A DNA stretch of 64,000 nt from Dyella sp. 2HG41-7 (GTDB lineage: Bacteria; Pseudomonadota; Gammaproteobacteria; Xanthomonadales; Rhodanobacteraceae). The notes beneath the pieces were generated by a model, which saw only the letters and a program-made list of their open reading frames with translations, did no database searches and had not been told where the DNA came from. Location: positions 2,542,001 to 2,606,000 of the forward strand of contig NZ_JAJEJV010000004.1 of the NCBI RefSeq assembly GCF_021390675.1, written 5' to 3'. Position numbers and translations under genes: made by a program. Positions within the stretch are counted from its first letter, which is position 1; each line of letters starts with the position of its first letter. This document shows, one piece after another, positions 1 through 64,000 of the stretch.

Positions 1-79
1 ACAGCGCGTACGCGCTGAAAAGAATCGCCACGACCACGACAACGCCAATAAGCCTGATTAGCAGGCGTCCTATTTTCAT
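1..79 (-). CDS. N-terminus of a membrane-anchored protein (partial), third gene of the ior-like operon
   Basis: The first 26 codons of a minus-strand gene are visible; the rest lies outside the window. The ATG overlaps the TGA of the molybdopterin subunit gene in an ATGA junction, so the two are almost certainly translationally coupled. The visible residues begin MKIGRLLIRLIGVVVVV and continue as one hydrophobic stretch, which fits an uncleaved anchor or a signal sequence. In related iorAB-type operons this position is often taken by a cytochrome c that receives the electrons. That identity is an inference; no CXXCH motif lies within the visible part. Confidence 0.6.
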   Translation of the reverse strand, partial: MKIGRLLIRLIGVVVVVAILFSAYAL

Positions 80-2361
80 GACACCCTCCCTGCTTGCGGA
101 GCGATATCGGCGGGAGCATTGCTCTCTGGCGAAACGGCCGACAGCACGGCTTTGAGGGCATCCTTGTCTTGCACCAGCATCGACGTATCGATCGGCAATT
201 GCCTGATACGCACGCCCGTGGCTGCAAATATCGCATTCGTCAGCGCGGGCATCGCCATCACCGTGCCAGTTTCGCCAATACCGCCGGGCTGTTCTTTGCT
301 CGGCACAATATGCACTTCGATCGGCGGCGTCTGGTTGATGCGCATAACGCGGTAGTCGTTGAAATTGCGCTGCACGACGGCGCCCTGCTTCAGCGTAATG
401 CCGCTATAAAGCGCCGCGCTCCAGCCAAACACCAAGCCGCCCTGAATTTGCGCCTCGACCGTATTCGGATTAATCACCGTGCCGCAATCGACCGCCGCGA
501 CGGCGCGCTTGAGGCTGATCTCACCTTGCGGCGACACTTCGACATCGACGATCACGCACAGATAACTGCCGAAAGGCGCCGCGAGCGCGATGCCGCGTCC
601 TTGCCGCGCAGGCAGCGCTCCCTGTCCCCAGCCCGCTTTTTGCGTCGCCAGATCGAGCACGCCGCGCACGCGTGGATCGTTACCCAACATATCGCGGCGA
701 TAACTCACCGGATCTTGTCCAGCCGCGTGCGCGAGTTCGTCCACAAAGCTCTCGACCACAAACACGTTATGCGTGGGACCGACGCCCCGCCACCAGCCAA
801 CCTTCATGCCTTCCGGAAAATCGTGTCGCACCCATTCGGAGCGTAAATTGGGAATGTTGTACGGCAACTCCGCCGCGCATTCGACCAAGTCGGGATCGAG
901 TCCATTCTTGCCCATGGCGACAGGCGCGAACGAAGCCAACACCGATGCGCCCGTCGTGCGATCGATCCAAGCTTGCGGCTTGCCCTTGTCGTCGACCGTC
1001 GCCGAAATGCGGTCGTAATACGCCGGACGATAGCAATCCTGCGCAATATCTTCTTCGCGCGTCCAGATCACCTTGATCGGATAATCGACCTGCTTGGCGA
1101 ACGCGACCGCCTGCCCCACCGATTCTTCAAATAGGCGCCGCCCGAAAGCGCCGCCGATGTATTGATTGTTGACAGTGATTTTTTCCGGCGGCAGTCCCGT
1201 TACCTTCGCCGCGATATCCGCGCAGCGCGCCACGACTTGCGAGCCCACCCAGATTTCACAGCTGTCGGGTTGAACGTGCACGAGCGTGTTGATGGGTTCC
1301 ATCGGCGCATGCGCGAGCAGCGGAAGCTGATAGGTCGCCGAGATCGTTTTTCCTTTCACGTCATCCGGGTGACCGATTTCTTTCGCCACGATGGGCGTGC
1401 CGTGCTCGGAAGCATTCGCCAGATCGGCGAACATCTGCTCCGTGGTGAAGTTTGCGTTGACGCCACGATCCCATTGGATATCCAGCGCATCGAGCCCCAA
1501 TTTCGCTGCCCAAAAATGCTCGCCGACCACGGCAACTGCATTGTCGATCTTCAATACTTTGACGACGCCAGGGATGCGAAGCGCGCGTGCATCGTCGACC
1601 GAGACGACACGACCGCCAAAGGCGGGACATGCACGCACGGTGGCGATCTTCATGCCGGGCACGCGCACATCCATACCAAATTGCAGCGAACCGTCCACTT
1701 TGCCGGGCGTGTCCACGCGGCGCAGCGATTTGCCGATCAGCTGAAAATCCTTGGGGTCTTTCAACGGCGCTTTCGACGGCGGCGTCACCTTTGCCGCGGC
1801 GTCGACAAGCTCACCATAGTGCAGCGTGCGGCCGGTCGGCGCATGTGTCACCACACCTCGCGCCACAGTGCATTGCGCCGGATCGACTTTCCAACGTTGC
1901 GCGGCTGCGTTGACCAACATATAGCGCGCCGCAGCGCCGGCATCGCGCATCGACGTCCAGCAATAGCGGACGGTTGTCGATCCGCCCGTGGCCTGCTCGC
2001 CCAACAAAGGATTCGTATAAAGCTTGCGATCCGGTGGCGCGTGTTCGACGGTGATTTGATCCAGCCCGACATCCAACTCTTCGGCCAACAGCGTCGCCTG
2101 CGCGGTGTAAACACCCTGCCCCATCTCCACATTCGGCATCACCACGTGAACGCTGCCGTCATCGCCCACGCGCACGAACGCGTTGGGCGCAAAGAGAGGA
2201 TGATTTTCATCCATGCGCGCGCCGTTGCTCATTCCCCAAACGCGACTGGCGCCGCCAAGCCACATAAAGGCCACCACCAAACCGCCACGCTTGAGCATTT
2301 CACGGCGCGAAGGGCTTTGCAGATCGACCTCATCATGAGCGTGATGAATAGGTGAAGTCAT
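76..2361 (-). CDS. Xanthine dehydrogenase-family molybdopterin-binding large subunit (IorB-like)
   Basis: 761 residues, the length of the single-chain large subunits of the isoquinoline 1-oxidoreductase / aldehyde oxidase type. These enzymes hydroxylate N-heterocycles or aldehydes at a molybdenum cofactor and pass electrons to a two-[2Fe-2S] partner, which is encoded 44 bases upstream. A twin-arginine signal, SRREMLK at residues 18-24 followed by a hydrophobic stretch, predicts folded export to the periplasm. The family motif GGAFGRR is present mid-protein and GGIGETGT near the C-terminus. The ATG is preceded by the partner gene in the same orientation and the stop overlaps the next gene. The substrate cannot be told from sequence. 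The operon lacks an FAD subunit, as expected for this subgroup. Confidence 0.9.
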   Translation of the reverse strand: MTSPIHHAHDEVDLQSPSRREMLKRGGLVVAFMWLGGASRVWGMSNGARMDENHPLFAPNAFVRVGDDGSVHVVMPNVEMGQGVYTAQATLLAEELDVGLDQITVEHAPPDRKLYTNPLLGEQATGGSTTVRYCWTSMRDAGAAARYMLVNAAAQRWKVDPAQCTVARGVVTHAPTGRTLHYGELVDAAAKVTPPSKAPLKDPKDFQLIGKSLRRVDTPGKVDGSLQFGMDVRVPGMKIATVRACPAFGGRVVSVDDARALRIPGVVKVLKIDNAVAVVGEHFWAAKLGLDALDIQWDRGVNANFTTEQMFADLANASEHGTPIVAKEIGHPDDVKGKTISATYQLPLLAHAPMEPINTLVHVQPDSCEIWVGSQVVARCADIAAKVTGLPPEKITVNNQYIGGAFGRRLFEESVGQAVAFAKQVDYPIKVIWTREEDIAQDCYRPAYYDRISATVDDKGKPQAWIDRTTGASVLASFAPVAMGKNGLDPDLVECAAELPYNIPNLRSEWVRHDFPEGMKVGWWRGVGPTHNVFVVESFVDELAHAAGQDPVSYRRDMLGNDPRVRGVLDLATQKAGWGQGALPARQGRGIALAAPFGSYLCVIVDVEVSPQGEISLKRAVAAVDCGTVINPNTVEAQIQGGLVFGWSAALYSGITLKQGAVVQRNFNDYRVMRINQTPPIEVHIVPSKEQPGGIGETGTVMAMPALTNAIFAATGVRIRQLPIDTSMLVQDKDALKAVLSAVSPESNAPADIAPQAGRVS

Positions 2362-2405
2362 GACAGTCTCTCGATCGATAATCGATTAACGCGACAGTCG
2401 CGCGA

Positions 2406-2885
2406 TTAGACGATGGTTTGCGGCAACGTAGCCTGCCCCGTTGCAGCCTGCTTGATCGCCGCACGGATGCGCACATACGTGCCACAGCGGCACAAATTGC
2501 CGGCCATGGCGGTGTCGATATCCGCATCGCTCGGTGTGGGTTTCTGGGCAAGCAACGCCGTCGCGGACATGATTTGTCCGGCCTGGCAATAGCCGCACTG
2601 CGCCACCTCGATACCCAGCCACGCCTGCTGCACGCGCTTGCCGATATCCGTGGCGCCGATGCCTTCGATCGTAGTGATTTTCTTGCCCACCGCCCCGGCC
2701 ACCGGCAACACGCACGAACGCACGGATGCACCGTCCAGATGTACGGTGCACGCGCCGCATTGGGCCATGCCACAACCGAATTTTGTGCCGGTCAAACCGA
2801 TGACATCGCGCAACACCCACAACAATGGCGTGTCGTCGGGAACGTCGACCGAATAAGGCTTATCGTTTACGGTCAAGGACAACAT
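2406..2885 (-). CDS. Two-[2Fe-2S] ferredoxin-like small subunit (IorA-like)
   Basis: 159 residues, the usual size for the small electron-transfer subunit of molybdenum hydroxylases. The plant-type ferredoxin domain carries C38, C43, C46 and C58 (motif CGMAQCGAC). The helical second domain carries C97, C100, C132 and C134 (motifs CGYC and CRCG). All eight cluster ligands are present. It has no signal peptide and probably travels to the periplasm with its Tat-bearing partner, encoded immediately downstream on the same strand. It should shuttle electrons from the molybdopterin centre to a membrane cytochrome. Confidence 0.93.
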
Positions 2886-3143
2886 GAATGCCTCGGCGCT
2901 TCAGCGAGGGAAACACGTGGGACCTGGCGCAGTCCGGTCCCGGTCAAATCCATACAGATGGTTGTATACCAAATGACGCCGTCAGACAAACATAATTAAT
3001 CCGCGCAGCGATAAACGACACGCGCAAACAATAAGCTGGATTATTTCGCAGATCGGCGGATTGGCTAATTGTTTCGATATTCGATAATCGCCCAACGCGT
3101 CGCCTCGGGGCGCGTGAATCTGGCGAATATAGCCGCACGCTCC

Positions 3144-3989
3144 CTAGACAATCGGCACCTGACTGATATTGTTCTTCGGATCCATCCAGAACGATTCGTT
3201 GACGAAACGCCCGAATATTTCGCGCGGCAAGACGGATGCACGTTCGACCGGCTCGACCTTAGGGCGCACCGTGTGCAAACCGGGCATGCCGACGCGGGCG
3301 TCGAACTCGTCCGCTTGATAAGCGATGTGGTCGAAATCGTGTTCGAACCAGGGTTCGCCGATAAATTGATAAACCGCACGCATGGCCGCTGCCGGATTGC
3401 GCACCAGGCTTTCGTAGGTCAGCAGCATCAAGTGACCCGGCGCATATTGGCCGTAGAACGCATCCTTGGTCGCCTGGAAAGCAAAACCCACCATGCCGCG
3501 CGGATCGGTCAACGCCTCGATGCGCGAATACACCGTGGTGTTGGTGTCGAATCGAAATACCTTGCTTACGCCGACCGGTTGCTTTCGCACCAGCCGTTCC
3601 ATGCTGTCCAGCACCCAGGACAATTGGCGCACGCAAGCGATGACTTTCGCTTGCGGAAATAGCATATCGAGCAACTGCATCCGGCTGCACCACAACCGAC
3701 TGGTGTCGAAGACGAGGCTCGCGTCGCCGTAACCTTCATAGAAGTTCTCAACGAGACCGCGCAGCATCGCGACGCGTTGCTCGTCGGAGACGTCGAACGA
3801 AAAATCGTTTTTGCTGCTCGCCTCGGCGATCACCACGCCCATGATGTCGGCAAGCGGGCTGGTCATACCGGCGCGAAAACGCGGATTTTGATTGAGGATG
3901 GCGGCCAGCAGCGTGCTGCCCGCGCGCGGCATACCCGAAATGAAATGGAATTTTCGAGCGGGCTTCGCGATCTCGGATGCAGCTGGCAT
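3144..3989 (-). CDS. Sulfotransferase family protein (paralogue 1)
   Basis: 281 residues. The PAPS 5'-phosphosulfate-binding loop PRAGSTLL lies at residues 21-28, directly after the first beta strand (FHFISGM). A second conserved block, VIACVRQLSWVLDS, matches the 3'-phosphate-binding region. The protein should transfer sulfate from PAPS to an unknown acceptor in the cytoplasm. The start is supported by an AGGAG Shine-Dalgarno sequence just upstream. It lies 42 bases after the LacI gene in the same direction with no visible terminator, so it may be the last gene of the glucosamine operon. A clear paralogue lies at 30856-31668, where nearly every motif aligns. The acceptor is unknown. Confidence 0.85.
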   Translation of the reverse strand: MPAASEIAKPARKFHFISGMPRAGSTLLAAILNQNPRFRAGMTSPLADIMGVVIAEASSKNDFSFDVSDEQRVAMLRGLVENFYEGYGDASLVFDTSRLWCSRMQLLDMLFPQAKVIACVRQLSWVLDSMERLVRKQPVGVSKVFRFDTNTTVYSRIEALTDPRGMVGFAFQATKDAFYGQYAPGHLMLLTYESLVRNPAAAMRAVYQFIGEPWFEHDFDHIAYQADEFDARVGMPGLHTVRPKVEPVERASVLPREIFGRFVNESFWMDPKNNISQVPIV

Positions 3990-4031
3990 GCGGACACTCT
4001 CCTCTGGATCGATGCGGTCGATGGTACGCGA

Positions 4032-5045
4032 TCAGGGCTGCGGTGTCGGCGCCGTGGATGCGCGGATGCACATTTTGTAGTCGACCTCCACCATTCTGGC
4101 CTCCCCTTTGTTGAGCACGCGCAGAAACAGCTCCTGCGTGGCGCGTCGCCCCATTTCGCGCACAGGCTGGTGGATAGTGGTGAGCGGCGGCCACACTTGC
4201 GTCGCGATCGTCGTATCGTCGAATCCGCAAATGGACATGTCCCGCGGGATCGACACGCCCGCTTCCGCGGCGGCCCAGATCGCGCCGACGGCCATATCGT
4301 CGTCGGCCGCAAAGATGGCGGTAGGCCGATGCGGCAAGGCCAGCAATTGACGCATCGCCTCCACACCCGACTCGAACGAAAATCGACCTTGCACCATGTA
4401 CGCGGGTTCTTCTTTCAGCCCGGCGCGTTCGAGGCCATCCCGATAACCCGCCAAGCGCCAGATGCCGGCGCCATGTTCCGGATCGCCGAGGATATGTGCG
4501 ATACGGCGATGACCCAGCGATACCAAATGCGCCACCATCGCCGCCGCCGCTTCGCGCTCGCGCAACATCACTCCGATGGAGTCTTCAGGTTCGCGCGGCG
4601 CAATCGACGCGAACGGCACGCCGTTCTTGTGCAGGCATTCCAGCAATTGCGGATGATCCGTGATCGGCGGCGTAAGAATCAGTCCGTCGGGCTGATGTCG
4701 CGACAGAATGTCTTCGACCCGCTCCACGAAATCCGGCGCCGTCGAAACCAGCGGCTGCACCATCATGCTGTAATGCTGCGCCTCGCACGCCTCCAGCACG
4801 CCCGCCTGCACTTCCATGATGTAGCTCGGCGAACGGTTGTCGTACAGCAGGCCGATCATAAAAGATCGGTTCGCCGCCAGACTGCGCGCCGACATCAGCG
4901 GCTTATAGTTGAGCGAAGCGACCGCGGATAGCACGCGTTCGCGCATGGACGCGCTCACGTTCGGATCGTTGTTGAGCACCCGCGAAATGGTTTTTTTCGA
5001 CGTCCCCACGGTACGGGCGACATCGCTGATGGTCACACGCGTCAT
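4032..5045 (-). CDS. LacI-family transcriptional regulator
   Basis: 337 residues, the full length of the family. Residues 4-25 form the LacI helix-turn-helix (TISDVARTVGTSKKTISRVL), followed by the hinge and a periplasmic-binding-protein-like effector domain ending with the typical FDDTTIATQVWPPLTTI block. It lies 16 bases after the GH2 gene in the same direction, so it is probably the local repressor. Its likely target is the CG-centred palindrome at 13672-13687 in front of the glucokinase gene, and its likely effector is an amino sugar or sugar phosphate. Target and effector are inferred from position, not shown. Confidence 0.92.
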   Translation of the reverse strand: MTRVTISDVARTVGTSKKTISRVLNNDPNVSASMRERVLSAVASLNYKPLMSARSLAANRSFMIGLLYDNRSPSYIMEVQAGVLEACEAQHYSMMVQPLVSTAPDFVERVEDILSRHQPDGLILTPPITDHPQLLECLHKNGVPFASIAPREPEDSIGVMLREREAAAAMVAHLVSLGHRRIAHILGDPEHGAGIWRLAGYRDGLERAGLKEEPAYMVQGRFSFESGVEAMRQLLALPHRPTAIFAADDDMAVGAIWAAAEAGVSIPRDMSICGFDDTTIATQVWPPLTTIHQPVREMGRRATQELFLRVLNKGEARMVEVDYKMCIRASTAPTPQP

Positions 5046-5061
5046 GCAAATCCAGCCTGAT

Positions 5062-7779
5062 TTATGGAGTCTTTTCCTGCGAAGCGTCCTTCCGGCGCGC
5101 GACGGACACCGGCACGCTTTGGGTGGGAACGTTCCAACCGCTCACCTCGATGACCGGCGGCGCGTTCCCCTCCTCCGCAATATGCGCCGTCAGAGTAAGC
5201 GATTCGCCTGGCCAGAGTGTGACGTCATTGTCGCTCCATAGGACAGGCAGCGCGAGATTGCCGTCGGCGCGCCTGATGGAGACGTGCTGGAAAAGCGCCA
5301 TAGACTTGGACCATGCGGGCAACGTTAGCGTGACGGTCACCACATTGCCGCGATCCTCGTGCTCAATCGTCGCGCTCACCTCGGTTTTCTCGCCCGGCAA
5401 CGACTGTAATGCGGTCAGATCCGCATAGTGCGTCACGGGCGTGAGATACCAGTTCGAATGAGCCCAGTCGAGCGTGTCGGGCTGGGTGGAAAGCCAGTAC
5501 ACGTTGCGGCTCACCGGCTTTTCGTCGGCGGAAACAAGTTCAAGCTCGACGAAGTAAGTCCGCGACAAATCGCCCAGCGCCGGCAGCGTTTCCAGCTGCC
5601 GCGTGTGATTGCCTTCGAGATCGATGCCATGCAGTTTTTTCTCGTAACGTACGCTGCCATCCAAGTTACGCATGCGGATGGTTACCTGCAAACCGTGCTC
5701 GTCGGTGAGTGTCTGATTGACGAGCAAGATCGCGCGCGTGTCATACGAATATTGGATATGCACCGGCTCGTTGGCTTTTTTGGCGCCAAAATACGCGCCG
5801 GCCGGATTCATAAAGTAATCGTACAAATGCCAATGCAACGATGGCCACGCGTTGTTGAGCATCCAATAGATCACGCCCGTCGATGGATTCTCCGCATCCA
5901 TGTGTGCGTTGAACGCCTCAAACTGTGCACGCACGTTATCGTAGTTTTCGAGTTGGGCTTTGGCAACGTAATCCGCGAGATTTTTGGGCGCGCCATAGCG
6001 CGCGGCCAGTGCCGTATCGAAGTCATCGATACGCGAAAACGGCGACCAGGCGGCAGAAGCGTGATACTGCCGCACTTGCGGATATCTCCACAGCGCTTCC
6101 AGCTCCTGCGGCGAAAGCATGCGCGTCAAATCTTCCAAACGTGGAATATCGGCGCCAGCGCTGACTTCGGAATCGAAGCCGAACGCGCCGCCCAGTTTGT
6201 CGGCGTACCAGTATGCCGGCGGAATCCAAGCGTAAGGTCCGGCCATCTTCATGCCGGATGGGCCGGTTTCTGCCGTACCTTGATCCGATGCCGCGGCGAC
6301 GATTGGTGTCGGCCAGTCTTCCGCATGCAAGGTATCGACGTACATTTTCGCGATATTCGCAGGCGGCGCATTGTCGCTGCCGATCAAGAAACCGATGACC
6401 GACGGATGATTGCGCAACAGACGGGCCTCGCTCGACATGGAATCTTTCGCAACTTGTTCGTCTTCGGCGCTCCATGGCGAGCCTCCCGTTTTGGCGGCAG
6501 ATTCCCATTTATCGCAGCATTCCCAGCCGGCCAAGATCATGATGCCATAGCGGTCGGCGAGGTCGTAGAAGCGCTCGTTTTCCAACTTGCCTTCACTGCG
6601 GATCGTGTTGAGGCCGAGATTTTGAACGTAGCGAAATTCGGCCTCCATGCGCTTGGGATCGTCGCGCAAAAACATATCCGGCGCCCAACCACCGCCGCGA
6701 ATCAGGATCGGCTTGCCGTTGACGAAAAACTGGCGATAGCCCTGCTTGGTCAGTTGCGATGTAACGCTGCGTATGCCAAATCTGGCTTCGACCTTGTCGG
6801 ACGTTGCGCCGTCTACGGTGGCGGTCATCTGCAAGGAATACATGGGGTGATCGCCCATGCCAATCGGCCACCAGATTTTCGGATGACTCAGATTAAGAGC
6901 TGCGTCAGTGCGCGGTGTAAACGCAACGGTCTGCGTCTCGTTGGGAGCGAGGTGAATCGTCTTGTGCAGCGAAACGCCTGCGACCACGCCGGTAATGGTC
7001 GTCTCGCGCGCCACCGCATCGAGGTTTTGCGCTTCCACCTTCACGGCTAGTGCAACATTTGAGAGATCCGGCAACGACAGCGTCGATGTCACGTGCGGAA
7101 AGCGCAGCGCCACCGGCCCGGTTTGCACGATATCGACGCCGCGCCATGGACCCATATTGTTGTCAGGCGGCGTTGGATTCCAGTCAACCCAACCGATCGA
7201 AAGGCTTCTCCTCGGATCGCCCGGATGCACGCTTAGCGCAAGAACATTGGAGCCGGCACGCACCCATGGCGTTACATCGAAGTCATGCACGGGATAGGCA
7301 CCGGCGACATTTGCGTGATCGGCCACAAGGTGTCCGTTTACCCACACATCGGCGCTCGCGATCATGCCGTTGGTGCGCAGCAACGTGTGCGCACCGCGGG
7401 GTGTTTCGGCAAGTGTGAATTCCGTGCGATACCACCACGGATTCACAAACAAGTTGCCGCTGGCGTCGGGCACCTGCACCGCCTGCAGGTTGTCGCTGTA
7501 GAACTCATCCTTGTACGTACCGTTTTCCAGCAGACCAGCCATCACCGTGGCGCGGCCACTTACCGAATACCATCCATCGGTGGAAAAACCAGCTTTGGAA
7601 ATCTCCGCGCCGCTTTGCTGCGCTTTGTCACTGGATTGAATTTGCCAATGGGCGATGGCGGTAATGGAACCCGCGCGCTCGTGGACTTGCGTGGACTCGG
7701 AACCAGCATCAGCAAGAGCAAGTGGCGCACTTACCAGCGCAACCATCGCCATCAACAGCGGTTTGAAAACGATTCGCAT
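5062..7779 (-). CDS. GH2 exo-beta-D-glucosaminidase-like secreted enzyme (CsxA type)
   Basis: 905 residues from the chosen ATG (MRIVFKPLLMAM), which gives a clean signal peptide ending near ALA. An upstream in-frame ATG at 7791 would overlap the permease gene and has no spaced ribosome site. Sugar-binding, immunoglobulin-like and TIM-barrel domains follow in GH2 order. The acid/base position carries Asp in IGSDNAPP (D469 in this numbering) instead of the Glu of ordinary beta-galactosidases and mannosidases, and the nucleophile is the Glu of GFDSEVSAG (E538). The block WMLNNAWPSLHWHLYDYF is also shared with actinomycete exo-chitosanases. This Asp/Glu pair defines the exo-glucosaminidase subfamily, so release of GlcN from chitosan ends is the best call; a beta-mannosidase role is less likely. 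Confidence 0.85.
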   Translation of the reverse strand: MRIVFKPLLMAMVALVSAPLALADAGSESTQVHERAGSITAIAHWQIQSSDKAQQSGAEISKAGFSTDGWYSVSGRATVMAGLLENGTYKDEFYSDNLQAVQVPDASGNLFVNPWWYRTEFTLAETPRGAHTLLRTNGMIASADVWVNGHLVADHANVAGAYPVHDFDVTPWVRAGSNVLALSVHPGDPRRSLSIGWVDWNPTPPDNNMGPWRGVDIVQTGPVALRFPHVTSTLSLPDLSNVALAVKVEAQNLDAVARETTITGVVAGVSLHKTIHLAPNETQTVAFTPRTDAALNLSHPKIWWPIGMGDHPMYSLQMTATVDGATSDKVEARFGIRSVTSQLTKQGYRQFFVNGKPILIRGGGWAPDMFLRDDPKRMEAEFRYVQNLGLNTIRSEGKLENERFYDLADRYGIMILAGWECCDKWESAAKTGGSPWSAEDEQVAKDSMSSEARLLRNHPSVIGFLIGSDNAPPANIAKMYVDTLHAEDWPTPIVAAASDQGTAETGPSGMKMAGPYAWIPPAYWYADKLGGAFGFDSEVSAGADIPRLEDLTRMLSPQELEALWRYPQVRQYHASAAWSPFSRIDDFDTALAARYGAPKNLADYVAKAQLENYDNVRAQFEAFNAHMDAENPSTGVIYWMLNNAWPSLHWHLYDYFMNPAGAYFGAKKANEPVHIQYSYDTRAILLVNQTLTDEHGLQVTIRMRNLDGSVRYEKKLHGIDLEGNHTRQLETLPALGDLSRTYFVELELVSADEKPVSRNVYWLSTQPDTLDWAHSNWYLTPVTHYADLTALQSLPGEKTEVSATIEHEDRGNVVTVTLTLPAWSKSMALFQHVSIRRADGNLALPVLWSDNDVTLWPGESLTLTAHIAEEGNAPPVIEVSGWNVPTQSVPVSVARRKDASQEKTP

Positions 7780-7783
7780 GGCG

Positions 7784-9172
7784 TCAGTCATTCTCAAGAT
7801 AGGCTTCGCGAATTTCCACCGGCGCAAACGGCCAAGACCGATTGATCTTGGCCCAGATCGCAAACACCGCCAGGCCCACGGCTATCCACGCGCCAGACAG
7901 AATCAGCGACATCGCCGACGCCGACACGTAGACATAAATCCAACCCAACAGCGCAATCGCGCACGGCACCGGATACAACCACTGCTTGTACGGACGATAG
8001 AGCGTCGGCTGGCGTTTACGCAGCACCACCAATGCAGCGATCTGCGCGATGGACTGCACGATAATCGTGGCGGCGAGAAGCATATTGATGACTTCGGTCA
8101 AATCGAAAAACGTGCCTATCGCCGTCACCACGCCCATCGTCAGCAAGGCCACATGCGGAAACCCGTGTTTCGCATGCAACTTGCCGAACACGGACAAGAA
8201 GACTTTTTCGTGCGCCGCCTGAAACGGTACCCGTGAACCGCCCAAGAGCCCGGCGAACACCGACGCAAACGCCGTCACGATGATAAGGATTGTCATGACC
8301 GAAGCGGCCATATGTCCCCAGCTATGCTCCACCACCAGCGACGCCACCGATTGCGATTGCGCGATTTGTTGCCACGGCACGACGCCAAGCACGCTGATAT
8401 TGAGCGTGAGATACACAATCATCATTGCGATCACCGAAATGATGATCGACCCGGGCATGGTTCGCCCCGGATTGCGCAATTCGTCGCCCATGTACGCCGT
8501 GGTGAAATAACCGAGGTAGTCGTAGATGCCGATGATCAGCCCCGCGCCAAGCCCCACGAAGAAGTGACCGCCGAATACATTGGCCGGATACGCAAATGCG
8601 AAGCTTGAATGAAAATCCGAAAAGCCCGCCGCTGACACGCCTATCACCGAGAGCAACATAATGACCCACAGCGCGATCGTCATCGTGCGAATCGATTCGA
8701 TGCGTCGGTACAACAGCAAGGTAACGATGCCGGTGGACACAAGGCTGATCAGGTGCACCTGCCACCAGCCCAAATGCGGAAAGAAGAACTCCAAATATTC
8801 GACCATGCCGATAATGCCGGTCGACATCAGCAACGGTATTGTCAATAACACCGTCCAGATAAATAGAAATGGCATCAACTTGCCGGTGCGATATTGGAAC
8901 GCCTCGCGCAAGTAAACATACGTTCCACCCGAACCGGGCATCGCGGCGCCCAACTCCGCCCAGACCATACCGTCCGCTACTGCAAGGATGGCGCCGGCAA
9001 TCCAACCCAACACCGCCTGCGGTCCACCCATGGTGGCAACCATGATCGGAATCGTGATGAACGGCCCGATGCCGCACATCTGGGTCATATTGATCGCCGT
9101 TCCCGAGAACAGGCCGATGGAACGGCGGAAATCGCCTTCGCGGGTGGAACGTGTGGATTGGGAGTCCAGCAT
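7784..9172 (-). CDS. APC-superfamily permease, possible glucosamine or amino-acid carrier
   Basis: 462 residues with about twelve hydrophobic segments. The start has the family's GIGPFITIP and GMVWAELGAAMPGSGGTYVYLREAF blocks, where the first helix is broken and binds substrate amine groups. The stop lies 5 bases before the GH2 start, so the two genes are tightly coupled. By family it should be an inner-membrane proton-coupled amino-acid transporter. No other inner-membrane sugar carrier is present in the operon, and the linked enzyme releases glucosamine, which carries a free amine. A glucosamine-uptake role is therefore plausible but is inference only. Confidence 0.85.
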   Translation of the reverse strand: MLDSQSTRSTREGDFRRSIGLFSGTAINMTQMCGIGPFITIPIMVATMGGPQAVLGWIAGAILAVADGMVWAELGAAMPGSGGTYVYLREAFQYRTGKLMPFLFIWTVLLTIPLLMSTGIIGMVEYLEFFFPHLGWWQVHLISLVSTGIVTLLLYRRIESIRTMTIALWVIMLLSVIGVSAAGFSDFHSSFAFAYPANVFGGHFFVGLGAGLIIGIYDYLGYFTTAYMGDELRNPGRTMPGSIIISVIAMMIVYLTLNISVLGVVPWQQIAQSQSVASLVVEHSWGHMAASVMTILIIVTAFASVFAGLLGGSRVPFQAAHEKVFLSVFGKLHAKHGFPHVALLTMGVVTAIGTFFDLTEVINMLLAATIIVQSIAQIAALVVLRKRQPTLYRPYKQWLYPVPCAIALLGWIYVYVSASAMSLILSGAWIAVGLAVFAIWAKINRSWPFAPVEIREAYLEND

Positions 9173-9207
9173 GTCAGCCTTATTGTTGATCAGAGTTGGA
9201 CTTACCC

Positions 9208-9239
9208 GACGTCATTCCGGTCTTCGCCGGAATGACGTC
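9208..9239. repeat. REP-like hairpin between receptor and permease genes
   Basis: Arms GACGTCATTCCGG and CCGGAATGACGTC form a perfect 13-bp stem around TCTTCG, a tetraloop-like sequence. There is no following T-run on either strand, so it is not a classical terminator. CATTCCGGC-type palindromes are dispersed extragenic repeats in many proteobacteria. Its position inside an operon suggests mRNA stabilisation or partial attenuation. Confidence 0.75.
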
Positions 9240-9257
9240 TCGCTTTGAAATTACATC

Positions 9258-12200
9258 TCACCACTGCCCACGCACGCCTAACATAAACATGCGCTCCGAA
9301 AAATTCGAGTGCGCGGGCTGATCGGGCCACACAAGGTAATACCGCTGATATTCATTGGTGAGATTGGTGCCATCCAGGAAGACCTCGGCGTATTTATTGA
9401 TCTTGTACGACACGGACGCATCGAGATACTTCTGCGGCGCCTCGTACATCTCCATGCCGGTGATGCCGCCGACATCTTCTGACACAGCTCGACGGGAACG
9501 ATAGTTGTACGCCACGCGCGCCTGGAAGCGATCGCTTTGGTACCACAAGATAAGGTTTCCGGATTGCGTCGAATTGTCCTGGAAGGGAATCTTGCTTCCC
9601 GACAGATCCCTTTCACCCGTATTGCTTGGCGCATATGTCGCGTTGAGCTCGATACCCGTCTTGGACAGGAATCCGGGCAAGAACGTGAATCCCTGACGAT
9701 AATCGAACTCCGCGCCCTGAATGCTGTTGCCCGTGCCCTGCACCGGCTCGGTGATGGTGATGCAGTGATCGCGAACCACGCCATCCTCATCCGGCAGCGT
9801 GCAATTGATGACACTACCCATTTTGATAAAGCTTTCGACGTTGATGCGGAATCCCGCGATGCTGATCATGCTGGTGGGATTGATGTAGTACTCCAGCGAC
9901 GCGCCGTAATTCGTGGAACGCCACGGATTGAGGTTCGGATTACCCGTCGACGTACCCTCCGACACGCGGAACAGCGGGCCTGTCGGCGTTTCCACCAGCG
10001 AGTAGTTCAACTGCAAGCCGCCGCCCCATGTGCTGAGATCGAGCGGCATCATGTTCTTCGAATACGCCAGACGCAGTTTCAATGCATCGGTGAGATCCAA
10101 CGCGAAATTGAGGGCCGGCAATACATCGCGATATTCGCGACGCGTCACCTGCGTGCCGGCATCGGCTGGTTCGTCGCCATAAGCGCCTGGCGCGCCGGTC
10201 AAATGCTGCGTCACGTTTAGATTGGTGTTTATGACGCGCGCGCCGACGTTGCCGCTGTACGGCATGCTACCGATCATCCCTTCGAAATCCGCTTGCAGAT
10301 AGCCGGTCGTTTCTTTCAGACCCACGCCCCAGGTCGTGCCTGGCTCGCCCACGCGCGTGGTGTTGGGATAGAGGGATTTCCAATACGACTCTGGGTCGTC
10401 CATGGCGTGCGGATCGATCGCCCAGAAGGTGATGCCAGATCCAAGCAGGTTGGCGTATTCCTTCCAGTTATTGGCGAGCGGCGCCGGCGTGTTCGGCAGT
10501 TGCAACGCGGATACCACGCCCGCGCGGTAGTAGCCCAATGCATTGCCGGCGGTGCAAGACCCGCTGTTGAGCACCACGTCGGCGCCCACGTATCGCACCA
10601 GGCAACCGTTCGGATCGCTGGCACCGATCCCGGCGTAAACTGGCGTCTCCAACGTGAATCCGACGTTGTTCGCGCTGCGAATCGCATTGCGCACGCCGAA
10701 GTCGAGCTTGATACCGTCGCCGAAATCGTAATGCCCATCGAAGCGAAGCGCGTTGAGACCGACCGAGCGATCGTAATCGCCGGAGGATTCCAGCGTCTTC
10801 ATCGTCCAACCCAAAGGATTGGCGAATTGGCTGGCGAGCGTTCCTGGCATGCTTACCGTGAGATCGCGACCGGTGAAATTCGCGATGATCGGAACGGTAT
10901 TCTGCGGAACGCCGTTCGCATTGAACACGCGATTTCCGCCGAGTTGGCTGGGATAGATAAAGGTGCCGTAAGGTACTGCGTTGGCCGGCACCCCAGGGTT
11001 CAGCACATTCGGCCACAAACCGCCGTCCGAGTCGGAAATATTGATATCGGTTTCGACCAGCGATTGACGCGCCGTATCGCGAATGCCGCGCACGCTGCCA
11101 GTGAATGGCCCGCCGTTGTCGAAGTCCACCTGCATATTGAAGTTCTGTGCATACGATTCTTTTCGCATGATTTGCGAAAACGATTCCACGTCGCCCGGCC
11201 ACTTTTCGTAAACCTGCGTCGTATACAACTGCATGCCGTCCCAACCCGGCTCCGGCGTGCCGTACGAACCGGCAATGGGACTGCCCGTGTTGCGCGATTG
11301 CAGCGGCACGTAGGTTGCGCCCTGCCAGTTGGTGGAGTTGAACTGGATGCCGAAGTTGCGATCGAGTTGCGCTTGGTGCGAGTAGAAGTAATCGCTGGTG
11401 AGGCTGAGCCCGCTGCCAAGATCCATCTGGAACGAAGCATTACCGGATTTGCGCTTACGTTCGGTGGTGACGTCGTACAGGCTGATGTCCTGGCTTCCCA
11501 TAAACACGCCGTTGGATTTTCCGTCACCGTTGACATCGACGCTGCCGTCAGGGTTCTGCACAATCTGCGACGGAATCGGCGCGCTGTTCCATGGTGTCAG
11601 GAAGCCGTTGTAACCGCCCGCGCTGGCCGCATTCTCGCCGTTCAAAACCACGCCGTATTGATCGAGCCCTTCGGTCGAATTCGTTCGCGTGGTATCGGAG
11701 TAATCGGCGGAAACCAGCAATCCCCAGCGACCATTCGCGTTGTACGAAATAAGACCGTTCGCCTCTGGCCCCCATTCATTGCTGGTGCGCCCGCGCTCAC
11801 CGTCGGCGGAATAGCTGTACGTGAATCCGCTCGGCAAATCCCAGGGACGATACGTATGCAAATCGAGCGAGCCGCTGATGCCGGCGTCGGTAGTGCTGGC
11901 GGTGGGCGACTTGATGACGTCCACGCTATGAAACAGCGTCGCCGGCAACATGGTGAAATCAGGCTGTTGCGAATCGATTTGATCCGCGGTGATAAACGCC
12001 TCGCCATTGAGCATGGTGCCGACTTCAGGCAAGCCGCGCACATCCACCGTCGTACCCACGCCCGCATCGCGATTGATCTGCACGCCGGTTACGCGCTGCA
12101 GCGCGTCGGTGATCGTGACATCGGGCAGCGTGCCGATGCTTTCGGCGGTGATGCTGTCCTGAATATTCGGGGCATCCTTCTTCAATTCGATCGCGCGCAT

Positions 12201-12437
12201 CTGCGACGCGCGCACGCCGACGACGTTGACAGTCGCCAGCGTCGCCGCTTTTTTCTTGGCCTCGTCTTCCGCCTTCTTGGCATCGGGCGACGGCGGCGTC
12301 GATGTGTTTTGCGTGGTGGAGGCTGACGCGTCTTGGGCGCCTTGAGGCTGCGACGCCATCGCCGATGTCGCCACGACGGCGAACAACGACATCGATATGG
12401 CAAATGACAAGGGGTGCTTGCGATGTAGCGTGTACAT
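9258..12437 (-). CDS. TonB-dependent receptor, oligosaccharide type
   Basis: 1059 residues with an N-terminal signal peptide, a low-complexity Lys/Glu/Ala linker, a probable TonB box (ATVNVVGVRAS), a plug domain (DVRGLPEVGTMLNG) and a beta-barrel ending in GVRGQW with an aromatic C-terminal residue. The length above 1000 fits receptors for carbohydrates in xanthomonads and caulobacters rather than siderophore receptors. An AGAGG ribosome site precedes the ATG. It lies between the glucokinase and permease genes on the same strand and should import chito- or chitosan-oligosaccharides across the outer membrane for the periplasmic GH2 enzyme. Confidence 0.92.
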   Translation of the reverse strand: MYTLHRKHPLSFAISMSLFAVVATSAMASQPQGAQDASASTTQNTSTPPSPDAKKAEDEAKKKAATLATVNVVGVRASQMRAIELKKDAPNIQDSITAESIGTLPDVTITDALQRVTGVQINRDAGVGTTVDVRGLPEVGTMLNGEAFITADQIDSQQPDFTMLPATLFHSVDVIKSPTASTTDAGISGSLDLHTYRPWDLPSGFTYSYSADGERGRTSNEWGPEANGLISYNANGRWGLLVSADYSDTTRTNSTEGLDQYGVVLNGENAASAGGYNGFLTPWNSAPIPSQIVQNPDGSVDVNGDGKSNGVFMGSQDISLYDVTTERKRKSGNASFQMDLGSGLSLTSDYFYSHQAQLDRNFGIQFNSTNWQGATYVPLQSRNTGSPIAGSYGTPEPGWDGMQLYTTQVYEKWPGDVESFSQIMRKESYAQNFNMQVDFDNGGPFTGSVRGIRDTARQSLVETDINISDSDGGLWPNVLNPGVPANAVPYGTFIYPSQLGGNRVFNANGVPQNTVPIIANFTGRDLTVSMPGTLASQFANPLGWTMKTLESSGDYDRSVGLNALRFDGHYDFGDGIKLDFGVRNAIRSANNVGFTLETPVYAGIGASDPNGCLVRYVGADVVLNSGSCTAGNALGYYRAGVVSALQLPNTPAPLANNWKEYANLLGSGITFWAIDPHAMDDPESYWKSLYPNTTRVGEPGTTWGVGLKETTGYLQADFEGMIGSMPYSGNVGARVINTNLNVTQHLTGAPGAYGDEPADAGTQVTRREYRDVLPALNFALDLTDALKLRLAYSKNMMPLDLSTWGGGLQLNYSLVETPTGPLFRVSEGTSTGNPNLNPWRSTNYGASLEYYINPTSMISIAGFRINVESFIKMGSVINCTLPDEDGVVRDHCITITEPVQGTGNSIQGAEFDYRQGFTFLPGFLSKTGIELNATYAPSNTGERDLSGSKIPFQDNSTQSGNLILWYQSDRFQARVAYNYRSRRAVSEDVGGITGMEMYEAPQKYLDASVSYKINKYAEVFLDGTNLTNEYQRYYLVWPDQPAHSNFSERMFMLGVRGQW

Positions 12438-12583
12438 GAGCCTTACCTCTTGGTTGATGTCTACAACGCGTACGCCCTAGTGACGCCTATTGCGCGGCGT
12501 ACCGTTGTCATGCCGATCCCGGTTCATCCGGCCGCGACGCTGCACGTCTCGACCGCTCCCTCTACGTGTTCCTTTGCAACTGC

Positions 12584-13582
12584 TTATTGCCTACTCGCCG
12601 CTTCCGCATCCCCATGCAGACCGCGCCTCAGATACCACTTGGCTGCGCCCAATACGCCTTTGCGGCCGTGCTCCGTCACCCACACTGGAACCTGCGTGAG
12701 AAATGCGCGCGCGCTGCGCCCGTGCAGAAATCGTTCTTCGAATGCGCTGCATTCAAGCAAAGCGAACAACGAATGCAGAAAGCCACCGGCCAGATACACG
12801 CCGCCCGATGTCATAAAGGTCATGGCGAGGCTGCCGGCAAAACTTCCCAGCGTTGCGCAAAAGATTTCCACCGCTTCCACGGCTTGCGCGTCGCTACGTG
12901 ACGCAGCGGCAGCCGTGACGGCCTCGGGTGTTAAAAGCGTTGGCGTGGCGCGTTGCAATGCGCACAGCGTCGAATACAACGTCAGCAATCCAGGGCCAGA
13001 CACGATGCGCTCGTACGCCACGTAGCCACCTTTCGGCGCCAGATGCGCGAGCACCTCGCGTTCGCGAATCGAATTCGGCGCGAAATCCATTTGACCGGCT
13101 TCGGTCGCCAGCACATAGCCACCCGCAGAACCCGGCAAATAAACGGCCGCGCCGAGTCCGGTTCCTGGTCCAATCACCAAGGTCGCGCCATCGACTTGCA
13201 CGTCCGGTCCGCAAAGAAGACGCGCGTCGCCGTGATCGTGATGGTCGAAGCTGTATCCCAGCGCCTCGAAATCGTTGAGAACGGCGATATCGTCCAGCGC
13301 CATCGCGTGGCGAACTTGCGACAAGTGGATGGGCCACGCGGAGTTGTCGTTCACCACCTCGTCGCCCATGACCTGACCAGCGCAGGCGATCACGCAGTGA
13401 CGAACCGTCGTCCGAGCATCGACGTCGACGAAGGTCTGCAACAGTTCGGCCAGTCCACCGAATTCGGCGCACGCAAACTTGCGATAGGCCAAAACTTCGA
13501 CCTCGCGGCCCTCGCCCCGCGAGTTCCGCATCAAGGCGACGCGCGCATAGGTACCGCCGACATCCGCCGCCAGAAACGGCAT
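12584..13582 (-). CDS. glk: Glucokinase (ROK-unrelated, Glk family)
   Basis: About 332 residues from the ATG that gives MPFLAADVGGTYARV, the canonical Glk start with the phosphate-1 loop DVGGT at residues 7-11. Also seen are VLNDFEALGYS, VIGPGTGLGAA and the family C-terminus with LAGGFLHS. A longer frame begins at 13687, but that start lies inside the operator and next to the probable promoter, so the internal ATG is preferred; 13672 is a further possibility. It phosphorylates glucose and probably glucosamine released by the operon's GH2 enzyme. It is the first gene of the operon, 146 bases ahead of the receptor gene. Confidence 0.88.
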   Translation of the reverse strand: MPFLAADVGGTYARVALMRNSRGEGREVEVLAYRKFACAEFGGLAELLQTFVDVDARTTVRHCVIACAGQVMGDEVVNDNSAWPIHLSQVRHAMALDDIAVLNDFEALGYSFDHHDHGDARLLCGPDVQVDGATLVIGPGTGLGAAVYLPGSAGGYVLATEAGQMDFAPNSIREREVLAHLAPKGGYVAYERIVSGPGLLTLYSTLCALQRATPTLLTPEAVTAAAASRSDAQAVEAVEIFCATLGSFAGSLAMTFMTSGGVYLAGGFLHSLFALLECSAFEERFLHGRSARAFLTQVPVWVTEHGRKGVLGAAKWYLRRGLHGDAEAASRQ

Positions 13583-13671
13583 CGTCGGAACACTCGCTGG
13601 TCGATCCAGAGGGTCGATGACTGCGTTCACTGTGCCTCCCCGCACCGGAACGGCGATCAGCTTGCGAGTCA

Positions 13672-13687
13672 TTGTCACCGGTGTCAA
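13672..13687. promoter_or_regulatory. Putative LacI-family operator in front of the glucokinase operon
   Basis: TTGTCACCGGTGTCAA is a 16-base palindrome with one mismatched pair and a central CG, the architecture of LacI-family operators. An AT-rich block with TATATT-like -10 candidates lies just upstream on the minus strand (about 13696-13712), so the site would sit over or just after the transcription start and block elongation or open-complex formation. The regulator encoded at 4032-5045 is the natural candidate. Confidence 0.6.
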
Positions 13688-13937
13688 CTTGCGACGCAGA
13701 ATATATATTTGACTTACAATATATTATTTATAATATTGATATTACGATGATATTTTTATAAGAACTGCTCAAGAATTCGACAAATATGCGGCCATGCACA
13801 AAAAGTGCGATTTGCCTCGAATTAATCATGGCGGCGACGGGAATTAGGGCGCTGAAAAATCACGCCCTTCCATGGCGTCTCATCTTCGGACGACGCAGAG
13901 CATCGCGCCTGGTGAAATGTTTGCGCCTCGCCGTCGG

Positions 13938-15824
13938 TTATTTCGCCGACTTCTCGAGGGTGATTTGCGCCGCCTGCTCGAAGGATCGTGCGATGCGATC
14001 GATATGCTCGCCCAGCTCCGGCGGCTCCTGGGCTTCCAAAAGATTGGGAAGAAACACGGCAACGATCACCACATTCGCAAATCGCTCCCGCTCGCGCATC
14101 TGCCCTGCGACAGCGTCGCTGGATTCCCACGCGCCAGCGCCTGATGCATTGACGACATGAATCATGGAAACGGCGTTGCGCGTCGCTTCCGGATGATGCT
14201 CCGCTTCGAAATCTTCGATGTCTTTGACGGAGACGTGTCGTGCATCGACGCGAAGTTCGCGGAGTATGCGCACCAGTATTTCTGTCGCCATATCGTCATA
14301 GCGATTGCCGCTGCCCATGCATAGCACGATGGTTCCCGGCGCCACGGCCAACGGACCTTGCCAACGTCCCGCGACATGCTCGCGTTGCTGACGCAAGTAA
14401 TGAACGAGATTATCGTCCTCTAAAACGGACGCACGTCGGCGCCAACGCGGCTCCGATGGCGTCTCCCTTCCAACGACCTCGAGCACCCTCACGATTGCCG
14501 TTCTGGCTTTGAGCAGTTGCTCGGGACCAATCGCTTTTTGCGCCAGATCCATCTGCGCGAGCTGCAGAGCCGGCAGCAGCACGACATCGCAGTAGCGTGC
14601 GAACGACCATTGCCTTAAAAACGTGCGCGCCGCCGCGATGATTTCATCGGCATCGCCGGAAAGCGCGCGTTGATAGAAGCGCTCCGGCAGCGTCAGCGCC
14701 GGTGTATCGCCAAGCAGAATGCCCAGCAGCGTAAATGCTCTGACATGCCTTCCGACGACCACGAGGCAAAGCGTCAACGGCGTCGACAACACCAACCCCA
14801 TCGGGCCCCAAAGCCAACTCCAAAAGATGGCCGACACCACCACGGCGAGCGGCGACAGGCCCGTAGCATGTCCGTACAACTGAGGTTCGAGCAACTGACT
14901 CACCAGCGCTTCGACAACGACAAACAAACCCAATGTCATCAGCATCAGCGACCATCCCGGCGTGACGGCCGCAGCGAGCAACGCCGCAAGCAGCGCGGCG
15001 ATCCACACGCCGACGTAAGGCACGAAACGCAACACCGCGGTCAGCGCGCCCCAAAGCAGCGCGTTGGGCAAACCAATCGCCGCCAAACCCAGCCATATCG
15101 CAATGCCCACACCGAAATTGACGGAAAACTGGGATACGAAGAACCGAGAAAGACGCTCGCCGGCGTCATTGATGGCCGCGGTCGTGGCGCGCAAATCGGC
15201 GCCGCCGATCGCGCGAATAAAACGATCGCGCAAGGACTCGTATTCGAGCAACACAAACACCAGCACGACCAACACGATGCCTGCCGTCTCCAGCGGACTC
15301 CACAGCGACGACAACACCCTTCGTATCGCGCCCCATGGGGTGGCGAACGCCGAAACGTCTATCGCATTGGCATTGGCAGGCACAACAGGCGCTTGTTGAA
15401 TCTGTCCTGCACCGCTCTGGCCGCCAAAGGCGTTGAACACCTTGCCAGCCTCGCCGCTCATCGCTTCCAGTCGAGCCACCGTTAGATCGTGCAAGACCTG
15501 CAGCTTGGCTTGGACGGTCATTTCATATTGGGGAAGGCTTTCCGCCAAATGCACGACCTGGGAGCCGATGACTGTCATAAGTCCGGCGGCCACCGTGGCG
15601 AGCAATAAAACCGCGATCAACACGGCATACGCATGGCCCAACCTGACCTTCTGCAGCACACGAACGAACGGCGCCATCAGCAAGGCCAAGATCAAGGCCA
15701 AGATAATCGGAACCAGCACGTCCTTGCCGAAATACAGCAACGCAAACACCACGCCTGTAGCGATAACGATCAGCGACCGTTGAACGGGCGATGCGACGGA
15801 TTGCGGATCTGGCGAAAGCGTCAT
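13938..15824 (-). CDS. AI-2E/PerM-family transporter with soluble C-terminal extension
   Basis: 628 residues, while family members usually have about 350-400. Residues 15-370 form the eight-helix PerM-like membrane domain, with the typical FVLLEYESLRDRF and FVPYVGVWIAALLAALLAA blocks. Residues about 380-628 are hydrophilic. Within them, the segment around TIVLCMGSGNRYDDMATEIL followed by a beta strand and IEDFEAEHH looks like a Rossmann/B12-binding-like fold, but the DxHxxG cobalamin motif is absent. Substrate is unknown; family members include the AI-2 exporter and Na/H antiporters. It is monocistronic, with no same-strand partner closer than 170 bases. Confidence 0.85.
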   Translation of the reverse strand: MTLSPDPQSVASPVQRSLIVIATGVVFALLYFGKDVLVPIILALILALLMAPFVRVLQKVRLGHAYAVLIAVLLLATVAAGLMTVIGSQVVHLAESLPQYEMTVQAKLQVLHDLTVARLEAMSGEAGKVFNAFGGQSGAGQIQQAPVVPANANAIDVSAFATPWGAIRRVLSSLWSPLETAGIVLVVLVFVLLEYESLRDRFIRAIGGADLRATTAAINDAGERLSRFFVSQFSVNFGVGIAIWLGLAAIGLPNALLWGALTAVLRFVPYVGVWIAALLAALLAAAVTPGWSLMLMTLGLFVVVEALVSQLLEPQLYGHATGLSPLAVVVSAIFWSWLWGPMGLVLSTPLTLCLVVVGRHVRAFTLLGILLGDTPALTLPERFYQRALSGDADEIIAAARTFLRQWSFARYCDVVLLPALQLAQMDLAQKAIGPEQLLKARTAIVRVLEVVGRETPSEPRWRRRASVLEDDNLVHYLRQQREHVAGRWQGPLAVAPGTIVLCMGSGNRYDDMATEILVRILRELRVDARHVSVKDIEDFEAEHHPEATRNAVSMIHVVNASGAGAWESSDAVAGQMRERERFANVVIVAVFLPNLLEAQEPPELGEHIDRIARSFEQAAQITLEKSAK

Positions 15825-15995
15825 GATGAATAGGTCGACCGGAGTGGGCAGGTTCGCGAATACGGATCATGTATTCGGCGATAAGCCTGCCACAAACCGG
15901 AAGCGCACACTGCATCGCATCGCCCAAAATGGTGGCCCGCCAGAATGGCGCACGAGCAATGTCCGCCTAACGGGCTCCAAGATGCCCTCGGAGAC

Positions 15996-16793
15996 CTATT
16001 TATTTCCCCCGTAGTAACTCACAGACGCGTCGATCTCATCCGCAGTCATATGGCGCGCGACATTTCGCATTTGAGCGCTGATGTCATTGTGGCGACTGCC
16101 GCTCGCGAAAGATTCGAGCTGATTTTTTAAATAATCACGAGGCTGCGGACCAAGCCACGGCGCGCCCAGCTTGCTCGCCAGGTCGCCGTGACAGGAACCG
16201 CACGGGGCAATGTTACGCATCGGAGAACCGGTGGCGACGATATCGGGCATCTGATTCGCGTCTGGCGCGCGATCGCGCGGCAACGATGCGTAATACGCCG
16301 ACAGGTCGCGGAAATCCTGGTCGCTGAGGCCGACCACCATCGGCGCCATCACGGCGCTCGTACGCGCGCCGCTTTGGAAATCGCGAAGCTCTTTGTAAAT
16401 CGAAGGCGCGAATTGCCCCGCCAGATTCGGCGTATTCGCCGCACTCACCCCACGCGCGCCATGACACATGGTGCAACGTAGCGCTAACGTCGCGCCCCTA
16501 CCGATAGCCGTGCCGTTGGATCGACCGCCAAGCATTTTAGGCGTCAGCACCACGCTCGATACTGGCGACTTCGGCAAAACCGGCGGACTTGTTTCGCTCA
16601 GCCAAGCCCTGGGCGCCCCTGCAGCGCTGCAGATGGCATTCAACAGACCTTTGAATAACGCATCGTCTTGCGCCGAGGGCAGCCAAACGAATCCCACGAA
16701 GGCCGAAAAAACAAACAATAAGAGAACCGCCCCGACGCTCCCCGTAAACCAAGGATTTCGAAGCGATACAAGACGCTGCCGTTGGTCGGTCAT
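15996..16793 (-). CDS. Membrane-anchored dihaem cytochrome c of the oxidase operon
   Basis: About 265 residues from the ATG that overlaps the stop of the subunit I gene (ATGA). A longer frame exists, but this start is preferred because of the coupling and because it puts one hydrophobic anchor (SVGAVLLLFVFSAFVGFVWL) at the N-terminus. There are two haem sites, CTMCHG and CGSCHG, each with a downstream Met candidate as in cytochrome c4-like proteins. It is the last gene of the oxidase operon and should donate electrons to the CuA of subunit II from the periplasmic side. Confidence 0.85.
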   Translation of the reverse strand: MTDQRQRLVSLRNPWFTGSVGAVLLLFVFSAFVGFVWLPSAQDDALFKGLLNAICSAAGAPRAWLSETSPPVLPKSPVSSVVLTPKMLGGRSNGTAIGRGATLALRCTMCHGARGVSAANTPNLAGQFAPSIYKELRDFQSGARTSAVMAPMVVGLSDQDFRDLSAYYASLPRDRAPDANQMPDIVATGSPMRNIAPCGSCHGDLASKLGAPWLGPQPRDYLKNQLESFASGSRHNDISAQMRNVARHMTADEIDASVSYYGGNK

Positions 16794-18415
16794 CGGTCCG
16801 CTCCGACAAATACCGCGGGAACCTTGCCTCCATGCGCATTCAAAAGCTGGATGATCGGATAGCCGTAATTCGTAATCGTCAGCGCGATCATCAATGCCAC
16901 CCAAAGTCCCAGGCCATTCAAGGCCAACGGGAGCGACGTGGGTTCGTGAACTGCTCGACTGAAGGTGTACGGCTGCGTCTCAACGGCGCCCGTCGAATGG
17001 TTGCGAATAAGCACGAGAAGAAACAACGCAGCCGAAATGACGAGCAACGCGCCGCCAAATGTCGAAATGATTACCGAAATACCTTCAACGGACATTCCAG
17101 GCGCTGTGTAATCGAAATAAGCCATGCGCCGCGGCATACCGAGTATGCCGACGTAGTGCCACGGGAACGTCGTGACGATCATGCCGATGAACCATAGCCA
17201 CAATTGTGCACGAATCAGCCCGAGGTCGCGCATCGCCCGCCCTGTAAGCTGCGGCCACAAATCATAGGCAATGGCGAAATACATGATGACGATCGCGCCG
17301 CCGAAAATCAGATGAAAATGTCCCGTTACCCATTGCGTATTGTGAATGGTCGAATCCAGCTGATAGCTCATATTGATCAAGCCGCCCGCGCCGCCGAAGC
17401 CCAACATCACCAGCGAGAACGCCAGCGCCAGCATTTGCGGATGATCCCAAGGCAGTGCCTTGAGCCAACCGAATACGCCCTTTCCACCCCGCAACCGGGC
17501 GGCGATTTCGACGGAAGCGGAGATGGTAAAAACCGTCAGCAGCGTCGGTATCGCCACCATCGCCGTAAATACGGAGTGGATAAATTTAAAACCCGAACCC
17601 ACCTGCGGATCGGCGAACAAATGGTGGATGCCGATAGGCATCGAAAACACCAGAAACAATGCGAACGAAATTCGAGCCATCGTATCGCTGTAAAGACGGC
17701 CGCCGATCGCACGCGGAACGATCGTATAAAAAGCAATGTAAGCCGGCATCAGCCAAAAATAGACGATGGCATGGAGCGTCCACGAAAACAGGACGCGCGA
17801 AAGTCCCGCATTGATTGTGCTCGAAAAGCCGAGTGCGACAGGCAATATTTGAAACAGCAACTCAAGCGCCGCGCCCACCGCCGTCCAACCCCAAAGGTAA
17901 GCGCCGGCCACATTGGCGAACATGGCAAGTGGAACAGGCGCACCCGGATTGGCGCGTTTCCACGCGTAGAGATTGACGCCCATTAGCGCAACCCAAATCC
18001 ACGATCCCACCACGACCAGCACCACGCCGATGTAGTAGAACGCGTTACCGATCATCGGCGGATAGAACGTATAGAGCACCGAATCCAGGCCAAGGGCCAC
18101 AGGCACTATGGCTGCAGCAGATCCCACAATGATCATGTAGAAGCCAGCCCACGCCCAGCGCACACCGATCAGCGATTGCTTGAGCGCCAACTCGCAAATG
18201 GCGTAACCGAATCCCATCGCGACCAGCGTCGGAAAGACGTAACCCATAACGGTGCCGTGCGCCGTGACGGATCGATAGTAGATATCCGGGTTGTGCAACC
18301 AGGCATGCAAGGGGCTGCGAATAAACATCTGCCACTCGCCAAGGAGAATGGCGAGGCCGAAGACGGCAAATGCCAGCCAGAAATGAGCAAGGACGAGTCG
18401 CTTGTTAAAGATCAC
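16790..18415 (-). CDS. B-type (ba3-like) cytochrome c oxidase subunit I
   Basis: 541 residues, a 12-13 helix haem-copper core. Haem and copper ligands are visible: the low-spin haem His in VTAHGTVMGY, the CuB His with its cross-linked Tyr in LHAIVYFW, the CuB pair in IHHLF, and the final haem ligands in TGHFHLIF. The sequence groups with B-family enzymes, which have high oxygen affinity, rather than aa3 oxidases. It starts with GTG, supported by AGGAG eight bases upstream, and overlaps the end of subunit II by 11 bases. It reduces oxygen to water and pumps protons. Confidence 0.93.
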   Translation of the reverse strand: MIFNKRLVLAHFWLAFAVFGLAILLGEWQMFIRSPLHAWLHNPDIYYRSVTAHGTVMGYVFPTLVAMGFGYAICELALKQSLIGVRWAWAGFYMIIVGSAAAIVPVALGLDSVLYTFYPPMIGNAFYYIGVVLVVVGSWIWVALMGVNLYAWKRANPGAPVPLAMFANVAGAYLWGWTAVGAALELLFQILPVALGFSSTINAGLSRVLFSWTLHAIVYFWLMPAYIAFYTIVPRAIGGRLYSDTMARISFALFLVFSMPIGIHHLFADPQVGSGFKFIHSVFTAMVAIPTLLTVFTISASVEIAARLRGGKGVFGWLKALPWDHPQMLALAFSLVMLGFGGAGGLINMSYQLDSTIHNTQWVTGHFHLIFGGAIVIMYFAIAYDLWPQLTGRAMRDLGLIRAQLWLWFIGMIVTTFPWHYVGILGMPRRMAYFDYTAPGMSVEGISVIISTFGGALLVISAALFLLVLIRNHSTGAVETQPYTFSRAVHEPTSLPLALNGLGLWVALMIALTITNYGYPIIQLLNAHGGKVPAVFVGADR

Positions 18416-18974
18416 AAGTGGGTCTCCTCGTGCTGTTGGCCATTTTCAAAAAGGCCTCTTTATCGACGACCTTTACATTCGCCCACATCGCCTCATGACC
18501 CACGCCGCAATACTCATGGCAAGGCATCAAATGATTACCGGTAGTTTCAAATTCAGTTTTGAAGGTCGAGATGTAACCAGGCTCGACCATCGAATTGATA
18601 TTGGTGCCGGTAATCAGCATGCCGTGAATCACGTCCGCACTCGTCGCGCGAAAGACGATCGGCGTCTTTGACGGCACCACCATGCATTGCGGCGTAAACG
18701 AATATTGCTGGCCCACCAAACGCACAGTGACCGAGCCGTCGGGTTCGACGGCGCTCCCAAGGTTGCTTTCGACGAATTCGCCCGACACATGCAAGGTCGA
18801 CGGATCGATCGTCTCAACGCGGGAGGGCGGCATCATCGCCCAATGCAGGCCGGTAAAAATAACGACCGCAACCAGCAATGCAATGATGGCGATCACCGAA
18901 AAAGCCCATCGCCGCTCGATCCGCGCCGCCAGTGCGGCGGTATCGTGCGACTCTCCGGAAAACGTTTGGGCCAT
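18405..18974 (-). CDS. Cytochrome c oxidase subunit II with CuA site
   Basis: 189 residues: one N-terminal helix (FSVIAIIALLVAVVIFTGLHW) and a periplasmic cupredoxin domain. The full CuA ligand set can be seen: the His of VIHGMLITGT and the CHEYCGVGHEAM block, which supplies two Cys, a backbone carbonyl, His and Met. It accepts electrons from cytochrome c and passes them to haem b of subunit I. The single helix is typical of ba3-type subunit II. It lies 12 bases after the 57-residue subunit gene. Confidence 0.93.
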   Translation of the reverse strand: MAQTFSGESHDTAALAARIERRWAFSVIAIIALLVAVVIFTGLHWAMMPPSRVETIDPSTLHVSGEFVESNLGSAVEPDGSVTVRLVGQQYSFTPQCMVVPSKTPIVFRATSADVIHGMLITGTNINSMVEPGYISTFKTEFETTGNHLMPCHEYCGVGHEAMWANVKVVDKEAFLKMANSTRRPTCDL

Positions 18975-18986
18975 GAGCGTTCCCTT

Positions 18987-19160
18987 TTAATGAATCACGC
19001 CACGCGGGAGAAAAACCAAAAAGTAGAAAAGAAACCACAGCGCTATCACGATGGCCACAGCGATACCGGCGACCATCAGCGCGCCGCGAGGCCCGCTGCG
19101 CACAATCTCCTCGACGCGCGCATCGTCGGCCTGTGCGTTTTTGTCCGTATGCTCGACCAT
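18987..19160 (-). CDS. 57-residue single-helix oxidase subunit (subunit IIa/IV-like)
   Basis: A short gene beginning MVEHTDKNAQADDARVEEIV, then a single membrane helix (ALMVAGIAVAIVIALWFLFY) and a short tail. It lies between the triheme cytochrome gene (17 bases) and subunit II (12 bases) in the same direction. ba3-type oxidases carry a tiny one-helix subunit IIa, so this is the natural candidate. Sequence conservation cannot be judged from one example, but position, size and topology agree. Confidence 0.75.
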   Translation of the reverse strand: MVEHTDKNAQADDARVEEIVRSGPRGALMVAGIAVAIVIALWFLFYFLVFLPRGVIH

Positions 19161-19177
19161 CGGTATCTCGCACCTCG

Positions 19178-20443
19178 CTAATTGAGTGGAGCCGAACGCA
19201 ATGCGTTGACATCCTGCGCTGTGATAGCCGTTCCGCGGTTGTCCCACGCCGTTCGAATGTAGGTCACGACCGCCGCAACCTCTTCGTCCGACAACGTTTG
19301 CGCAAACGGCGGCATGCCGTAAGGCCTCGGATTGCGGATCGTTCCTGGCGGATATCCCCCATTGAGCACCATTCGAATCGGATTGACCGAGGAGGTCATC
19401 TGAATCGACTGATTTCCGGCAAGCGGTGGAAAATCCCAGCCGCGCCCTTCCCCATTCGTTCCATGGCACGTCGCGCATTGCGCCGCGTAGATTTTTTTAC
19501 CCAAGGGATAAAGACGAAGCTTGTCCTGCGTTTGCGCTTCCGTCGCCGGCGCGGTGCCGCCCGTGGATGGCAACGCTTTGAGATATACCGCCATGGCGTG
19601 AATATCGGCGTCCGACAAATACTGCAGACTGTTGTAGACGACTTCCGCCATCGGCCCGTAGACCGCTCCTCGCGTCGATACACCGGCTTGAAGAAGATCG
19701 GAAATATCCTTGAGGCTCCAGTCGCCAAGCCCTGCTTCGCGATTGGAGGTCAGCGATGGCGCATACCATTCCTGCATCGGAATCAGGCCACCCTGAAACG
19801 CTTGCGCCTGCGAGCTGCCGCCCAGTGCGTTGATGGCGGTGTGACACATCGAACAGTGTCCCAACCCTTCCACCAGGTATGCGCCACGGTTCCATTCGCT
19901 CGATTTCGAGGAATCTGGCTTGTATTCACCCTCCTGAAAATAGAGCGTGCGCCAGCCGAGTAGCAGGTTTCGATTGTTGTAAGGGAATCGCAAATCCTGT
20001 TCGTGATTTTCTTGATGCACCGGCGGCACGGTTTTCAAATACGCGAAAATGGCGTCGGAATCCGCGCGCGTTACCTTGGTATAGGCCGCAAACGGCATCG
20101 CCGGATAGAGCAACGCCCCGGATCGCGTTTTCCCGGTATGCAACATCGCGTAAAACTCATCCGCGCTCCAGGCGCCTATGCCCGTTGCCGCATCCGGCGA
20201 AATATTCGGCGAGTAAAGCGTGCCGAATGGCGTCGCCATGGCTCGGCCGCCGGCAAACGGCTTATCGCCCGGATTGCTATGGCACGCGATGCAATCACCC
20301 GCTCGCGCAAGGTACTCGCCTTGGGCAACGGTCGACGTGTCCTGCGATTTCGCAGGTTGTACCGCAAGCATGAAACAAAGAAGCGATGGCAACGCAAACG
20401 TACCTAATGCGCGGCGTTCCGAAATTGGCGACAGCTTGCTCAT
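19178..20443 (-). CDS. Triheme cytochrome c, dehydrogenase-type electron acceptor
   Basis: 421 residues with a signal peptide ending near VQPAKSQ and three CXXCH sites: CIACHS, CSMCHT and CATCHG. The domain order and the phrases GGRAMATPFGTLYSPNIS and ADIHAMAVYLKALP match the cytochrome subunit of membrane-bound alcohol, gluconate and aldehyde dehydrogenases. No matching dehydrogenase gene is present here, so it may serve as an electron entry point for the ba3-type oxidase. Its ATG overlaps the stop of the upstream cytochrome gene (ATGA). Confidence 0.88.
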   Translation of the reverse strand: MSKLSPISERRALGTFALPSLLCFMLAVQPAKSQDTSTVAQGEYLARAGDCIACHSNPGDKPFAGGRAMATPFGTLYSPNISPDAATGIGAWSADEFYAMLHTGKTRSGALLYPAMPFAAYTKVTRADSDAIFAYLKTVPPVHQENHEQDLRFPYNNRNLLLGWRTLYFQEGEYKPDSSKSSEWNRGAYLVEGLGHCSMCHTAINALGGSSQAQAFQGGLIPMQEWYAPSLTSNREAGLGDWSLKDISDLLQAGVSTRGAVYGPMAEVVYNSLQYLSDADIHAMAVYLKALPSTGGTAPATEAQTQDKLRLYPLGKKIYAAQCATCHGTNGEGRGWDFPPLAGNQSIQMTSSVNPIRMVLNGGYPPGTIRNPRPYGMPPFAQTLSDEEVAAVVTYIRTAWDNRGTAITAQDVNALRSAPLN

Positions 20444-21195
20444 TTCGTCTCCGTACCTTCGCAGGTAAGCGCCAGCTTCAACGATCCGGCCGGGGCGGGA
20501 GCGGGATTCGCAGGTGCGGGAAGCGACGAAAGATACGCTGACGCCGCCGTGATATCCGCCTCCGATAACCGGCTCGTCAGTGTCTGCATGCAGTTAGGTT
20601 TGTTGGCAATGCGCGTCCCATAACGGGAGGCGCCGAGCTGGGCACTGATGTACTTGCTGTGCAGGCCGAGCAGGCCAGGAATATCGGGCGCAACACCTGT
20701 CAATGACACACCATGGCAGGCGACGCACGCGGGGATATGCCGTGCCTCGTCGCCGGTCAGCACCAGCTTTTTCCCTAACGCCAGCACTTGTGCGCCCACA
20801 TTGGTTTTCGGCATCGCAGGAAAAGGTGTTTGCTGCGCGGCAAAGTAGTCCGCCATTTCACGCAAATACGTATCCGGCAAATACGCCAGCAAATAATTCA
20901 TGGGCGGATATTTGCGCTGGCCATCGCGAAACGCGACTAGTTGGTTATACAAATAACCGGGCGGTTTTCCTGCCAGACGCGGGAAATAATCGTCGCCGCT
21001 GCCCCGCCCTTGCTCGCCGTGACAAGCGGTGCAGGCCATAACGCGCGTAGCGGTCGAATCGGATGCGGTGACGGTGCTTTGCGCTTGCGCCTGGAGGCGG
21101 CCACTGACGGCAAAAAGAGCGGCGATCATGACAAAGACGGCGATGCGACGGGAGGCTGCGAGAAAATCGCTGAAACGACAGTCGACCTTCCTCAT
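20440..21195 (-). CDS. Dihaem cytochrome c4-like protein, first gene of the oxidase operon
   Basis: 251 residues with a signal peptide and two haem-binding sites, CTACHG and CVACHG. Segments such as LAGKPPGYLYNQLVAFRDGQR and PDIPGLLGLHSKYISAQL are typical of cytochrome c4 halves. It is the promoter-proximal gene of the oxidase operon, with an AGAGGG ribosome site eight bases before the ATG. It probably carries electrons in the periplasm to the oxidase. A perfect FNR box with a well-placed -10 lies upstream. Confidence 0.88.
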   Translation of the reverse strand: MRKVDCRFSDFLAASRRIAVFVMIAALFAVSGRLQAQAQSTVTASDSTATRVMACTACHGEQGRGSGDDYFPRLAGKPPGYLYNQLVAFRDGQRKYPPMNYLLAYLPDTYLREMADYFAAQQTPFPAMPKTNVGAQVLALGKKLVLTGDEARHIPACVACHGVSLTGVAPDIPGLLGLHSKYISAQLGASRYGTRIANKPNCMQTLTSRLSEADITAASAYLSSLPAPANPAPAPAGSLKLALTCEGTETK

Positions 21196-21409
21196 GGGAT
21201 CAACCCTCTACCAATGGTGAATTGGTGAGACCAACGCCAACAGTGAAATCGCCCAATCCGCAATATACGAAGATCGGGTCGCCGTCGCAAGGCGAAAGCT
21301 GCGCATTGAATCGACTGATTACGGCCGTCCAAATCACATTGCGCAAAACGCCGACTCCTTATTCACCCTGATTTTTACCGGTATTTTTAACGAAATTCCT
21401 CGGCGCAAA

Positions 21410-21449
21410 TTTATCATCGGCGTTCGAGGCATGCCTTGATCCAAATCAA
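21410..21449 (-). promoter_or_regulatory. FNR box plus -10 element for the oxidase operon
   Basis: TTGATCCAAATCAA at 21436-21449 matches the TTGAT-N4-ATCAA consensus exactly. On the minus strand a GATAAA -10-like hexamer is centred at about 21412, 30 bases from the centre of the box. That is the geometry of a class II FNR-activated promoter (box near -41.5). The resulting leader would be about 200 bases long. Confidence 0.7.
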
Positions 21450-21681
21450 ATGCATGCGACTCAATGCGTTCGGCAACCTTTATGCCATCGTCGTGAAAGT
21501 GAAACGATTCATCCGTCGATGAGCATGACTCGCATTTGAATCCAGAAATCGCCGATCGCTTTTATTCAAATCGCAGCAGGATTGTTCTGCCTGATCCGAT
21601 TTGCGTAGGGCTCACCCGCGCGCGGCATTCTCTTGCCCGTGATGGCAAGCATCGCCCTTGACCGCACCACTCGCGTACCAC

Positions 21682-21695
21682 TTGATCTAGATCAA
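21682..21695 (+). promoter_or_regulatory. FNR box upstream of the fnr-like gene
   Basis: TTGATCTAGATCAA is a perfectly symmetric FNR site, about 126 bases before the regulator's start codon. I could not find a good -10 at class II spacing on the plus strand, so it may repress, autoregulate or work through another start. Confidence 0.7.
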
Positions 21696-21820
21696 GGCGG
21701 TCACCCCGCCAGTTCCTTCACACTGAGAATCATCTCGCTACGTGTATATCTGTTCCGACCGATTCTCGCGTCCGCGACGCCGATATCTGTTGAACACCAC
21801 CACCATGCGCATGGGACCTA

Positions 21821-22660
21821 ATGCGGTTGTCAGCCACACTTCGCCAACAATTCACGTACCATATGAAAGTCGTCGCTGACCCAGGTTTATTCAAACCCAT
21901 GCGTTCGGAACACAAAGCCGGCAGGTCACCCGACACGTACAATCCGATCGCCGACGATGGCGATGCCGAGCATTTTTGCAACACCTGCGCTTTTAGCGGC
22001 GCATGCCTCGCGGTAGGTTACGGCAAACCAGAGCTTGCCCAGTTGCATTGTCTTGTGGAGCACTTCGGCCCCTATCACGAAGGCGAAACTATTTTTCGAA
22101 ACGGCGATCCGTTCCGAGCGATTTTCGCGGTACGCGCCGGCACCGTAAAAACCTGTCTGACCGACGAGGAAGGTCGCGAACATGTGCTCGGGTTCTATTT
22201 ACCCGGCGAAGTCATCGGTCTCAATGCGATTTACCCGGACCATTTCCCGTGCGACGCCGTCGCATTAGAGGACGCGCAGTTTTGTCGTTTTTCGTTTCCA
22301 GCCATGAGTGCGCTCGCCTCGCGCATTCCAGCCATCCAGCATCATTTGTTTCGACTGATCAGCAAGGAACTTGGTAACGCCACGCTGCTTGCGGGCGATC
22401 ACAGTGCGGATGAAAGAATGGCGGCGTTTATGGTCGACCTCGGCGAGCGTTATGCCGCACGCGGTTTTTCCGGCACGCATTTCCTATTGAGCATGTCGCG
22501 CGGCGATATCGCCAATTATCTACGGCTTGCTCCGGAGACCGTTAGTCGCGTACTCAGTCGTTTTCGCACGCAAGGGTTAATCGATGTCGATGGTCGCACC
22601 TTGGTGCTGCGCAACCCAGCGCAATTGCGCACGATCGGTCGCAGCCTGCTGTCGAAGTGA
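21821..22660 (+). CDS. fnr: FNR/Anr-type oxygen-sensing Crp-family regulator
   Basis: 279 residues. The N-terminal cysteines C53, C56 and C62 (spacing 2 and 5) and C155 reproduce the four [4Fe-4S] ligands of E. coli FNR; the 93-residue distance from the third to the fourth is identical. The recognition helix PETVSRVLSRF at about 238-248 keeps the Glu/Ser/Arg trio that reads TTGAT. It should dimerise and bind DNA when oxygen is scarce. A start at residue 15 or 27 would bring the N-terminus nearer to E. coli length. It probably controls the divergent oxidase operon, itself and perhaps NnrS. Confidence 0.93.
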   Translation: MRLSATLRQQFTYHMKVVADPGLFKPMRSEHKAGRSPDTYNPIADDGDAEHFCNTCAFSGACLAVGYGKPELAQLHCLVEHFGPYHEGETIFRNGDPFRAIFAVRAGTVKTCLTDEEGREHVLGFYLPGEVIGLNAIYPDHFPCDAVALEDAQFCRFSFPAMSALASRIPAIQHHLFRLISKELGNATLLAGDHSADERMAAFMVDLGERYAARGFSGTHFLLSMSRGDIANYLRLAPETVSRVLSRFRTQGLIDVDGRTLVLRNPAQLRTIGRSLLSK

Positions 22661-22693
22661 CGGCCGCTTAATCCTTGTTTTCAGGTATTTCCC

Positions 22694-23938
22694 ATGATGC
22701 GTGACCCGCAGCCGCGCGCCGTCGATTTGTCGACGGAGCCATTCCCAACTTTGTTCGCCGCACCGCATCGTCTGATGTTCTTCGCCGGCGCGCTCGCCGT
22801 ATTGACCAGTATGAGCTGGTGGGCGCTGCAGCTCGCCGCTTGGCGTTTCGGTTGGATCGGATGGCCCACGCCACCCATTTCACCGGTATCGGCGCACGCC
22901 ATATTGACGCAATACGGCATGCTTCCGCTTTTCATATTCGGTTTTTTATTGACGGTGTTTCCGCGTTGGTTGAATCGACCGGCGCTGTCGCGCGCGCACT
23001 ACATCCCCGTGGCCGGCGCGGTATTCGGCGGCTATCTGATTGCGAATGCGGGACTGCTTGGATGGCCTTGGGCGTTGAGCCTCGGTATCGAAGTGATGGC
23101 GGCAGGCTATGTTGCCACTCTCTTGATCCTCGGTAACGTGCTGCGCGCGGCCGAACAACGCCCTATCCATGCATGGTCGTGCATGGTTGCACTAACTGTA
23201 GGTACCGCAGGCCTGCTGATGTTTCTGGCGTATTTATTCGGCGCTTCGCCGGTGCTTATGCCGATTGCAATCGACCTGGGCACTTTCGGCCTGTTGTTGC
23301 CCATCTACTTCACCGTATGCCATCGCATGATTCCGTTTTTCAGTGGCAATGTCGCGGCGAATTACGTCGTGCGGCGCCCTGCATGGAGCATACCGCTTGT
23401 GTGGGCGTTGCTTTTGGCGCATACGTTTTTGGAGCTGCGCGGCCACCAGGCGTGGCGTTGGCTTGCGGACGCGCCGTTGGCGTTTGTCTTCGCTTGGCAT
23501 GCGTGCGCATGGCAACCGTGGAAAAGCACGCATCCGGGCTTGCTGGCCGTGTTGCATCTCTCTTTCGCATGGCTGCCCATTGCGTTTGTGCTTTATGCGG
23601 TGCAAAGCGCATGGTTGATGTTCGGCCATACAGCCATCCTCGGTTATGCACCGCTGCACATCATGACCATCGGCTATTTCGGATCGATGTTAGTGGCGAT
23701 GGTGACGCGTGTAACACATGGTCACTCCGGGCGACCTTTGCAAATGACGGCTATACCCTGGCTGTGCTTCGTGTTGTTGCAAATCGTCGTCGTCTTGCGC
23801 GTGCGCGCGGAGTTCGGCGCCCATCAGCTTACCTGGCTGCTGATTGCCGCATGCGGCTGGCTGGTGGCATTTCTGCCTTGGGTGCTGCGTTCGTTGTGGA
23901 TTTATCTGATGCCGCGCGCGGACGGCAAACCCGGCTAG
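22694..23938 (+). CDS. nnrS: NnrS family haem/copper membrane protein
   Basis: 414 residues with about twelve membrane helices. Recognisable family blocks are LTVFPRWLNRPALSRAHYIP, the His in VCHRMIPFFSGNVAAN, and LHIMTIGYFGSMLVAMVTRVTHGHSGRPL. NnrS proteins bind haem and copper, are induced by FNR/NsrR/NNR-type regulators, and relieve nitric-oxide stress. It follows the FNR gene by 33 bases on the same strand, so the pair probably form one transcript. Confidence 0.92.
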   Translation: MMRDPQPRAVDLSTEPFPTLFAAPHRLMFFAGALAVLTSMSWWALQLAAWRFGWIGWPTPPISPVSAHAILTQYGMLPLFIFGFLLTVFPRWLNRPALSRAHYIPVAGAVFGGYLIANAGLLGWPWALSLGIEVMAAGYVATLLILGNVLRAAEQRPIHAWSCMVALTVGTAGLLMFLAYLFGASPVLMPIAIDLGTFGLLLPIYFTVCHRMIPFFSGNVAANYVVRRPAWSIPLVWALLLAHTFLELRGHQAWRWLADAPLAFVFAWHACAWQPWKSTHPGLLAVLHLSFAWLPIAFVLYAVQSAWLMFGHTAILGYAPLHIMTIGYFGSMLVAMVTRVTHGHSGRPLQMTAIPWLCFVLLQIVVVLRVRAEFGAHQLTWLLIAACGWLVAFLPWVLRSLWIYLMPRADGKPG

Positions 23939-23989
23939 GTCGGCCGATTTAAAGCCAAATTCAAGTGACCCCACCGATGGCCGATAGCC

Positions 23990-24029
23990 TTTCCAGGGAC
24001 GTAAGAGAACACGTCCGACTGACTGGAAA
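23990..24029 (+). promoter_or_regulatory. Nested leader hairpin that covers the ribosome site of the next gene
   Basis: TTTCCAG (23990-23996) pairs with CTGGAAA (24023-24029), and inside it GGACGT (23997-24002) pairs with ACGTCC (24011-24016). The only Shine-Dalgarno-like bases before the ATG at 24035 (GGAAA) are in the closing arm, so folding would hide them. Confidence 0.5.
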
Positions 24030-24034
24030 ACGCT

Positions 24035-24583
24035 ATGACGACCACCAAACTCCTGGCCAAAACGGAGGACGGCAGCCCGAGCAACGTGGTGCCCTTCAGA
24101 CCGGCCAGGAATCGCCCCCAAGCATTGAGTGATCCTTCGTTTCAAGCGCAGCCCGCCCAAGTGAAAACCTTCGGCGTGAATGCGGTGGAGCAAGAACCGC
24201 TTGAGCAACGCCTGGCGCGTCGCGTGGAGCGCGTTTTGGAGGCGTTGCTTTACCACGCGTTGCTTGAACCGGGCGATCTTCGCGGCTCGGCGTGTTTCTC
24301 CATCCAAAAACGCGTAAGCCAACTGGTTTCGCGCGATCGCCTAATGGCGGTAGCGCGTGCGGCAATCAACCTCGGCATGACGTCCGATCTCACGCGTCTG
24401 GCGGCAACGGTGATTGTGTTCGAACTCCAGGCGCAATCGCGATGGCAGGACCGGATGCTGCGCTCGTTCTCGGCGCACCGTCGGCAAATCAATCAAGACA
24501 CGCTTGCCATTGCGCGTTTGCTAGCCTGGGATATGGACGCCTTGAACGTGCGTCCCATCGATACGTTCGCCAAGTTTCTTTGA
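24035..24583 (+). CDS. Hypothetical protein downstream of nnrS
   Basis: 182 residues; I do not recognise the family. It is soluble, has no signal peptide, and splits into a Pro/Arg/Gln-rich N-terminal third and a helical remainder rich in Arg, Leu and Ala (RLARRVERVLEALLYHALL). It lies 96 bases after nnrS on the same strand and may be co-transcribed. Codon use resembles that of its neighbours, and its coding frame is uninterrupted. Its stop is followed by the inverted repeat shared with the end of the autotransporter gene. Confidence 0.65.
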   Translation: MTTTKLLAKTEDGSPSNVVPFRPARNRPQALSDPSFQAQPAQVKTFGVNAVEQEPLEQRLARRVERVLEALLYHALLEPGDLRGSACFSIQKRVSQLVSRDRLMAVARAAINLGMTSDLTRLAATVIVFELQAQSRWQDRMLRSFSAHRRQINQDTLAIARLLAWDMDALNVRPIDTFAKFL

Positions 24584-24635
24584 GCTTCCAAGATTTCACC
24601 AAGCACTTTAAAAGTGCTTGGTGAATCCGAAGCTC
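24582..24635. repeat. Inverted duplication at the end of the autotransporter gene
   Basis: TTCACCAAGCACTTT (24595-24609) and AAAGTGCTTGGTGAA (24611-24625) form a 15-base perfect inverted repeat around one base. Outer arms GAGCTTC (24582-24588) and GAAGCTC (24629-24635) extend it. The right half encodes the last residues of the autotransporter (SFGFTKHF). The left half is an inverted copy with a few extra bases. It may act as a bidirectional terminator-like stem for the two convergent genes, though no T-run follows. Confidence 0.8.
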
Positions 24636-27600
24636 AAAGCATTGTCCTGCAGATGGCTACCGAAAAACCCCTGGTAGTCCACATACAAACTCCATGACGC
24701 GCCGGCCTCCGCCGTGATACGTGCGTTGGCGGTGCCCATGCCCCGCCCCTGCGTGGCGCCCGGCAAATCGAACACCGTGCCATCTTGCGCGCTGACTTGT
24801 ACGGTCGGCGTTGCAATGCTGTGCGTGTCGTAGCGGTAACCCAGGCTCACTTCGGGCACATACGTCACGCCTTGCGCCACGAAGTGTCGCTCGATGGCCA
24901 TGATGGCGTACGGCTGCAAGGCCGTGTAACGCGTGCGCATGCCATCGACTGGAAAACTCGCGGCATTTTGGTTGGTGCTGTTGATCGTTTCCGCAAAGCC
25001 GCTCAACGTCTGCTTTTGATACAGCGCGCCGACTTCGGGCGTCAGTTGCCATTGCGATACTTGCAACGGCCACGCTGCCTGCATGGCCGCCGACAACAGG
25101 TTGCCGCCCGGCGTCGACGTCGCCATGCCAATGCCGGTGGCGCGATTGAAGTGGTAATCGCTGTGCGTCGTGTCGACGAGGGCCGACAGCACGGCCGGGC
25201 CGGCATCGGCATAGGCGTAGAAACCACCGTGCGCACTGTCGACGCGACTGTTGCCACCTTGGCGGTTGTTACCGTTCAACTCGTCGACACCCGCTTCAAG
25301 GCCAACGTGAACGACATCGCCCACTTCATAGTCGGCGCCTCCAACGAAACCGAAGGCAGTGCCGTTCGATCCGTTGGAACCGTCCAACACAATGTTTGAA
25401 CCGGAGTATTGCGCCCATGCGCCGCTACCGCACGCCGCCGTCACGTTCTGCATCGACGGCGCGCGATCGCCGTCGCATTGGGTGCCGCGCGGTATCATTG
25501 CAACATCGAGAACGGCGTTCATGTCCTGCTGATTTTCGACGTCGACACTGCGCATCTGATTGCCGAAGAGACTGCCGCCGAGCGGCGTGACCGATTGCTG
25601 CGCCAGCACCAGCGCGACGCTGCTAGCGTCATAGCTGACCTGCGAATTGAGCGACCCAGGCACGGTGCCGTTGACGGTCTTGAACGTGCCCATCACCGAA
25701 CCGGCTTGCACAAGGTCGATCTTGCTATTGTTGTAAGTACCCGGTGCGAAAATAAGATCGAGCGTGCCGTTGAGGCTCGCGTTGCCGGTGACTTTAAGCA
25801 TCGAGGATTGCGTCGGCGTCACATCGAGCTGCAACGTGCCATCGGCGTTTTGCGTGTAGTTGCCTTGAATGGTCAACGTGCCCATCGAGCCGCCCGGCCA
25901 TACGATGCCGTCATTGGTGACGTTGCCTGCGACTGTGCCATGACCGCGCAAGGTGCCGCCGTTTTGCACGTCGACGGCGCCTTCGATCGATGCATTGGGT
26001 GTATTGCTGTCGCCCACTTCCAGTGTACCGGCGCTGATCGTGGTGCCGCCGGTATAGGTATTGACAGCATCCATAATCAACGTGCCCAACCCCAATTTTG
26101 TCAGGCTGCCGTTGCCGCTGATGATGCTGTTCTGGTTGGTGATGCCGGATTGGTCGATCACCAACGCGGTGCCCGACCGGAGTTGAATCGGGCCTGCGAT
26201 ATTTCCTGTTGTGCCGCCGTCTCCTAATTGCAACGTACCGGAGATGACGGTCGTCGTTCCATTGAACGAATTATTGCCCGTCAATGTAAGCGTGCCTGAA
26301 TCGAAATCATTCAAGTTACCGTTGCCCGAGAGTGAACCGGAAAAGGTTTCGCTGCCGGAATGCGAAAAGCTCAAGGTACCTGCGCTATTGATCGCAACGT
26401 TTCCGGCAATAGAACCGGTCGTGCCGTTTTCGCCTAGCTGCAGTGTGCCGCCATCGATGGTCGTACCACCCGTGTAGGTGTTGTCATTGGTAAGGATCGT
26501 CGTGCCGGACACCTGGTCGAACGCACCCGGTCCGCTGATAACTCCTGGCATTACAGCGCCGAAGTGTTGGCCTGGCGAGATGGCAAGTTTATTGCCCGCG
26601 CCAATGTATACGGAGCTTGCGAGGCTGCCGCCTGGGCCACCCATTCCTATTTCTAATACAGAACCCGGCGCACCAACGACATAGGTCGTGCCCGTAAACG
26701 TGTTGTTACCGGCTAATGCGAGCGTGTGGTCCTTATCGATCAGCGAGCCGCTGCCCGAAATGTTTCCATAGAAGAAGTCGGTGCCTGAGTGATCGAAGAT
26801 CAACGTCGAATTGCCGCCGCCAAGCACGACATTGCCCGTGATCGCGCCTGCCGTGCCGCCATTGCCAAGTTGCAGCGTGCCGCCGCTGATGATGGTGTCG
26901 CCGGTGTAAGTATTGTTGCCGACAAGCACGAGCGTGCCCGCGCCGCTCTTTAGCAACCCGCCCGCACCGCCAAGCGCCTGCGACACCGTAAACGTATTGG
27001 CGGCATCGTCGATATCGAAACCGCCGCCCGGAGCACCCCACGTAATGTTGCGCGCCGTCTGGCTGAAACTGGTGCCGGTGATTTCGAGCGTGCCGCCTTC
27101 GAAATCCAGCGGATTGCCGCTCGCACCCAAATTTGCGTCCGAAGACACCGACAAATAGCCGCCGCTTAGCGTGGTCGTACCGGTGTACAGGTTGGTCCCG
27201 GTGAGCACGAGCGTGCCGCCATCCGTTTTGTTGAAGCCGGAGGTACCGTCCAGTTCATTGTCGATGATGGCAGTGTCGCCACTGCTAACGCGAAGCACCG
27301 GCGCAACGCCGCCCTGCCCGACAAGATCGATGGCGCCACCGGTAAGGTGATAACCATCGCTGACAAACTGCATGCCCGTGGCGCCGACGCTGCCACTGCT
27401 ATCGTCAACCGTCACCGTGCCCGATGCGCCGCCGAAGATCGCAAAACCGGGTTGCGGCGACATCGGCCCGACGAATTGACCGGTGGTGTCGGACCAGGTG
27501 TTGGACGTCACCGACCACGTACCGCTACCGCCGCCCATGACACCGGGGCCAGCTAATCCGTTCGCATCCCATTCGTCCAGCGTGAGGTTTTGCGTGTCGA

Positions 27601-30592
27601 CCAGATTGATCTGTTTGTTGACAGTGAGAATCTGCAACGACATGCCGCTGGGCGGCGCAAAACCGCCACCGGTGATGCTCAACGTGCCGCCCCAAGTGAA
27701 AAGGTTATACAACCCCGGCCCCATGCTGCCGACGTTGTTGACGTTGAGCGTGGAACTGCCGATCGACAAATTGCCGTCCACCACCACGTGATCGCTTTGT
27801 CCTGGGGTGCTGAAGTTAGGACCCGGCGCACCGAAATCGAAATCGAGTTGCGAGCCGTTGCCGACCGTAAGATCGCCGTTGATCGTCAACGTGCCGATGG
27901 CGCCCGCGCTCCCTGCCGCAAGCGCGGCGCCGTTGGACAACACGACACTACCCTGGACCGTGCCGTAACCGCCGAGCATGCCGCCGTTGACGCTCACGTC
28001 GCCGCCTACGGTCGCCGTGGTGTGCGTGCTGTCGCCGATCAACAACGTGGAGCCGGACGCGACGGAAGTCAGACCGCTATAAGTATTGGCGCCATCGAGT
28101 ATCAGCGTCCCCGTACCGGCCGACGTCAGCGTACCGCTGCCCGAGATCACGCCTGAATAAAGACCGGTGCTGGTTTGATTGAATACCAATGCGGCGTTGT
28201 CGAGGATGTTGCCCTGCAAGCTGGTGGTATTGCCCTGCAACGTGCCAGCGTTGATGGTCGTACCGCCGTTATACGTATCGACGCCGCTGAGCGTGACCGT
28301 ACCCGTGCCGTTCTTGATCACCGAACCGCTGCCGGAGATCACGCCACCGTAAGCTCCGTTGGTGGCTTGATTGAATACCAAGGCGGCGTTGTCGAGAATG
28401 TTGCCTTGCAGGCTTGTCGTGTCGCCTTGCAGTGTGCCCGCGCTGATGGTGGTGCCGCCGGTGTAGGAGTTGGCGCCCGCGAGTATCAGCGTGCCCGTGC
28501 CTGTTTTGGTAAGTCGGCCAGTACCGGTCACGTTGCCAGTGATGGTGAAATTGGCATCGTCCTGTATCGTCCCGCCGGTGCTGTTGGCCAGGGAAAAGCT
28601 GCGCGCCGTGGTAAAAACGGCGGTCGTTTCCAACACGCCGCCATCGAGTGTCACCGCACCGCTAGCGTTGCCGAGGTTGGCGTCGGCCGACACCAGCAGT
28701 GTTCCGCCGTTGATGGTCGTGCCGCCAAGATAAGCGTTATTGCCGGAAAATGCCTGCGTGCCGCCGTTAAGCGTAACGCCGCCATTGCCGCTGATCGCGC
28801 CGCTGAAATTGTCGTTGGCGGCGCTGTCGATCACCAGCGTATGCGCGCCGAGCGTCACGTTACCGCTGCCGGAAAGGCCGGCAATGGTTCCCGTAGCGCC
28901 GCTGGTGCCGCTGATATCAAACGTACCGCCATCGGAAACGTCGGCGCCTTGCATAGTGCCGGTGCCGGTCACCAATACCGAGCCCTGGTTGATCGTGAAC
29001 GCGCCGCTGAATGTGGACAGGTCGCCGGAAAGCGTCAGCGAACCGGTACCGTCTTTGATGAGGTGGCCCGCACCGCTGATCGTGCTGCTGTAGCTGCCAA
29101 TGGACGTCTGATTGAAATCCACCGCTGGCGTGCCGATACCATTGCTTACAAATGTCAGGCTGCCGTCGAACGCACTGCTGGTGCCCGTCAGCTCGCCTTG
29201 CTGGATCGTCCAATTGATGCCGGCATTACCGACGCCAGTCAGCGTCCAGTTGCTGTTGCCTGTTTTAGTATTGCTGAGAAACCCAACGATCAGTCCGGCA
29301 TTGAGCGATCCATTGACGTCACCGGCGAGCGTAAAAATGTCGCCGCCATTCGTCGAACCGCTGATGCTCTGAATGTTGCCGACGAAGGAGGCGCCCGATA
29401 GCAAAACGATCTGGTTGCCGCCGCCGGAAAACAGCACCGAGTCCGCCTGCACGTCGCCATTGTTGCCGCCGTCAATGGTGCCGTCGGTGATAACGGTAAC
29501 GCCGCCCCACCCCCGCACACCGACACCTGGCTGGCCATCTTGCGCACTGGGAATCGGAGAAACCGTGTTGGCGTTGCCGCCGAGAATCGTGCCCGCGTTT
29601 TCAAGCGACGAACCTGCACCAACAAGATTGACGCCAGCACCGCCACCGCCGTAGCCACCAGGTAGATTTCCACCGTCCTGATAAATGCCTGGATTACCAC
29701 CAAGTCCGCCGATAATCGAACCGGTGGTGTTATTGGTAACAGCGGTACCGGCGCCGAGCACCAGCAGACCATCGCCACCGCCGCCGCCGCTACCGGCATA
29801 ACCGCCATTGCCGCCATTGCCGCCCGCGCCACCCAGCATTCTGCCGTTATTGATCAGGGAGACGCCGCCGGCACCTGCAGCAATGATCACGCCCGCGCCG
29901 CCGCCGCCGCCACCACCAGGATCGCCATTCGTCGCGTTGCCATTCGACACCGTGGCTGTCGCGTCGCCGCCCCTGCCACCCGTACCGCCAGCGATGGTGG
30001 TCGTGCTTCCAACAATCGGCGCCGAGTTGGCATCATTGATGTAAACGCCGGCGCCGCCGCCACCGCCACCGCCACCCACGATGCTCGACCCGGACTCCGC
30101 TTGGCCCGCCCCTCCGGTGCCGCCGGTTACCGATGCCCCGACACCCGTCGAACCTGTCGCGCCCACCCCACCGCCGGCCCCACCGTTTGCCGTGATATTT
30201 GTCGCACCCACATGGAAGACGCCGTTTGCGCCACTGCCGCCGACGCCGTTGGTAGCGGTATTGCCGGCACTTTCGCTGGTGTTTGGGTTCCATACGATCG
30301 CATCGCCGCCGACGCCGTTGCCCGCGCCGCCATCAGGACTGCGACCGGGACGACCGCCAACACCACCCGCCGCGCCGCAACCGGATGGATTGGCGGGCGT
30401 GCAGGTTTGACTCCACACAGGCAGGCTCACAAAGGCGAATGCCAAGGTGGCGATCGCCAGCGCAAGCGGATGACGTCGCAGCGCGCGCGTGGCGGATTTC
30501 CCGGAGGGCGAACTTGGCGCGTGCGAAAGCTCGGAAGTCACCTGCACGACAGCCAGCGACCGATTCCAAACGAGTCGATAAATGCGGTTCAT
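24608..30592 (-). CDS. Giant type Va autotransporter with Gly-rich passenger
   Basis: About 1994 residues from the ATG that gives MNRIYRLVWNRSLAVVQVTS, the extended signal peptide region found in large autotransporters; the frame continues 39 codons upstream without family support. After the signal comes a very Gly-rich stretch of about 270 residues with GGAGG and GGGGGGG runs. Then follow many autotransporter-associated beta-strand repeats of the form GTLxLxGxNTYTGGTTIxxGTL. A C-terminal 12-strand translocator ends in SFGFTKHF with the expected terminal Phe. It should be secreted through the outer membrane as an adhesin or surface fibre. The gene stands alone. Confidence 0.92.
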   Translation of the reverse strand: MNRIYRLVWNRSLAVVQVTSELSHAPSSPSGKSATRALRRHPLALAIATLAFAFVSLPVWSQTCTPANPSGCGAAGGVGGRPGRSPDGGAGNGVGGDAIVWNPNTSESAGNTATNGVGGSGANGVFHVGATNITANGGAGGGVGATGSTGVGASVTGGTGGAGQAESGSSIVGGGGGGGGAGVYINDANSAPIVGSTTTIAGGTGGRGGDATATVSNGNATNGDPGGGGGGGAGVIIAAGAGGVSLINNGRMLGGAGGNGGNGGYAGSGGGGGDGLLVLGAGTAVTNNTTGSIIGGLGGNPGIYQDGGNLPGGYGGGGAGVNLVGAGSSLENAGTILGGNANTVSPIPSAQDGQPGVGVRGWGGVTVITDGTIDGGNNGDVQADSVLFSGGGNQIVLLSGASFVGNIQSISGSTNGGDIFTLAGDVNGSLNAGLIVGFLSNTKTGNSNWTLTGVGNAGINWTIQQGELTGTSSAFDGSLTFVSNGIGTPAVDFNQTSIGSYSSTISGAGHLIKDGTGSLTLSGDLSTFSGAFTINQGSVLVTGTGTMQGADVSDGGTFDISGTSGATGTIAGLSGSGNVTLGAHTLVIDSAANDNFSGAISGNGGVTLNGGTQAFSGNNAYLGGTTINGGTLLVSADANLGNASGAVTLDGGVLETTAVFTTARSFSLANSTGGTIQDDANFTITGNVTGTGRLTKTGTGTLILAGANSYTGGTTISAGTLQGDTTSLQGNILDNAALVFNQATNGAYGGVISGSGSVIKNGTGTVTLSGVDTYNGGTTINAGTLQGNTTSLQGNILDNAALVFNQTSTGLYSGVISGSGTLTSAGTGTLILDGANTYSGLTSVASGSTLLIGDSTHTTATVGGDVSVNGGMLGGYGTVQGSVVLSNGAALAAGSAGAIGTLTINGDLTVGNGSQLDFDFGAPGPNFSTPGQSDHVVVDGNLSIGSSTLNVNNVGSMGPGLYNLFTWGGTLSITGGGFAPPSGMSLQILTVNKQINLVDTQNLTLDEWDANGLAGPGVMGGGSGTWSVTSNTWSDTTGQFVGPMSPQPGFAIFGGASGTVTVDDSSGSVGATGMQFVSDGYHLTGGAIDLVGQGGVAPVLRVSSGDTAIIDNELDGTSGFNKTDGGTLVLTGTNLYTGTTTLSGGYLSVSSDANLGASGNPLDFEGGTLEITGTSFSQTARNITWGAPGGGFDIDDAANTFTVSQALGGAGGLLKSGAGTLVLVGNNTYTGDTIISGGTLQLGNGGTAGAITGNVVLGGGNSTLIFDHSGTDFFYGNISGSGSLIDKDHTLALAGNNTFTGTTYVVGAPGSVLEIGMGGPGGSLASSVYIGAGNKLAISPGQHFGAVMPGVISGPGAFDQVSGTTILTNDNTYTGGTTIDGGTLQLGENGTTGSIAGNVAINSAGTLSFSHSGSETFSGSLSGNGNLNDFDSGTLTLTGNNSFNGTTTVISGTLQLGDGGTTGNIAGPIQLRSGTALVIDQSGITNQNSIISGNGSLTKLGLGTLIMDAVNTYTGGTTISAGTLEVGDSNTPNASIEGAVDVQNGGTLRGHGTVAGNVTNDGIVWPGGSMGTLTIQGNYTQNADGTLQLDVTPTQSSMLKVTGNASLNGTLDLIFAPGTYNNSKIDLVQAGSVMGTFKTVNGTVPGSLNSQVSYDASSVALVLAQQSVTPLGGSLFGNQMRSVDVENQQDMNAVLDVAMIPRGTQCDGDRAPSMQNVTAACGSGAWAQYSGSNIVLDGSNGSNGTAFGFVGGADYEVGDVVHVGLEAGVDELNGNNRQGGNSRVDSAHGGFYAYADAGPAVLSALVDTTHSDYHFNRATGIGMATSTPGGNLLSAAMQAAWPLQVSQWQLTPEVGALYQKQTLSGFAETINSTNQNAASFPVDGMRTRYTALQPYAIMAIERHFVAQGVTYVPEVSLGYRYDTHSIATPTVQVSAQDGTVFDLPGATQGRGMGTANARITAEAGASWSLYVDYQGFFGSHLQDNALSFGFTKHF
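28100..28490 (-). repeat. 192-bp tandem duplication inside the autotransporter passenger
   Basis: Two adjacent blocks encode nearly the same 64-residue unit, containing TTSLQGNILDNAALVFNQ and then a GTGT-LxG-GxNTY module. Matching bases start near 28172 and 28364, an offset of exactly 192 (64 codons). Other passenger repeats are much more divergent, so this copy is recent or is being homogenised. Confidence 0.75.
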
Positions 30593-30855
30593 TCGATTTT
30601 CCCCTGCAGCGCGCCGAATCGCTTCGGGCAAGAAGCGATCGCGACTGAAATTCGCGGCCATTCGATGCCGCCGATAAAACCCCTGAAGCGAAACGCTCTC
30701 GCGCGCCAACGTTCGTCAGCGTATGTGCGTCGCTCGAGCTATGCGTCTGCGCCCCTCCAACTATCGTGATCCAGTTCGGAGACGCCATCAACCATTTTTC
30801 GTCGGGTAGCACGCATCGCAACGCCATCAACCGCTTGCCCGTGCGCTGAGAACGA

Positions 30856-31668
30856 TTACACCACTCGCACCGACTGCGGATTCGCCTGCGCATTCAACCA
30901 GAACGCGTCGTTTTCGAATCGCCGAAAGACATCCGGCGGCAGCACGGTCGTGCGTTCCTGCGCCACGATTTTTTTGCCGATTGCGTGCAATCCCGGCGTA
31001 CCGGCGCGCGCGTCGAACTCGTCGGCGTCGAATTGCACGCTGTCGAAATCGTGCTTGAAAGCCGGCTCGCCGATGAAGTCGTAAACGGCCGCCATCGCCC
31101 TGGCTGGATCTCGCACCAACGTCTCGTATTGCAGCAGCATTAAATGCTGCGCATGTTCTCCGTAAAAGGCTTCCTTCAACGCGTTATATGCGTATCCCAC
31201 CATGCCGTCGCCGTTGGCGAGTCCTTCGGCCCTGGTATAAACGGTGCCTCCCGTTTGGTAACTGAAAATGGAGGACGGGCGCAGTGCGTTATTGCGGACC
31301 AAACGCTCCACGCTGTCGATCACCCACGATACGTGACGCACGCAGGCGATCATTTTCACGCTCGGAAAAAGCCCGCATAACACCGGCAATTTCGAACACC
31401 ATATGCGACTGGTATCGAAGACGACCTCGGCGGTGTATTCCGGACCGTAATAGCTCTCGAACAGATTTTGCAGCACGCGCCGCCGTTGCTGATCGGTAAT
31501 GAATACCGAAAACTCGTTGCGATCGCTCATCTCGCCCAACATGGCGTTGACCATGCCTGAGAGCGGGCCGCTCATATTCGCGTAAAACCGGGGATTCTGT
31601 CGCAGTAGCGCCGCCAACAATGTGGAACCGGATCGTGGCAAGCCTGATATGAAATGCATGGGGCGCAT
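30856..31668 (-). CDS. Sulfotransferase family protein (paralogue 2)
   Basis: 270 residues from the ATG giving MRPMHFISGLPRSGSTLL, supported by an AGGGA ribosome site; a longer frame from 31713 lacks one. The PAPS-binding loop PRSGSTLL lies at residues 11-18, and MIACVRHVSWVIDSVERLVR matches the 3'-phosphate region. It aligns over its whole length with the product of 3144-3989 (for example FDADEFDARAGTPGLHA against YQADEFDARVGMPGLHT). The acceptor is unknown. The gene is flanked by the autotransporter and a divergent CPBP gene, with no evident pathway partner. Confidence 0.85.
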   Translation of the reverse strand: MRPMHFISGLPRSGSTLLAALLRQNPRFYANMSGPLSGMVNAMLGEMSDRNEFSVFITDQQRRRVLQNLFESYYGPEYTAEVVFDTSRIWCSKLPVLCGLFPSVKMIACVRHVSWVIDSVERLVRNNALRPSSIFSYQTGGTVYTRAEGLANGDGMVGYAYNALKEAFYGEHAQHLMLLQYETLVRDPARAMAAVYDFIGEPAFKHDFDSVQFDADEFDARAGTPGLHAIGKKIVAQERTTVLPPDVFRRFENDAFWLNAQANPQSVRVV

Positions 31669-31884
31669 GGGTGTCCCTTTTTCCGTAGCTGATTTTATGA
31701 ATTGCATCGACACGAACGATTATGCGTGATTATCTGCGATGCGTTTGAAGCCAAGTCACGGCATGCCATTTGGCAGGAGTGTCTTTTGGCAGTCGTCTTC
31801 CTTCGTTGGCAGGGACAAGCTGCATTGGAAAGCCATCGTCGTGCCCAGGGGCACGTCCGCGAGCAACGCAAAGAGGGCGCATCC

Positions 31885-32724
31885 ATGCATACGTCTTTTC
31901 GCACACCGGCGTGGTTTTACTTTGCGCTCGCCTTCGCTATTACATGGGTGTTCTGGCTTTTTCCGATACTGGCCAGTCGCGGCGTCTTGCAACTGGGACA
32001 AGGTGCGCAATTGGTGTGTCTGTTCGCCGGCTCCTTTGGGCCTTTTATCGCTTCGTTCGTCGCGACTTTTCGCGATGGGCGCTGGCCGGAAGTGCGCGAA
32101 TTCGCCGGACGAAGCCTGCGCTATCGCATGGGGCCCGTCTATTTTCTCGCCGCCATGTTGCTTGTGCCGGTCGTGGGTGGTCTTGCGATGTGGTGGCTGG
32201 CGAGTCACGGCGGTCCGCCGTTCGCCTTCCAGGTAAAGCCAAGCCATGCTCCGCTACTGTATGTGGAACTGTTCCTGTTCGGCGGTTCCGTCAACGAAGA
32301 ATTCGGCTGGGCCTACGCGATCGATCGCTTGCAGCAACGCAGCAGTTTGCTTCGCTCCGCCGTAGTGTTGGGCGTGATCTGGGGTTGCTGGCACATCCCG
32401 CTGTTTTTCACGCCCGGCCTGACGCAGTCGTTTATGCCGTTCTGGGCGTTTATCGTCTTTACCATCGGGCTGCGCATCGTGATTGTCTGGGGTTATGCAA
32501 GCAATCGCCAAAGCATTCTGATTGCCCTGCTCTTTCATACGGCGAGCAATTTCGCCTTCAATCTGTATAACGTCGTAGATCGCTCGCCACGTCACGACGA
32601 ACGCGGCTTTGTCGCCTACGCGCTGATCATGCTTGCCGTTGCGCTGCCAATAGCGCTTGTCGCGCGCTGCTATCGCAACGTTTCGCCCAATTCGCTTGCC
32701 AGCAACAGTGCCAATGCGGGTTAG
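31885..32724 (+). CDS. CPBP-family intramembrane protein (Rce1/Abi-like)
   Basis: 279 residues from the ATG preceded by AAGAGGG; the frame extends upstream without a ribosome site. About seven hydrophobic helices. The family's glutamate motif is present as NEEFGWA, where the usual EExxxR arginine is replaced by Ala. The first His motif is WGCWHIP and the second is FHTASN. These residues form the metal-independent glutamate protease site in Rce1-like enzymes. The missing Arg makes activity uncertain. It may process a small peptide or protect against a bacteriocin; no partner is encoded beside it. Confidence 0.8.
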   Translation: MHTSFRTPAWFYFALAFAITWVFWLFPILASRGVLQLGQGAQLVCLFAGSFGPFIASFVATFRDGRWPEVREFAGRSLRYRMGPVYFLAAMLLVPVVGGLAMWWLASHGGPPFAFQVKPSHAPLLYVELFLFGGSVNEEFGWAYAIDRLQQRSSLLRSAVVLGVIWGCWHIPLFFTPGLTQSFMPFWAFIVFTIGLRIVIVWGYASNRQSILIALLFHTASNFAFNLYNVVDRSPRHDERGFVAYALIMLAVALPIALVARCYRNVSPNSLASNSANAG

Positions 32725-32730
32725 CGAGGA

Positions 32731-33744
32731 CTAGATGCTGGCCTCGGCATGCGTTCCAGATGCTTGCTGCATCTGTAGCGCCTGCTTGGCGACTTTGGCG
32801 GTGTGATGGTTGCCGTCATGGCTCCATCCGGGCGGCATCACCAGGTACAGCAACTTGTTGCCGATTCCCGGCGCGAGCCATACGTCCCGCCCCAGCAACC
32901 AAAATTCGCCCAAGTAAGCGTCCAGCACGCTGTAGGGCTTTACCGGCCGCGTGATGCCGTATTCGATCCGCTCATTGTCATGCACTTCCATATACGTGCC
33001 GAAAATGCGATCCCAGATCGGCAGCAAGTTGCAGAAGTTGGTGTCCATATAAAGCACGTTGCGCGCGTGGTGGACGCGATGGTGCGACGGCGTCAGCACC
33101 ACGCGATAAAACACGCCAAGCTTCCCTTCCTTGAGCACATTCTCTCCTACATGGATCAGACTGCCCCAAAAGCTGTCGATGATCATGATCAGAATCAGCA
33201 GCGGCGGACTCACCCCCAACAGCATGCAAATGCTGGTGCGAACAAAATCGGCATAGGGACCTTCCAGAAAAATATGCGCGAAATTCACCGATAGGTTCAT
33301 CGCGACAGGCGCATGGTGAGTCGAGTGCAAACACCACAGCAAGCGCACCTTGTGCGCCAGAAAGTGATAGACAAAATGAGCCAGCTCCCACACCACATAG
33401 CCGTAGAGCAGTCCGTACCATGTAAGCCCGGCCTGGAACGGCGCAAGGCGGTTGAACAACCCGATGCAGAAGCCAACCATGGCGATGGTGAGAAAGGTGC
33501 CGATAATGCGATTCAACACCATCGTCAAAAGCGGAACCTGATAGTCCTCGCGTTTAACTTTGCGAAGCAAGATGCCGCGCAGGAGTTCGACCACCAGCAA
33601 CAGTGGAACGATTGGGGCGATCGTGCTGCCGAAACCGTCCACCGTGAGCAGCTTTTGATAGTTGCCCGACGCGAACATGTCGAACACGGGCCCCAAGCCG
33701 AAAAAGTCGGCGAGCTGGTGGTGAATCCAGATCAAAATATCCAC
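32731..33744 (-). CDS. Sterol desaturase/fatty acid hydroxylase-family membrane protein
   Basis: About 337 residues from a GTG with a perfectly spaced GGAGG (six bases); upstream ATG and TTG codons in the frame have no ribosome site. The diiron histidine clusters are present: HFVYHFLAHK, LHSTHH, and HRVHHARN. Four or more hydrophobic helices surround them. Such enzymes hydroxylate or desaturate lipids at the inner membrane. The substrate is unknown. It ends 6 bases after the CPBP stop on the opposite strand and starts 80 bases after the SGNH-GH43 stop. Confidence 0.87.
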   Translation of the reverse strand: MDILIWIHHQLADFFGLGPVFDMFASGNYQKLLTVDGFGSTIAPIVPLLLVVELLRGILLRKVKREDYQVPLLTMVLNRIIGTFLTIAMVGFCIGLFNRLAPFQAGLTWYGLLYGYVVWELAHFVYHFLAHKVRLLWCLHSTHHAPVAMNLSVNFAHIFLEGPYADFVRTSICMLLGVSPPLLILIMIIDSFWGSLIHVGENVLKEGKLGVFYRVVLTPSHHRVHHARNVLYMDTNFCNLLPIWDRIFGTYMEVHDNERIEYGITRPVKPYSVLDAYLGEFWLLGRDVWLAPGIGNKLLYLVMPPGWSHDGNHHTAKVAKQALQMQQASGTHAEASI

Positions 33745-33823
33745 GGCAGCCCTCCGCTGCGGCGACGGCATTGGCGCAACAAGCGCCAATTTGTCACGAT
33801 CTAAATGCTTGTGCAAGCACAAG

Positions 33824-36007
33824 CTACGCGCCGGTCATGAAATCGGGCCGCCCTTGCGCATCCCAGCGAAACGGCTTGATGTACGGCGCGCGTCGCGACG
33901 TGCATTTCCAGCCTGGGCCGCCATTGGCATGGAAAAGAATCCAATCCTTTCCATCGGGGGTTTTGAAGAAACCGTTGTGTCCTGGCGCATAGAAACCAAG
34001 CTTGGTCGAACTGGTGAGCACCGGTGTCGGCGATTTGCGCCATGCCGAGGGATCGAGCAGGTCGGCGTCGGGATTCGCTTGCAGAAGACCCAGCGAATAG
34101 CCGTCCGACCAACATGCACTGGCCGAATACGTGAGGAACAACGTACCACGCGGCCCTTCGAGAAATTCGGGCGCTTCCATGATTTTGCGACCGCCCTGCA
34201 TTTCCCAACTGAACGTGGGATGCGCAATATCCACTTGCGGTTCGCCCAACGTCCAAGGATTGGTCATCGGCGCGATGATCAAGTCGCTGTGATCGCCGAC
34301 ATATGCGGAATAGACGAAATAAAACTTGCCCGCATGATCGAACACCGTGCCGTCGATGCCGGTGAGATGCGTTTTGAGCATGCCTTTGTCCAGCCACTGG
34401 CCTTGCGTCGGATCGGGCGAACCGTTCTCCAACACAAATACATGACGATGCGCGTCATCGTCGTGCGCTTTGTCGGCGGCGGAATAATAGAGATACCACT
34501 TGTTACTCAAATAATGCAGTTCAGGAGCCCAGATCGACGTGGAATTCGGACCTCTCTCCGGTGCGCGCCACGCCACAACGGGCTGCGCATCGGCGAGCCG
34601 CGTCATATCTGTGGTTTTACGCAATGAAATGCGATTGCCTTCGGTGCTGGTGTAGTAATAAACACCATCGCGTTGCGTCACCCACGGATCCGGGCCCGAC
34701 GGCAACAGCGGCGCTTCGCCGAGTGCCGCTTTCGCCGAACACTGAAACAGCGCCAGCGGAATCGCCTCGGCCATGGCCCGATAGCCGGCGTCGTTGGGAT
34801 GAATGTGATCCCCGCTATCGAAAGCCAGCAGCATTTGTTCCGGATGCGAGGGGTCACGCAACACCGCATCGAAATCGATCACCGCGTCATAGGGCGCTTG
34901 ACGTCGTATCCATTCATTGATGGCCTGGCGTGCCTGCTCGCTTTGTTGCGAGTACGCGCCTTGAGTTCCCCCGAACGGCGGCAATGTCGCACCGTACACG
35001 TGTAACCCGTGCGCCTTCGCCTGCTCCACGATGTGTCCAAGCGCAGCGATAACGGGCTGTGCGAGCGCATCCGCGTCCGGCAGCGGTTTGCCGGCATTAC
35101 GCGCCGCGATAGTTGGTTCGCCGACATCGTTGATACCGCCAAGCACCAGCAAATAGCGTGCACCAGGGACATTCAACACGTCGTACGGCAAGCGATCGAT
35201 CATGCGATCGCCCTGACCAAAATTCCCCAAACCCGCCGCCACCTGATTACCGTCGATGCCGGCATTGAGAACCGGATCGACACAGCCGGCCGCACGAAGG
35301 CGCGCGGCGAGCAACTCCGGATAGCCATGCCCCGCGCTGGCGCGAAAACCATTCGTAATCGAATCGCCTAACGCAACAATGGCGTGCGTGCTCGGTTTGG
35401 CGAACGCATCGACGCGCGTCAGCCAGTCGTAGCCGGCAACCGGTTCCGCACCTTGAAAGACTGCATCCTTGGTGTGATCGCCCGAGGCCGAAAGAAATTG
35501 TCGATAGCGCGCATCGACGTGCCACGAAGCCGCTTGCACGCTATCAGGAACGAACAAGCTCAGAGCGATACGTTCGCCTGCATGTCCCGTAAAAGCGACC
35601 GGATCGCTCTCGACGACACCGCCCACCGGCAGCACCACGTGATTCATTCCGTGGAACGTTACCGGTACCGTGGAAGAAGGATCGATAGCATCGCCATCCT
35701 CGCCCGCACCACGCGCAAGCGTAACGTGCCGCAGCGTCACCGGATTTGCACCGTAGCGATTGTCCAGATGAATGCGCAGCGAGCTTCCGTCCGCGCCGAG
35801 ACGCACAAATTCGCGCACAGTTTGTGCGTGTATGGATTGATTGGTTGGCGGTTGCGGCAATTCGACGTTCGGTTGAATCGGGTTGCGCAGCGGCGCCGCG
35901 CTCCAAACCGCGGTCCATTGCTGCTCGGCTACCGCGTTGCCGCACAGCGTCGAAAAAAGGGCCAGACCGAGCCATACACGAATCGTGAGTCGAAACCGCT
36001 GACGCAT
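33824..36007 (-). CDS. Secreted SGNH esterase-GH43 glycosidase fusion
   Basis: 727 residues with a signal peptide ending near GNAVAE and a GGAGG ribosome site. Residues about 30-420 are an SGNH/GDSL hydrolase with GDSITNG at 214-220, GGIND at 290-294 and the catalytic DHIH at about 400-403. Residues about 430-727 are a five-blade GH43 domain: the base Asp in GPDPWV (D440), the DGTVF block, and the acid Glu in MEAPEFLE. The esterase half resembles rhamnogalacturonan/acetyl esterases and the GH43 half resembles arabinan/xylan exo-enzymes. It should deacylate and trim a plant polysaccharide side chain in the periplasm or outside. Confidence 0.88.
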   Translation of the reverse strand: MRQRFRLTIRVWLGLALFSTLCGNAVAEQQWTAVWSAAPLRNPIQPNVELPQPPTNQSIHAQTVREFVRLGADGSSLRIHLDNRYGANPVTLRHVTLARGAGEDGDAIDPSSTVPVTFHGMNHVVLPVGGVVESDPVAFTGHAGERIALSLFVPDSVQAASWHVDARYRQFLSASGDHTKDAVFQGAEPVAGYDWLTRVDAFAKPSTHAIVALGDSITNGFRASAGHGYPELLAARLRAAGCVDPVLNAGIDGNQVAAGLGNFGQGDRMIDRLPYDVLNVPGARYLLVLGGINDVGEPTIAARNAGKPLPDADALAQPVIAALGHIVEQAKAHGLHVYGATLPPFGGTQGAYSQQSEQARQAINEWIRRQAPYDAVIDFDAVLRDPSHPEQMLLAFDSGDHIHPNDAGYRAMAEAIPLALFQCSAKAALGEAPLLPSGPDPWVTQRDGVYYYTSTEGNRISLRKTTDMTRLADAQPVVAWRAPERGPNSTSIWAPELHYLSNKWYLYYSAADKAHDDDAHRHVFVLENGSPDPTQGQWLDKGMLKTHLTGIDGTVFDHAGKFYFVYSAYVGDHSDLIIAPMTNPWTLGEPQVDIAHPTFSWEMQGGRKIMEAPEFLEGPRGTLFLTYSASACWSDGYSLGLLQANPDADLLDPSAWRKSPTPVLTSSTKLGFYAPGHNGFFKTPDGKDWILFHANGGPGWKCTSRRAPYIKPFRWDAQGRPDFMTGA

Positions 36008-36108
36008 CCGTCCAGCCTCCAGAAATATATCGACGTCATCCCATCATATTGTATGACAATTGCACAAGTGTCGAGCGAAAGATCGAAGAGATGTGCCGAC
36101 GGTTGGCA

Positions 36109-37197
36109 TTACTCGATAACAGGCCAGGCGTAGCGAGCGATGGCGATGGATGAAGCCGGCAAGGCGGCGTGATGTTTACGCGAGCGCTTGATGGCATGCA
36201 TCGCCTCGTCCGCGCGATTCAGAAGTTCTTGAGGATTGGAACAATGCAGTTCCGCTACGACCGCGCCAACACTCGCACCGTCGTAATCGATCAGCACCGA
36301 ATCCAGCTTGAAGCGCCCCCGCGTTGCGCCCTCCAACCGTCGCGACAATGCCGAGGCGGCCTCAGCGGCGCGCTCTCGCTGCTCCACGGCCAGCACCACG
36401 AATTCGTCGCCGCCGACACGCGCGGCCATATCGCCATCGCGCAACATGCGTCGAAATCGCTTCGCTACCGTTTGCAGCAATTGATCGCCGATATCGTGGC
36501 CGAAACGATCGTTGATCGGCTTGAAATCGTCCAAGTCGATAAAGGCCACGATCAATGCCTGCTCGTCCCGATGTGACGCCAGACGGCGCTGCATTTCATC
36601 GAGCAGGGCGCGACGATTCGGCAGTTGCGTCACCGCGTCCGTCAACGCCGTTGCCGCCAACGAATGATTGGCTTCGTGCAGTGCCGCCATCAATTTATCG
36701 CGCTCGATCTGCGCAGCGATCAATTGCGCGAAAAGCGTCAGCACATGGTTCGCCATATCGGACAGCGGTTTGCGCTCGTCGCTTGCCGCACAGAGGGTAC
36801 CGAAAAGTTCGCCGTTTTTTCCGCGAATCGGGGCAGTCAAAAAAGTGACCATGCCCAGCGTGCGCGCCACGGCGCAATCGCTCCAATATCCGGCGACATC
36901 ATCGGTATAGAACCGGTCGTCATCCAAAGCCCGTTTACAAAGCGTCTCTTCCCACGGCGCGGACAAGCCTTCCGGCACGGTCAGACGATTGCTGTTGCGT
37001 GCAAAGAGCACTTGGAGAACAACTGCCGATTCATCCAGTTTGGTCACATAGGTCGATTCCATGCCGGTGGCCGACTGCAGCAGCTCAAGCAGCGGGCGAA
37101 CCAACGCTTCCAACGTGCGCGCATGGCCGAGGGTAGCGACCAAGGCGCCCAGAAAAGTGGATGGAACAGACGTGGAGATAACGCGATTCATATGCAT
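36109..37197 (-). CDS. GAF-GGDEF diguanylate cyclase
   Basis: 362 residues. The GAF domain occupies about residues 20-165 and the GGDEF domain about 185-345. The active-site signature GGDEF is at 262-266 and the inhibitory I-site RDGD at 253-256, five residues before, as in feedback-inhibited cyclases. It should make c-di-GMP in response to a small molecule or redox signal bound by the GAF domain. There is no membrane segment. It is a single gene, oriented away from DUF488. It could feed the exopolysaccharide locus, but nothing in the sequence shows this. Confidence 0.92.
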   Translation of the reverse strand: MHMNRVISTSVPSTFLGALVATLGHARTLEALVRPLLELLQSATGMESTYVTKLDESAVVLQVLFARNSNRLTVPEGLSAPWEETLCKRALDDDRFYTDDVAGYWSDCAVARTLGMVTFLTAPIRGKNGELFGTLCAASDERKPLSDMANHVLTLFAQLIAAQIERDKLMAALHEANHSLAATALTDAVTQLPNRRALLDEMQRRLASHRDEQALIVAFIDLDDFKPINDRFGHDIGDQLLQTVAKRFRRMLRDGDMAARVGGDEFVVLAVEQRERAAEAASALSRRLEGATRGRFKLDSVLIDYDGASVGAVVAELHCSNPQELLNRADEAMHAIKRSRKHHAALPASSIAIARYAWPVIE

Positions 37198-37493
37198 GGA
37201 TATCGGCGGTTTTCGCTAGGCCTTGAAGCACTGGCTTCGCTCTGCGGCGCCACCCTTCGGTCGGAGCGCTTTGTCCCCACGCCCCCGAATAACAATCACT
37301 CTAAATAAATCATATATTTCGTTGAAATATATATGTTTTTCACTTAGATCCATGCCGCAATAAGCGCTTGATTCCTCGCCTTGTCCCCTTCTGGGAAACC
37401 ACCCCAACCTTTCGATGCCAACATTCCTTGCACTGCAAGACCTTCACCGGCGAGCGTTCACAATAAGAGGGTTCAGAACCGATAGAACCCAGC

Positions 37494-38078
37494 ATGACCG
37501 GCATCCCGTTCTACACGATTGGACATGCGACACGCCCTCTCGCCGAATTCGTGAGCATGCTTCAAGCCGAAGACATAAGCATGGTGGTCGACGTGCGAAC
37601 CGTGCCGCGCTCACGCACCAATCCGCAGTACAACGCCGATTCCCTGCCCCATTCGCTGACGACCTTTCACATCGGCTACGAACACGTCGCGGCACTCGGC
37701 GGCCTGCGACCCAAAAGTCGCAGCGTACCCCAAGACGTCAACGCCTTTTGGGAAAATCAAAGCTTCCACAATTACGCCGATTACGCGATGAGCGACGACT
37801 TTCACGCTGGCTTGGCGCACTTGCGCGAACTCGGTCGGCGGCGGCGTTGCGCGGTGATGTGCGCCGAAACGCTTTGGTGGCGTTGCCATCGGCGCATCAT
37901 CGCCGACTACCTGTTGGCCGAGGGCCAACAGGTGTTTCACCTGATGAGCCCAGGAAGCATCGAGCCGGCCAAACTTACGGTAGCCGCCCATCGCACTGAC
38001 GGCGAAACCTTGACCTATCCGGCGGTCGAATCCGAAGACGAGAAATCGGAAATCTCCGCGCCGCGCACCGAACGTTAG
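37494..38078 (+). CDS. DUF488 family protein
   Basis: 194 residues. Family blocks are FYTIGHATRPLAEFVSML at the start, VVDVRTVPRSRTNPQYN, and the C-terminal CAETLWWRCHRRIIADYL, a Cys/His-rich loop seen in most members. The biochemical role is not established. An AT-rich promoter-like stretch lies upstream (37290-37350). It is soluble with no signal peptide and stands alone. Confidence 0.88.
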   Translation: MTGIPFYTIGHATRPLAEFVSMLQAEDISMVVDVRTVPRSRTNPQYNADSLPHSLTTFHIGYEHVAALGGLRPKSRSVPQDVNAFWENQSFHNYADYAMSDDFHAGLAHLRELGRRRRCAVMCAETLWWRCHRRIIADYLLAEGQQVFHLMSPGSIEPAKLTVAAHRTDGETLTYPAVESEDEKSEISAPRTER

Positions 38079-38107
38079 AGACTTTTTTCGCACCGCGCTG
38101 TCGCGCA

Positions 38108-38281
38108 TCAGGGCCTCGGTCCCCGGCGAATATTGCCGAAGATCAACGAAAGCACGAAAAGAATGATGAAGACGATAAAGATGATCTTCGCAATACTTGC
38201 CGCGCCCGCGGCGATACCGCCAAAACCGAGCACGGCCGCGATGACGGCGATGACAAGAAATACTAAAGCCCAATACAGCAT
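38108..38281 (-). CDS. DUF1328 (YtjA-like) small membrane protein
   Basis: 57 residues from the ATG giving [28 protein letters not shown], the standard start of the family; upstream in-frame codons add a non-conserved tail. Two hydrophobic helices end in the typical [10 protein letters not shown]. These proteins are inner-membrane, often stress-induced, and of unknown function. Confidence 0.9.
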
Positions 38282-38573
38282 GATTTTCTCCCGCATTGAT
38301 CGTTGATACGACCCAATACTTGACACTCGCACGGTTAACGCATCGTGTTCGAACTATCGTCTGATCTTGATTAACGTCTTCTCATGCTTGTTTTAGCGGC
38401 TTTCTTTGCCGCCAACGAGCGTCCACATGCGCCCTTGGCTCGCGCTGCCTTTTGCCAAGGATCGAAGACAGCTTTACGCGCTTGGCGTTGCCAGACCGTC
38501 AATAAATTGCACTGTAAATATCTATGCGCGTCAGCGTGCGGTAAAGTGCGGCAAATCGAACCGGGGATGCGCC

Positions 38574-38924
38574 ATGCCTTGGATTATTACCAAGTACCTC
38601 ATTACCGCCGCGATTGTGGTGGCGGTATCGGAGCTGGCCAAACGCAGCGATCGATTGGGCGCACTTTTGGCATCGCTGCCATTAGTGACATTGCTTGCGT
38701 TGACCTGGCTGCATATCGAAAAACAACCGACGTCGAAAATCTCCAATCATGCCTGGTATACGTTTTGGTACGTGGTTCCGACGCTGCCCATGTTTCTGGC
38801 ATTTCCACGACTGCTTGAGCGATTCGGCTTCTGGCCGGCGCTTGGCTTGAGCGCATTGATTACTGTGACGTCATTCGGGTTATTCGCGATAGCCGTGCGG
38901 CCGTTCGGCATCAAGCTTCTTTAA
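38574..38924 (+). CDS. DUF3147 family membrane protein
   Basis: 116 residues from the ATG giving MPWIITKYLITAAIVVAVSE; a GGGG run precedes it. There are four hydrophobic helices, with the family phrase ELAKRSDRLGALLASLPL and a C-terminal helix after ERFGFWPALGLS. Function unknown. A bidirectional stem at 39022-39048 separates it from the peroxiredoxin gene on the other strand. Confidence 0.85.
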   Translation: MPWIITKYLITAAIVVAVSELAKRSDRLGALLASLPLVTLLALTWLHIEKQPTSKISNHAWYTFWYVVPTLPMFLAFPRLLERFGFWPALGLSALITVTSFGLFAIAVRPFGIKLL

Positions 38925-39021
38925 GAAAGAAGCGCATTCACTTCGAACGCCTGCCCTCTCCTGCGCACGACTGTATAGCCTTGTCGACGATCCCGTTGTG
39001 CTAATGATTCCGGAAAGCAAA

Positions 39022-39048
39022 ACGGGCGGCGCTATGCACGCCGCCCGT
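39022..39048. terminator. Bidirectional stem between convergent genes
   Basis: ACGGGCGGCG and CGCCGCCCGT form a perfect 10-bp GC stem with the loop CTATGCA. It lies between the DUF3147 gene (plus) and the peroxiredoxin gene (minus). Short T-rich stretches follow on both strands, so it can serve both. Confidence 0.75.
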
Positions 39049-39067
39049 CCCGATTTTGGCGATGCAA

Positions 39068-39685
39068 TTAAGGCGCTTTGCCGGCCTTGAGGTTCTGCAC
39101 AATAGCCAGCGATTTTTTCACGTGATCTTCGGGATGAATATGATCGGCCTCCGAAGAAAGCGTCGCCACGATTTTCCCGTCGCGGTCGATCACAAAGGTG
39201 GTGCGCTCGATAAACCCATGATCGATCGCGACGCCGCGCACGTCGGTTACGCCGGCCTGCGCCGCTTCCGTTTTAAGTGAATACGACGTAGCAATTTTAC
39301 CAGTCGCGTCGGAGGCCACTGGGAATTTTCCAGCGCAATATTTCGGATCGGCTGAGAAAGTATTCAACCGTTGAATGCTGTCTTCCGATACGCCAATGAT
39401 GGTTGCGCCCGCGGTATCGAATTTCTCCTTGTTGGAGGCGAATGTATGCGCCTCGATATCGCACCCGCCGGTATAAGCGGACGGATAGAAATAGACCACG
39501 ACCGGTCCCTTCTTGAGCGCATCCTTCAAGGAAAAGGTGAAGGCCTTGCCGGCTAGGCTAGCTTGGGCGGTGAAATCCGGCGCCGCCGTGCCGGGGCCCA
39601 ACGCCGCAGCCAGGGTCGGCGTGGCGAAGGACAGCGCCGCCGTTACGACGCCTGCGGAAACCAGCCCGATCAATTGCTTATTCAT
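39068..39685 (-). CDS. Periplasmic peroxiredoxin (AhpC/TSA type)
   Basis: 205 residues from the ATG with an AGAGAGGAAAG ribosome site. A signal peptide ends near PTLAAA, so the enzyme works in the periplasm, which is less common than cytoplasmic members. The peroxidatic Cys is C75 in YPSAYTGGC. A second Cys, C117, may be the resolving one. It should reduce peroxides using a periplasmic thiol donor not encoded here. Confidence 0.88.
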   Translation of the reverse strand: MNKQLIGLVSAGVVTAALSFATPTLAAALGPGTAAPDFTAQASLAGKAFTFSLKDALKKGPVVVYFYPSAYTGGCDIEAHTFASNKEKFDTAGATIIGVSEDSIQRLNTFSADPKYCAGKFPVASDATGKIATSYSLKTEAAQAGVTDVRGVAIDHGFIERTTFVIDRDGKIVATLSSEADHIHPEDHVKKSLAIVQNLKAGKAP

Positions 39686-40053
39686 TCCTGCTTTCCTCTC
39701 TTTAATAGGATGTGTCATGCGGCCCGGGGGGACGAGCCGAACGTTCGCTTACAGGGTCGCGTTTGATTTCGAAACAGAAACCCTCAGTGCCTTAGTGCCG
39801 CATTTCCGGTTTTAGGTTTTATGGGAGCGCCAATGCAACCAATGGGCCTATCACTGTTCGATGGATCGAGGCTCCCGGCAACAGGCGTCGGGCAAACGAT
39901 GTCCCATGCGCGCCACTTTCATTTTAGAGGCGCCACGGACGCGAGCGAGACAAACTGACGGCCCGCATCGATCTGTATGCATGCATCCTTCGCACGCGCC
40001 GATAGTCGGGTGATGTGCCATTCCGTTCTCAAATGAGAACGAAGGCGACAAGC
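39686..40053. other. Intergenic region without a supported gene
   Basis: 368 bases between the peroxiredoxin promoter side and the 72-residue hypothetical gene. The only structured element is the palindrome CGTTCTCA-AA-TGAGAACG at 40024-40041, just past the stop of the hypothetical gene. The open frames across the region show no family signal. Confidence 0.6.
40024..40041. repeat. 18-base palindrome after the small hypothetical gene
   Basis: CGTTCTCA, AA, TGAGAACG: a perfect 8-bp inverted repeat. No T-run follows on the minus strand, so it could be an operator or a weak terminator. Confidence 0.55.
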
Positions 40054-40272
40054 TTACGGTTCGGGGATATAGCGATGATTTTTCACTTGCGCCGGATCGA
40101 CTTCGCGCGGCTGCGAGAAGTCGGCGACTAGCGAACCATCGGGACGAAAGTGTTCGCGCTCGATAACTTCCCAGGTGACCCACACGCATGAGGCGTCGCC
40201 CTTTACGTCGACAGACTGCGCGCGGTATCGGCATGGATAAACCGTCGCCGTGGGTTTGATGCGAGTATGCAT
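40054..40272 (-). CDS. Small hypothetical protein
   Basis: 72 residues, soluble, no signal peptide; not recognised. The composition is protein-like, with balanced charged and hydrophobic residues (VWVTWEVIEREHF), and a GTGAGAA ribosome-like site precedes the ATG. It stands alone between two intergenic spaces. It may be a real orphan gene; conservation was not testable. Confidence 0.5.
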   Translation of the reverse strand: MHTRIKPTATVYPCRYRAQSVDVKGDASCVWVTWEVIEREHFRPDGSLVADFSQPREVDPAQVKNHRYIPEP

Positions 40273-40568
40273 AGACGTTTCTCACTGCCCGAAAAACGGC
40301 CATCGCTGGCGGATGGAGACCTTGACGTTATCGCTTTTCCCGCCCACACGCCACTGCATCGCTTTACACGACTCCTTAACGCCAACCCGGCAATTACTAA
40401 ACTAAATCCGCCATTAGCCCCTCGATATGCGCATTAACGGTGGATATTCACACCGGACTGCGTATCGATCGCTGTAAATACGAGGCGAGCGCGATGACCA
40501 ACCCTCGACGCGATATTCCAATTGTTCGCAATTTCGCTATAGTTTCGCTCGTAACAGGGGGTTTGAAG

Positions 40569-41096
40569 ATGTCTATGAACACTGGCCAGCCGCAGCCGGA
40601 AGGTCGCGGCAAACGCCGTGCGGGCCCGCAAGGCACGCAATTGCTGTCCGTTGCACAGATCCAACAACTCGCGCTGGACGACACGCCCGTTTCGAACGGT
40701 CGCGCGTCCACCCATGAGCCCGTACTCGAAGGCGTGCGCGGCGAGTTCAAAGGCCGCCGTTATTTGTTGCGCCAAGGGCGCCGCACCATCGGCCGCCGCG
40801 ACGACAACGACATCGTCATCGACGACCCCAGCGTTTCAGCGACGCATGCGTGGATCATCAATCAGCACGGCCACTATGTGCTGATGAATACGCTTTCCAC
40901 CAACGGCACCTTCGTCAACGACAAACGCATTCACGAGACGGTGCTTGCCCACGGCGATCGCGTGCGATTCGGTCAGACCGAATTTGCGTTTCTCACGCGC
41001 GAATACCGCTCGCAGTACATCCGGCGCTACTTGTACGGCATCGTTACGCTGTTAGGCGTGGCCGCGATCGCCGGGTTGATATGGTGGTGGTTCTAA
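40569..41096 (+). CDS. FHA-domain protein with C-terminal membrane anchor
   Basis: 175 residues from the ATG preceded by a G-rich AGGGGG; the frame extends upstream without support. The FHA domain spans about 63-142 and holds the phosphothreonine-binding residues: GR at 75-76, S90 with H93, and NG at 112-113. One helix at about 155-174 anchors the C-terminus. It lies 10 bases before the Ser/Thr kinase gene, so it is very likely a phospho-target or recruiting partner of that kinase. Confidence 0.88.
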   Translation: MSMNTGQPQPEGRGKRRAGPQGTQLLSVAQIQQLALDDTPVSNGRASTHEPVLEGVRGEFKGRRYLLRQGRRTIGRRDDNDIVIDDPSVSATHAWIINQHGHYVLMNTLSTNGTFVNDKRIHETVLAHGDRVRFGQTEFAFLTREYRSQYIRRYLYGIVTLLGVAAIAGLIWWWF

Positions 41097-41106
41097 CCGT
41101 ACGCGC

Positions 41107-42822
41107 ATGAGCCAAACCACGCCCAACACCATTGGTCGCTATCGCATTGACGGCATCCTCGGCGAGGGCGCGATGTCGATGGTGTACGCCGGCTTCGATC
41201 TGGAGATTCAACGTCGGGTCGCGATCAAATGCCTGCATGACAATTTCGTCGACGACCCCGGCTATCGAAAGCGCTTTTTAGTGGAAGCCCGCGCAGCCGG
41301 GCATCTTACGCATCCGCATATCGTCACCATATTCGATACCGGCGAAACGGAGGACGGTCGCCCGTATATCGCGATGGAGCAATTGCCTGGCGAAACGCTG
41401 ACCTCCTATGTGGAGGCAAAAGGCGCGCCTTCGGCGACCATGATTCTCGAACTCGCCAGCCAACTTGCGTCCGCATTGCACTATGCGCACACCCAAGGCG
41501 TGATCCATCACGACATCAAGCCGGACAACGTGATGCTGATCGACGGTGGGCGCTACGCCAAGATCGCGGATTTCGGCATTGCCGAACGCCGAACGACGCG
41601 CCCTCGGCCGATCGTTGCGGAGGCGAAGGAAATCGGCGGCACGCCCAACTACATGTCGCCCGAACGCCTGCAAGGAAAGCGCGCCGATCCGCGCAGCGAC
41701 TTGTATTCGCTTGGCGTACTGCTTTTTTGGCTGGTCACCGGTCGCCTGCCCTGGTCGTATACCGGCGACGTGGAGCGTCTCGTCCGACAACGGCGACGGC
41801 TACCCGAACCGCCCATCAAACCGCGCGATCCGGCGACGCCACCGGTATTGATCGATATCATCCGCACGCTGATGGCACCCTCGCCCGATGATCGCTATCA
41901 ATCCGGCGAAGAAGTCGTCGAAGATTTGCGCCTGGCGCGGCGCAGCTACGAGCGCTCGTTGGAAGATTCACCGCATCCGCGCTTGCAATCGCTGGGCATA
42001 CGCTGGGCCGGTGCGCTGGGCATCACGGTTGTCGTTGCGCTGTTGCTCGGCATGCTGGCGATTTACGCCAAGCAGCATGTCGCGGTGACCGGTCTGACAC
42101 AAGATTTCGGAAGCTCGCTGGGGCAAATCATTGCGCGCGATGCCGCCGAAAATATCGTGATGCAAGATCGCGCCGCCACCCATGCGCTGGTCGAAGACGT
42201 GGCACGCAATGAGCAGATCGATTATCTGGCGATTGCCGATCGCGATGGAAAAGTCATCGCCAGCACGCAATCCGACGAAGACGGTCAGCCGTTGGCCGCC
42301 GCACCCGACAAGGCAACGGACCAGCTGCCTCACGACATTGCGAGTTACCAATCGCATGTAAGCGGCGTTCATGGCACGCAAAGCTCGCTCGTCTTCGATG
42401 TGCCCATCCGCTACCAAACGAAGACCGTGGGCAAGCTGCGCCTAGGCGTCAGCGAAACGCCGCTGCAAGCGGCGCAAAATACGGCGCTGTGGGTGCTTGG
42501 CGTCGTGATGCTGACCACGCTTGCCGCCGTGCTGTTGACCGCTTATTGGCTTTTCAGGCGCCTGCGCGGCGCGCTGGATATTCTTTCCACGGCATTGCTG
42601 CGCATGGCGCGTGGCGACTATCAGCATCGCATCCGGCTTATCCGTCGCGACGAACTGGGTCGTTTGTTCGCGTCGTTCAATCTGATGGGCGAAACATTGA
42701 GCGCCGAGCAAACGAATCCGCCGCACCATGTACCGGCAGCTCGCTCGACGACACCGAGTCACGACACTTCCTCTCAGCCGACCCAGATTTTGCGTCTGCC
42801 CGATACGAACGAAACAGCCTGA
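41107..42822 (+). CDS. Ser/Thr protein kinase with sensor segment and HAMP tail
   Basis: 571 residues. The N-terminal kinase domain (about 10-280) has the Gly loop GEGAMSMV at 19-26, K41, the catalytic HHDIKPDN at 134-141 and DFG at 155-157. A helix at about 300-320 leads to a periplasmic segment of about 140 residues resembling a PDC/CHASE sensor. A second helix and a HAMP domain (about 482-530) follow, ending in a Ser/Thr/Pro-rich tail. This order, with the kinase first and HAMP last, is the reverse of histidine kinases. It is paired with the FHA gene upstream. Confidence 0.92.
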   Translation: MSQTTPNTIGRYRIDGILGEGAMSMVYAGFDLEIQRRVAIKCLHDNFVDDPGYRKRFLVEARAAGHLTHPHIVTIFDTGETEDGRPYIAMEQLPGETLTSYVEAKGAPSATMILELASQLASALHYAHTQGVIHHDIKPDNVMLIDGGRYAKIADFGIAERRTTRPRPIVAEAKEIGGTPNYMSPERLQGKRADPRSDLYSLGVLLFWLVTGRLPWSYTGDVERLVRQRRRLPEPPIKPRDPATPPVLIDIIRTLMAPSPDDRYQSGEEVVEDLRLARRSYERSLEDSPHPRLQSLGIRWAGALGITVVVALLLGMLAIYAKQHVAVTGLTQDFGSSLGQIIARDAAENIVMQDRAATHALVEDVARNEQIDYLAIADRDGKVIASTQSDEDGQPLAAAPDKATDQLPHDIASYQSHVSGVHGTQSSLVFDVPIRYQTKTVGKLRLGVSETPLQAAQNTALWVLGVVMLTTLAAVLLTAYWLFRRLRGALDILSTALLRMARGDYQHRIRLIRRDELGRLFASFNLMGETLSAEQTNPPHHVPAARSTTPSHDTSSQPTQILRLPDTNETA

Positions 42823-42841
42823 CGCATTGCTCGAACGCGCG

Positions 42842-43741
42842 TCAGTACTGCTGCAAACGCGATTTGAGTTCCACGGCCCTGGCGCGATAGATGGTGGCCG
42901 GCTCGTTCGTGGGATCGACTTCCAAAATCCGATCCCACAGCGAGATAGCCTGATCCAAATGCTGATCCAGATAGAACACCATCGCCTGCTGGTGCAATTT
43001 GGCGATCCAATCGTGGCTCAATGTTGGAAATGCGGAATCCGACGATGTTAGGTGCGGATTGAGCGACAACGCCTGATCGAAAACATTGATCGCCTGATCG
43101 CGATGACCCGAGCGATAAAGCGCCAGACTCTGATTCTTCAACTGTTCGGCGCGAAGTCTAGGCGAACCAATGGGCGGCGTGCTGACGACGGCGGCAACAG
43201 CAGGTGGCGCGACCGTCTGCGACGGTGCTGGCTGTACGGGCGTTGATGCAACCGCATTGCCGCTCGCTCGCGCTGGCAACTGCAGCGACGAACCGGTTCG
43301 TATCCTCGATGGATTCGTGGAGCCGTTGTATCGCGCCAACACCAGGAACAGGTTGGGATCGCCAAGATACTTCGCAGCCAAGGTGCTATACGACTCGCCA
43401 GGTTGCACGACATGCGGCGTCGAAGCCGCACCGAGCGCTTGCTTGGGATCTTCTTGAAGCTGGCGAAGATAGAGCTCCGCCGTGCGATCACCTGGGTGAT
43501 CTTGCAGATAGCGCTTCAGCGCCTGCTCCCCCTCCTGATATCGCCCGTTCTGCAGATCATGATTGACGATCGAAGAAAGCGAGGTCTGCGTTGTGGATAC
43601 CCTACTGGAAACGCTCTGCTCCGTAGGAGCAACCCGTGCAGGCTCTCTTCCCTCTTTCTTGTCGATGGTGACCTTTGCGCAGCCGCCCACGAGGCCGAGC
43701 ACGCATAGCGATAGTGCGAGTCTTGAAGAACGAAGTGCCAT
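42842..43741 (-). CDS. LysM/TPR lipoprotein
   Basis: 299 residues. A lipobox, LVGGC, follows a short hydrophobic signal, so the protein is lipid-anchored in the envelope. TPR-like pairs lie on both sides (NGRYQEGEQALKRYLQDHPGD; LSLNPHL region). A LysM domain in between (HVVQPGESYSTLAAKYLGD) should bind peptidoglycan. It is convergent with the kinase gene, 19 bases apart. Its role may be envelope assembly or scaffold; no partner is evident. Confidence 0.85.
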   Translation of the reverse strand: MALRSSRLALSLCVLGLVGGCAKVTIDKKEGREPARVAPTEQSVSSRVSTTQTSLSSIVNHDLQNGRYQEGEQALKRYLQDHPGDRTAELYLRQLQEDPKQALGAASTPHVVQPGESYSTLAAKYLGDPNLFLVLARYNGSTNPSRIRTGSSLQLPARASGNAVASTPVQPAPSQTVAPPAVAAVVSTPPIGSPRLRAEQLKNQSLALYRSGHRDQAINVFDQALSLNPHLTSSDSAFPTLSHDWIAKLHQQAMVFYLDQHLDQAISLWDRILEVDPTNEPATIYRARAVELKSRLQQY

Positions 43742-44452
43742 ACGGCGGTCTTTCGTACGCAAAGTTGTTTCCTTCCCCTGACCGAGCCTCGGCTCGACCG
43801 CCGATTGAGCGGCTTACGCAAACCAAGTTGTCTGCATCCGGAGCTTGCGGGAATTTACTCGCAAGCTCAACTAGAACGCGTGAAGAGCCTTATCGGCCGG
43901 TGGCCAGCATGCTTAAGCCTTTCTTGAGCAGGACGCCACCCGTTCGCGCATGCACGACTGAAAGTCATTTTCCGCTACGGCACGTTCGTTTCGCCGATTC
44001 AATTTACGCGAAAGCTTCACGACGGCATTCGTGCATTTAGGTGTGTGCGACGTGTTTTTTCACGCGTTGCGCCTTCGAAAACGCGCTCGAAATCCAGATG
44101 TGTTTTTCGCTCGTCGTGACGATTGCACACATTCATGAATGGACGATTCAGCGCGTCGAGAAATTTCATCTGAACCATGCATTCGTTTTTACAACAATGC
44201 CGCCGCGGAAACATTTGCAAGCATGGAAGCGTCCTCGCAGCGTCAAAAATATTCACTGGACAATCACGTACTACATAAATTTCGCTATCACAATATTGAA
44301 TGAAAATTTGCGTAATTACGCACGTTTCTTAACGCCACATACACTGCGCAGCCCCTAGCATCGATTACTAAGCACTGCGCCGTCGCGCAGAGCCCGCGAA
44401 GGCGGCAGGGGCCATCGCGCTACATGTGAAAACCGTGTAGTCGGGAGAATCC
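43742..44452. other. Long promoter region before the exopolysaccharide locus
   Basis: 711 bases without a supported gene. A stem of GAGCTTGCG and CGCAAGCTC (43841-43868, 10-base loop) lies in the first part. The middle is T/A-rich with several GTG/CAC-type half sites, and the last 150 bases are AT-rich before a GGGAGA ribosome site. The length suggests multiple regulatory inputs on the locus. Confidence 0.65.
43841..43868. repeat. Stem-loop in the EPS upstream region
   Basis: GAGCTTGCG pairs perfectly with CGCAAGCTC over a 10-base loop. No T-run follows on either strand. It could be a hairpin in a 5' leader or an operator. Confidence 0.55.
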
Positions 44453-45625
44453 ATGCAATACCCCATGCTTTTTTTATGTGCCATCGCTGTGTTGTCCTCT
44501 GCAGCAGCCATGATTCTGCTTTACCACCACGCAGAATCGATCGGTCTCGTCGACAAACCCGATGAGCGCAAACGCCATGTCGGAAACATTCCGTTGATCG
44601 GAGGTCTTTCCGCGTTCTTCGGCGTCATCGTCAGCATGTGTTTCGAAGGACAGTCGCTCCTGTTTACGAATGCATTGCTCGGCACGGGCGCCGTGCTCGC
44701 GCTGACCGGCGCGCTCGACGATCGCTTCGACTTGAGCGTGCGTGCGCGACTGCTTGTGCAGACAGCCGCCGTACTCACCATGATTTATCTCACCGGCGTA
44801 TACGTGCATACGCTCGGTCATCTCTTCGGTTACAACCTCGAACTCGGCATGTTTGGCATTCCGGTCACGCTGATCGCGGTGATCGGCCTGCTCAACGCCT
44901 TCAACATGATGGACGGCATCGACGGCTTGGCCGGCATGCTGACTCTGGTAAGTATCGGCGCGATCAGCGTGTTCCAAGGCATCTCGCAATGGCACAGCAT
45001 CATTCTTCTCTTGTTGCTCGCCGCCGCGTTGCTGCCGGATCTTGCGGCCAACCTCGATCTGATCGGTCGCAAGGTGTTCTTGGGCGATGCGGGAAGCGTC
45101 ATGGTCGGCTACTTCTTGGCGTGGACGCTCATTCATATCAGCCAACAGGCGCAACCGAATCTATCGACCGTGGATGTGCTCTGGTGCGTTGCACTGCCTG
45201 TGCTCGATACATTGTCGGTGATGGTGCGGCGCATGCGCGAAGGCAAGTCGCCGTTCAAGCCCGATCGCGGCCATATTCATCACATCATGATGGATGCTGG
45301 CTTCGGACCGCATACCACGTTGGTGCTGTTAGTCGGCCTCGCGGTTTCCTTGGTCTTTATGGGCACGCTTACGCGTCATCTGGCGCCGGGAAGCAACCTG
45401 CTTACGTTCGTGGCGCTCTCGATCATCTATATCGCCCTAGTGGGTCGCATCTATCGCGCTCAACGGGCACGCAAAGCCTCTGCAGCTGCTACGGCGCCAG
45501 CGCTTAAGCCGATGATGCAACCGCCGCAAATGGTCGCTCAATTGAATGCTTCCGTCGTCGGCGGCAGCTACAAAGAAGATGACGAGAAGACTCAGCGCAA
45601 GGCTGCGGGGTCGTCCAAACAATGA
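44453..45625 (+). CDS. WecA-like polyprenyl-phosphate sugar-1-phosphate transferase
   Basis: 390 residues with about eleven helices. Motifs of the MraY/WecA family: KPDERKRHVGNIPLIGG, GALDDRFDL, NAFNMMDGIDGL, FLGDAGS and RGHIHH. It should load the first sugar-1-phosphate, probably GlcNAc or a related amino sugar, onto undecaprenyl phosphate and so start the repeat unit. It is the first gene of the plus-strand EPS operon and has a GGGAGA ribosome site. The last 50 residues are hydrophilic and not conserved in the family. Confidence 0.92.
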   Translation: MQYPMLFLCAIAVLSSAAAMILLYHHAESIGLVDKPDERKRHVGNIPLIGGLSAFFGVIVSMCFEGQSLLFTNALLGTGAVLALTGALDDRFDLSVRARLLVQTAAVLTMIYLTGVYVHTLGHLFGYNLELGMFGIPVTLIAVIGLLNAFNMMDGIDGLAGMLTLVSIGAISVFQGISQWHSIILLLLLAAALLPDLAANLDLIGRKVFLGDAGSVMVGYFLAWTLIHISQQAQPNLSTVDVLWCVALPVLDTLSVMVRRMREGKSPFKPDRGHIHHIMMDAGFGPHTTLVLLVGLAVSLVFMGTLTRHLAPGSNLLTFVALSIIYIALVGRIYRAQRARKASAAATAPALKPMMQPPQMVAQLNASVVGGSYKEDDEKTQRKAAGSSKQ

Positions 45626-46599
45626 TGCGTTTCACAAGGCGGCGCGGCAAATACCCGGGAAGCAAACGCATGGTTTCCATAGATCGCCAGAAACAACCAC
45701 AAACGACGGTGCCTCCCATCTACACCGTCGCATCGTCGGCGCCGCATCGTCTCGATGAATCGCGGCAAGGCCACACAGCGCCGGTGAGCGTCGTCGTTCC
45801 TTGCTATCGGTGTGTCGACACCATCGAAGGCGCAGTCGCCTCGGTCGCCGCACAACAAGTGTTGCCTGCAGAAGTATTGCTCGTCGATGACGGAAGTCCC
45901 GACGATACCTTGAAGCGTTTGCATGAAGTCGCATCCCGCTATGCACCCGGTTGGGTCAAGGTCATTGCGCTAGCGCGCAATGCGGGCCCATCTGCGGCGC
46001 GCAACAAGGGCTGGGAAAAAGCCAGTCAACCGTGGATTGCGTTTCTCGATGCCGACGACAGCTGGCATCCGGAAAAGTTGGCGTTGCAGATGGACGCGAT
46101 CGAAGAAGATTCTCAAATCGCTTTGATCGCGCACGACATGAACGTCCAATCGCGAACTGCGCCAGCGCCGACGCTGCACTACCCGCTGAACGTCCGCGTG
46201 TTTCCCAATCATCTGATGATGCTGCGCAGCCCGTTTCCAACAGCGTCCATCATCCTTCGCCGCGATCTCCCGTTCCGTTTTGACGAACGGCGCAGACGCG
46301 CGGAGGACTTCATGCTCTGGGCGCAGATCCTGCTCAACGGCTATCGCTGCGCCAAGATCAATCAAATCCTCGCTTCATGGCATAAACCGCCTTTCGGCGC
46401 CGGCGGACTCAGTGGCGACCTGGCCGCGATGTTCGAGGCGGCGAACGACGTTCGCAAAACGCTCCATGAACAAGGCCTACTTAGTTGGTGGCAATGGAAA
46501 ATCATGGATGTTTTCAGCCTGATTCGCTATGCGCGTCGCCGTGCGTTGACGTTCAAAAGACGTCATGCCGGCTTATTTTTCGCCAGACACAATGCCTGA
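45622..46599 (+). CDS. Family 2 glycosyltransferase
   Basis: 325 residues. GT-A fold with VSVVVPCYR at the start, LLVDDGSPDDT, and the metal-binding DADD in IAFLDADDSWHPEK. The start overlaps the previous stop (ATGA); a second ATG at 45670 has a better ribosome site and may be the true one. It adds a sugar to the lipid-linked repeat unit on the cytoplasmic face. The donor sugar cannot be told. Confidence 0.9.
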   Translation: MMRFTRRRGKYPGSKRMVSIDRQKQPQTTVPPIYTVASSAPHRLDESRQGHTAPVSVVVPCYRCVDTIEGAVASVAAQQVLPAEVLLVDDGSPDDTLKRLHEVASRYAPGWVKVIALARNAGPSAARNKGWEKASQPWIAFLDADDSWHPEKLALQMDAIEEDSQIALIAHDMNVQSRTAPAPTLHYPLNVRVFPNHLMMLRSPFPTASIILRRDLPFRFDERRRRAEDFMLWAQILLNGYRCAKINQILASWHKPPFGAGGLSGDLAAMFEAANDVRKTLHEQGLLSWWQWKIMDVFSLIRYARRRALTFKRRHAGLFFARHNA

Positions 46600-46611
46600 C
46601 GCGATAGAGCT

Positions 46612-47667
46612 ATGAACACCGTGACACCGTACGTCGAATATTCCCGCCCATCGAGCATCACCACCAATGCTCGGTCGATGCTGAGCCTGATGCTGATTGT
46701 AGCGGTGTGCCTCTTTGTGGACATCGTGGTCGGCAGCCGCAGCATCGATGTGGGTACCGACACCTATGTCTATGCCGGTTTCTTCCACGAAATTCGCGGC
46801 GGCCCGATCAGCACGCGTTTTGAGCCGGGCTTCCTGTTGATTACTCGCGTGCTGAGCCTCAGCGGCTTCAGCGTCGAGGCGTATCAGTCGATCCTGTTCG
46901 GCATCCTGCTTTTGATGGCGGCGATCGCATCGCGCAAGTACTTCGACTATCTAGGCAGCACCCGCGGCTATCTGACGTTCCTCGTCGCATGCTTGATGTT
47001 CCTGCTTATATCGCCGATGTTCGTGAATGCGTCGATCAACGCGGTTCGACAAGGACTCGCGGCGCTTCCCGTATTTACGGCGCTGCTGGCGTTTCATCAA
47101 CGGCAATGGCGCTCGTTCTTTATCTACGGCGTTATCGCGACGAGCTTCCACTATTCCTCGCTCCTCTATCTCGCGTTCGCGCCGTTGTTGTTGGTCAATC
47201 TGAAGCTGCTGCGCATCGCGGCAATCGTAGCTTTTATCGCCTACTGCACCGGCGTGACCCAGATCGTGGTGCGCGCGGTGGCTCCCTTCATCTACAACGC
47301 GGTGATGGATTACAGCCTCGGCGCCAAATACAAATCCGGCGTCCGTATCGACTTCGCCGTGTTTTCAATCTTCTGGTACGCACTTCCGTTCATGCTGAAC
47401 AGCATCGTGCGCAAGCCCTATAGCACGCGCATCAAAGACAGCACGGCCGTGTACCTTGTGATGCTCCTGCCCTTCTTCGTACTGGGCTGGGGCAACTTCT
47501 CCAACCGCTACCTTTTGTCGTCTTACTTGGCCGCGTCGATGATGGTCGCCGCCATCTTCTTCCACAGCCGCATATCGATACTGCGCAACCCCATATTACT
47601 GCGTGGCGGCTTCATTATTTCCAGCGTCGTCTTCTTCTATTACGTAGCTAACCAGGTGATTGTATGA
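46612..47667 (+). CDS. EpsG/Wzy-like polysaccharide polymerase
   Basis: 351 residues, about nine helices. Family blocks: VGTDTYVYAGFF, FEPGFLLITRVLS, and NAVRQGLAALPV. It should join flipped repeat units on the periplasmic side. The stop overlaps the start of the first asparagine-synthetase-like gene (ATGA), so they are translationally coupled. Confidence 0.88.
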   Translation: MNTVTPYVEYSRPSSITTNARSMLSLMLIVAVCLFVDIVVGSRSIDVGTDTYVYAGFFHEIRGGPISTRFEPGFLLITRVLSLSGFSVEAYQSILFGILLLMAAIASRKYFDYLGSTRGYLTFLVACLMFLLISPMFVNASINAVRQGLAALPVFTALLAFHQRQWRSFFIYGVIATSFHYSSLLYLAFAPLLLVNLKLLRIAAIVAFIAYCTGVTQIVVRAVAPFIYNAVMDYSLGAKYKSGVRIDFAVFSIFWYALPFMLNSIVRKPYSTRIKDSTAVYLVMLLPFFVLGWGNFSNRYLLSSYLAASMMVAAIFFHSRISILRNPILLRGGFIISSVVFFYYVANQVIV

Positions 47668-49157
47668 GTGCGTCGCTCAGTGAGTGCCGGGATGCGCCTA
47701 TTGAAGCTGTAAAGCGTATTCAAATTAATACCTCGCCGAACGACGGCGAGGTGGATTTCTCGTCGGTCAGCGACTGCCATCCCGACGCATCGACGTTCGA
47801 TCTCGTATCCCTTGCAGATATTTTGCGGAACGCGTTCGTCTATCCTCCGCACACCATCTATCGTGACGTGAAAATCGCGGCGACGGGTTTCGATCCTGCG
47901 CAGGACATGCACGAAAACCCGATTTTTCACTTCCAGTTTCAGTCCGCCCTGGCGGAATCGCGCCCGCCAGCCGACGCCATCGACACCGACACGCTGGTCA
48001 GCACCTACCATCAATTGCTGTGCGACGCGGTAGCGCGCACGACGGCTGGCATCAAGTCGCCGTGGCTATTGCAGAGCGGCGGCAAAGATTCGACATCGAT
48101 GGCGATTGCGCTCGCCGACGTTCGCCCGGATACCACCTGCCTGACGTATCTCGGCGGCAATGAAGAAAACGAAGTGGCATCGGCGCGATTCGTCGCGCAC
48201 CAGCTCGGCCTTCGTCATGAAGCGTTGGTATGCGATCCAGGCCGCGCATACGATCGCTACCTGGCGATATTGCCGCGCATGCCGTTGTTGTCGGCCGATT
48301 TCGCTGCTTTGTCGTATGTGGACCTGGCGACCGAAGTAAGCCTGCAACGTGGCGACGGCATCATCGACGCGCTCGGGTCGGATCAGTATTTTGGCGTTCC
48401 GCTGCATCGGCAAGACCGCATCCTCGCGCTATTGGCGCGCAATCTTCGCGTGCCGCAGAGTTTGTTCAAGTCTCGCTTGATCAATCGCAGCTTCAAACTC
48501 TGTTTTGCGCTATCGACGCTGCAGATGGGCGAATTCGAGCGCTATTTCCCAGGCTCGCGTTTTACGGACTCGGAGGTCGACGCGCTGTTCGGGTGGCGCG
48601 TTTCCAACTATTCGCGCCAGCGGATGGAGACGTTCCACAACGACATCGTTTCTGCCGCATCGGCGGAAGCCGTGCGACGCATTTCGTTGGTGGTCGGTGA
48701 ATCCGCCCATTTGGCCAAGGGCATGTATGCGACGCAAGCGATGCACCTGCGGCTTGCCTATCCGTATTGCGACAAGCAATTCCGCGACTGGATCTTCCAC
48801 AGCATTCCGGACGATCAGCTGATCGGGCCAGGTGGCCTCAACAAAGTTGTGATGCGCCAATATATCGCCAAGCGCTTTCAGCAGCTTCCTTACGTTCAGG
48901 CCAAAGGTTGTTTCCGCTTCGATCTGCGCGGCCTCGCCAGACAGCGATTCGATCAGGTTCATGCATTCTCGCTTCAGGCGCAGTCGTTGCTGCCTGGGGC
49001 GCCGCGGTGGCTGGAAACGCACCGCAACAGTCTCGACAACAAGTATTTCGCTTCGAAATTCTATCTGCTGGCCATGATCCTTCCGTGGCTGCTCGACCGC
49101 CTGCACGCTACCGCAACGGCTCGAAAAGATGTCATCGACGAGCACGCCGCCTTATGA
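47664..49157 (+). CDS. Glutaminase-less asparagine-synthetase-like protein 1
   Basis: 497 residues. Residues about 135-450 form the ATP-PPase synthetase domain with the PP-loop SGGKDSTS at 138-145 and a second conserved block, DALGSDQYFG. The normal asparagine synthetase starts with a roughly 190-residue Ntn glutaminase having Cys at position 2. Here only about 45 residues precede the linker (LADILRNAFVYPPHTIYRDV), and Cys is absent. A conserved stretch RIQINTSP is shared with the next gene. It should adenylate a carboxylate and join it to an amine, using ammonia or another nucleophile. In this context it may amidate a sugar acid of the EPS; that is inference. Confidence 0.8.
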   Translation: MSASLSECRDAPIEAVKRIQINTSPNDGEVDFSSVSDCHPDASTFDLVSLADILRNAFVYPPHTIYRDVKIAATGFDPAQDMHENPIFHFQFQSALAESRPPADAIDTDTLVSTYHQLLCDAVARTTAGIKSPWLLQSGGKDSTSMAIALADVRPDTTCLTYLGGNEENEVASARFVAHQLGLRHEALVCDPGRAYDRYLAILPRMPLLSADFAALSYVDLATEVSLQRGDGIIDALGSDQYFGVPLHRQDRILALLARNLRVPQSLFKSRLINRSFKLCFALSTLQMGEFERYFPGSRFTDSEVDALFGWRVSNYSRQRMETFHNDIVSAASAEAVRRISLVVGESAHLAKGMYATQAMHLRLAYPYCDKQFRDWIFHSIPDDQLIGPGGLNKVVMRQYIAKRFQQLPYVQAKGCFRFDLRGLARQRFDQVHAFSLQAQSLLPGAPRWLETHRNSLDNKYFASKFYLLAMILPWLLDRLHATATARKDVIDEHAAL

Positions 49158-49346
49158 CCGAAAGACCAAGATCCGGGCGAAAACGTGTCATGCAGACCGT
49201 GCACTGTTGCTTCCACGCGAATGCAGCCACGAAATCGCCGACGAATCACATCATTACAAGCTGTTGCGCAATTCGTGGTTGAAGCACAAAAGCTTTATGG
49301 CCGCTTGCGCTAACACCTTCTGCCGAACAACGCACTTGGTGATTTC

Positions 49347-50834
49347 ATGACTTCCGCCATACTGCCCAATAAAATTCGACATACGTTTGCTCGATCGCGT
49401 ATTCAGGTCAATACGTCTCCTTATCAGGAGCTGGACTTCTCTCCACTCGAGGAGATGGCGGATGTCGAAGCGCCGCTCGATCTCGTATCGATCGCCGACC
49501 TGCTGAGAAACTCCTTCGTCTACCCACCGCACTCCGTGTATCGGAATGTGAAAGTGGCCGCGTCGGGTTTCAACCCCACGCAAGACATGTATGAGAATCC
49601 TCAATTTCAATATCCGTTTCAGTCGGCGCTCGCAGCATCGCGCCCGACCGTCGCGTCCGTCGATGGCGACGCGTTGTTGGAGACTTATCACCGACTGCTG
49701 TGCGATGCGGTAAGAAATACCACCGCCAAAATAAAATCGCCTTGGTTGCTGCAAAGCGGCGGCAAGGATTCCACGTCGATGGCGATCGCCGTCGCCGATG
49801 TCAGGCCCGATACCAATTGCTTGACGTATCTTGGCGGCCGCGAAGAAAACGAAGTCGCCTCGGCACGACACGTCGCGCGCCAACTGGGGCTTCGTCATGA
49901 AGCACTGGTATGCCATCCAGGCCGAGCCTACGACCGGTATTTGGCGATGGTTCCGCGGATGCCGTTGCTGACCGCGGACTTTGCTTTGCTGTCTTACGCA
50001 GACTTGGCCACTGAGATTCGACTGCATCACGGCGATGGCGTGATCGACGCCCTGGGAGCCGATCAGTATTTCGGAACGCCGCTACACAGCCGGGAACGGA
50101 TTCTGGCGCTGTTCGCACGCGGCCTTCGTCTTCCGCAAAGCATCTTCAAATCGCGCGTCGTCAGCCGCAGCTTCAAGCTTTGTTATGCACTGGCCACGTT
50201 GCAAATGAGCGAGTTCGAACGCTACTTCCCCGGCTCCCGTTTCAGCGACAGCGAAGTCGACGAATTGTTCGGGTGGCAAGTTTCGACCTGCTCGCGTCAG
50301 CGCATCGAAACTTTCCGCAACGAAATCGCCACAGCCGATTCGTCGGAAGCGGTTCGTCGCATCGCCTTTATCATCAACGAAGCCGCCAATATGGCGAAGG
50401 GCATGTACGCCACCAAAGCCATGTCTTTGCGACTGGTTTTCCCCTATTGCAACGAACAGCTTCGCGACTGGATTTTCAATCATGTTCCCAACGAGCTGTT
50501 GATCGGTTCGGGCGGCGTCAACAAGGTGTTGATGCGGCAGCACATCGCCAAATACTTCGACGATTTGCCATACGTCAAGGCAAAGGGCTCTTTCCGGTTC
50601 GATCTGCGCGGTCTTGCGCAACAACGCTACGAACAAGTCCACGACTTCGCCAGGCAGGCGCAATCGTTGTTGCCCGGCGCGCTGCCGTGGCTCGAATCCC
50701 ATCGCAATCATCTTTACAACAAGTATTTCGCATCGAAGTTTTACCTGCTCGCCATCACGCTCCCCTGGCTGTTGAACCGCATGCACGGCTCGGCAAAGTC
50801 GAGCGTGCTGACCCACGTGGAGCGCATTACATGA
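49347..50834 (+). CDS. Glutaminase-less asparagine-synthetase-like protein 2
   Basis: 495 residues, an evident tandem paralogue of the previous gene: PP-loop SGGKDSTS at 137-144, DALGADQYFG, and RIQVNTSP near the N-terminus. Long segments are identical, such as VADVRPDTNCLTYLGG against LADVRPDTTCLTYLGG. It too lacks the Ntn domain. Both starts sit in a GGTGATTNNATGA context, which in the first case is the polymerase 3' end. Its own stop overlaps the start of the first beta-helix gene (ATGA). Two copies suggest two substrates or a heterodimer. Confidence 0.8.
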   Translation: MTSAILPNKIRHTFARSRIQVNTSPYQELDFSPLEEMADVEAPLDLVSIADLLRNSFVYPPHSVYRNVKVAASGFNPTQDMYENPQFQYPFQSALAASRPTVASVDGDALLETYHRLLCDAVRNTTAKIKSPWLLQSGGKDSTSMAIAVADVRPDTNCLTYLGGREENEVASARHVARQLGLRHEALVCHPGRAYDRYLAMVPRMPLLTADFALLSYADLATEIRLHHGDGVIDALGADQYFGTPLHSRERILALFARGLRLPQSIFKSRVVSRSFKLCYALATLQMSEFERYFPGSRFSDSEVDELFGWQVSTCSRQRIETFRNEIATADSSEAVRRIAFIINEAANMAKGMYATKAMSLRLVFPYCNEQLRDWIFNHVPNELLIGSGGVNKVLMRQHIAKYFDDLPYVKAKGSFRFDLRGLAQQRYEQVHDFARQAQSLLPGALPWLESHRNHLYNKYFASKFYLLAITLPWLLNRMHGSAKSSVLTHVERIT

Positions 50835-51973
50835 AAAGCAATTCTTCTTTCGATCTTGTTTCTTCCGAACGCCGCAACTTTCTCCGTTGCTCGCTGTGGG
50901 CGTTGCCGCCTATCGCCCTGTCGGCCTGGGCGCTGCCACGAACCACATGGGGATGGCAGAGCACGAGCGGGCCAGTGATCAATGTTCGCGACAAAGGCGC
51001 CAAGGGCGACGGCACGACCGACGATACGTCCGCCTTCAAGGCGGCCATCGAAGCGCTGCCAAGCAGCGGCGGCACCGTCTCGGTGCCACCGGGCAATTAC
51101 ATTATCGACGCCATGCGCGCGATCAACCTGCGTTCGAACATGCTTTTCCAGTTGGCGCCCACGGCGACGCTTACGGCGATTCCCAACAACTCGCCGCGTT
51201 CGCACGTGATCAAGGTTTGGAACTGCACCAATGTGCGCATCACCGGCGGACGCATTGTCGGCGAGCGCAATGCACACAGCGGCGTCGGCGGCGAATGGGG
51301 CTATGGGCTCAATATCCAAGCTTCCAATCATGTGTATGTGTCGAACATGCATATCTCCGATTGCTGGGGCGACGGCATCTGGATCGGCGCGATCGGTCCT
51401 GACCATAACGCCACGCCGTCGACCGATGTGACGATCGACAACGTCATCTCCATCAACAATCGTCGGCAGGGCCTTTCCATCGGACCAGTCGATGGCGTGG
51501 TGATCAAAAATTCCACATTCAGCGGCAGCAACGGCACCAAGCCCGAGTCGGGTATCGATATCGAACCGCAGGCGCAGGGCTTTGCGCGCAATATCACGAT
51601 CGACACATGCACGATTTCCAACAATCACGGCACCGGCATGGAAATCCATTACAACGTCAGCGGCGTCACGATCAAGAACTGCACGTTCCAAGGCAACGCC
51701 GGTTACGGCCTGATGACGGCGGACAACCCGTCGCAACTTACGATCACTAACAACACCTTTACCGGAAACGGACTGGTCGGCTTGACCATTGCGGGCCAGA
51801 CCAGCCACGTACAAGCGACCGGCAATACCCTGACCGGCAATAGCACGCGTTACGTTCATAACGCCGCCAAGGCGCTTACGTCTTCGTCCAGCGGAAATCC
51901 TGCGCAACACAAGACCGATCTGCGCGTGGATCCCGGCACCAGCGACGTCAATCTATCGAACAACAAGTTCTAG
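50831..51973 (+). CDS. Tat-type secreted right-handed beta-helix protein 1
   Basis: 380 residues from the ATG coupled to the previous gene. The N-terminus has a twin-arginine motif, RRNFLR at 14-19, followed by a hydrophobic stretch ending in ALP. The rest is the pectate-lyase-3 fold: DKGAKGDGTTDDTSAFKAA, then many parallel beta-helix coils (NNTFTGNGLVGLTIAG). This fold is used by lyases, epimerases and depolymerases of polysaccharides. It may cut or modify the EPS in the periplasm after folding in the cytoplasm. Catalytic residues could not be identified. Confidence 0.85.
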   Translation: MKSNSSFDLVSSERRNFLRCSLWALPPIALSAWALPRTTWGWQSTSGPVINVRDKGAKGDGTTDDTSAFKAAIEALPSSGGTVSVPPGNYIIDAMRAINLRSNMLFQLAPTATLTAIPNNSPRSHVIKVWNCTNVRITGGRIVGERNAHSGVGGEWGYGLNIQASNHVYVSNMHISDCWGDGIWIGAIGPDHNATPSTDVTIDNVISINNRRQGLSIGPVDGVVIKNSTFSGSNGTKPESGIDIEPQAQGFARNITIDTCTISNNHGTGMEIHYNVSGVTIKNCTFQGNAGYGLMTADNPSQLTITNNTFTGNGLVGLTIAGQTSHVQATGNTLTGNSTRYVHNAAKALTSSSSGNPAQHKTDLRVDPGTSDVNLSNNKF

Positions 51974-52008
51974 CGTTGGCATTCCCCCTCTGCCTCGGAA
52001 TCGACTAG

Positions 52009-53184
52009 ATGAAATTTGCTTTCTTCGCCAACACTGATTGGTATCTCTATAACTTCCGTCTTTCGACGGCGCGCCGCCTGCTGTCCGAAGGGCACGAAGT
52101 CGTCATGATCTCGCCGCCTGGAAACTTTGGCAGCCGCTTTGCGCAACACGGTTGCCGCTGGGTTCCATTGTCTACGATGGATCGGGCGAGCCTGAATCCT
52201 GCGCGCGAAGCCGTCACCTTGCACCAATTGATTCGCGTGCTGCGCGACGAAAAGCCCGATCTTCTGCACAATTTCACGTTGAAGTGCGCGGTGTACGGAG
52301 CGATCGCTTCGCGCATCGTTCGCGTACCGGCCACCGTCAATGCGGTGGCCGGCATGGGCTACGTATTTACCAGTCATACTACCAAGGCCCGTGTACTGCG
52401 ACCGATCGTCAAGTCGTTGCTCCGCCTTGCGCTCAATAACCCGAATTCGTTGCTGATTTTGCAGAACCCCGACGATGCGGAAGCGTTCGAATCGGCCGGA
52501 CTGACATCCCCAGATCGCATTCGCCTTATTCGCAGTTCGGGCGTCAACACGACACGCTTTCAACCCAAGCCTCGAACACCAGGTCATACGGAACGACTCC
52601 GCGTTATTCTTGCCGCGCGACTTCTTCGCGAGAAAGGCATCGAGGAATTCGCCGAAGCAGCCAACCTGCTTCGACAATGGGGACGCGACGTCGAATTTCT
52701 GCTCGCAGGCACACCGGACGAAGGCAATCCGCATTCGATCCAAAAAACGCAAGTGCAACAGTGGTCGGATGAAGGCCTTATTCAATGGCTTGGTCATGTC
52801 GACGACATGCCTGCCTTGTTGAGCACCGCACATGTGATGGCTTTGCCGAGCTATTACCGCGAAGGCGTTCCGAAATCCTTGATCGAAGGCGCCGCTTCCG
52901 GACTCGCGATCGTTACGACCAATCTCCCCGGTTGCCGCGAAGTCGTCACGCAACATGGCGTCGACGGCTTGCATGTCGAACCACGCAATGCACGCGCGCT
53001 CGCGCATTGCATCGTGCAGCTGGACGACGATCGCGAGTTGCTGCGGAAGCTCGCGCATCAAGCGCGTTTGCGCGCGACGACCGATTTCGACGAACGGATC
53101 GTCATCCAGAAAACGCTCGACGTCTACGCCGAATTGCTAGACCCGACCGACGCCATTTACGCGGGCTTTCGCACCACGCTCTAG
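52009..53184 (+). CDS. Family 4 glycosyltransferase
   Basis: 391 residues. GT-B fold: MKFAFFANTDWYLYNFRLST at the start, the nucleotide-binding SSGVNTTRF block, the catalytic EGVPKSLIEGAASGLAIVTT signature (EX7E) and LPGCREVV. It should use a nucleotide sugar for the repeat unit. It lies 35 bases after the first beta-helix gene. Together with the GT2 this gives only two transferases beyond the initiating enzyme, so the repeat unit may be a trisaccharide unless others are encoded elsewhere. Confidence 0.9.
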   Translation: MKFAFFANTDWYLYNFRLSTARRLLSEGHEVVMISPPGNFGSRFAQHGCRWVPLSTMDRASLNPAREAVTLHQLIRVLRDEKPDLLHNFTLKCAVYGAIASRIVRVPATVNAVAGMGYVFTSHTTKARVLRPIVKSLLRLALNNPNSLLILQNPDDAEAFESAGLTSPDRIRLIRSSGVNTTRFQPKPRTPGHTERLRVILAARLLREKGIEEFAEAANLLRQWGRDVEFLLAGTPDEGNPHSIQKTQVQQWSDEGLIQWLGHVDDMPALLSTAHVMALPSYYREGVPKSLIEGAASGLAIVTTNLPGCREVVTQHGVDGLHVEPRNARALAHCIVQLDDDRELLRKLAHQARLRATTDFDERIVIQKTLDVYAELLDPTDAIYAGFRTTL

Positions 53185-53395
53185 CGCACCCGCGCGCGAC
53201 GACGTCGATCTGAAATAGACGTCCAAACGACCAAGTCGTTCATGATTGTGAAGATTTTCACGTCTCGTTTCAGCAATTAGCGAGACGCGAAAACCTCGTG
53301 AAATTGCGAGCAAAAACACGTTTTCACATTTGCTATTTCACACATTGATGACGCACCTTAGCCTCGCAGTTCACACAAACGAGGCGGTACCAAAC
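53185..53395. promoter_or_regulatory. Promoter region of the second beta-helix gene
   Basis: 211 bases holding a near-perfect CRP/Clp box (53247-53262), a stem of CGTCTCG and CGAGACG (53261-53267 / 53281-53287) overlapping its right edge, and several TTTCAC/GTGAAA repeats. The AT-rich end leads to a GAGGCGG ribosome site. Confidence 0.6.
53247..53262. promoter_or_regulatory. Putative CRP/Clp binding site
   Basis: TGTGAAGATTTTCACG matches TGTGA-N6-TCACA with only the last base different. Clp, a CRP-family regulator that senses c-di-GMP in xanthomonads, uses this motif to control polysaccharide genes. The site lies about 134 bases before the GTG of the second beta-helix gene. Confidence 0.6.
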
Positions 53396-54598
53396 GTGAA
53401 AAACAGGTCTGCGCTGAAAGGCGCACAGGGGAACCTACTTCAAGGCTTCGACGCTGCGACGTCGAACAACATTAACTTAACGAAAGCGCGCCGTAAAAAG
53501 CTTCTGACCGGCATCGTGGCATCGTTGGCGCTGTCGATGGCGGCTCTGCCCGCCTCCGCGACCAACTGGTGGAATCCGACGCCGGTCATTACGGTGGGCA
53601 GCACGGTCATCAACGTGCAGAGCATGGGCGCGACGGGCAATGGCGTGACCGACGACACCGCCGCCTTCCAGGCCGCGATCAACGCCCTGCCCTCTACCGG
53701 CGGCGTGATCTCCGTGCCGGCAGGCACGTACATGATCAATGCACTGGTCGGCATCAAGCTGCGCTCCAATATGCGACTGAGCATGCAGAGCACGGCGACG
53801 CTGAAAGCCATTCCGAACAGCGCCGATCGCTCCTGGGTGATCAAGGCCTGGAATGTGAACAACGTCGAGATCGCCGGCGGAAACATTGTCGGTGAGCGCG
53901 TTGGCCACACGGGCACCACGGGTCAATGGGGCTACTGCGTCAACATCGAAGGTTCGAGCACGGTCTACGTGCACGACATCAACCTGTCCAACAGCTGGGG
54001 CGACGGCATTCTGGTCGGCGGCACCGGTTCGGGCGCGACGGTTGTGCCTTCGACGAATGTCACGCTCAACAACGTCAATGCCACCAACAATCGTCGTCAA
54101 GGTTTGACGATTGCGCCGTCGACCCAGCTGTATGTGGTCAACAGCAGCTTCACCAGCTCCAACGGCATTTCGCCCCAGGCCGGTATCGATATCGAGCCGG
54201 ATATCCAGGGCAACGTGAATCATGTCCGCCTGGAAAACGACACGCTGTCGAACAACGTCGGCAACGGTCTTGAAATTCACGCCAACGTGAACGACGTGAC
54301 GCTGACCGGCTCGACCGCGCAGAACAATAAGGGCTACGGCGCCTTCACCAGCGGCTCGACCAACCTGACGATCACCAACAACAACCTGATCCAGAACTAC
54401 CTGTTCGGTGTGGATATTGCGGGCGTCAGCGACAGCACGATTCTCGAGAACAACACCATCACCTACAACGGCGATGCTTGGTTCTACGCGCACAACGTGT
54501 CGATCTTCACTGAAGGCTGGGTGCCGCGCGACATCACGATCGCCACCACGGCGACGAATGTCACGCAGTCCGGTAACACGATTTCTCCGATGAAGTGA
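53396..54598 (+). CDS. Secreted right-handed beta-helix protein 2
   Basis: About 400 residues from a GTG start (VKNRSALKGAQGN) with GAGGCGG at good spacing; an ATG at 53348 has no ribosome site. A long hydrophilic N-region precedes the signal helix LLTGIVASLALSMAALPASA. The remainder is the same fold as the product of 50831-51973: ATGNGVTDDTAAFQAAINALP, NNRRQGLTI and many conserved coil residues, so the two are paralogues. It has no clear Tat box, so it probably uses Sec. It may modify the exported polymer. It has its own promoter region and terminator. Confidence 0.85.
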   Translation: MKNRSALKGAQGNLLQGFDAATSNNINLTKARRKKLLTGIVASLALSMAALPASATNWWNPTPVITVGSTVINVQSMGATGNGVTDDTAAFQAAINALPSTGGVISVPAGTYMINALVGIKLRSNMRLSMQSTATLKAIPNSADRSWVIKAWNVNNVEIAGGNIVGERVGHTGTTGQWGYCVNIEGSSTVYVHDINLSNSWGDGILVGGTGSGATVVPSTNVTLNNVNATNNRRQGLTIAPSTQLYVVNSSFTSSNGISPQAGIDIEPDIQGNVNHVRLENDTLSNNVGNGLEIHANVNDVTLTGSTAQNNKGYGAFTSGSTNLTITNNNLIQNYLFGVDIAGVSDSTILENNTITYNGDAWFYAHNVSIFTEGWVPRDITIATTATNVTQSGNTISPMK

Positions 54599-54605
54599 TG
54601 AAACT

Positions 54606-54649
54606 GCCGTGCGGGTTGCCGCCTCGATCTCCCGCACGGCATTTTTTTT
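54606..54649 (+). terminator. Intrinsic terminator after the second beta-helix gene
   Basis: GCCGTGCGGG and CCCGCACGGC pair perfectly over a 15-base loop, followed by A and eight T. It ends the plus-strand EPS transcripts just before the convergent flippase gene. Confidence 0.92.
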
Positions 54650-54679
54650 GAGGCAATCGCTTAGCGCCGATTTACGCTT

Positions 54680-56017
54680 TTAAGTCCGCGCTTTTGCGTG
54701 ATACTTGCGCAAGCCGATAACCAGCCCCAAAAGCAGCGAGCCTTCGCCGATCACCGTAGCGATCGCAGCGCCAAATTCGTGGTACCTGGGAATGAGCAGC
54801 GCGTTGAACGCGACCACGACCACCGCACTCAGCCCCATCACCACGACGCGATAACGCATATGCGTTTCGTTGAGTAGCGCAGAAGCGACACCCGTCGAGA
54901 GAAAGCGCACGGGAACGCAAATCGCCAAGACGGTCAACACTGGCACCACCGCCTGGAACTTCGCACCGAAAATAATCGGCACGATCCACGGCGAAACCAC
55001 GACAAGGGCAAGCCCGATCATCACGCCTGCGGCAAGCATGGCGATATTGGCGTGCTTATAAACCTTCCAAAATTTCTCGGTGTCGTGCGCCGCCCAGCGA
55101 TGCAGTTTCGATAAGAGAAATTTCTGATAGACCGTCGCGGGAATCAGATAAATAGCAGTCATGATGCCCAAGGCAATGCCAAAAATACCCGCCTGAGCAT
55201 TACCGCCCAAATACTTCAACATTACCGTGCTGACCTGGAAGAAAATCGGATAAAGCGTTGCCTCCAGGCCATACGCCCATGCCTGCGACCACAAGCGCGC
55301 CACGCTCGGCGATCGCTCCAGCACCAGATCAGCGGGTCGAGGTCCGTGCCCGTACAAATGAATGCCGCCGCGCATCATCGCGAGCAACCGCGGCAACGCT
55401 ATAAAAATGGCGCCCACCGCGATCGCGCTATATCCGACTGCGACCATGCGCCCGTCCAACGTCGGCAGAAGCATCAACGCTGCGGTAATCACAAACCGAG
55501 TGCCTGGCGTCATCAATTGCCAAAGCGCCATGCCGACATGGCGTTCTTCCAGACGCAACTGACTGCTGATCAGATTCACGGCCAGCAAGCCGAGAACCAC
55601 CGGCGTCAACAACAGCAAAATAGGTTTTGCATCAGGTGTCGCGCCGACGAATGTCCACGAGATAACAAGCACCAGAGTGAGCGCTGTGCTGCCGGCGATA
55701 AAGCGCAACGAAGGCTGCAGCCAGCGATTGCCCTGCCATCCTTCGACGCCGTAAACCTGCAGCCAGTACTGCGGCAAGCCGAATCCCGACAGCGGCGCCA
55801 CCATCGTGATGGTGGCGAGCGAGGATGCAAACAGTCCGTACTCAGAGGGCCCAAGTTCTCGCGCAAGCAAGGCCTGCGTGAGAAACGCCAATCCCGCACC
55901 CAATGCGGTGCAGATCCACAATATAGAGATGGCGCCTAACGCGTTACGCCATCCTTGTGGCAGTCGCCCTAACAAGGGAATCGCAGATGTCGAAGAGTTC
56001 ACCCAGCCGATATCCAA
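54680..56017 (-). CDS. wzx: Wzx-type polysaccharide flippase
   Basis: 445 residues, about twelve to fourteen hydrophobic helices of the MOP/RfbX family (ALGAGLAFLTQALLARELGPSEYGLFAS at the start). It should flip lipid-linked repeat units across the inner membrane for the polymerase. The frame opens with TTG at 56017; a GTG at 56002 is equally possible and neither has a strong ribosome site. It is the last gene of the wzb-wzc-wzx operon. Confidence 0.88.
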   Translation of the reverse strand: MDIGWVNSSTSAIPLLGRLPQGWRNALGAISILWICTALGAGLAFLTQALLARELGPSEYGLFASSLATITMVAPLSGFGLPQYWLQVYGVEGWQGNRWLQPSLRFIAGSTALTLVLVISWTFVGATPDAKPILLLLTPVVLGLLAVNLISSQLRLEERHVGMALWQLMTPGTRFVITAALMLLPTLDGRMVAVGYSAIAVGAIFIALPRLLAMMRGGIHLYGHGPRPADLVLERSPSVARLWSQAWAYGLEATLYPIFFQVSTVMLKYLGGNAQAGIFGIALGIMTAIYLIPATVYQKFLLSKLHRWAAHDTEKFWKVYKHANIAMLAAGVMIGLALVVVSPWIVPIIFGAKFQAVVPVLTVLAICVPVRFLSTGVASALLNETHMRYRVVVMGLSAVVVVAFNALLIPRYHEFGAAIATVIGEGSLLLGLVIGLRKYHAKART

Positions 56018-56038
56018 ACAGGTTGGTATGCGCCTGCG

Positions 56039-56071
56039 CTTGCCGGAAGCGAATGTTTCGCTTCCGGCAAG
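56039..56071 (-). promoter_or_regulatory. Strong intercistronic hairpin between wzc and wzx
   Basis: CTTGCCGGAAGCGAA and TTCGCTTCCGGCAAG form a perfect 15-bp stem with a 3-base loop. No T-run follows on the minus strand, so a simple terminator is unlikely. It may slow or attenuate expression of wzx relative to wzc, or protect the mRNA. Confidence 0.8.
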
Positions 56072-56095
56072 CGGCAGATTCCCATGGTGCGATGG

Positions 56096-58306
56096 TTAGA
56101 CCTTGGAGGTCGGCGCATAGGCGTAATAAGCATAGGCGTAGTAGCCCGCGGCGCGTTTCTCAACAAGGTTGAAGATCGCTCCTTTGATGGGCACGCCGTT
56201 TTGCTCAAGACGCTGTTTGGCCAACGCGATCTCGCGCACCTGATTGATGCCGAAACGCACCACCAACAAGCTCGTACCCACGTGATTGCCGATAACGGCC
56301 GCATCGGTCACCGCAAGCACCGGCGGTGTATCGATGATGATGAGGTCGTAGCGCGGCCGCAGCGATTCGAGCAGCGTGTTGAAGTTTTTGTGCATCAACA
56401 GTTCGGACGGATTCGGCGGAATCTTGCCGCGCGAGATAAACATCAGCTGACTTACACCGTTTATGGTGCGAATGGCCTGGCTGGCGTCGATCTGACCGGA
56501 GATCAGTTCCGACAGACCGTTCTCAGGACGACCGCCGGTCGCGCGATGGAGCAGACCTTTGCGCATGTCGGCATCGATCAGCAACACGCGCTGACCTGCC
56601 TGCGCCATCACCACGGCAAGGTTCGCCGCGACAAAGCTCTTACCTGCGCCCGGGCTCGCACTGGAAATCATCAGGACGTTGTTCTTCGTCTCCATGCGCG
56701 CAAAGTGCAGACTCGTGCGCAGGCTACGCAACGCTTCCGTCGCCATATCCGCCGGCGAATTCACCGCCAGCAAATGCTGACGCCCACTGGCGGAATGGCG
56801 ATGACCGATGCGAAGACCACTCTTGCGCTGCATGTCGCTCAGCGGAATGGACACATACACCGGCAGTCCAAGGCGCTCGATGACAACTGGATCTTCGATG
56901 CCGCGGCTCAACAGCTGACGCAGATAGATAAACGCCAGCGCGATCAGGAAACCCAACACGGCGCCGCCCGGAATCACCCAAATCGGGCGCGGCCACCAGG
57001 GCTTGGCGAGATTCACGGCCGATTGGTCGATCACGCGAACGTTGCCCACCGTACCGGCACGCGCGATATCAAGTTGCTGCGCTTGATTGAGCAGATTCGT
57101 GTACGTCTGGCTCGTCACCGTGACGTCGCGGCTCAACTTGAGCAGCTCTTGTTGCGTATTCGGCAGCTGACCGATCTTGTGGTCCAGCGCGCCCTTTTCA
57201 CCTTCCAACTGACTGATCTGTTTCTGCAGCGCCTTGTATTCCGGATGCTCCGGCGTAAAGCGCTTTTGCACGTCGGCCATCTGCAAATGCAGCTGCTCGA
57301 GGTTGGTATCGATCGTGACATTCTGATCGAGCAAAGACTGCGTCTGCATGCTGATGTCGACGGAGTGCTCGCGCAATTGGAACTGATTCAACGCTTGCGT
57401 CGCGCCTTCCAATTGTTGCTTCACTTTCGGCAACTGCTCGCGCACGAACTTCAAGCTGTTCGCAGCTTCCGCAGCGCTACGGTCGACGTTCTGACGAACG
57501 TACAACGACGTGACCTGATCCAGGAGATTGGTCGCAAGCATCGGATCGAGGTTGTTGTACGTCAGCGCGATGATGCCCGAATCTTTGCCCTGCTCTTCGG
57601 CATCGATATCCTTCTGCAGCTTCGCAATGGTATCCATGTGTGAATGGCGTACCACGCGGAAGCGCGCACCCGGATTGGCCTGCATGCTCTTCACGTCGAC
57701 GTTGACGCCGTTCTGCGTAACCAACTGACCGACGTGTCCGTTTACGAGTATGTTTCCGTCCGGATCCTGTAACGTGTAAGCGCCGTTGTCGCCCGCGATA
57801 AGCAGCAGCTTTTCGTCCAGCAGATCGGCCGGCACGTCAAGCTGATTGACGTTCACCTGCGTGCCGCCCCAGTCGTAACGACTCAGGCCGAACAGCGGCG
57901 ATGCCAACTGTCCCGGATGATCGGCGGCGAACTCGCGCGCCAGGAAGGAGCCGAAAAGCGGGAGGCGTTTCGGCGTCGCTTCGATATCCAACCGCAAATT
58001 CTCGACCGCCTGACCGACCACTGCACGGGAAGTCAGGAGCTGAATTTCGGTAACGGCCTGCGAAGTCGAAATGCCCAGTGTCTGCGACAGATCGTCCATG
58101 CCCGGCAAGGTCGGCGCTTTCTGCTCGACTTGCACCGAGGCGCTGGCTTGATAAATCGGCGGCGCAAGCACGGCGTACAAAATGCCGACCAGGAAGAACA
58201 CGATGGTTATCCCGAAAATACGCCACTTGTTATCGAGAAGCGTGCCTAGCAATGCCCGCAGGTCTATATCGTCGTCGCGTGTTGCGAAGGTCTGCTTGGT
58301 TGTCAT
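56096..58306 (-). CDS. wzc: Wzc-type tyrosine autokinase and chain-length regulator
   Basis: 736 residues. N-terminal and central membrane helices flank a periplasmic coiled-coil Wzz domain (RYRVR-like, QLREHSVDISMQTQSLLDQN). The C-terminal BY-kinase has Walker A ASPGAGKSFVAANL, a Walker A' with LIDADMR and the tyrosine-rich tail GYYAYAYYAYAP. It controls polymerisation and export by cyclic phosphorylation of the tail, which Wzb reverses. A GAGGAG ribosome site precedes the ATG. It is the second gene of the minus-strand operon. Confidence 0.93.
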   Translation of the reverse strand: MTTKQTFATRDDDIDLRALLGTLLDNKWRIFGITIVFFLVGILYAVLAPPIYQASASVQVEQKAPTLPGMDDLSQTLGISTSQAVTEIQLLTSRAVVGQAVENLRLDIEATPKRLPLFGSFLAREFAADHPGQLASPLFGLSRYDWGGTQVNVNQLDVPADLLDEKLLLIAGDNGAYTLQDPDGNILVNGHVGQLVTQNGVNVDVKSMQANPGARFRVVRHSHMDTIAKLQKDIDAEEQGKDSGIIALTYNNLDPMLATNLLDQVTSLYVRQNVDRSAAEAANSLKFVREQLPKVKQQLEGATQALNQFQLREHSVDISMQTQSLLDQNVTIDTNLEQLHLQMADVQKRFTPEHPEYKALQKQISQLEGEKGALDHKIGQLPNTQQELLKLSRDVTVTSQTYTNLLNQAQQLDIARAGTVGNVRVIDQSAVNLAKPWWPRPIWVIPGGAVLGFLIALAFIYLRQLLSRGIEDPVVIERLGLPVYVSIPLSDMQRKSGLRIGHRHSASGRQHLLAVNSPADMATEALRSLRTSLHFARMETKNNVLMISSASPGAGKSFVAANLAVVMAQAGQRVLLIDADMRKGLLHRATGGRPENGLSELISGQIDASQAIRTINGVSQLMFISRGKIPPNPSELLMHKNFNTLLESLRPRYDLIIIDTPPVLAVTDAAVIGNHVGTSLLVVRFGINQVREIALAKQRLEQNGVPIKGAIFNLVEKRAAGYYAYAYYAYAPTSKV

Positions 58307-58334
58307 ACACCGCTCCTCAAACGGTCAAATGCAT

Positions 58335-58769
58335 TCATAAATAACGAATCCAACTATCAACGCCTCGCTCGATCATGTCGTACACGTGATCGAACACTTG
58401 GCGCGTTCTCCGATAGGGGTCAGGAACATCTTCGGCTTCGCGCCACTTGTCCAGAAGAAACAACTTGCCGCTGGATTCGGGTGCCATCCTCGATGCGGCC
58501 GCCAAGTGTTCGCGTTCCATCACCAGCACAAGATCGGCTTCGCGCAGCATCGACGGCGACAACTGACGCGCACGATGATCCGCCGCATCGATGCCGCGCT
58601 CTTTCAAGATGCGCATCGCGTTGTCTTCCATGGGATGACCCACGGCTGCACTCAACCCGGCGCTGCTGACGCGTATGTCGCGATCCTTCAGTCGATGTCG
58701 CAACAGGAACTCCGCCGTAGGACTCCGGCAGATGTTTCCGATGCAGACGATCAAGACATGTTTGAACAC
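58335..58769 (-). CDS. wzb: Low-molecular-weight protein tyrosine phosphatase (Wzb)
   Basis: 144 residues starting with GTG (MFKHVLIVCIGNICRS); GGAG lies 11 bases upstream. The P-loop C9-X5-R15 is followed by SPTAE, and the general-acid loop is DPYR. It should dephosphorylate the tyrosine tail of Wzc, as in capsule systems. It is the first gene of the wzb-wzc-wzx operon, and a 22-base palindrome lies about 31 bases upstream. Confidence 0.92.
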   Translation of the reverse strand: MFKHVLIVCIGNICRSPTAEFLLRHRLKDRDIRVSSAGLSAAVGHPMEDNAMRILKERGIDAADHRARQLSPSMLREADLVLVMEREHLAAASRMAPESSGKLFLLDKWREAEDVPDPYRRTRQVFDHVYDMIERGVDSWIRYL

Positions 58770-59181
58770 GTAGGCGATTACTCCATAGGTTTGCTTTCAC
58801 GCAAAGCGACGTCGCTTTGCGCAGTTTTTCCGCGAATTTCTTTTCTAGTACCTCTTTCCGTACCTGCATGATTCGTGAACAAATGCTTCGCCGCTTATCG
58901 ACGCAGGTTGAAGTTATAGAACGTCATCCGTCAAAACCGCATGGATTTTTCAAAATGTTCCAATCGACAAGACATTTTCTACACACACGTGACGAAAAAA
59001 TCTCACGGCTGACTATGGTTCATTTACGACGCACTAACGGTGGAGGGCGCTTTAATTAATTAAACAAACGTAGCCGATTCGAAATTTTTTCTGCTTTTTT
59101 ATATTCAGCATTCATCGCCCTTTGTTAGGTGTCACTGTTAGATGCCAATGGCAATACATCCCAACGCCATGTGGAGTTCAC
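58770..59181. promoter_or_regulatory. Divergent promoter region between wzb and wza
   Basis: 412 bases without a gene. It holds a perfect 22-base palindrome near wzb and an AT-rich tract with long T runs (59085-59110) before wza, where a GGAG site precedes the ATG. No clear -35/-10 pair was found. Confidence 0.65.
58800..58821. promoter_or_regulatory. Perfect 22-base palindrome upstream of wzb
   Basis: CGCAAAGCGAC is followed immediately by its exact reverse complement GTCGCTTTGCG. With no loop it is better as an operator than as a hairpin. It lies between wzb and wza and is followed by CAGTTTTT on the plus strand. Confidence 0.75.
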
Positions 59182-60261
59182 ATGAAAACATTGTTTGTTG
59201 TGGCGGCAGTTTCGATAACTCTTGTTCTGAACGGATGCGCCGCCGTCCCCGGGCAGCACATGTCCATGAACAGCGCAGAGAAAGGCCATGTTCAAATGGT
59301 CGATATCACGCCGGATTGGTTGGCAAGCCAGCCCATGGACCAGCCCAAGCCCATTCCGCAGGAATTGCTGAGCTATCAGCCCGAGTCGTATCGGATCGGT
59401 CCCGGCGACATGCTGTACATCACCGTCTGGGATCACCCAGAGTTAACGGCTCCTGCTGGCTCGCAACAGCAAGCCAGCGCCAACAGTCGTTTGGTGCGCT
59501 CTGACGGCACGCTGTTCTATCCCTACGTTGGCACGGTGAAAGCCGCGGGCATGACCGTGGATCAGCTGCGCCAGGAGCTGACCAGCAGGCTTACTTCGTT
59601 CGTTCCGCATCCGCAGGTCGACGTGGCGGTTACCAGTTACGGCAGTCAGCTCATCACCCTTCAGGGTGCGTTTAGCAAGAGCGATCCGCAACAGGCCACC
59701 ACGATTCCGTTGACGCTCGCGCAAGCGATCGGCTCAGCCGGCATCGATCTTCCGCACGCGGATCTCTCGGACCTGGTGCTGACACGCGACGGTCAGGACT
59801 ATCACCTCGATCTGAACACGATGAGCAAGGCGGCCGAGCAACGCATCTATCTGAAGCCTGGCGATCGCTTGTTCCTGGCCTACAACGACAACAAAGAGAT
59901 CTATGTAATGGGCGAAGTGTTGCGCCCACAGGCTCTCAATTTCAGAACGGACGATTTGACGCTTACGCAGGCACTGGGTCGCGTCGGCGGACTGAATCCG
60001 ATCACGTCGAGCAGCAAGTCGGTGTACATCATTCGCGGCATCAAAGATCTTGCGCATAACCCCGCGACGGTTTATCACCTCAATGCACGTTCTCCAGCCG
60101 CCTTTGCGGTGGCGGATAACTTCCATGTGCAAGCGGGCGACGTGGTATGGGTCGGCGCAGCAGCGATCACGCAATGGAGCCGCTTCCTAGGCCAGCTGGT
60201 TCCGCTGACCAATCTGGTCGGCACGGCAGCGATCGCCAGCGGCAATACCAGCGGTCTTTGA
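59182..60261 (+). CDS. wza: Wza-type outer-membrane polysaccharide export lipoprotein
   Basis: 359 residues from the ATG with a GGAG ribosome site; the frame extends 20 codons upstream without support. A lipobox, LNGC, follows the short signal. The export domain begins YRIGPGDMLYITVWDHPELT, followed by SLBB-like repeats (LQGAFSKSD; VMGEVLRPQ). It should form the octameric outer-membrane channel that works with Wzc. It is transcribed away from wzb-wzc-wzx. Confidence 0.92.
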   Translation: MKTLFVVAAVSITLVLNGCAAVPGQHMSMNSAEKGHVQMVDITPDWLASQPMDQPKPIPQELLSYQPESYRIGPGDMLYITVWDHPELTAPAGSQQQASANSRLVRSDGTLFYPYVGTVKAAGMTVDQLRQELTSRLTSFVPHPQVDVAVTSYGSQLITLQGAFSKSDPQQATTIPLTLAQAIGSAGIDLPHADLSDLVLTRDGQDYHLDLNTMSKAAEQRIYLKPGDRLFLAYNDNKEIYVMGEVLRPQALNFRTDDLTLTQALGRVGGLNPITSSSKSVYIIRGIKDLAHNPATVYHLNARSPAAFAVADNFHVQAGDVVWVGAAAITQWSRFLGQLVPLTNLVGTAAIASGNTSGL

Positions 60262-60295
60262 TCTAGCGATTTAGTTTCCTGCAGTAACGGGTTGC

Positions 60296-60324
60296 GGGCG
60301 TCGTTGATACGGCGCCCCTTTTTT
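60296..60324 (+). terminator. Intrinsic terminator after wza
   Basis: GGGCGTCG pairs with CGGCGCCC (one G-U) over a 6-base loop, followed by C and six T. It lies 35 bases after the wza stop and leads into the T-rich tandem repeat. Confidence 0.85.
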
Positions 60325-60371
60325 ATTGGGCTTTTTTTATTGGGCTTTTTTTATTGGGCTTTTTTATTGGC
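60318..60371 (+). repeat. Four copies of a 13-14 base T-rich tandem repeat
   Basis: Copies of CTTTTTTTATTGGG begin at 60318, 60331, 60345 and 60359, with 6, 7, 7 and 6 T. The last copy ends at the start of GGCCC and contains the stop codon of the opposing small gene. The array multiplies the T-tract of the wza terminator. Confidence 0.85.
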
Positions 60372-60630
60372 CCGAACGCAGTCGCGCAATTTCCGCGTAC
60401 GCCGCATCCAATTCATTGCGCAGCGCCTGGTTGCTTTCCAGCAATTGTTGAATTTCCTGGCACTGCGAAATCACCGAGCGAAGCACATCGCATTTCACCG
60501 TCACATGGCGTGAGCGGTATGCGCGCATGCGTTCGGCTGCGGTTTTTGCATTGCCGGTGGGTGGACGACCTCGACGAGGTCGCTGCGTGAGCTGCATGGC
60601 AATCGTTCCTGGATCGCGAGGGTCAACCAT
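60364..60630 (-). CDS. Small AT-hook-like/coiled-coil protein
   Basis: 88 residues from the ATG with a well-spaced AAGGAG. The N-terminus has an AT-hook-like RRGRPPTG followed by a basic helix (AERMRAYRSRH), and the C-terminal third is a short coiled coil (LLESNQALRNELDAAYAEIARL). I know similar GRPxTG-AERMR proteins only as uncharacterised DNA-binding candidates. A GTAACGTTAC palindrome lies 45 bases before the start and could be an autoregulatory site. Its stop lies inside the tandem repeat. Confidence 0.75.
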   Translation of the reverse strand: MVDPRDPGTIAMQLTQRPRRGRPPTGNAKTAAERMRAYRSRHVTVKCDVLRSVISQCQEIQQLLESNQALRNELDAAYAEIARLRSGQ

Positions 60631-60984
60631 GGCGGCGCTCCTTTTCAGCTTGGTTTTGGCGGTTCGAATTTATTGTAACGTTACGATAAAAGCAAGAGAA
60701 AAATGCCACAATTGGCGAAACTGAGGGCACCGCAGCGAAGGCACTGGCACGCTTAATCCGCATCTAGGGCTACACGCCCGGACGCGTCATCGAAGAAGCG
60801 ATTTTTTCCGGACGCAAGCGCCCTACCCGTGCGCGTTCGATCAACCGCGACGACGTAAGTGAGACTTCGTGGAACGTACGTAACGCGGACGCAAATCAAG
60901 CAGCGGCATCAACACGCTGCTTTCGGTCAATGGAAACGTCGAAGCCCTGCTCCCCTAAACGGACGCAGGGCGCGCTATGCGTTC
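60631..60984. other. Intergenic region with a palindrome and a degenerate open frame
   Basis: 354 bases. A perfect 10-base palindrome, GTAACGTTAC, is at 60675-60684. Beyond it, a plus-strand frame reads AKALARLIRI, then a stop, then GYTPGRVIEEAI, which looks like a gene remnant but matches no family I recognise. No complete gene is supported. Confidence 0.5.
60675..60684. promoter_or_regulatory. Palindrome before the small DNA-binding-like gene
   Basis: GTAACGTTAC is a perfect 10-base palindrome between AT-rich flanks, 45 bases upstream of the ATG at 60630. It could be the operator or part of the promoter of that gene. Confidence 0.5.
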
Positions 60985-63255
60985 TTATTGAACGACGATC
61001 TCATCGGAGAACAACCAAATATCCTTGGCGCTGTCCGAGATGTCCGCGGGCAATGACTTAGGCAGATTCGCTTCGATGCGAATATAACGAGCCATCACCG
61101 GTTGTTGCGATTGGAATCGGAACCGCCGCGTCCCTACGCGAAGCGCTGCGTCGAATGCGGGCGCATTGGTATACACGGTCGTCCAATGCTGTCCATCCAA
61201 CGACGCGAGGAACGTCATCTTTTCCGGTAGGAAAATTCGAGACTCGATTGCCTGCATAAATCCGACATTGATGGCGTGGATCGACACGTCTTTTTGCAAA
61301 TCGATCGTGGCGTCGAGGTCGTTGTCGTGCCAGGCAGCCCAGCGACCGTCGTGAAAATCGGAGCTGCCTTCTACGCCATCGACCAGCGAAGCGCCCGATG
61401 CATAAGCGGAATCGGGCGCTTGCGCGAAGGCGATATCGCGTCCAGACGCCAAGTTGCGCACCAAGCTAAAACTTGTCGCGTTGTCGTAACGCAGGCCTTT
61501 ACGGAAGGGCGTGACTTTCACCGTACCCGGCTTGCCGATATTTGCGTTATCGCCGAATACAGGCGATTGCGCTGTTGGGTCTTCGCCGTTTTCGGTGTAG
61601 CGATTTTGCAGATCGTCGAATCCTCGTTTGGCTTGCAATTGCCAACCGCCGTGTTGCGCATCGTAGGCGATCGAATACTTCACGACCGGCTGATTTTCAG
61701 GGCCATAGGCGACGTGCTGCGTATCCAACCAATGATACTGCGCCTGCAACCGCTGCTCGAAGTCGGCGTAGGCCGCATCGTCATGCGCGCCCGTCCAGAG
61801 ATTTTCCGCAAGCGCCAGCAAGCGCGGATAGATTTTGGATTCTGCGTTGAAAGGGTTGGCGTGCTCGCTCCACAACGGCGCTTCGGCACCGAGGATTTGT
61901 GCGTGATGCTCTTTGAATACGGCGTCGTCGCCCGAGCCCGACACGGTTTGGCCCGTGATGTCGGTGCGATACACCTGCTCCACGGTCAGCTTGTCCAGAG
62001 GCGCATCGAAATAGAACGGCCCCGCCACGATAATGCGGTTGCCGTTGGCAAGCGCCTTGCGCGCCTCGTTGTCGCCGCGCCAGATTTCGATGATGGCGTT
62101 CTTGTCCGCACCGCCTTCGAGAATCTCGTCCCAGCCGATCAGCGTTTTGCCTTTGCTGGCGAGATAGCTCTGCATATGCTTGATGAAATAGCTCTGCAGG
62201 CCTTCCTCGTCTTTCAGTCCTTGCTCGTGCATCAGCGCCTGGCAGGAGGCGCAGTCCTTCCAGCGATCTTTCGGCGTTTCGTCGCCGCCGATGTGGACAT
62301 ACGCGCTCGGGAACAGCGTGATGACTTCATCCAGTACGTGCTGAAGGAAGGTGAAGGTCTCGGGATCTCCGACGCAATCGATATCTTTGAACACGCCCCA
62401 CGTGGCGGGCACGGTCAGCGGTTGTTGCGTGCAGGAATATTCGGGATACGAGGCCAATGCTGCAACGCTGTGCCCCGGCATCTCGATTTCCGGAATGACC
62501 AGGATGTTGCGCAGTCGTGCATATTCCACGATCTCGCGAATTTCATTCTGGGTATAAAAACCGCCGTAACGACTACCGTCTTCTTCCGTGCGCCAGGCGC
62601 CGACGGATGTGAGTTTGGGATAGCGGTGAATCTGGACGCGCCAACCTTGGTCTTCCGTAAGATGCCAATGGAAGGTATTGATCTTGTAGTAGCTCAACAG
62701 ATCGAGCTGCTTTTTGATAAACGAAATCGGATAAAAATGCCGACCTACGTCGAGCATGAAGCCGCGATAGGAAAATGTCGGCGCATCTTCGATTTGCACA
62801 GCCGGAACGGAGATCGTTGCGGCATGCTTCAACGGCAACAATTGACGCAGCGTCTGCACACCCCAGAACAAGCCTTTGTCGCTCGACGCCTGGATGACGA
62901 TGCCGCTCGGCGTCACGGCCATGCGATAGGCTTCGTCGCCGCTTACCGTGGGATCGATCGCCAACACGATGCCGTGCGCATGAGGGCTTCGCGATAATTC
63001 GATGCCGGTTTGTTCTCTCACCGCATCGCGAAGAAACGCGACGATTTCCTGCGCGCGCGAACCGTCCGGCGCATCGATGCCGGTATGCGCATCGATGCGA
63101 TAACTGCCCTCTCCCGCTTCCAGATGCTGCGGCTTGGGAAGGATCGTGACCTCGGCGACGACATGCGCACTGGTCACAGACAGGAATAAACCAAGACACA
63201 ACGAGAAGGCGAATCTGAGCATCGGGGAACGTCCGTTCGCTGGAATGTATTGCAT
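60985..63255 (-). CDS. GH20 beta-N-acetylhexosaminidase with C-terminal F5/8-type domain
   Basis: About 756 residues from the ATG with AGGG at good spacing; another ATG at 63222 would give a shorter signal peptide, and the frame continues upstream without support. A signal peptide precedes the GH20b domain (VTILPKPQHLEAG). The TIM barrel has DVGRHFYPISFIKKQLDLL, FHWHLTEDQGWR and the catalytic Asp-Glu pair in HIGGDETPKDRW. The C-terminal 150 residues are an F5/8-type/CBM32-like sandwich. It should release GlcNAc from chitin oligomers or glycans in the periplasm. It lies downstream of the TonB-dependent receptor gene, with a terminator-like stem between. Confidence 0.9.
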   Translation of the reverse strand: MQYIPANGRSPMLRFAFSLCLGLFLSVTSAHVVAEVTILPKPQHLEAGEGSYRIDAHTGIDAPDGSRAQEIVAFLRDAVREQTGIELSRSPHAHGIVLAIDPTVSGDEAYRMAVTPSGIVIQASSDKGLFWGVQTLRQLLPLKHAATISVPAVQIEDAPTFSYRGFMLDVGRHFYPISFIKKQLDLLSYYKINTFHWHLTEDQGWRVQIHRYPKLTSVGAWRTEEDGSRYGGFYTQNEIREIVEYARLRNILVIPEIEMPGHSVAALASYPEYSCTQQPLTVPATWGVFKDIDCVGDPETFTFLQHVLDEVITLFPSAYVHIGGDETPKDRWKDCASCQALMHEQGLKDEEGLQSYFIKHMQSYLASKGKTLIGWDEILEGGADKNAIIEIWRGDNEARKALANGNRIIVAGPFYFDAPLDKLTVEQVYRTDITGQTVSGSGDDAVFKEHHAQILGAEAPLWSEHANPFNAESKIYPRLLALAENLWTGAHDDAAYADFEQRLQAQYHWLDTQHVAYGPENQPVVKYSIAYDAQHGGWQLQAKRGFDDLQNRYTENGEDPTAQSPVFGDNANIGKPGTVKVTPFRKGLRYDNATSFSLVRNLASGRDIAFAQAPDSAYASGASLVDGVEGSSDFHDGRWAAWHDNDLDATIDLQKDVSIHAINVGFMQAIESRIFLPEKMTFLASLDGQHWTTVYTNAPAFDAALRVGTRRFRFQSQQPVMARYIRIEANLPKSLPADISDSAKDIWLFSDEIVVQ

Positions 63256-63268
63256 GTGCGAGGCCCTG

Positions 63269-63307
63269 AAAAACCACACCCTACCTCGGAGCCCGGGTAG
63301 GGTGTGG
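63269..63307 (-). terminator. Intrinsic terminator between receptor and GH20 genes
   Basis: CCACACCCTACC and GGTAGGGTGTGG form a perfect 12-bp stem with a 10-base loop, followed on the minus strand by five T. It ends just before the GH20 start, so it would limit readthrough from the receptor gene. Confidence 0.85.
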
Positions 63308-63323
63308 AGGACCATCTCATGTA

Positions 63324-63343
63324 GCCCCGGCCGAAGCCGGGGC
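63324..63343. repeat. GC-rich hairpin after the receptor gene
   Basis: GCCCCGGC and GCCGGGGC form a perfect 8-bp stem closed by CGAA. It lies 26 bases past the receptor stop, upstream of the terminator. It resembles extragenic palindromes and may protect the receptor mRNA end. Confidence 0.7.
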
Positions 63344-63368
63344 GGTGGAACACCCAACCTGAGAGAGA

Positions 63369-64000
63369 TCAGTCGAGCTTGTAGTCGAACGTTAGGAACC
63401 ACTCGCGGCCGTTGTATTCGCTGCCGGTCTGACCCGTCGTAACGAACTCGAAACCACCTGCGTAGTACGGAATCGTCGAGACCTTGTTGAAGATATTCGA
63501 CACGGTGAGCTTCAGATTGACATCCGGATTGAGCTGCCAGCCGACCGATCCGTTCCAGGTGATCCACACTGGCGTATGGCCGTAGTACACAGTGTCGTCA
63601 ACATTCACGCCACCGATCTGACAAGCACCGGTATTGATGTTCTCGGTGCCAACTCTCACCGTGACCGCGCTCGGCTGAATACCGTTGGGCAATGTATTGC
63701 AAGCGCCGTAGCCTGGCGCGCGCAAACCGCCGTCACGCACACCAGAGACCGACGCGGACCAGTCGCCCCGGTGCCAGTCAGCAATCCACGTGATCCTGCT
63801 TGCCACGTTCTGGTAGCGGGTGTTTTGCAACATGTCGGACGCCAGCACACGCTGCTTGTACGAGAGGTTGTCGGTGTAGTTGATGTTGGCGCGGAAGTCA
63901 CCGTAATTATCGGTATGGAACTTGTAGTCCAGCGAAGCATCGATACCGCCGACATACAGCGAGGCTTCGTTGATCGCACCGGAATGCACGGAGGTAATGT
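63369..64000 (-). CDS. TonB-dependent receptor, C-terminal part (truncated by window)
   Basis: The frame is open to the right edge. About 210 residues of beta-barrel are visible, including the final strands (NLKLTVSNIFNKVSTIPYY; GREWFLTFDYKLD). NIFNK and the alternating pattern are typical of the family's last strands, although the terminal residue is Asp rather than aromatic. It lies upstream of the GH20 gene on the same strand and should import chito-oligosaccharides or a similar ligand. Confidence 0.88.
   Translation of the reverse strand, partial: ITSVHSGAINEASLYVGGIDASLDYKFHTDNYGDFRANINYTDNLSYKQRVLASDMLQNTRYQNVASRITWIADWHRGDWSASVSGVRDGGLRAPGYGACNTLPNGIQPSAVTVRVGTENINTGACQIGGVNVDDTVYYGHTPVWITWNGSVGWQLNPDVNLKLTVSNIFNKVSTIPYYAGGFEFVTTGQTGSEYNGREWFLTFDYKLD

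Follow-up and report, generated by a model that had tools for sequence, protein, structure and literature searches.

Results

The window (the whole stretch of 64,000 nucleotides from Dyella sp. 2HG41-7 that was analyzed) harbors an EPS locus in which two genes for asparagine synthetase (AS)-like ligases, copies A and B, lie between a polymerase gene and a gene for a beta-helix protein (Table 1). The initiating transferase, the flippase, the EpsG-type polymerase, Wzc and Wza were all recognized by Pfam or clustering, which makes this a Wzx/Wzy-dependent locus; the phosphatase gene was missed by the gene caller. There is no uronic-acid dehydrogenase in the locus of the window; UDP-sugar dehydrogenases are encoded elsewhere in the genome and one of them scores above the TviB cut-off.

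Table 1 Features of the EPS locus and its two ligase genes, with positions in the window
Feature	Position	Strand	Evidence
WecA-type initiating sugar-phosphate transferase	44453..45625	+	PF00953; TIGR02380 275 bits, under cut-off 326
Family 2 glycosyltransferase	45622..46599	+	PF00535
EpsG-type polymerase; stop overlaps copy A start	46612..47667	+	PF14897, 108.5 bits
AS-like ligase copy A, 497 aa	47664..49157	+	ORF; PF00733; model pLDDT 90.2; Dyella copy-A clade, 7 rows, 99/94
Copy A N-terminal segment (residues 1-46) replacing glutaminase; conserved QI..SP....DFS	47664..47801	+	67-member alignment; hhalign start at residue 34
Copy A SGGKDST PP-loop, residues 138-144, invariant in 67/67	48075..48095	+	67-member alignment
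AS-like ligase copy B, 495 aa	49347..50834	+	ORF; PF00733; Dyella copy-B clade, 12 rows, 96/91
Beta-helix protein, RR-type N terminus; overlaps copy B end	50831..51973	+	PF13229, PF12708; model pLDDT 88.7; RR motif by eye
GT4-type glycosyltransferase	52009..53184	+	PF13692, PF00534
Second beta-helix protein	53330..54598	+	PF13229; clusters with 50831-51973
Wzx-type flippase	54680..56017	-	PF01943
Wzc-type chain-length kinase	56096..58306	-	clusters with L053 Wzc
Low-molecular-weight phosphatase, Wzb-like	58335..58769	-	CIGNICRS motif read from sequence; LMWPc in other loci
Wza-type export lipoprotein	59122..60261	+	clusters with L044 Poly_export/SLBB protein

The two ligases share 70% identity across 472 aligned positions and match Asn_synthase (PF00733) from residue 116 on with 40.4 and 43.5 bits (Pfam cut-off 21), and Pfam revealed no glutaminase family in either protein at E ≤ 0.1. 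When the family profile was aligned by hhalign to the two full-length AsnB-type proteins that are encoded in the same genome, the alignment started at residue 34 and covered the end of the AsnB glutaminase domain and the synthetase domain. Therefore, the N terminus of the ligases comprises about 35–45 residues, versus about 165 in AsnB-type proteins. This bears out the initial annotation, according to which the ATP-PPase domain is kept and some 45 residues take the place of a full glutaminase. A misassigned start is excluded by the short stop-to-stop frames: those of copies A and B have 501 and 506 codons, and in the members L062 and L080 the entire frame has only 470 and 472 codons. No in-frame glutaminase is hidden upstream and, thus, the proteins are not full-length AsnB with a wrong start. 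Purifying selection acts on both copies (pairwise dN of 0.18–0.23 versus a near-saturated dS of 1.6–1.9), which shows that the two reading frames are not there by chance and, together with the frame data, rules out pseudogenes.

The start of copy A overlaps the polymerase stop in the sequence ATGA and the same overlap is seen between the end of copy B and the start of the beta-helix gene. Translational coupling, as proposed before, fits the overlaps at the outer junctions; the two ligase genes are 189 bp apart and thus not coupled to each other. An alignment of six Dyella loci revealed that this spacer is poorly conserved. In L036 and L040, from two species, an open frame seems to enter the start of copy B, as judged by eye.

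Genes of the family were called with a codon-usage caller, which also trimmed the start sites, and 67 of the 71 gene-called members were aligned; a cut gene (L083), a near-duplicate (L060) and two rows of L047 whose starts were uncertain were left out. SGGKDST, D240, K394, R398 and K414 are invariant in all 67, and the conserved Lys and Asp align with the Lys and Asp of AsnB in hhalign. With a score above the PF00733 cut-off and an invariant PP-loop (SGG.DS), Asp and Lys, the ligases are members of this superfamily. In AsnB, the Glu of the GEGSDE motif has a catalytic role; at this position the family has Leu (55), Met (7), Ile (4) or Gln (1). Given this change, the lack of a Cys2 glutaminase and scores under the TIGR01536 equivalog cut-off (27.9 and 26.2 bits, cut-off 267.1), the ligases are not glutamine-hydrolyzing AsnB proteins. 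Nor are they XrtA/PEP-CTERM amidotransferases by TIGR03108 (18.5 and 19.1 bits, cut-off 816.9). The N-terminal stretch is conserved across the 67 members, and the earlier view of a defined family stands: it is coherent and committed to the EPS locus.

In the genomes searched, the family is essentially restricted to Xanthomonadales, where it is present in 18 of 299 genomes. Among 54 places, 40 are EPS-type, i.e. have at least two of clusters 2, 3, 4, 5 and 6; of the other 14, 13 are stand-alone loci and one, L083, is the end of a contig with Wzc and a ligase fragment. The arrangement recurs in other EPS loci, as a ligase gene lies directly upstream of a beta-helix gene in 38 of the 40. The tandem pair, however, is not the unit: 26 EPS-type loci have a single ligase gene (including one fusion), 11 have two and 3 have three, and the genome of the window has five copies, three of them outside the EPS locus. 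The fusion is a natural 992-aa protein made of two ligase genes (L052), which had not clustered and was manually counted as a ligase here. In the tree, the first and second Dyella copies form separate clades and the copy-B clade includes stand-alone copies. The separate clades and the fusion would be compatible with two acceptors as well as with a heterodimer. By accession, each of the 13 stand-alone loci is from a genome that has an EPS-type locus as well, and strong matches to the ligase, the beta-helix protein and EpsG share one set of 10 relatives out of 61. The linkage of the genes in one locus is partly due to shared inheritance.

Neither ligase has a PADLOC match at E ≤ 0.01, and a role in phage defence was therefore rejected; copy A has no PHROGs match, which speaks against a phage origin. 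A description of the family was not found among the open-access literature matches listed.

The best solved fold matches of the ligase are TsnB9, AsnB, beta-lactam synthetase, human ASNS and carbapenam synthetase, and the AS-type matches span most of its length. The structural argument rests on this fold comparison since a PDB search with the single sequence gave chance matches only and the family profile matched only QueC (E 0.0012). AlgE4, AlgE6, an alginate epimerase/lyase and RbmB are among the best folds of the model predicted for the beta-helix protein behind copy B, whose fold is nearest to uronate epimerases/lyases, enzymes of uronate polymers. A DPHE-type motif is catalytic in mannuronan C5-epimerases. 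In the beta-helix profile, the AlgE4 match is confined to residues 47–91 and 244–337, with the conserved middle uncovered. The alignment shows no counterpart of the DPHE stretch of AlgE4, so that the protein lacks this mark of a mannuronan C5-epimerase, although the AlgE4 fold is its best match. By sequence, it is closest to a phage tail fibre.

Discussion

By domain make-up, fold, ATP-site residues, locus, co-occurrence and selection, the ligases are a Xanthomonadales family of AS-like ATP-PPases that lost the glutaminase and is a constant part of one Wzx/Wzy-type EPS pathway. The best reading of their function is carboxylate amidation in EPS synthesis. With a probability only slightly better than even (about 0.55), the ligase forms an amide on a sugar carboxylate of the EPS in an ATP-dependent reaction, for which an amino acid is a more likely amine than ammonia. 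Besides the fold, the ATP-site residues, the locus and the co-occurrence, this reading is favored by the fold of the beta-helix partner, the UDP-sugar dehydrogenases of the genome and the WbpS-like and VPS precedents described below. The lack of a uronic-acid dehydrogenase in the locus, the incomplete AlgE4 match, the phage tail fibre as top sequence match and the part played by shared inheritance speak against it. With respect to carboxylate, amine, product and compartment, we infer that the ligase would act in the cytoplasm and adenylate a sugar building block at its carboxylate, after which the amine would displace AMP to give the amide. The building block would most likely be a uronic acid in a precursor linked to a nucleotide or a lipid. 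Since the ligase has no glutaminase, the donor could be free ammonia, but an amino acid or another amine is more likely. The amine or the acceptor may vary between copy A, copy B and the stand-alone copies, and once exported, the polymer would become the substrate of the beta-helix partner.

What could such an amine be? In five Dyella genomes, all of which also carry the EPS locus, a second kynurenine 3-monooxygenase (KMO) of a separate clade is encoded directly upstream of a stand-alone ligase, which was unexpected. In the genome of the window, the KMO beside the stand-alone copy is at C4:2764718-2766217. In three loci, a tyrosinase gene precedes a stand-alone copy; this link is weaker than the one to KMO, as 6 of the 299 Xanthomonadales genomes have such a tyrosinase, 3 of these 6 have the ligase, and the two are adjacent in 1 of the 3. 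A tentative and rather unlikely extension of the EPS reading is that the polymer is decorated by amide-linked amino acids and that particular copies add redox-active aromatics, namely 3-hydroxykynurenine, which the dedicated second KMO would make in Dyella, and phenolic amines, which an exported tyrosinase would oxidize in Lysobacteraceae. Oxidation would then cross-link or harden the slime. If true, this would be comparable, in bacteria, to the glue of mussels or the tanning of insect cuticle. The dedicated pair of KMO and ligase hints at an aromatic component of a bacterial matrix, which would come as a surprise.

The same KMO gene could mean that the product, at least of the stand-alone copies, is an aromatic amide secreted as a free small molecule, with 3-hydroxykynurenine as one conceivable precursor, and that the link to EPS is indirect. 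We consider this unlikely, because every one of those KMO genomes contains the EPS locus and the ligase copies within that locus would be left unexplained. The chances are just as low that the ligase amidates or cross-links a co-encoded exported protein before export, be it the beta-helix protein or the tyrosinase encoded next to some of the stand-alone copies, much as lasso cyclases and AS-like enzymes that amidate RiPPs do. Peptide-acting AS-like enzymes are known, according to passages in PMC13060819, the ligase gene overlaps the beta-helix gene in many loci, and stand-alone ligases lie behind tyrosinase in the three loci mentioned, but several stand-alone copies have no neighboring gene for an exported protein.

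WbpG/PseA-type chemistry, in which a sugar N-acyl group is converted to an amidine, or another ATP-dependent sugar modification besides carboxylate amidation, is quite improbable. Sugars are modified by WbpG-like PP-loop ligases that have no glutaminase of their own, and the only PDB profile match is the QueC-like signal; however, the top structural matches are AS-type across most of the length, and a partner glutaminase gene was not recognized near the ligases among the neighbor groups whose representatives were Pfam-typed. Among these typed groups, the suspicion that the ligases are always paired with a separate glutaminase is likewise not borne out. Ordinary asparagine supply can practically be dismissed: the homology to AsnB is there but distant, with scores far under the TIGR01536 cut-off, the genome already has its two full-length AsnB-type proteins, the AsnB catalytic Glu position is not kept, and the distribution is patchy and tied to the EPS locus.

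AsnB (PDB 1ct9; TIGR01536) shares the synthetase-domain fold, the PP-loop and the conserved Asp and Lys with the family, but has a glutaminase domain and the catalytic Glu, whereas 66 of the 67 family members have Leu, Met or Ile at the Glu position, and the family has an EPS context and a TIGR01536 score of about one tenth of the cut-off. AS-type folds acting on non-aspartate acceptors are found in beta-lactam synthetase, carbapenam synthetase and TsnB9, all among the best fold matches; their solved structures are of longer proteins, as the target lengths show, with an N-terminal domain, and their genomic context is different. Lasso cyclases likewise use an AS-type fold for an acceptor other than aspartate. 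The WbpS-type uronic-acid amidotransferases and TIGR03108 proteins resemble the family in being AS-type proteins of polysaccharide clusters, and mutation of a full-length, WbpS-like AS protein encoded in an EPS cluster altered colony morphology, as described in passages of PMC3684757; they are, however, full-length and glutamine-dependent, in contrast to the ligases, with their missing glutaminase and low TIGR03108 scores.

A further parallel is VPS. As stated in passages of PMC3901696, this biofilm polymer contains a guluronic-acid derivative that is amide-linked to glycine, and it is cleaved by the beta-helix lyase RbmB (PMC11637428), a protein that also ranks among the top fold matches of the beta-helix partner. 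The likeness is limited to the partner: the VPS passages of both papers name no enzyme for the amide step, so the ligase has no counterpart for comparison. The family represents AS chemistry that has parted from its glutaminase and is linked to a polymer of biofilms, and it is a concrete candidate for the amide-linking of amino acids to polymers, as in VPS, in another lineage.

The ligase pair and its family

The two ORFs in the window encode asparagine-synthetase-like ATP-PPase proteins (hereafter ligases) that are 70% identical across 472 positions. According to Pfam, the Asn_synthase domain starts at residue 116, and no glutaminase domain was detected by Pfam in copy A or copy B. Since the stop-to-stop frames comprise only 501 and 506 codons, respectively, no glutaminase is concealed by a misplaced start, and a full-length asparagine synthetase with a misassigned start is ruled out. 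The initial annotation was thus right about a genuine ORF pair without glutaminase. Its claim of translational coupling fits the outer borders, where copy A overlaps the polymerase stop and copy B the start of the beta-helix gene, but the two copies themselves are 189 bp apart. Read by eye, this spacer seemingly contains, in two other ligase loci (L036, L040), an open frame that continues into the start of copy B; in the window the frame is interrupted.

Positions of the features discussed (L numbers, ligase loci; C4, contig of the Dyella sp. 2HG41-7 genome; other positions refer to the window)
Feature	Position	Strand	Remark
Ligase copy A	47664-49157	+	ORF, 497 aa
Ligase copy B	49347-50834	+	ORF, 495 aa
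Spacer between copies	49158-49346		
FHA-like and Ser/Thr-kinase-like ORFs	40440-42822		just upstream of EPS genes
Beta-helix partner	50831-51973		
Second beta-helix protein	53330-54598		
Second KMO	L007:10716-12218 = C4:2764718-2766217		upstream of stand-alone ligase; match to solved KMOs
Tyrosinase	L073:2194-3639		directly upstream of ligase
Tyrosinase	L078:8487-9962		directly upstream of ligase
Tyrosinase	L085:8389-9900		directly upstream of ligase
Fused ligases	L052:8462-11440		992 aa, Lysobacter sp. M2-1
WecA-WecB fusion	L053:3578-5917		

By domain, motif and fold the family belongs to the asparagine synthetase superfamily, although membership tests placed it outside the glutamine-hydrolysing asparagine synthetases and the XrtA amidotransferases. 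Searches of an open-access library found no published account of it. The solved structures closest to the AF2 model of copy A (pLDDT 90.2, pTM 0.90) were TsnB9, AsnB, beta-lactam synthetase, human ASNS and carbapenam synthetase; the TM-scores were moderate (0.33-0.53). Residues were mapped by a profile alignment of the family against the two full-length AsnB-type proteins of the same genome (probability 92%, E = 5.7e-7); we take the PP-loop, Asp, Lys and GEGSDE Glu to have the roles commonly ascribed to them in AsnB. SGGKDST, D240, K394, R398 and K414 are invariant in all 67 ligases, and the Glu of GEGSDE is replaced by Leu (55), Met (7), Ile (4) or Gln (1). Therefore, the ATP half looks intact throughout, and the acceptor side departs from that of AsnB.

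Strong matches (E<1e-100) occur in 10 of 61 relatives, Dyella sp. 2HG41-7 counted, with one to six per genome; in six further relatives even the best match is weak (E 5.1e-7 to 6.9e-4). Scanning public genomes yielded 50 ligase loci, which stem from Dyella, Rhodanobacter, Frateuria, Lysobacter, Luteimonas, Pseudoxanthomonas, Vulcaniibacterium, other Lysobacteraceae/Xanthomonadaceae and one metagenome contig. The latter is labelled Eremiobacteraeota, but its ligase groups with Rhodanobacteraceae in the tree, so the contig is probably misbinned. With the 67-member profile, matches at E<=1e-50 were obtained in 18 of 299 Xanthomonadales genomes, and matches at E<=1e-15 in 3 of 299 genomes from the phylum as a whole; these three also belong to Xanthomonadales.

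The EPS locus

Genes of the 50 loci, three further stretches of the Dyella sp. 2HG41-7 genome and the window (54 places) were called by codon usage and clustered, and representatives were typed by Pfam. Forty places are of the exopolysaccharide (EPS) type, with LMW phosphatase, WecA-type transferase, Wzc, ligase, beta-helix protein, GT4, Wzx, a pyruvyl-transferase-like protein, GT2, EpsG, DUF218 and Wza as recurring genes. A beta-helix gene directly follows a ligase gene in 38 of the 40; the exceptions (L041, L058) both lie at a contig end. The 10 of 61 relatives with a strong ligase match (E<1e-100) are exactly those in which beta-helix (E<1e-50) and EpsG (E<1e-100) also match strongly; these counts are not independent because the genes are inherited together as one locus. 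Eight of the ten are Dyella (16 sampled), and two additional genomes have weak beta-helix matches only.

In one locus (L053) the WecA-type transferase and a WecB-type epimerase form a single fusion protein, and the median length of the transferase cluster, 771 aa, suggests that the fusion is common in Lysobacteraceae. Five loci (L061, L069, L071, L080, L081) carry on the opposite strand a short QueC-like PP-loop protein with a Pfam score below cut-off, in four of them between EPS beta-helix genes. Judged from translations, FHA-like and Ser/Thr-kinase-like ORFs precede the EPS genes of the window and are possibly regulatory.

Copy number and stand-alone copies

Two ligase genes are present in 11 of the 40 EPS-type loci and three in 3, but 26 have one, so pairing is not obligatory. 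Counted among the 26 is a natural fusion of two ligases (L052), which fits joint action of two copies. Nor is the tandem pair the complete set: the genome of Dyella sp. 2HG41-7 encodes five ligases, and three of these lie outside the EPS locus. Every one of the 13 stand-alone loci belongs to a genome with an EPS-type locus as well (matched by accession). First Dyella copies form one clade (7 rows, support 99/94) and second copies another (12 rows, 96/91), which includes stand-alone copies, two of them from Dyella sp. 2HG41-7. Tandem copies of Lysobacteraceae (L065/L066, L054/L057, L055, L052) fall elsewhere, and duplication at this position has therefore probably occurred several times, some forks being weakly supported. 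Eleven pairs gave dN of 0.04-0.23 and dS of 0.47-1.92.

Some copies are unexpectedly linked to aromatic chemistry. One stand-alone ligase gene of Dyella sp. 2HG41-7 directly follows the gene of a protein with matches of up to 448 bits to kynurenine 3-monooxygenases (KMO) of solved structure; against NCBIfam this protein had only sub-threshold VioC-type matches. KMO is present in 16/16 Dyella genomes and exactly five have two. In all five, one KMO gene precedes a ligase gene in the same orientation, at a distance of 101 to 473 bp; the remaining 11 all lack a second KMO. The five KMOs next to a ligase are a single clade (100/100), as are the adjacent ligases, sampled from four of the five genomes (100/100); within the latter stands L079, a ligase yet without neighbouring KMO. 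The link to tyrosinase is weaker. The enzyme directly precedes a stand-alone ligase in three Lysobacteraceae loci with differing flanking genes, and among 299 Xanthomonadales genomes it was found in six, three of which have a ligase, with the genes adjacent in one.

Possible function and comparison with known systems

Most likely, the ligase would adenylate the carboxylate of a sugar, which would then be joined to ammonia or an amino acid; everything beyond ATP binding is deduced. Because KMO is paired with ligase copies, we lean towards an amino acid as the amine, and the copies may differ in amine or acceptor. Two rivals come next and rank equally: modification of the exported partner protein, whose gene follows the ligase gene, and formation of a free aromatic amide, for which the KMO neighbourhood would speak. 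WbpG-like chemistry is less probable than either, and asparagine supply is the least probable of all.

Dyella sp. 2HG41-7 has two nucleotide-sugar dehydrogenases, both outside the window, one above the TviB cut-off (626 bits versus 592) and one UDP-glucose-dehydrogenase-like and below equivalog cut-offs. By profile, the best solved relatives of the beta-helix partner (model pLDDT 88.7; many members with an RR-type N-terminus, by eye) are a phage tail fibre domain (1.7e-45) and mannuronan C5 epimerases (AlgE4, 1.5e-25); of these, the tail fibre domain has the conserved middle of the family and the epimerases are without it. In both beta-helix proteins of the window this middle is shared with a tail fibre (gp22) of a crAss-like phage and with families of phage tail spikes.

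Compared with AsnB, the ligase shares the PP-loop and the conserved Asp and Lys, but has Leu, Met or Ile for the GEGSDE Glu in 66/67 members. The partner resembles AlgE4 in fold, but the DPHE stretch of AlgE4 is absent from the family in the profile alignment. Its top fold matches also include AlgE6, an alginate epimerase/lyase and RbmB, the lyase of Vibrio polysaccharide (VPS). The guluronic-acid derivative of VPS bears an amide-linked glycine (PMC3901696) and RbmB cleaves VPS at this glycine-amidated residue (PMC11637428). By analogy, the closeness of the partner's fold to AlgE4 and RbmB suggests a uronic acid in the EPS polymer as well.
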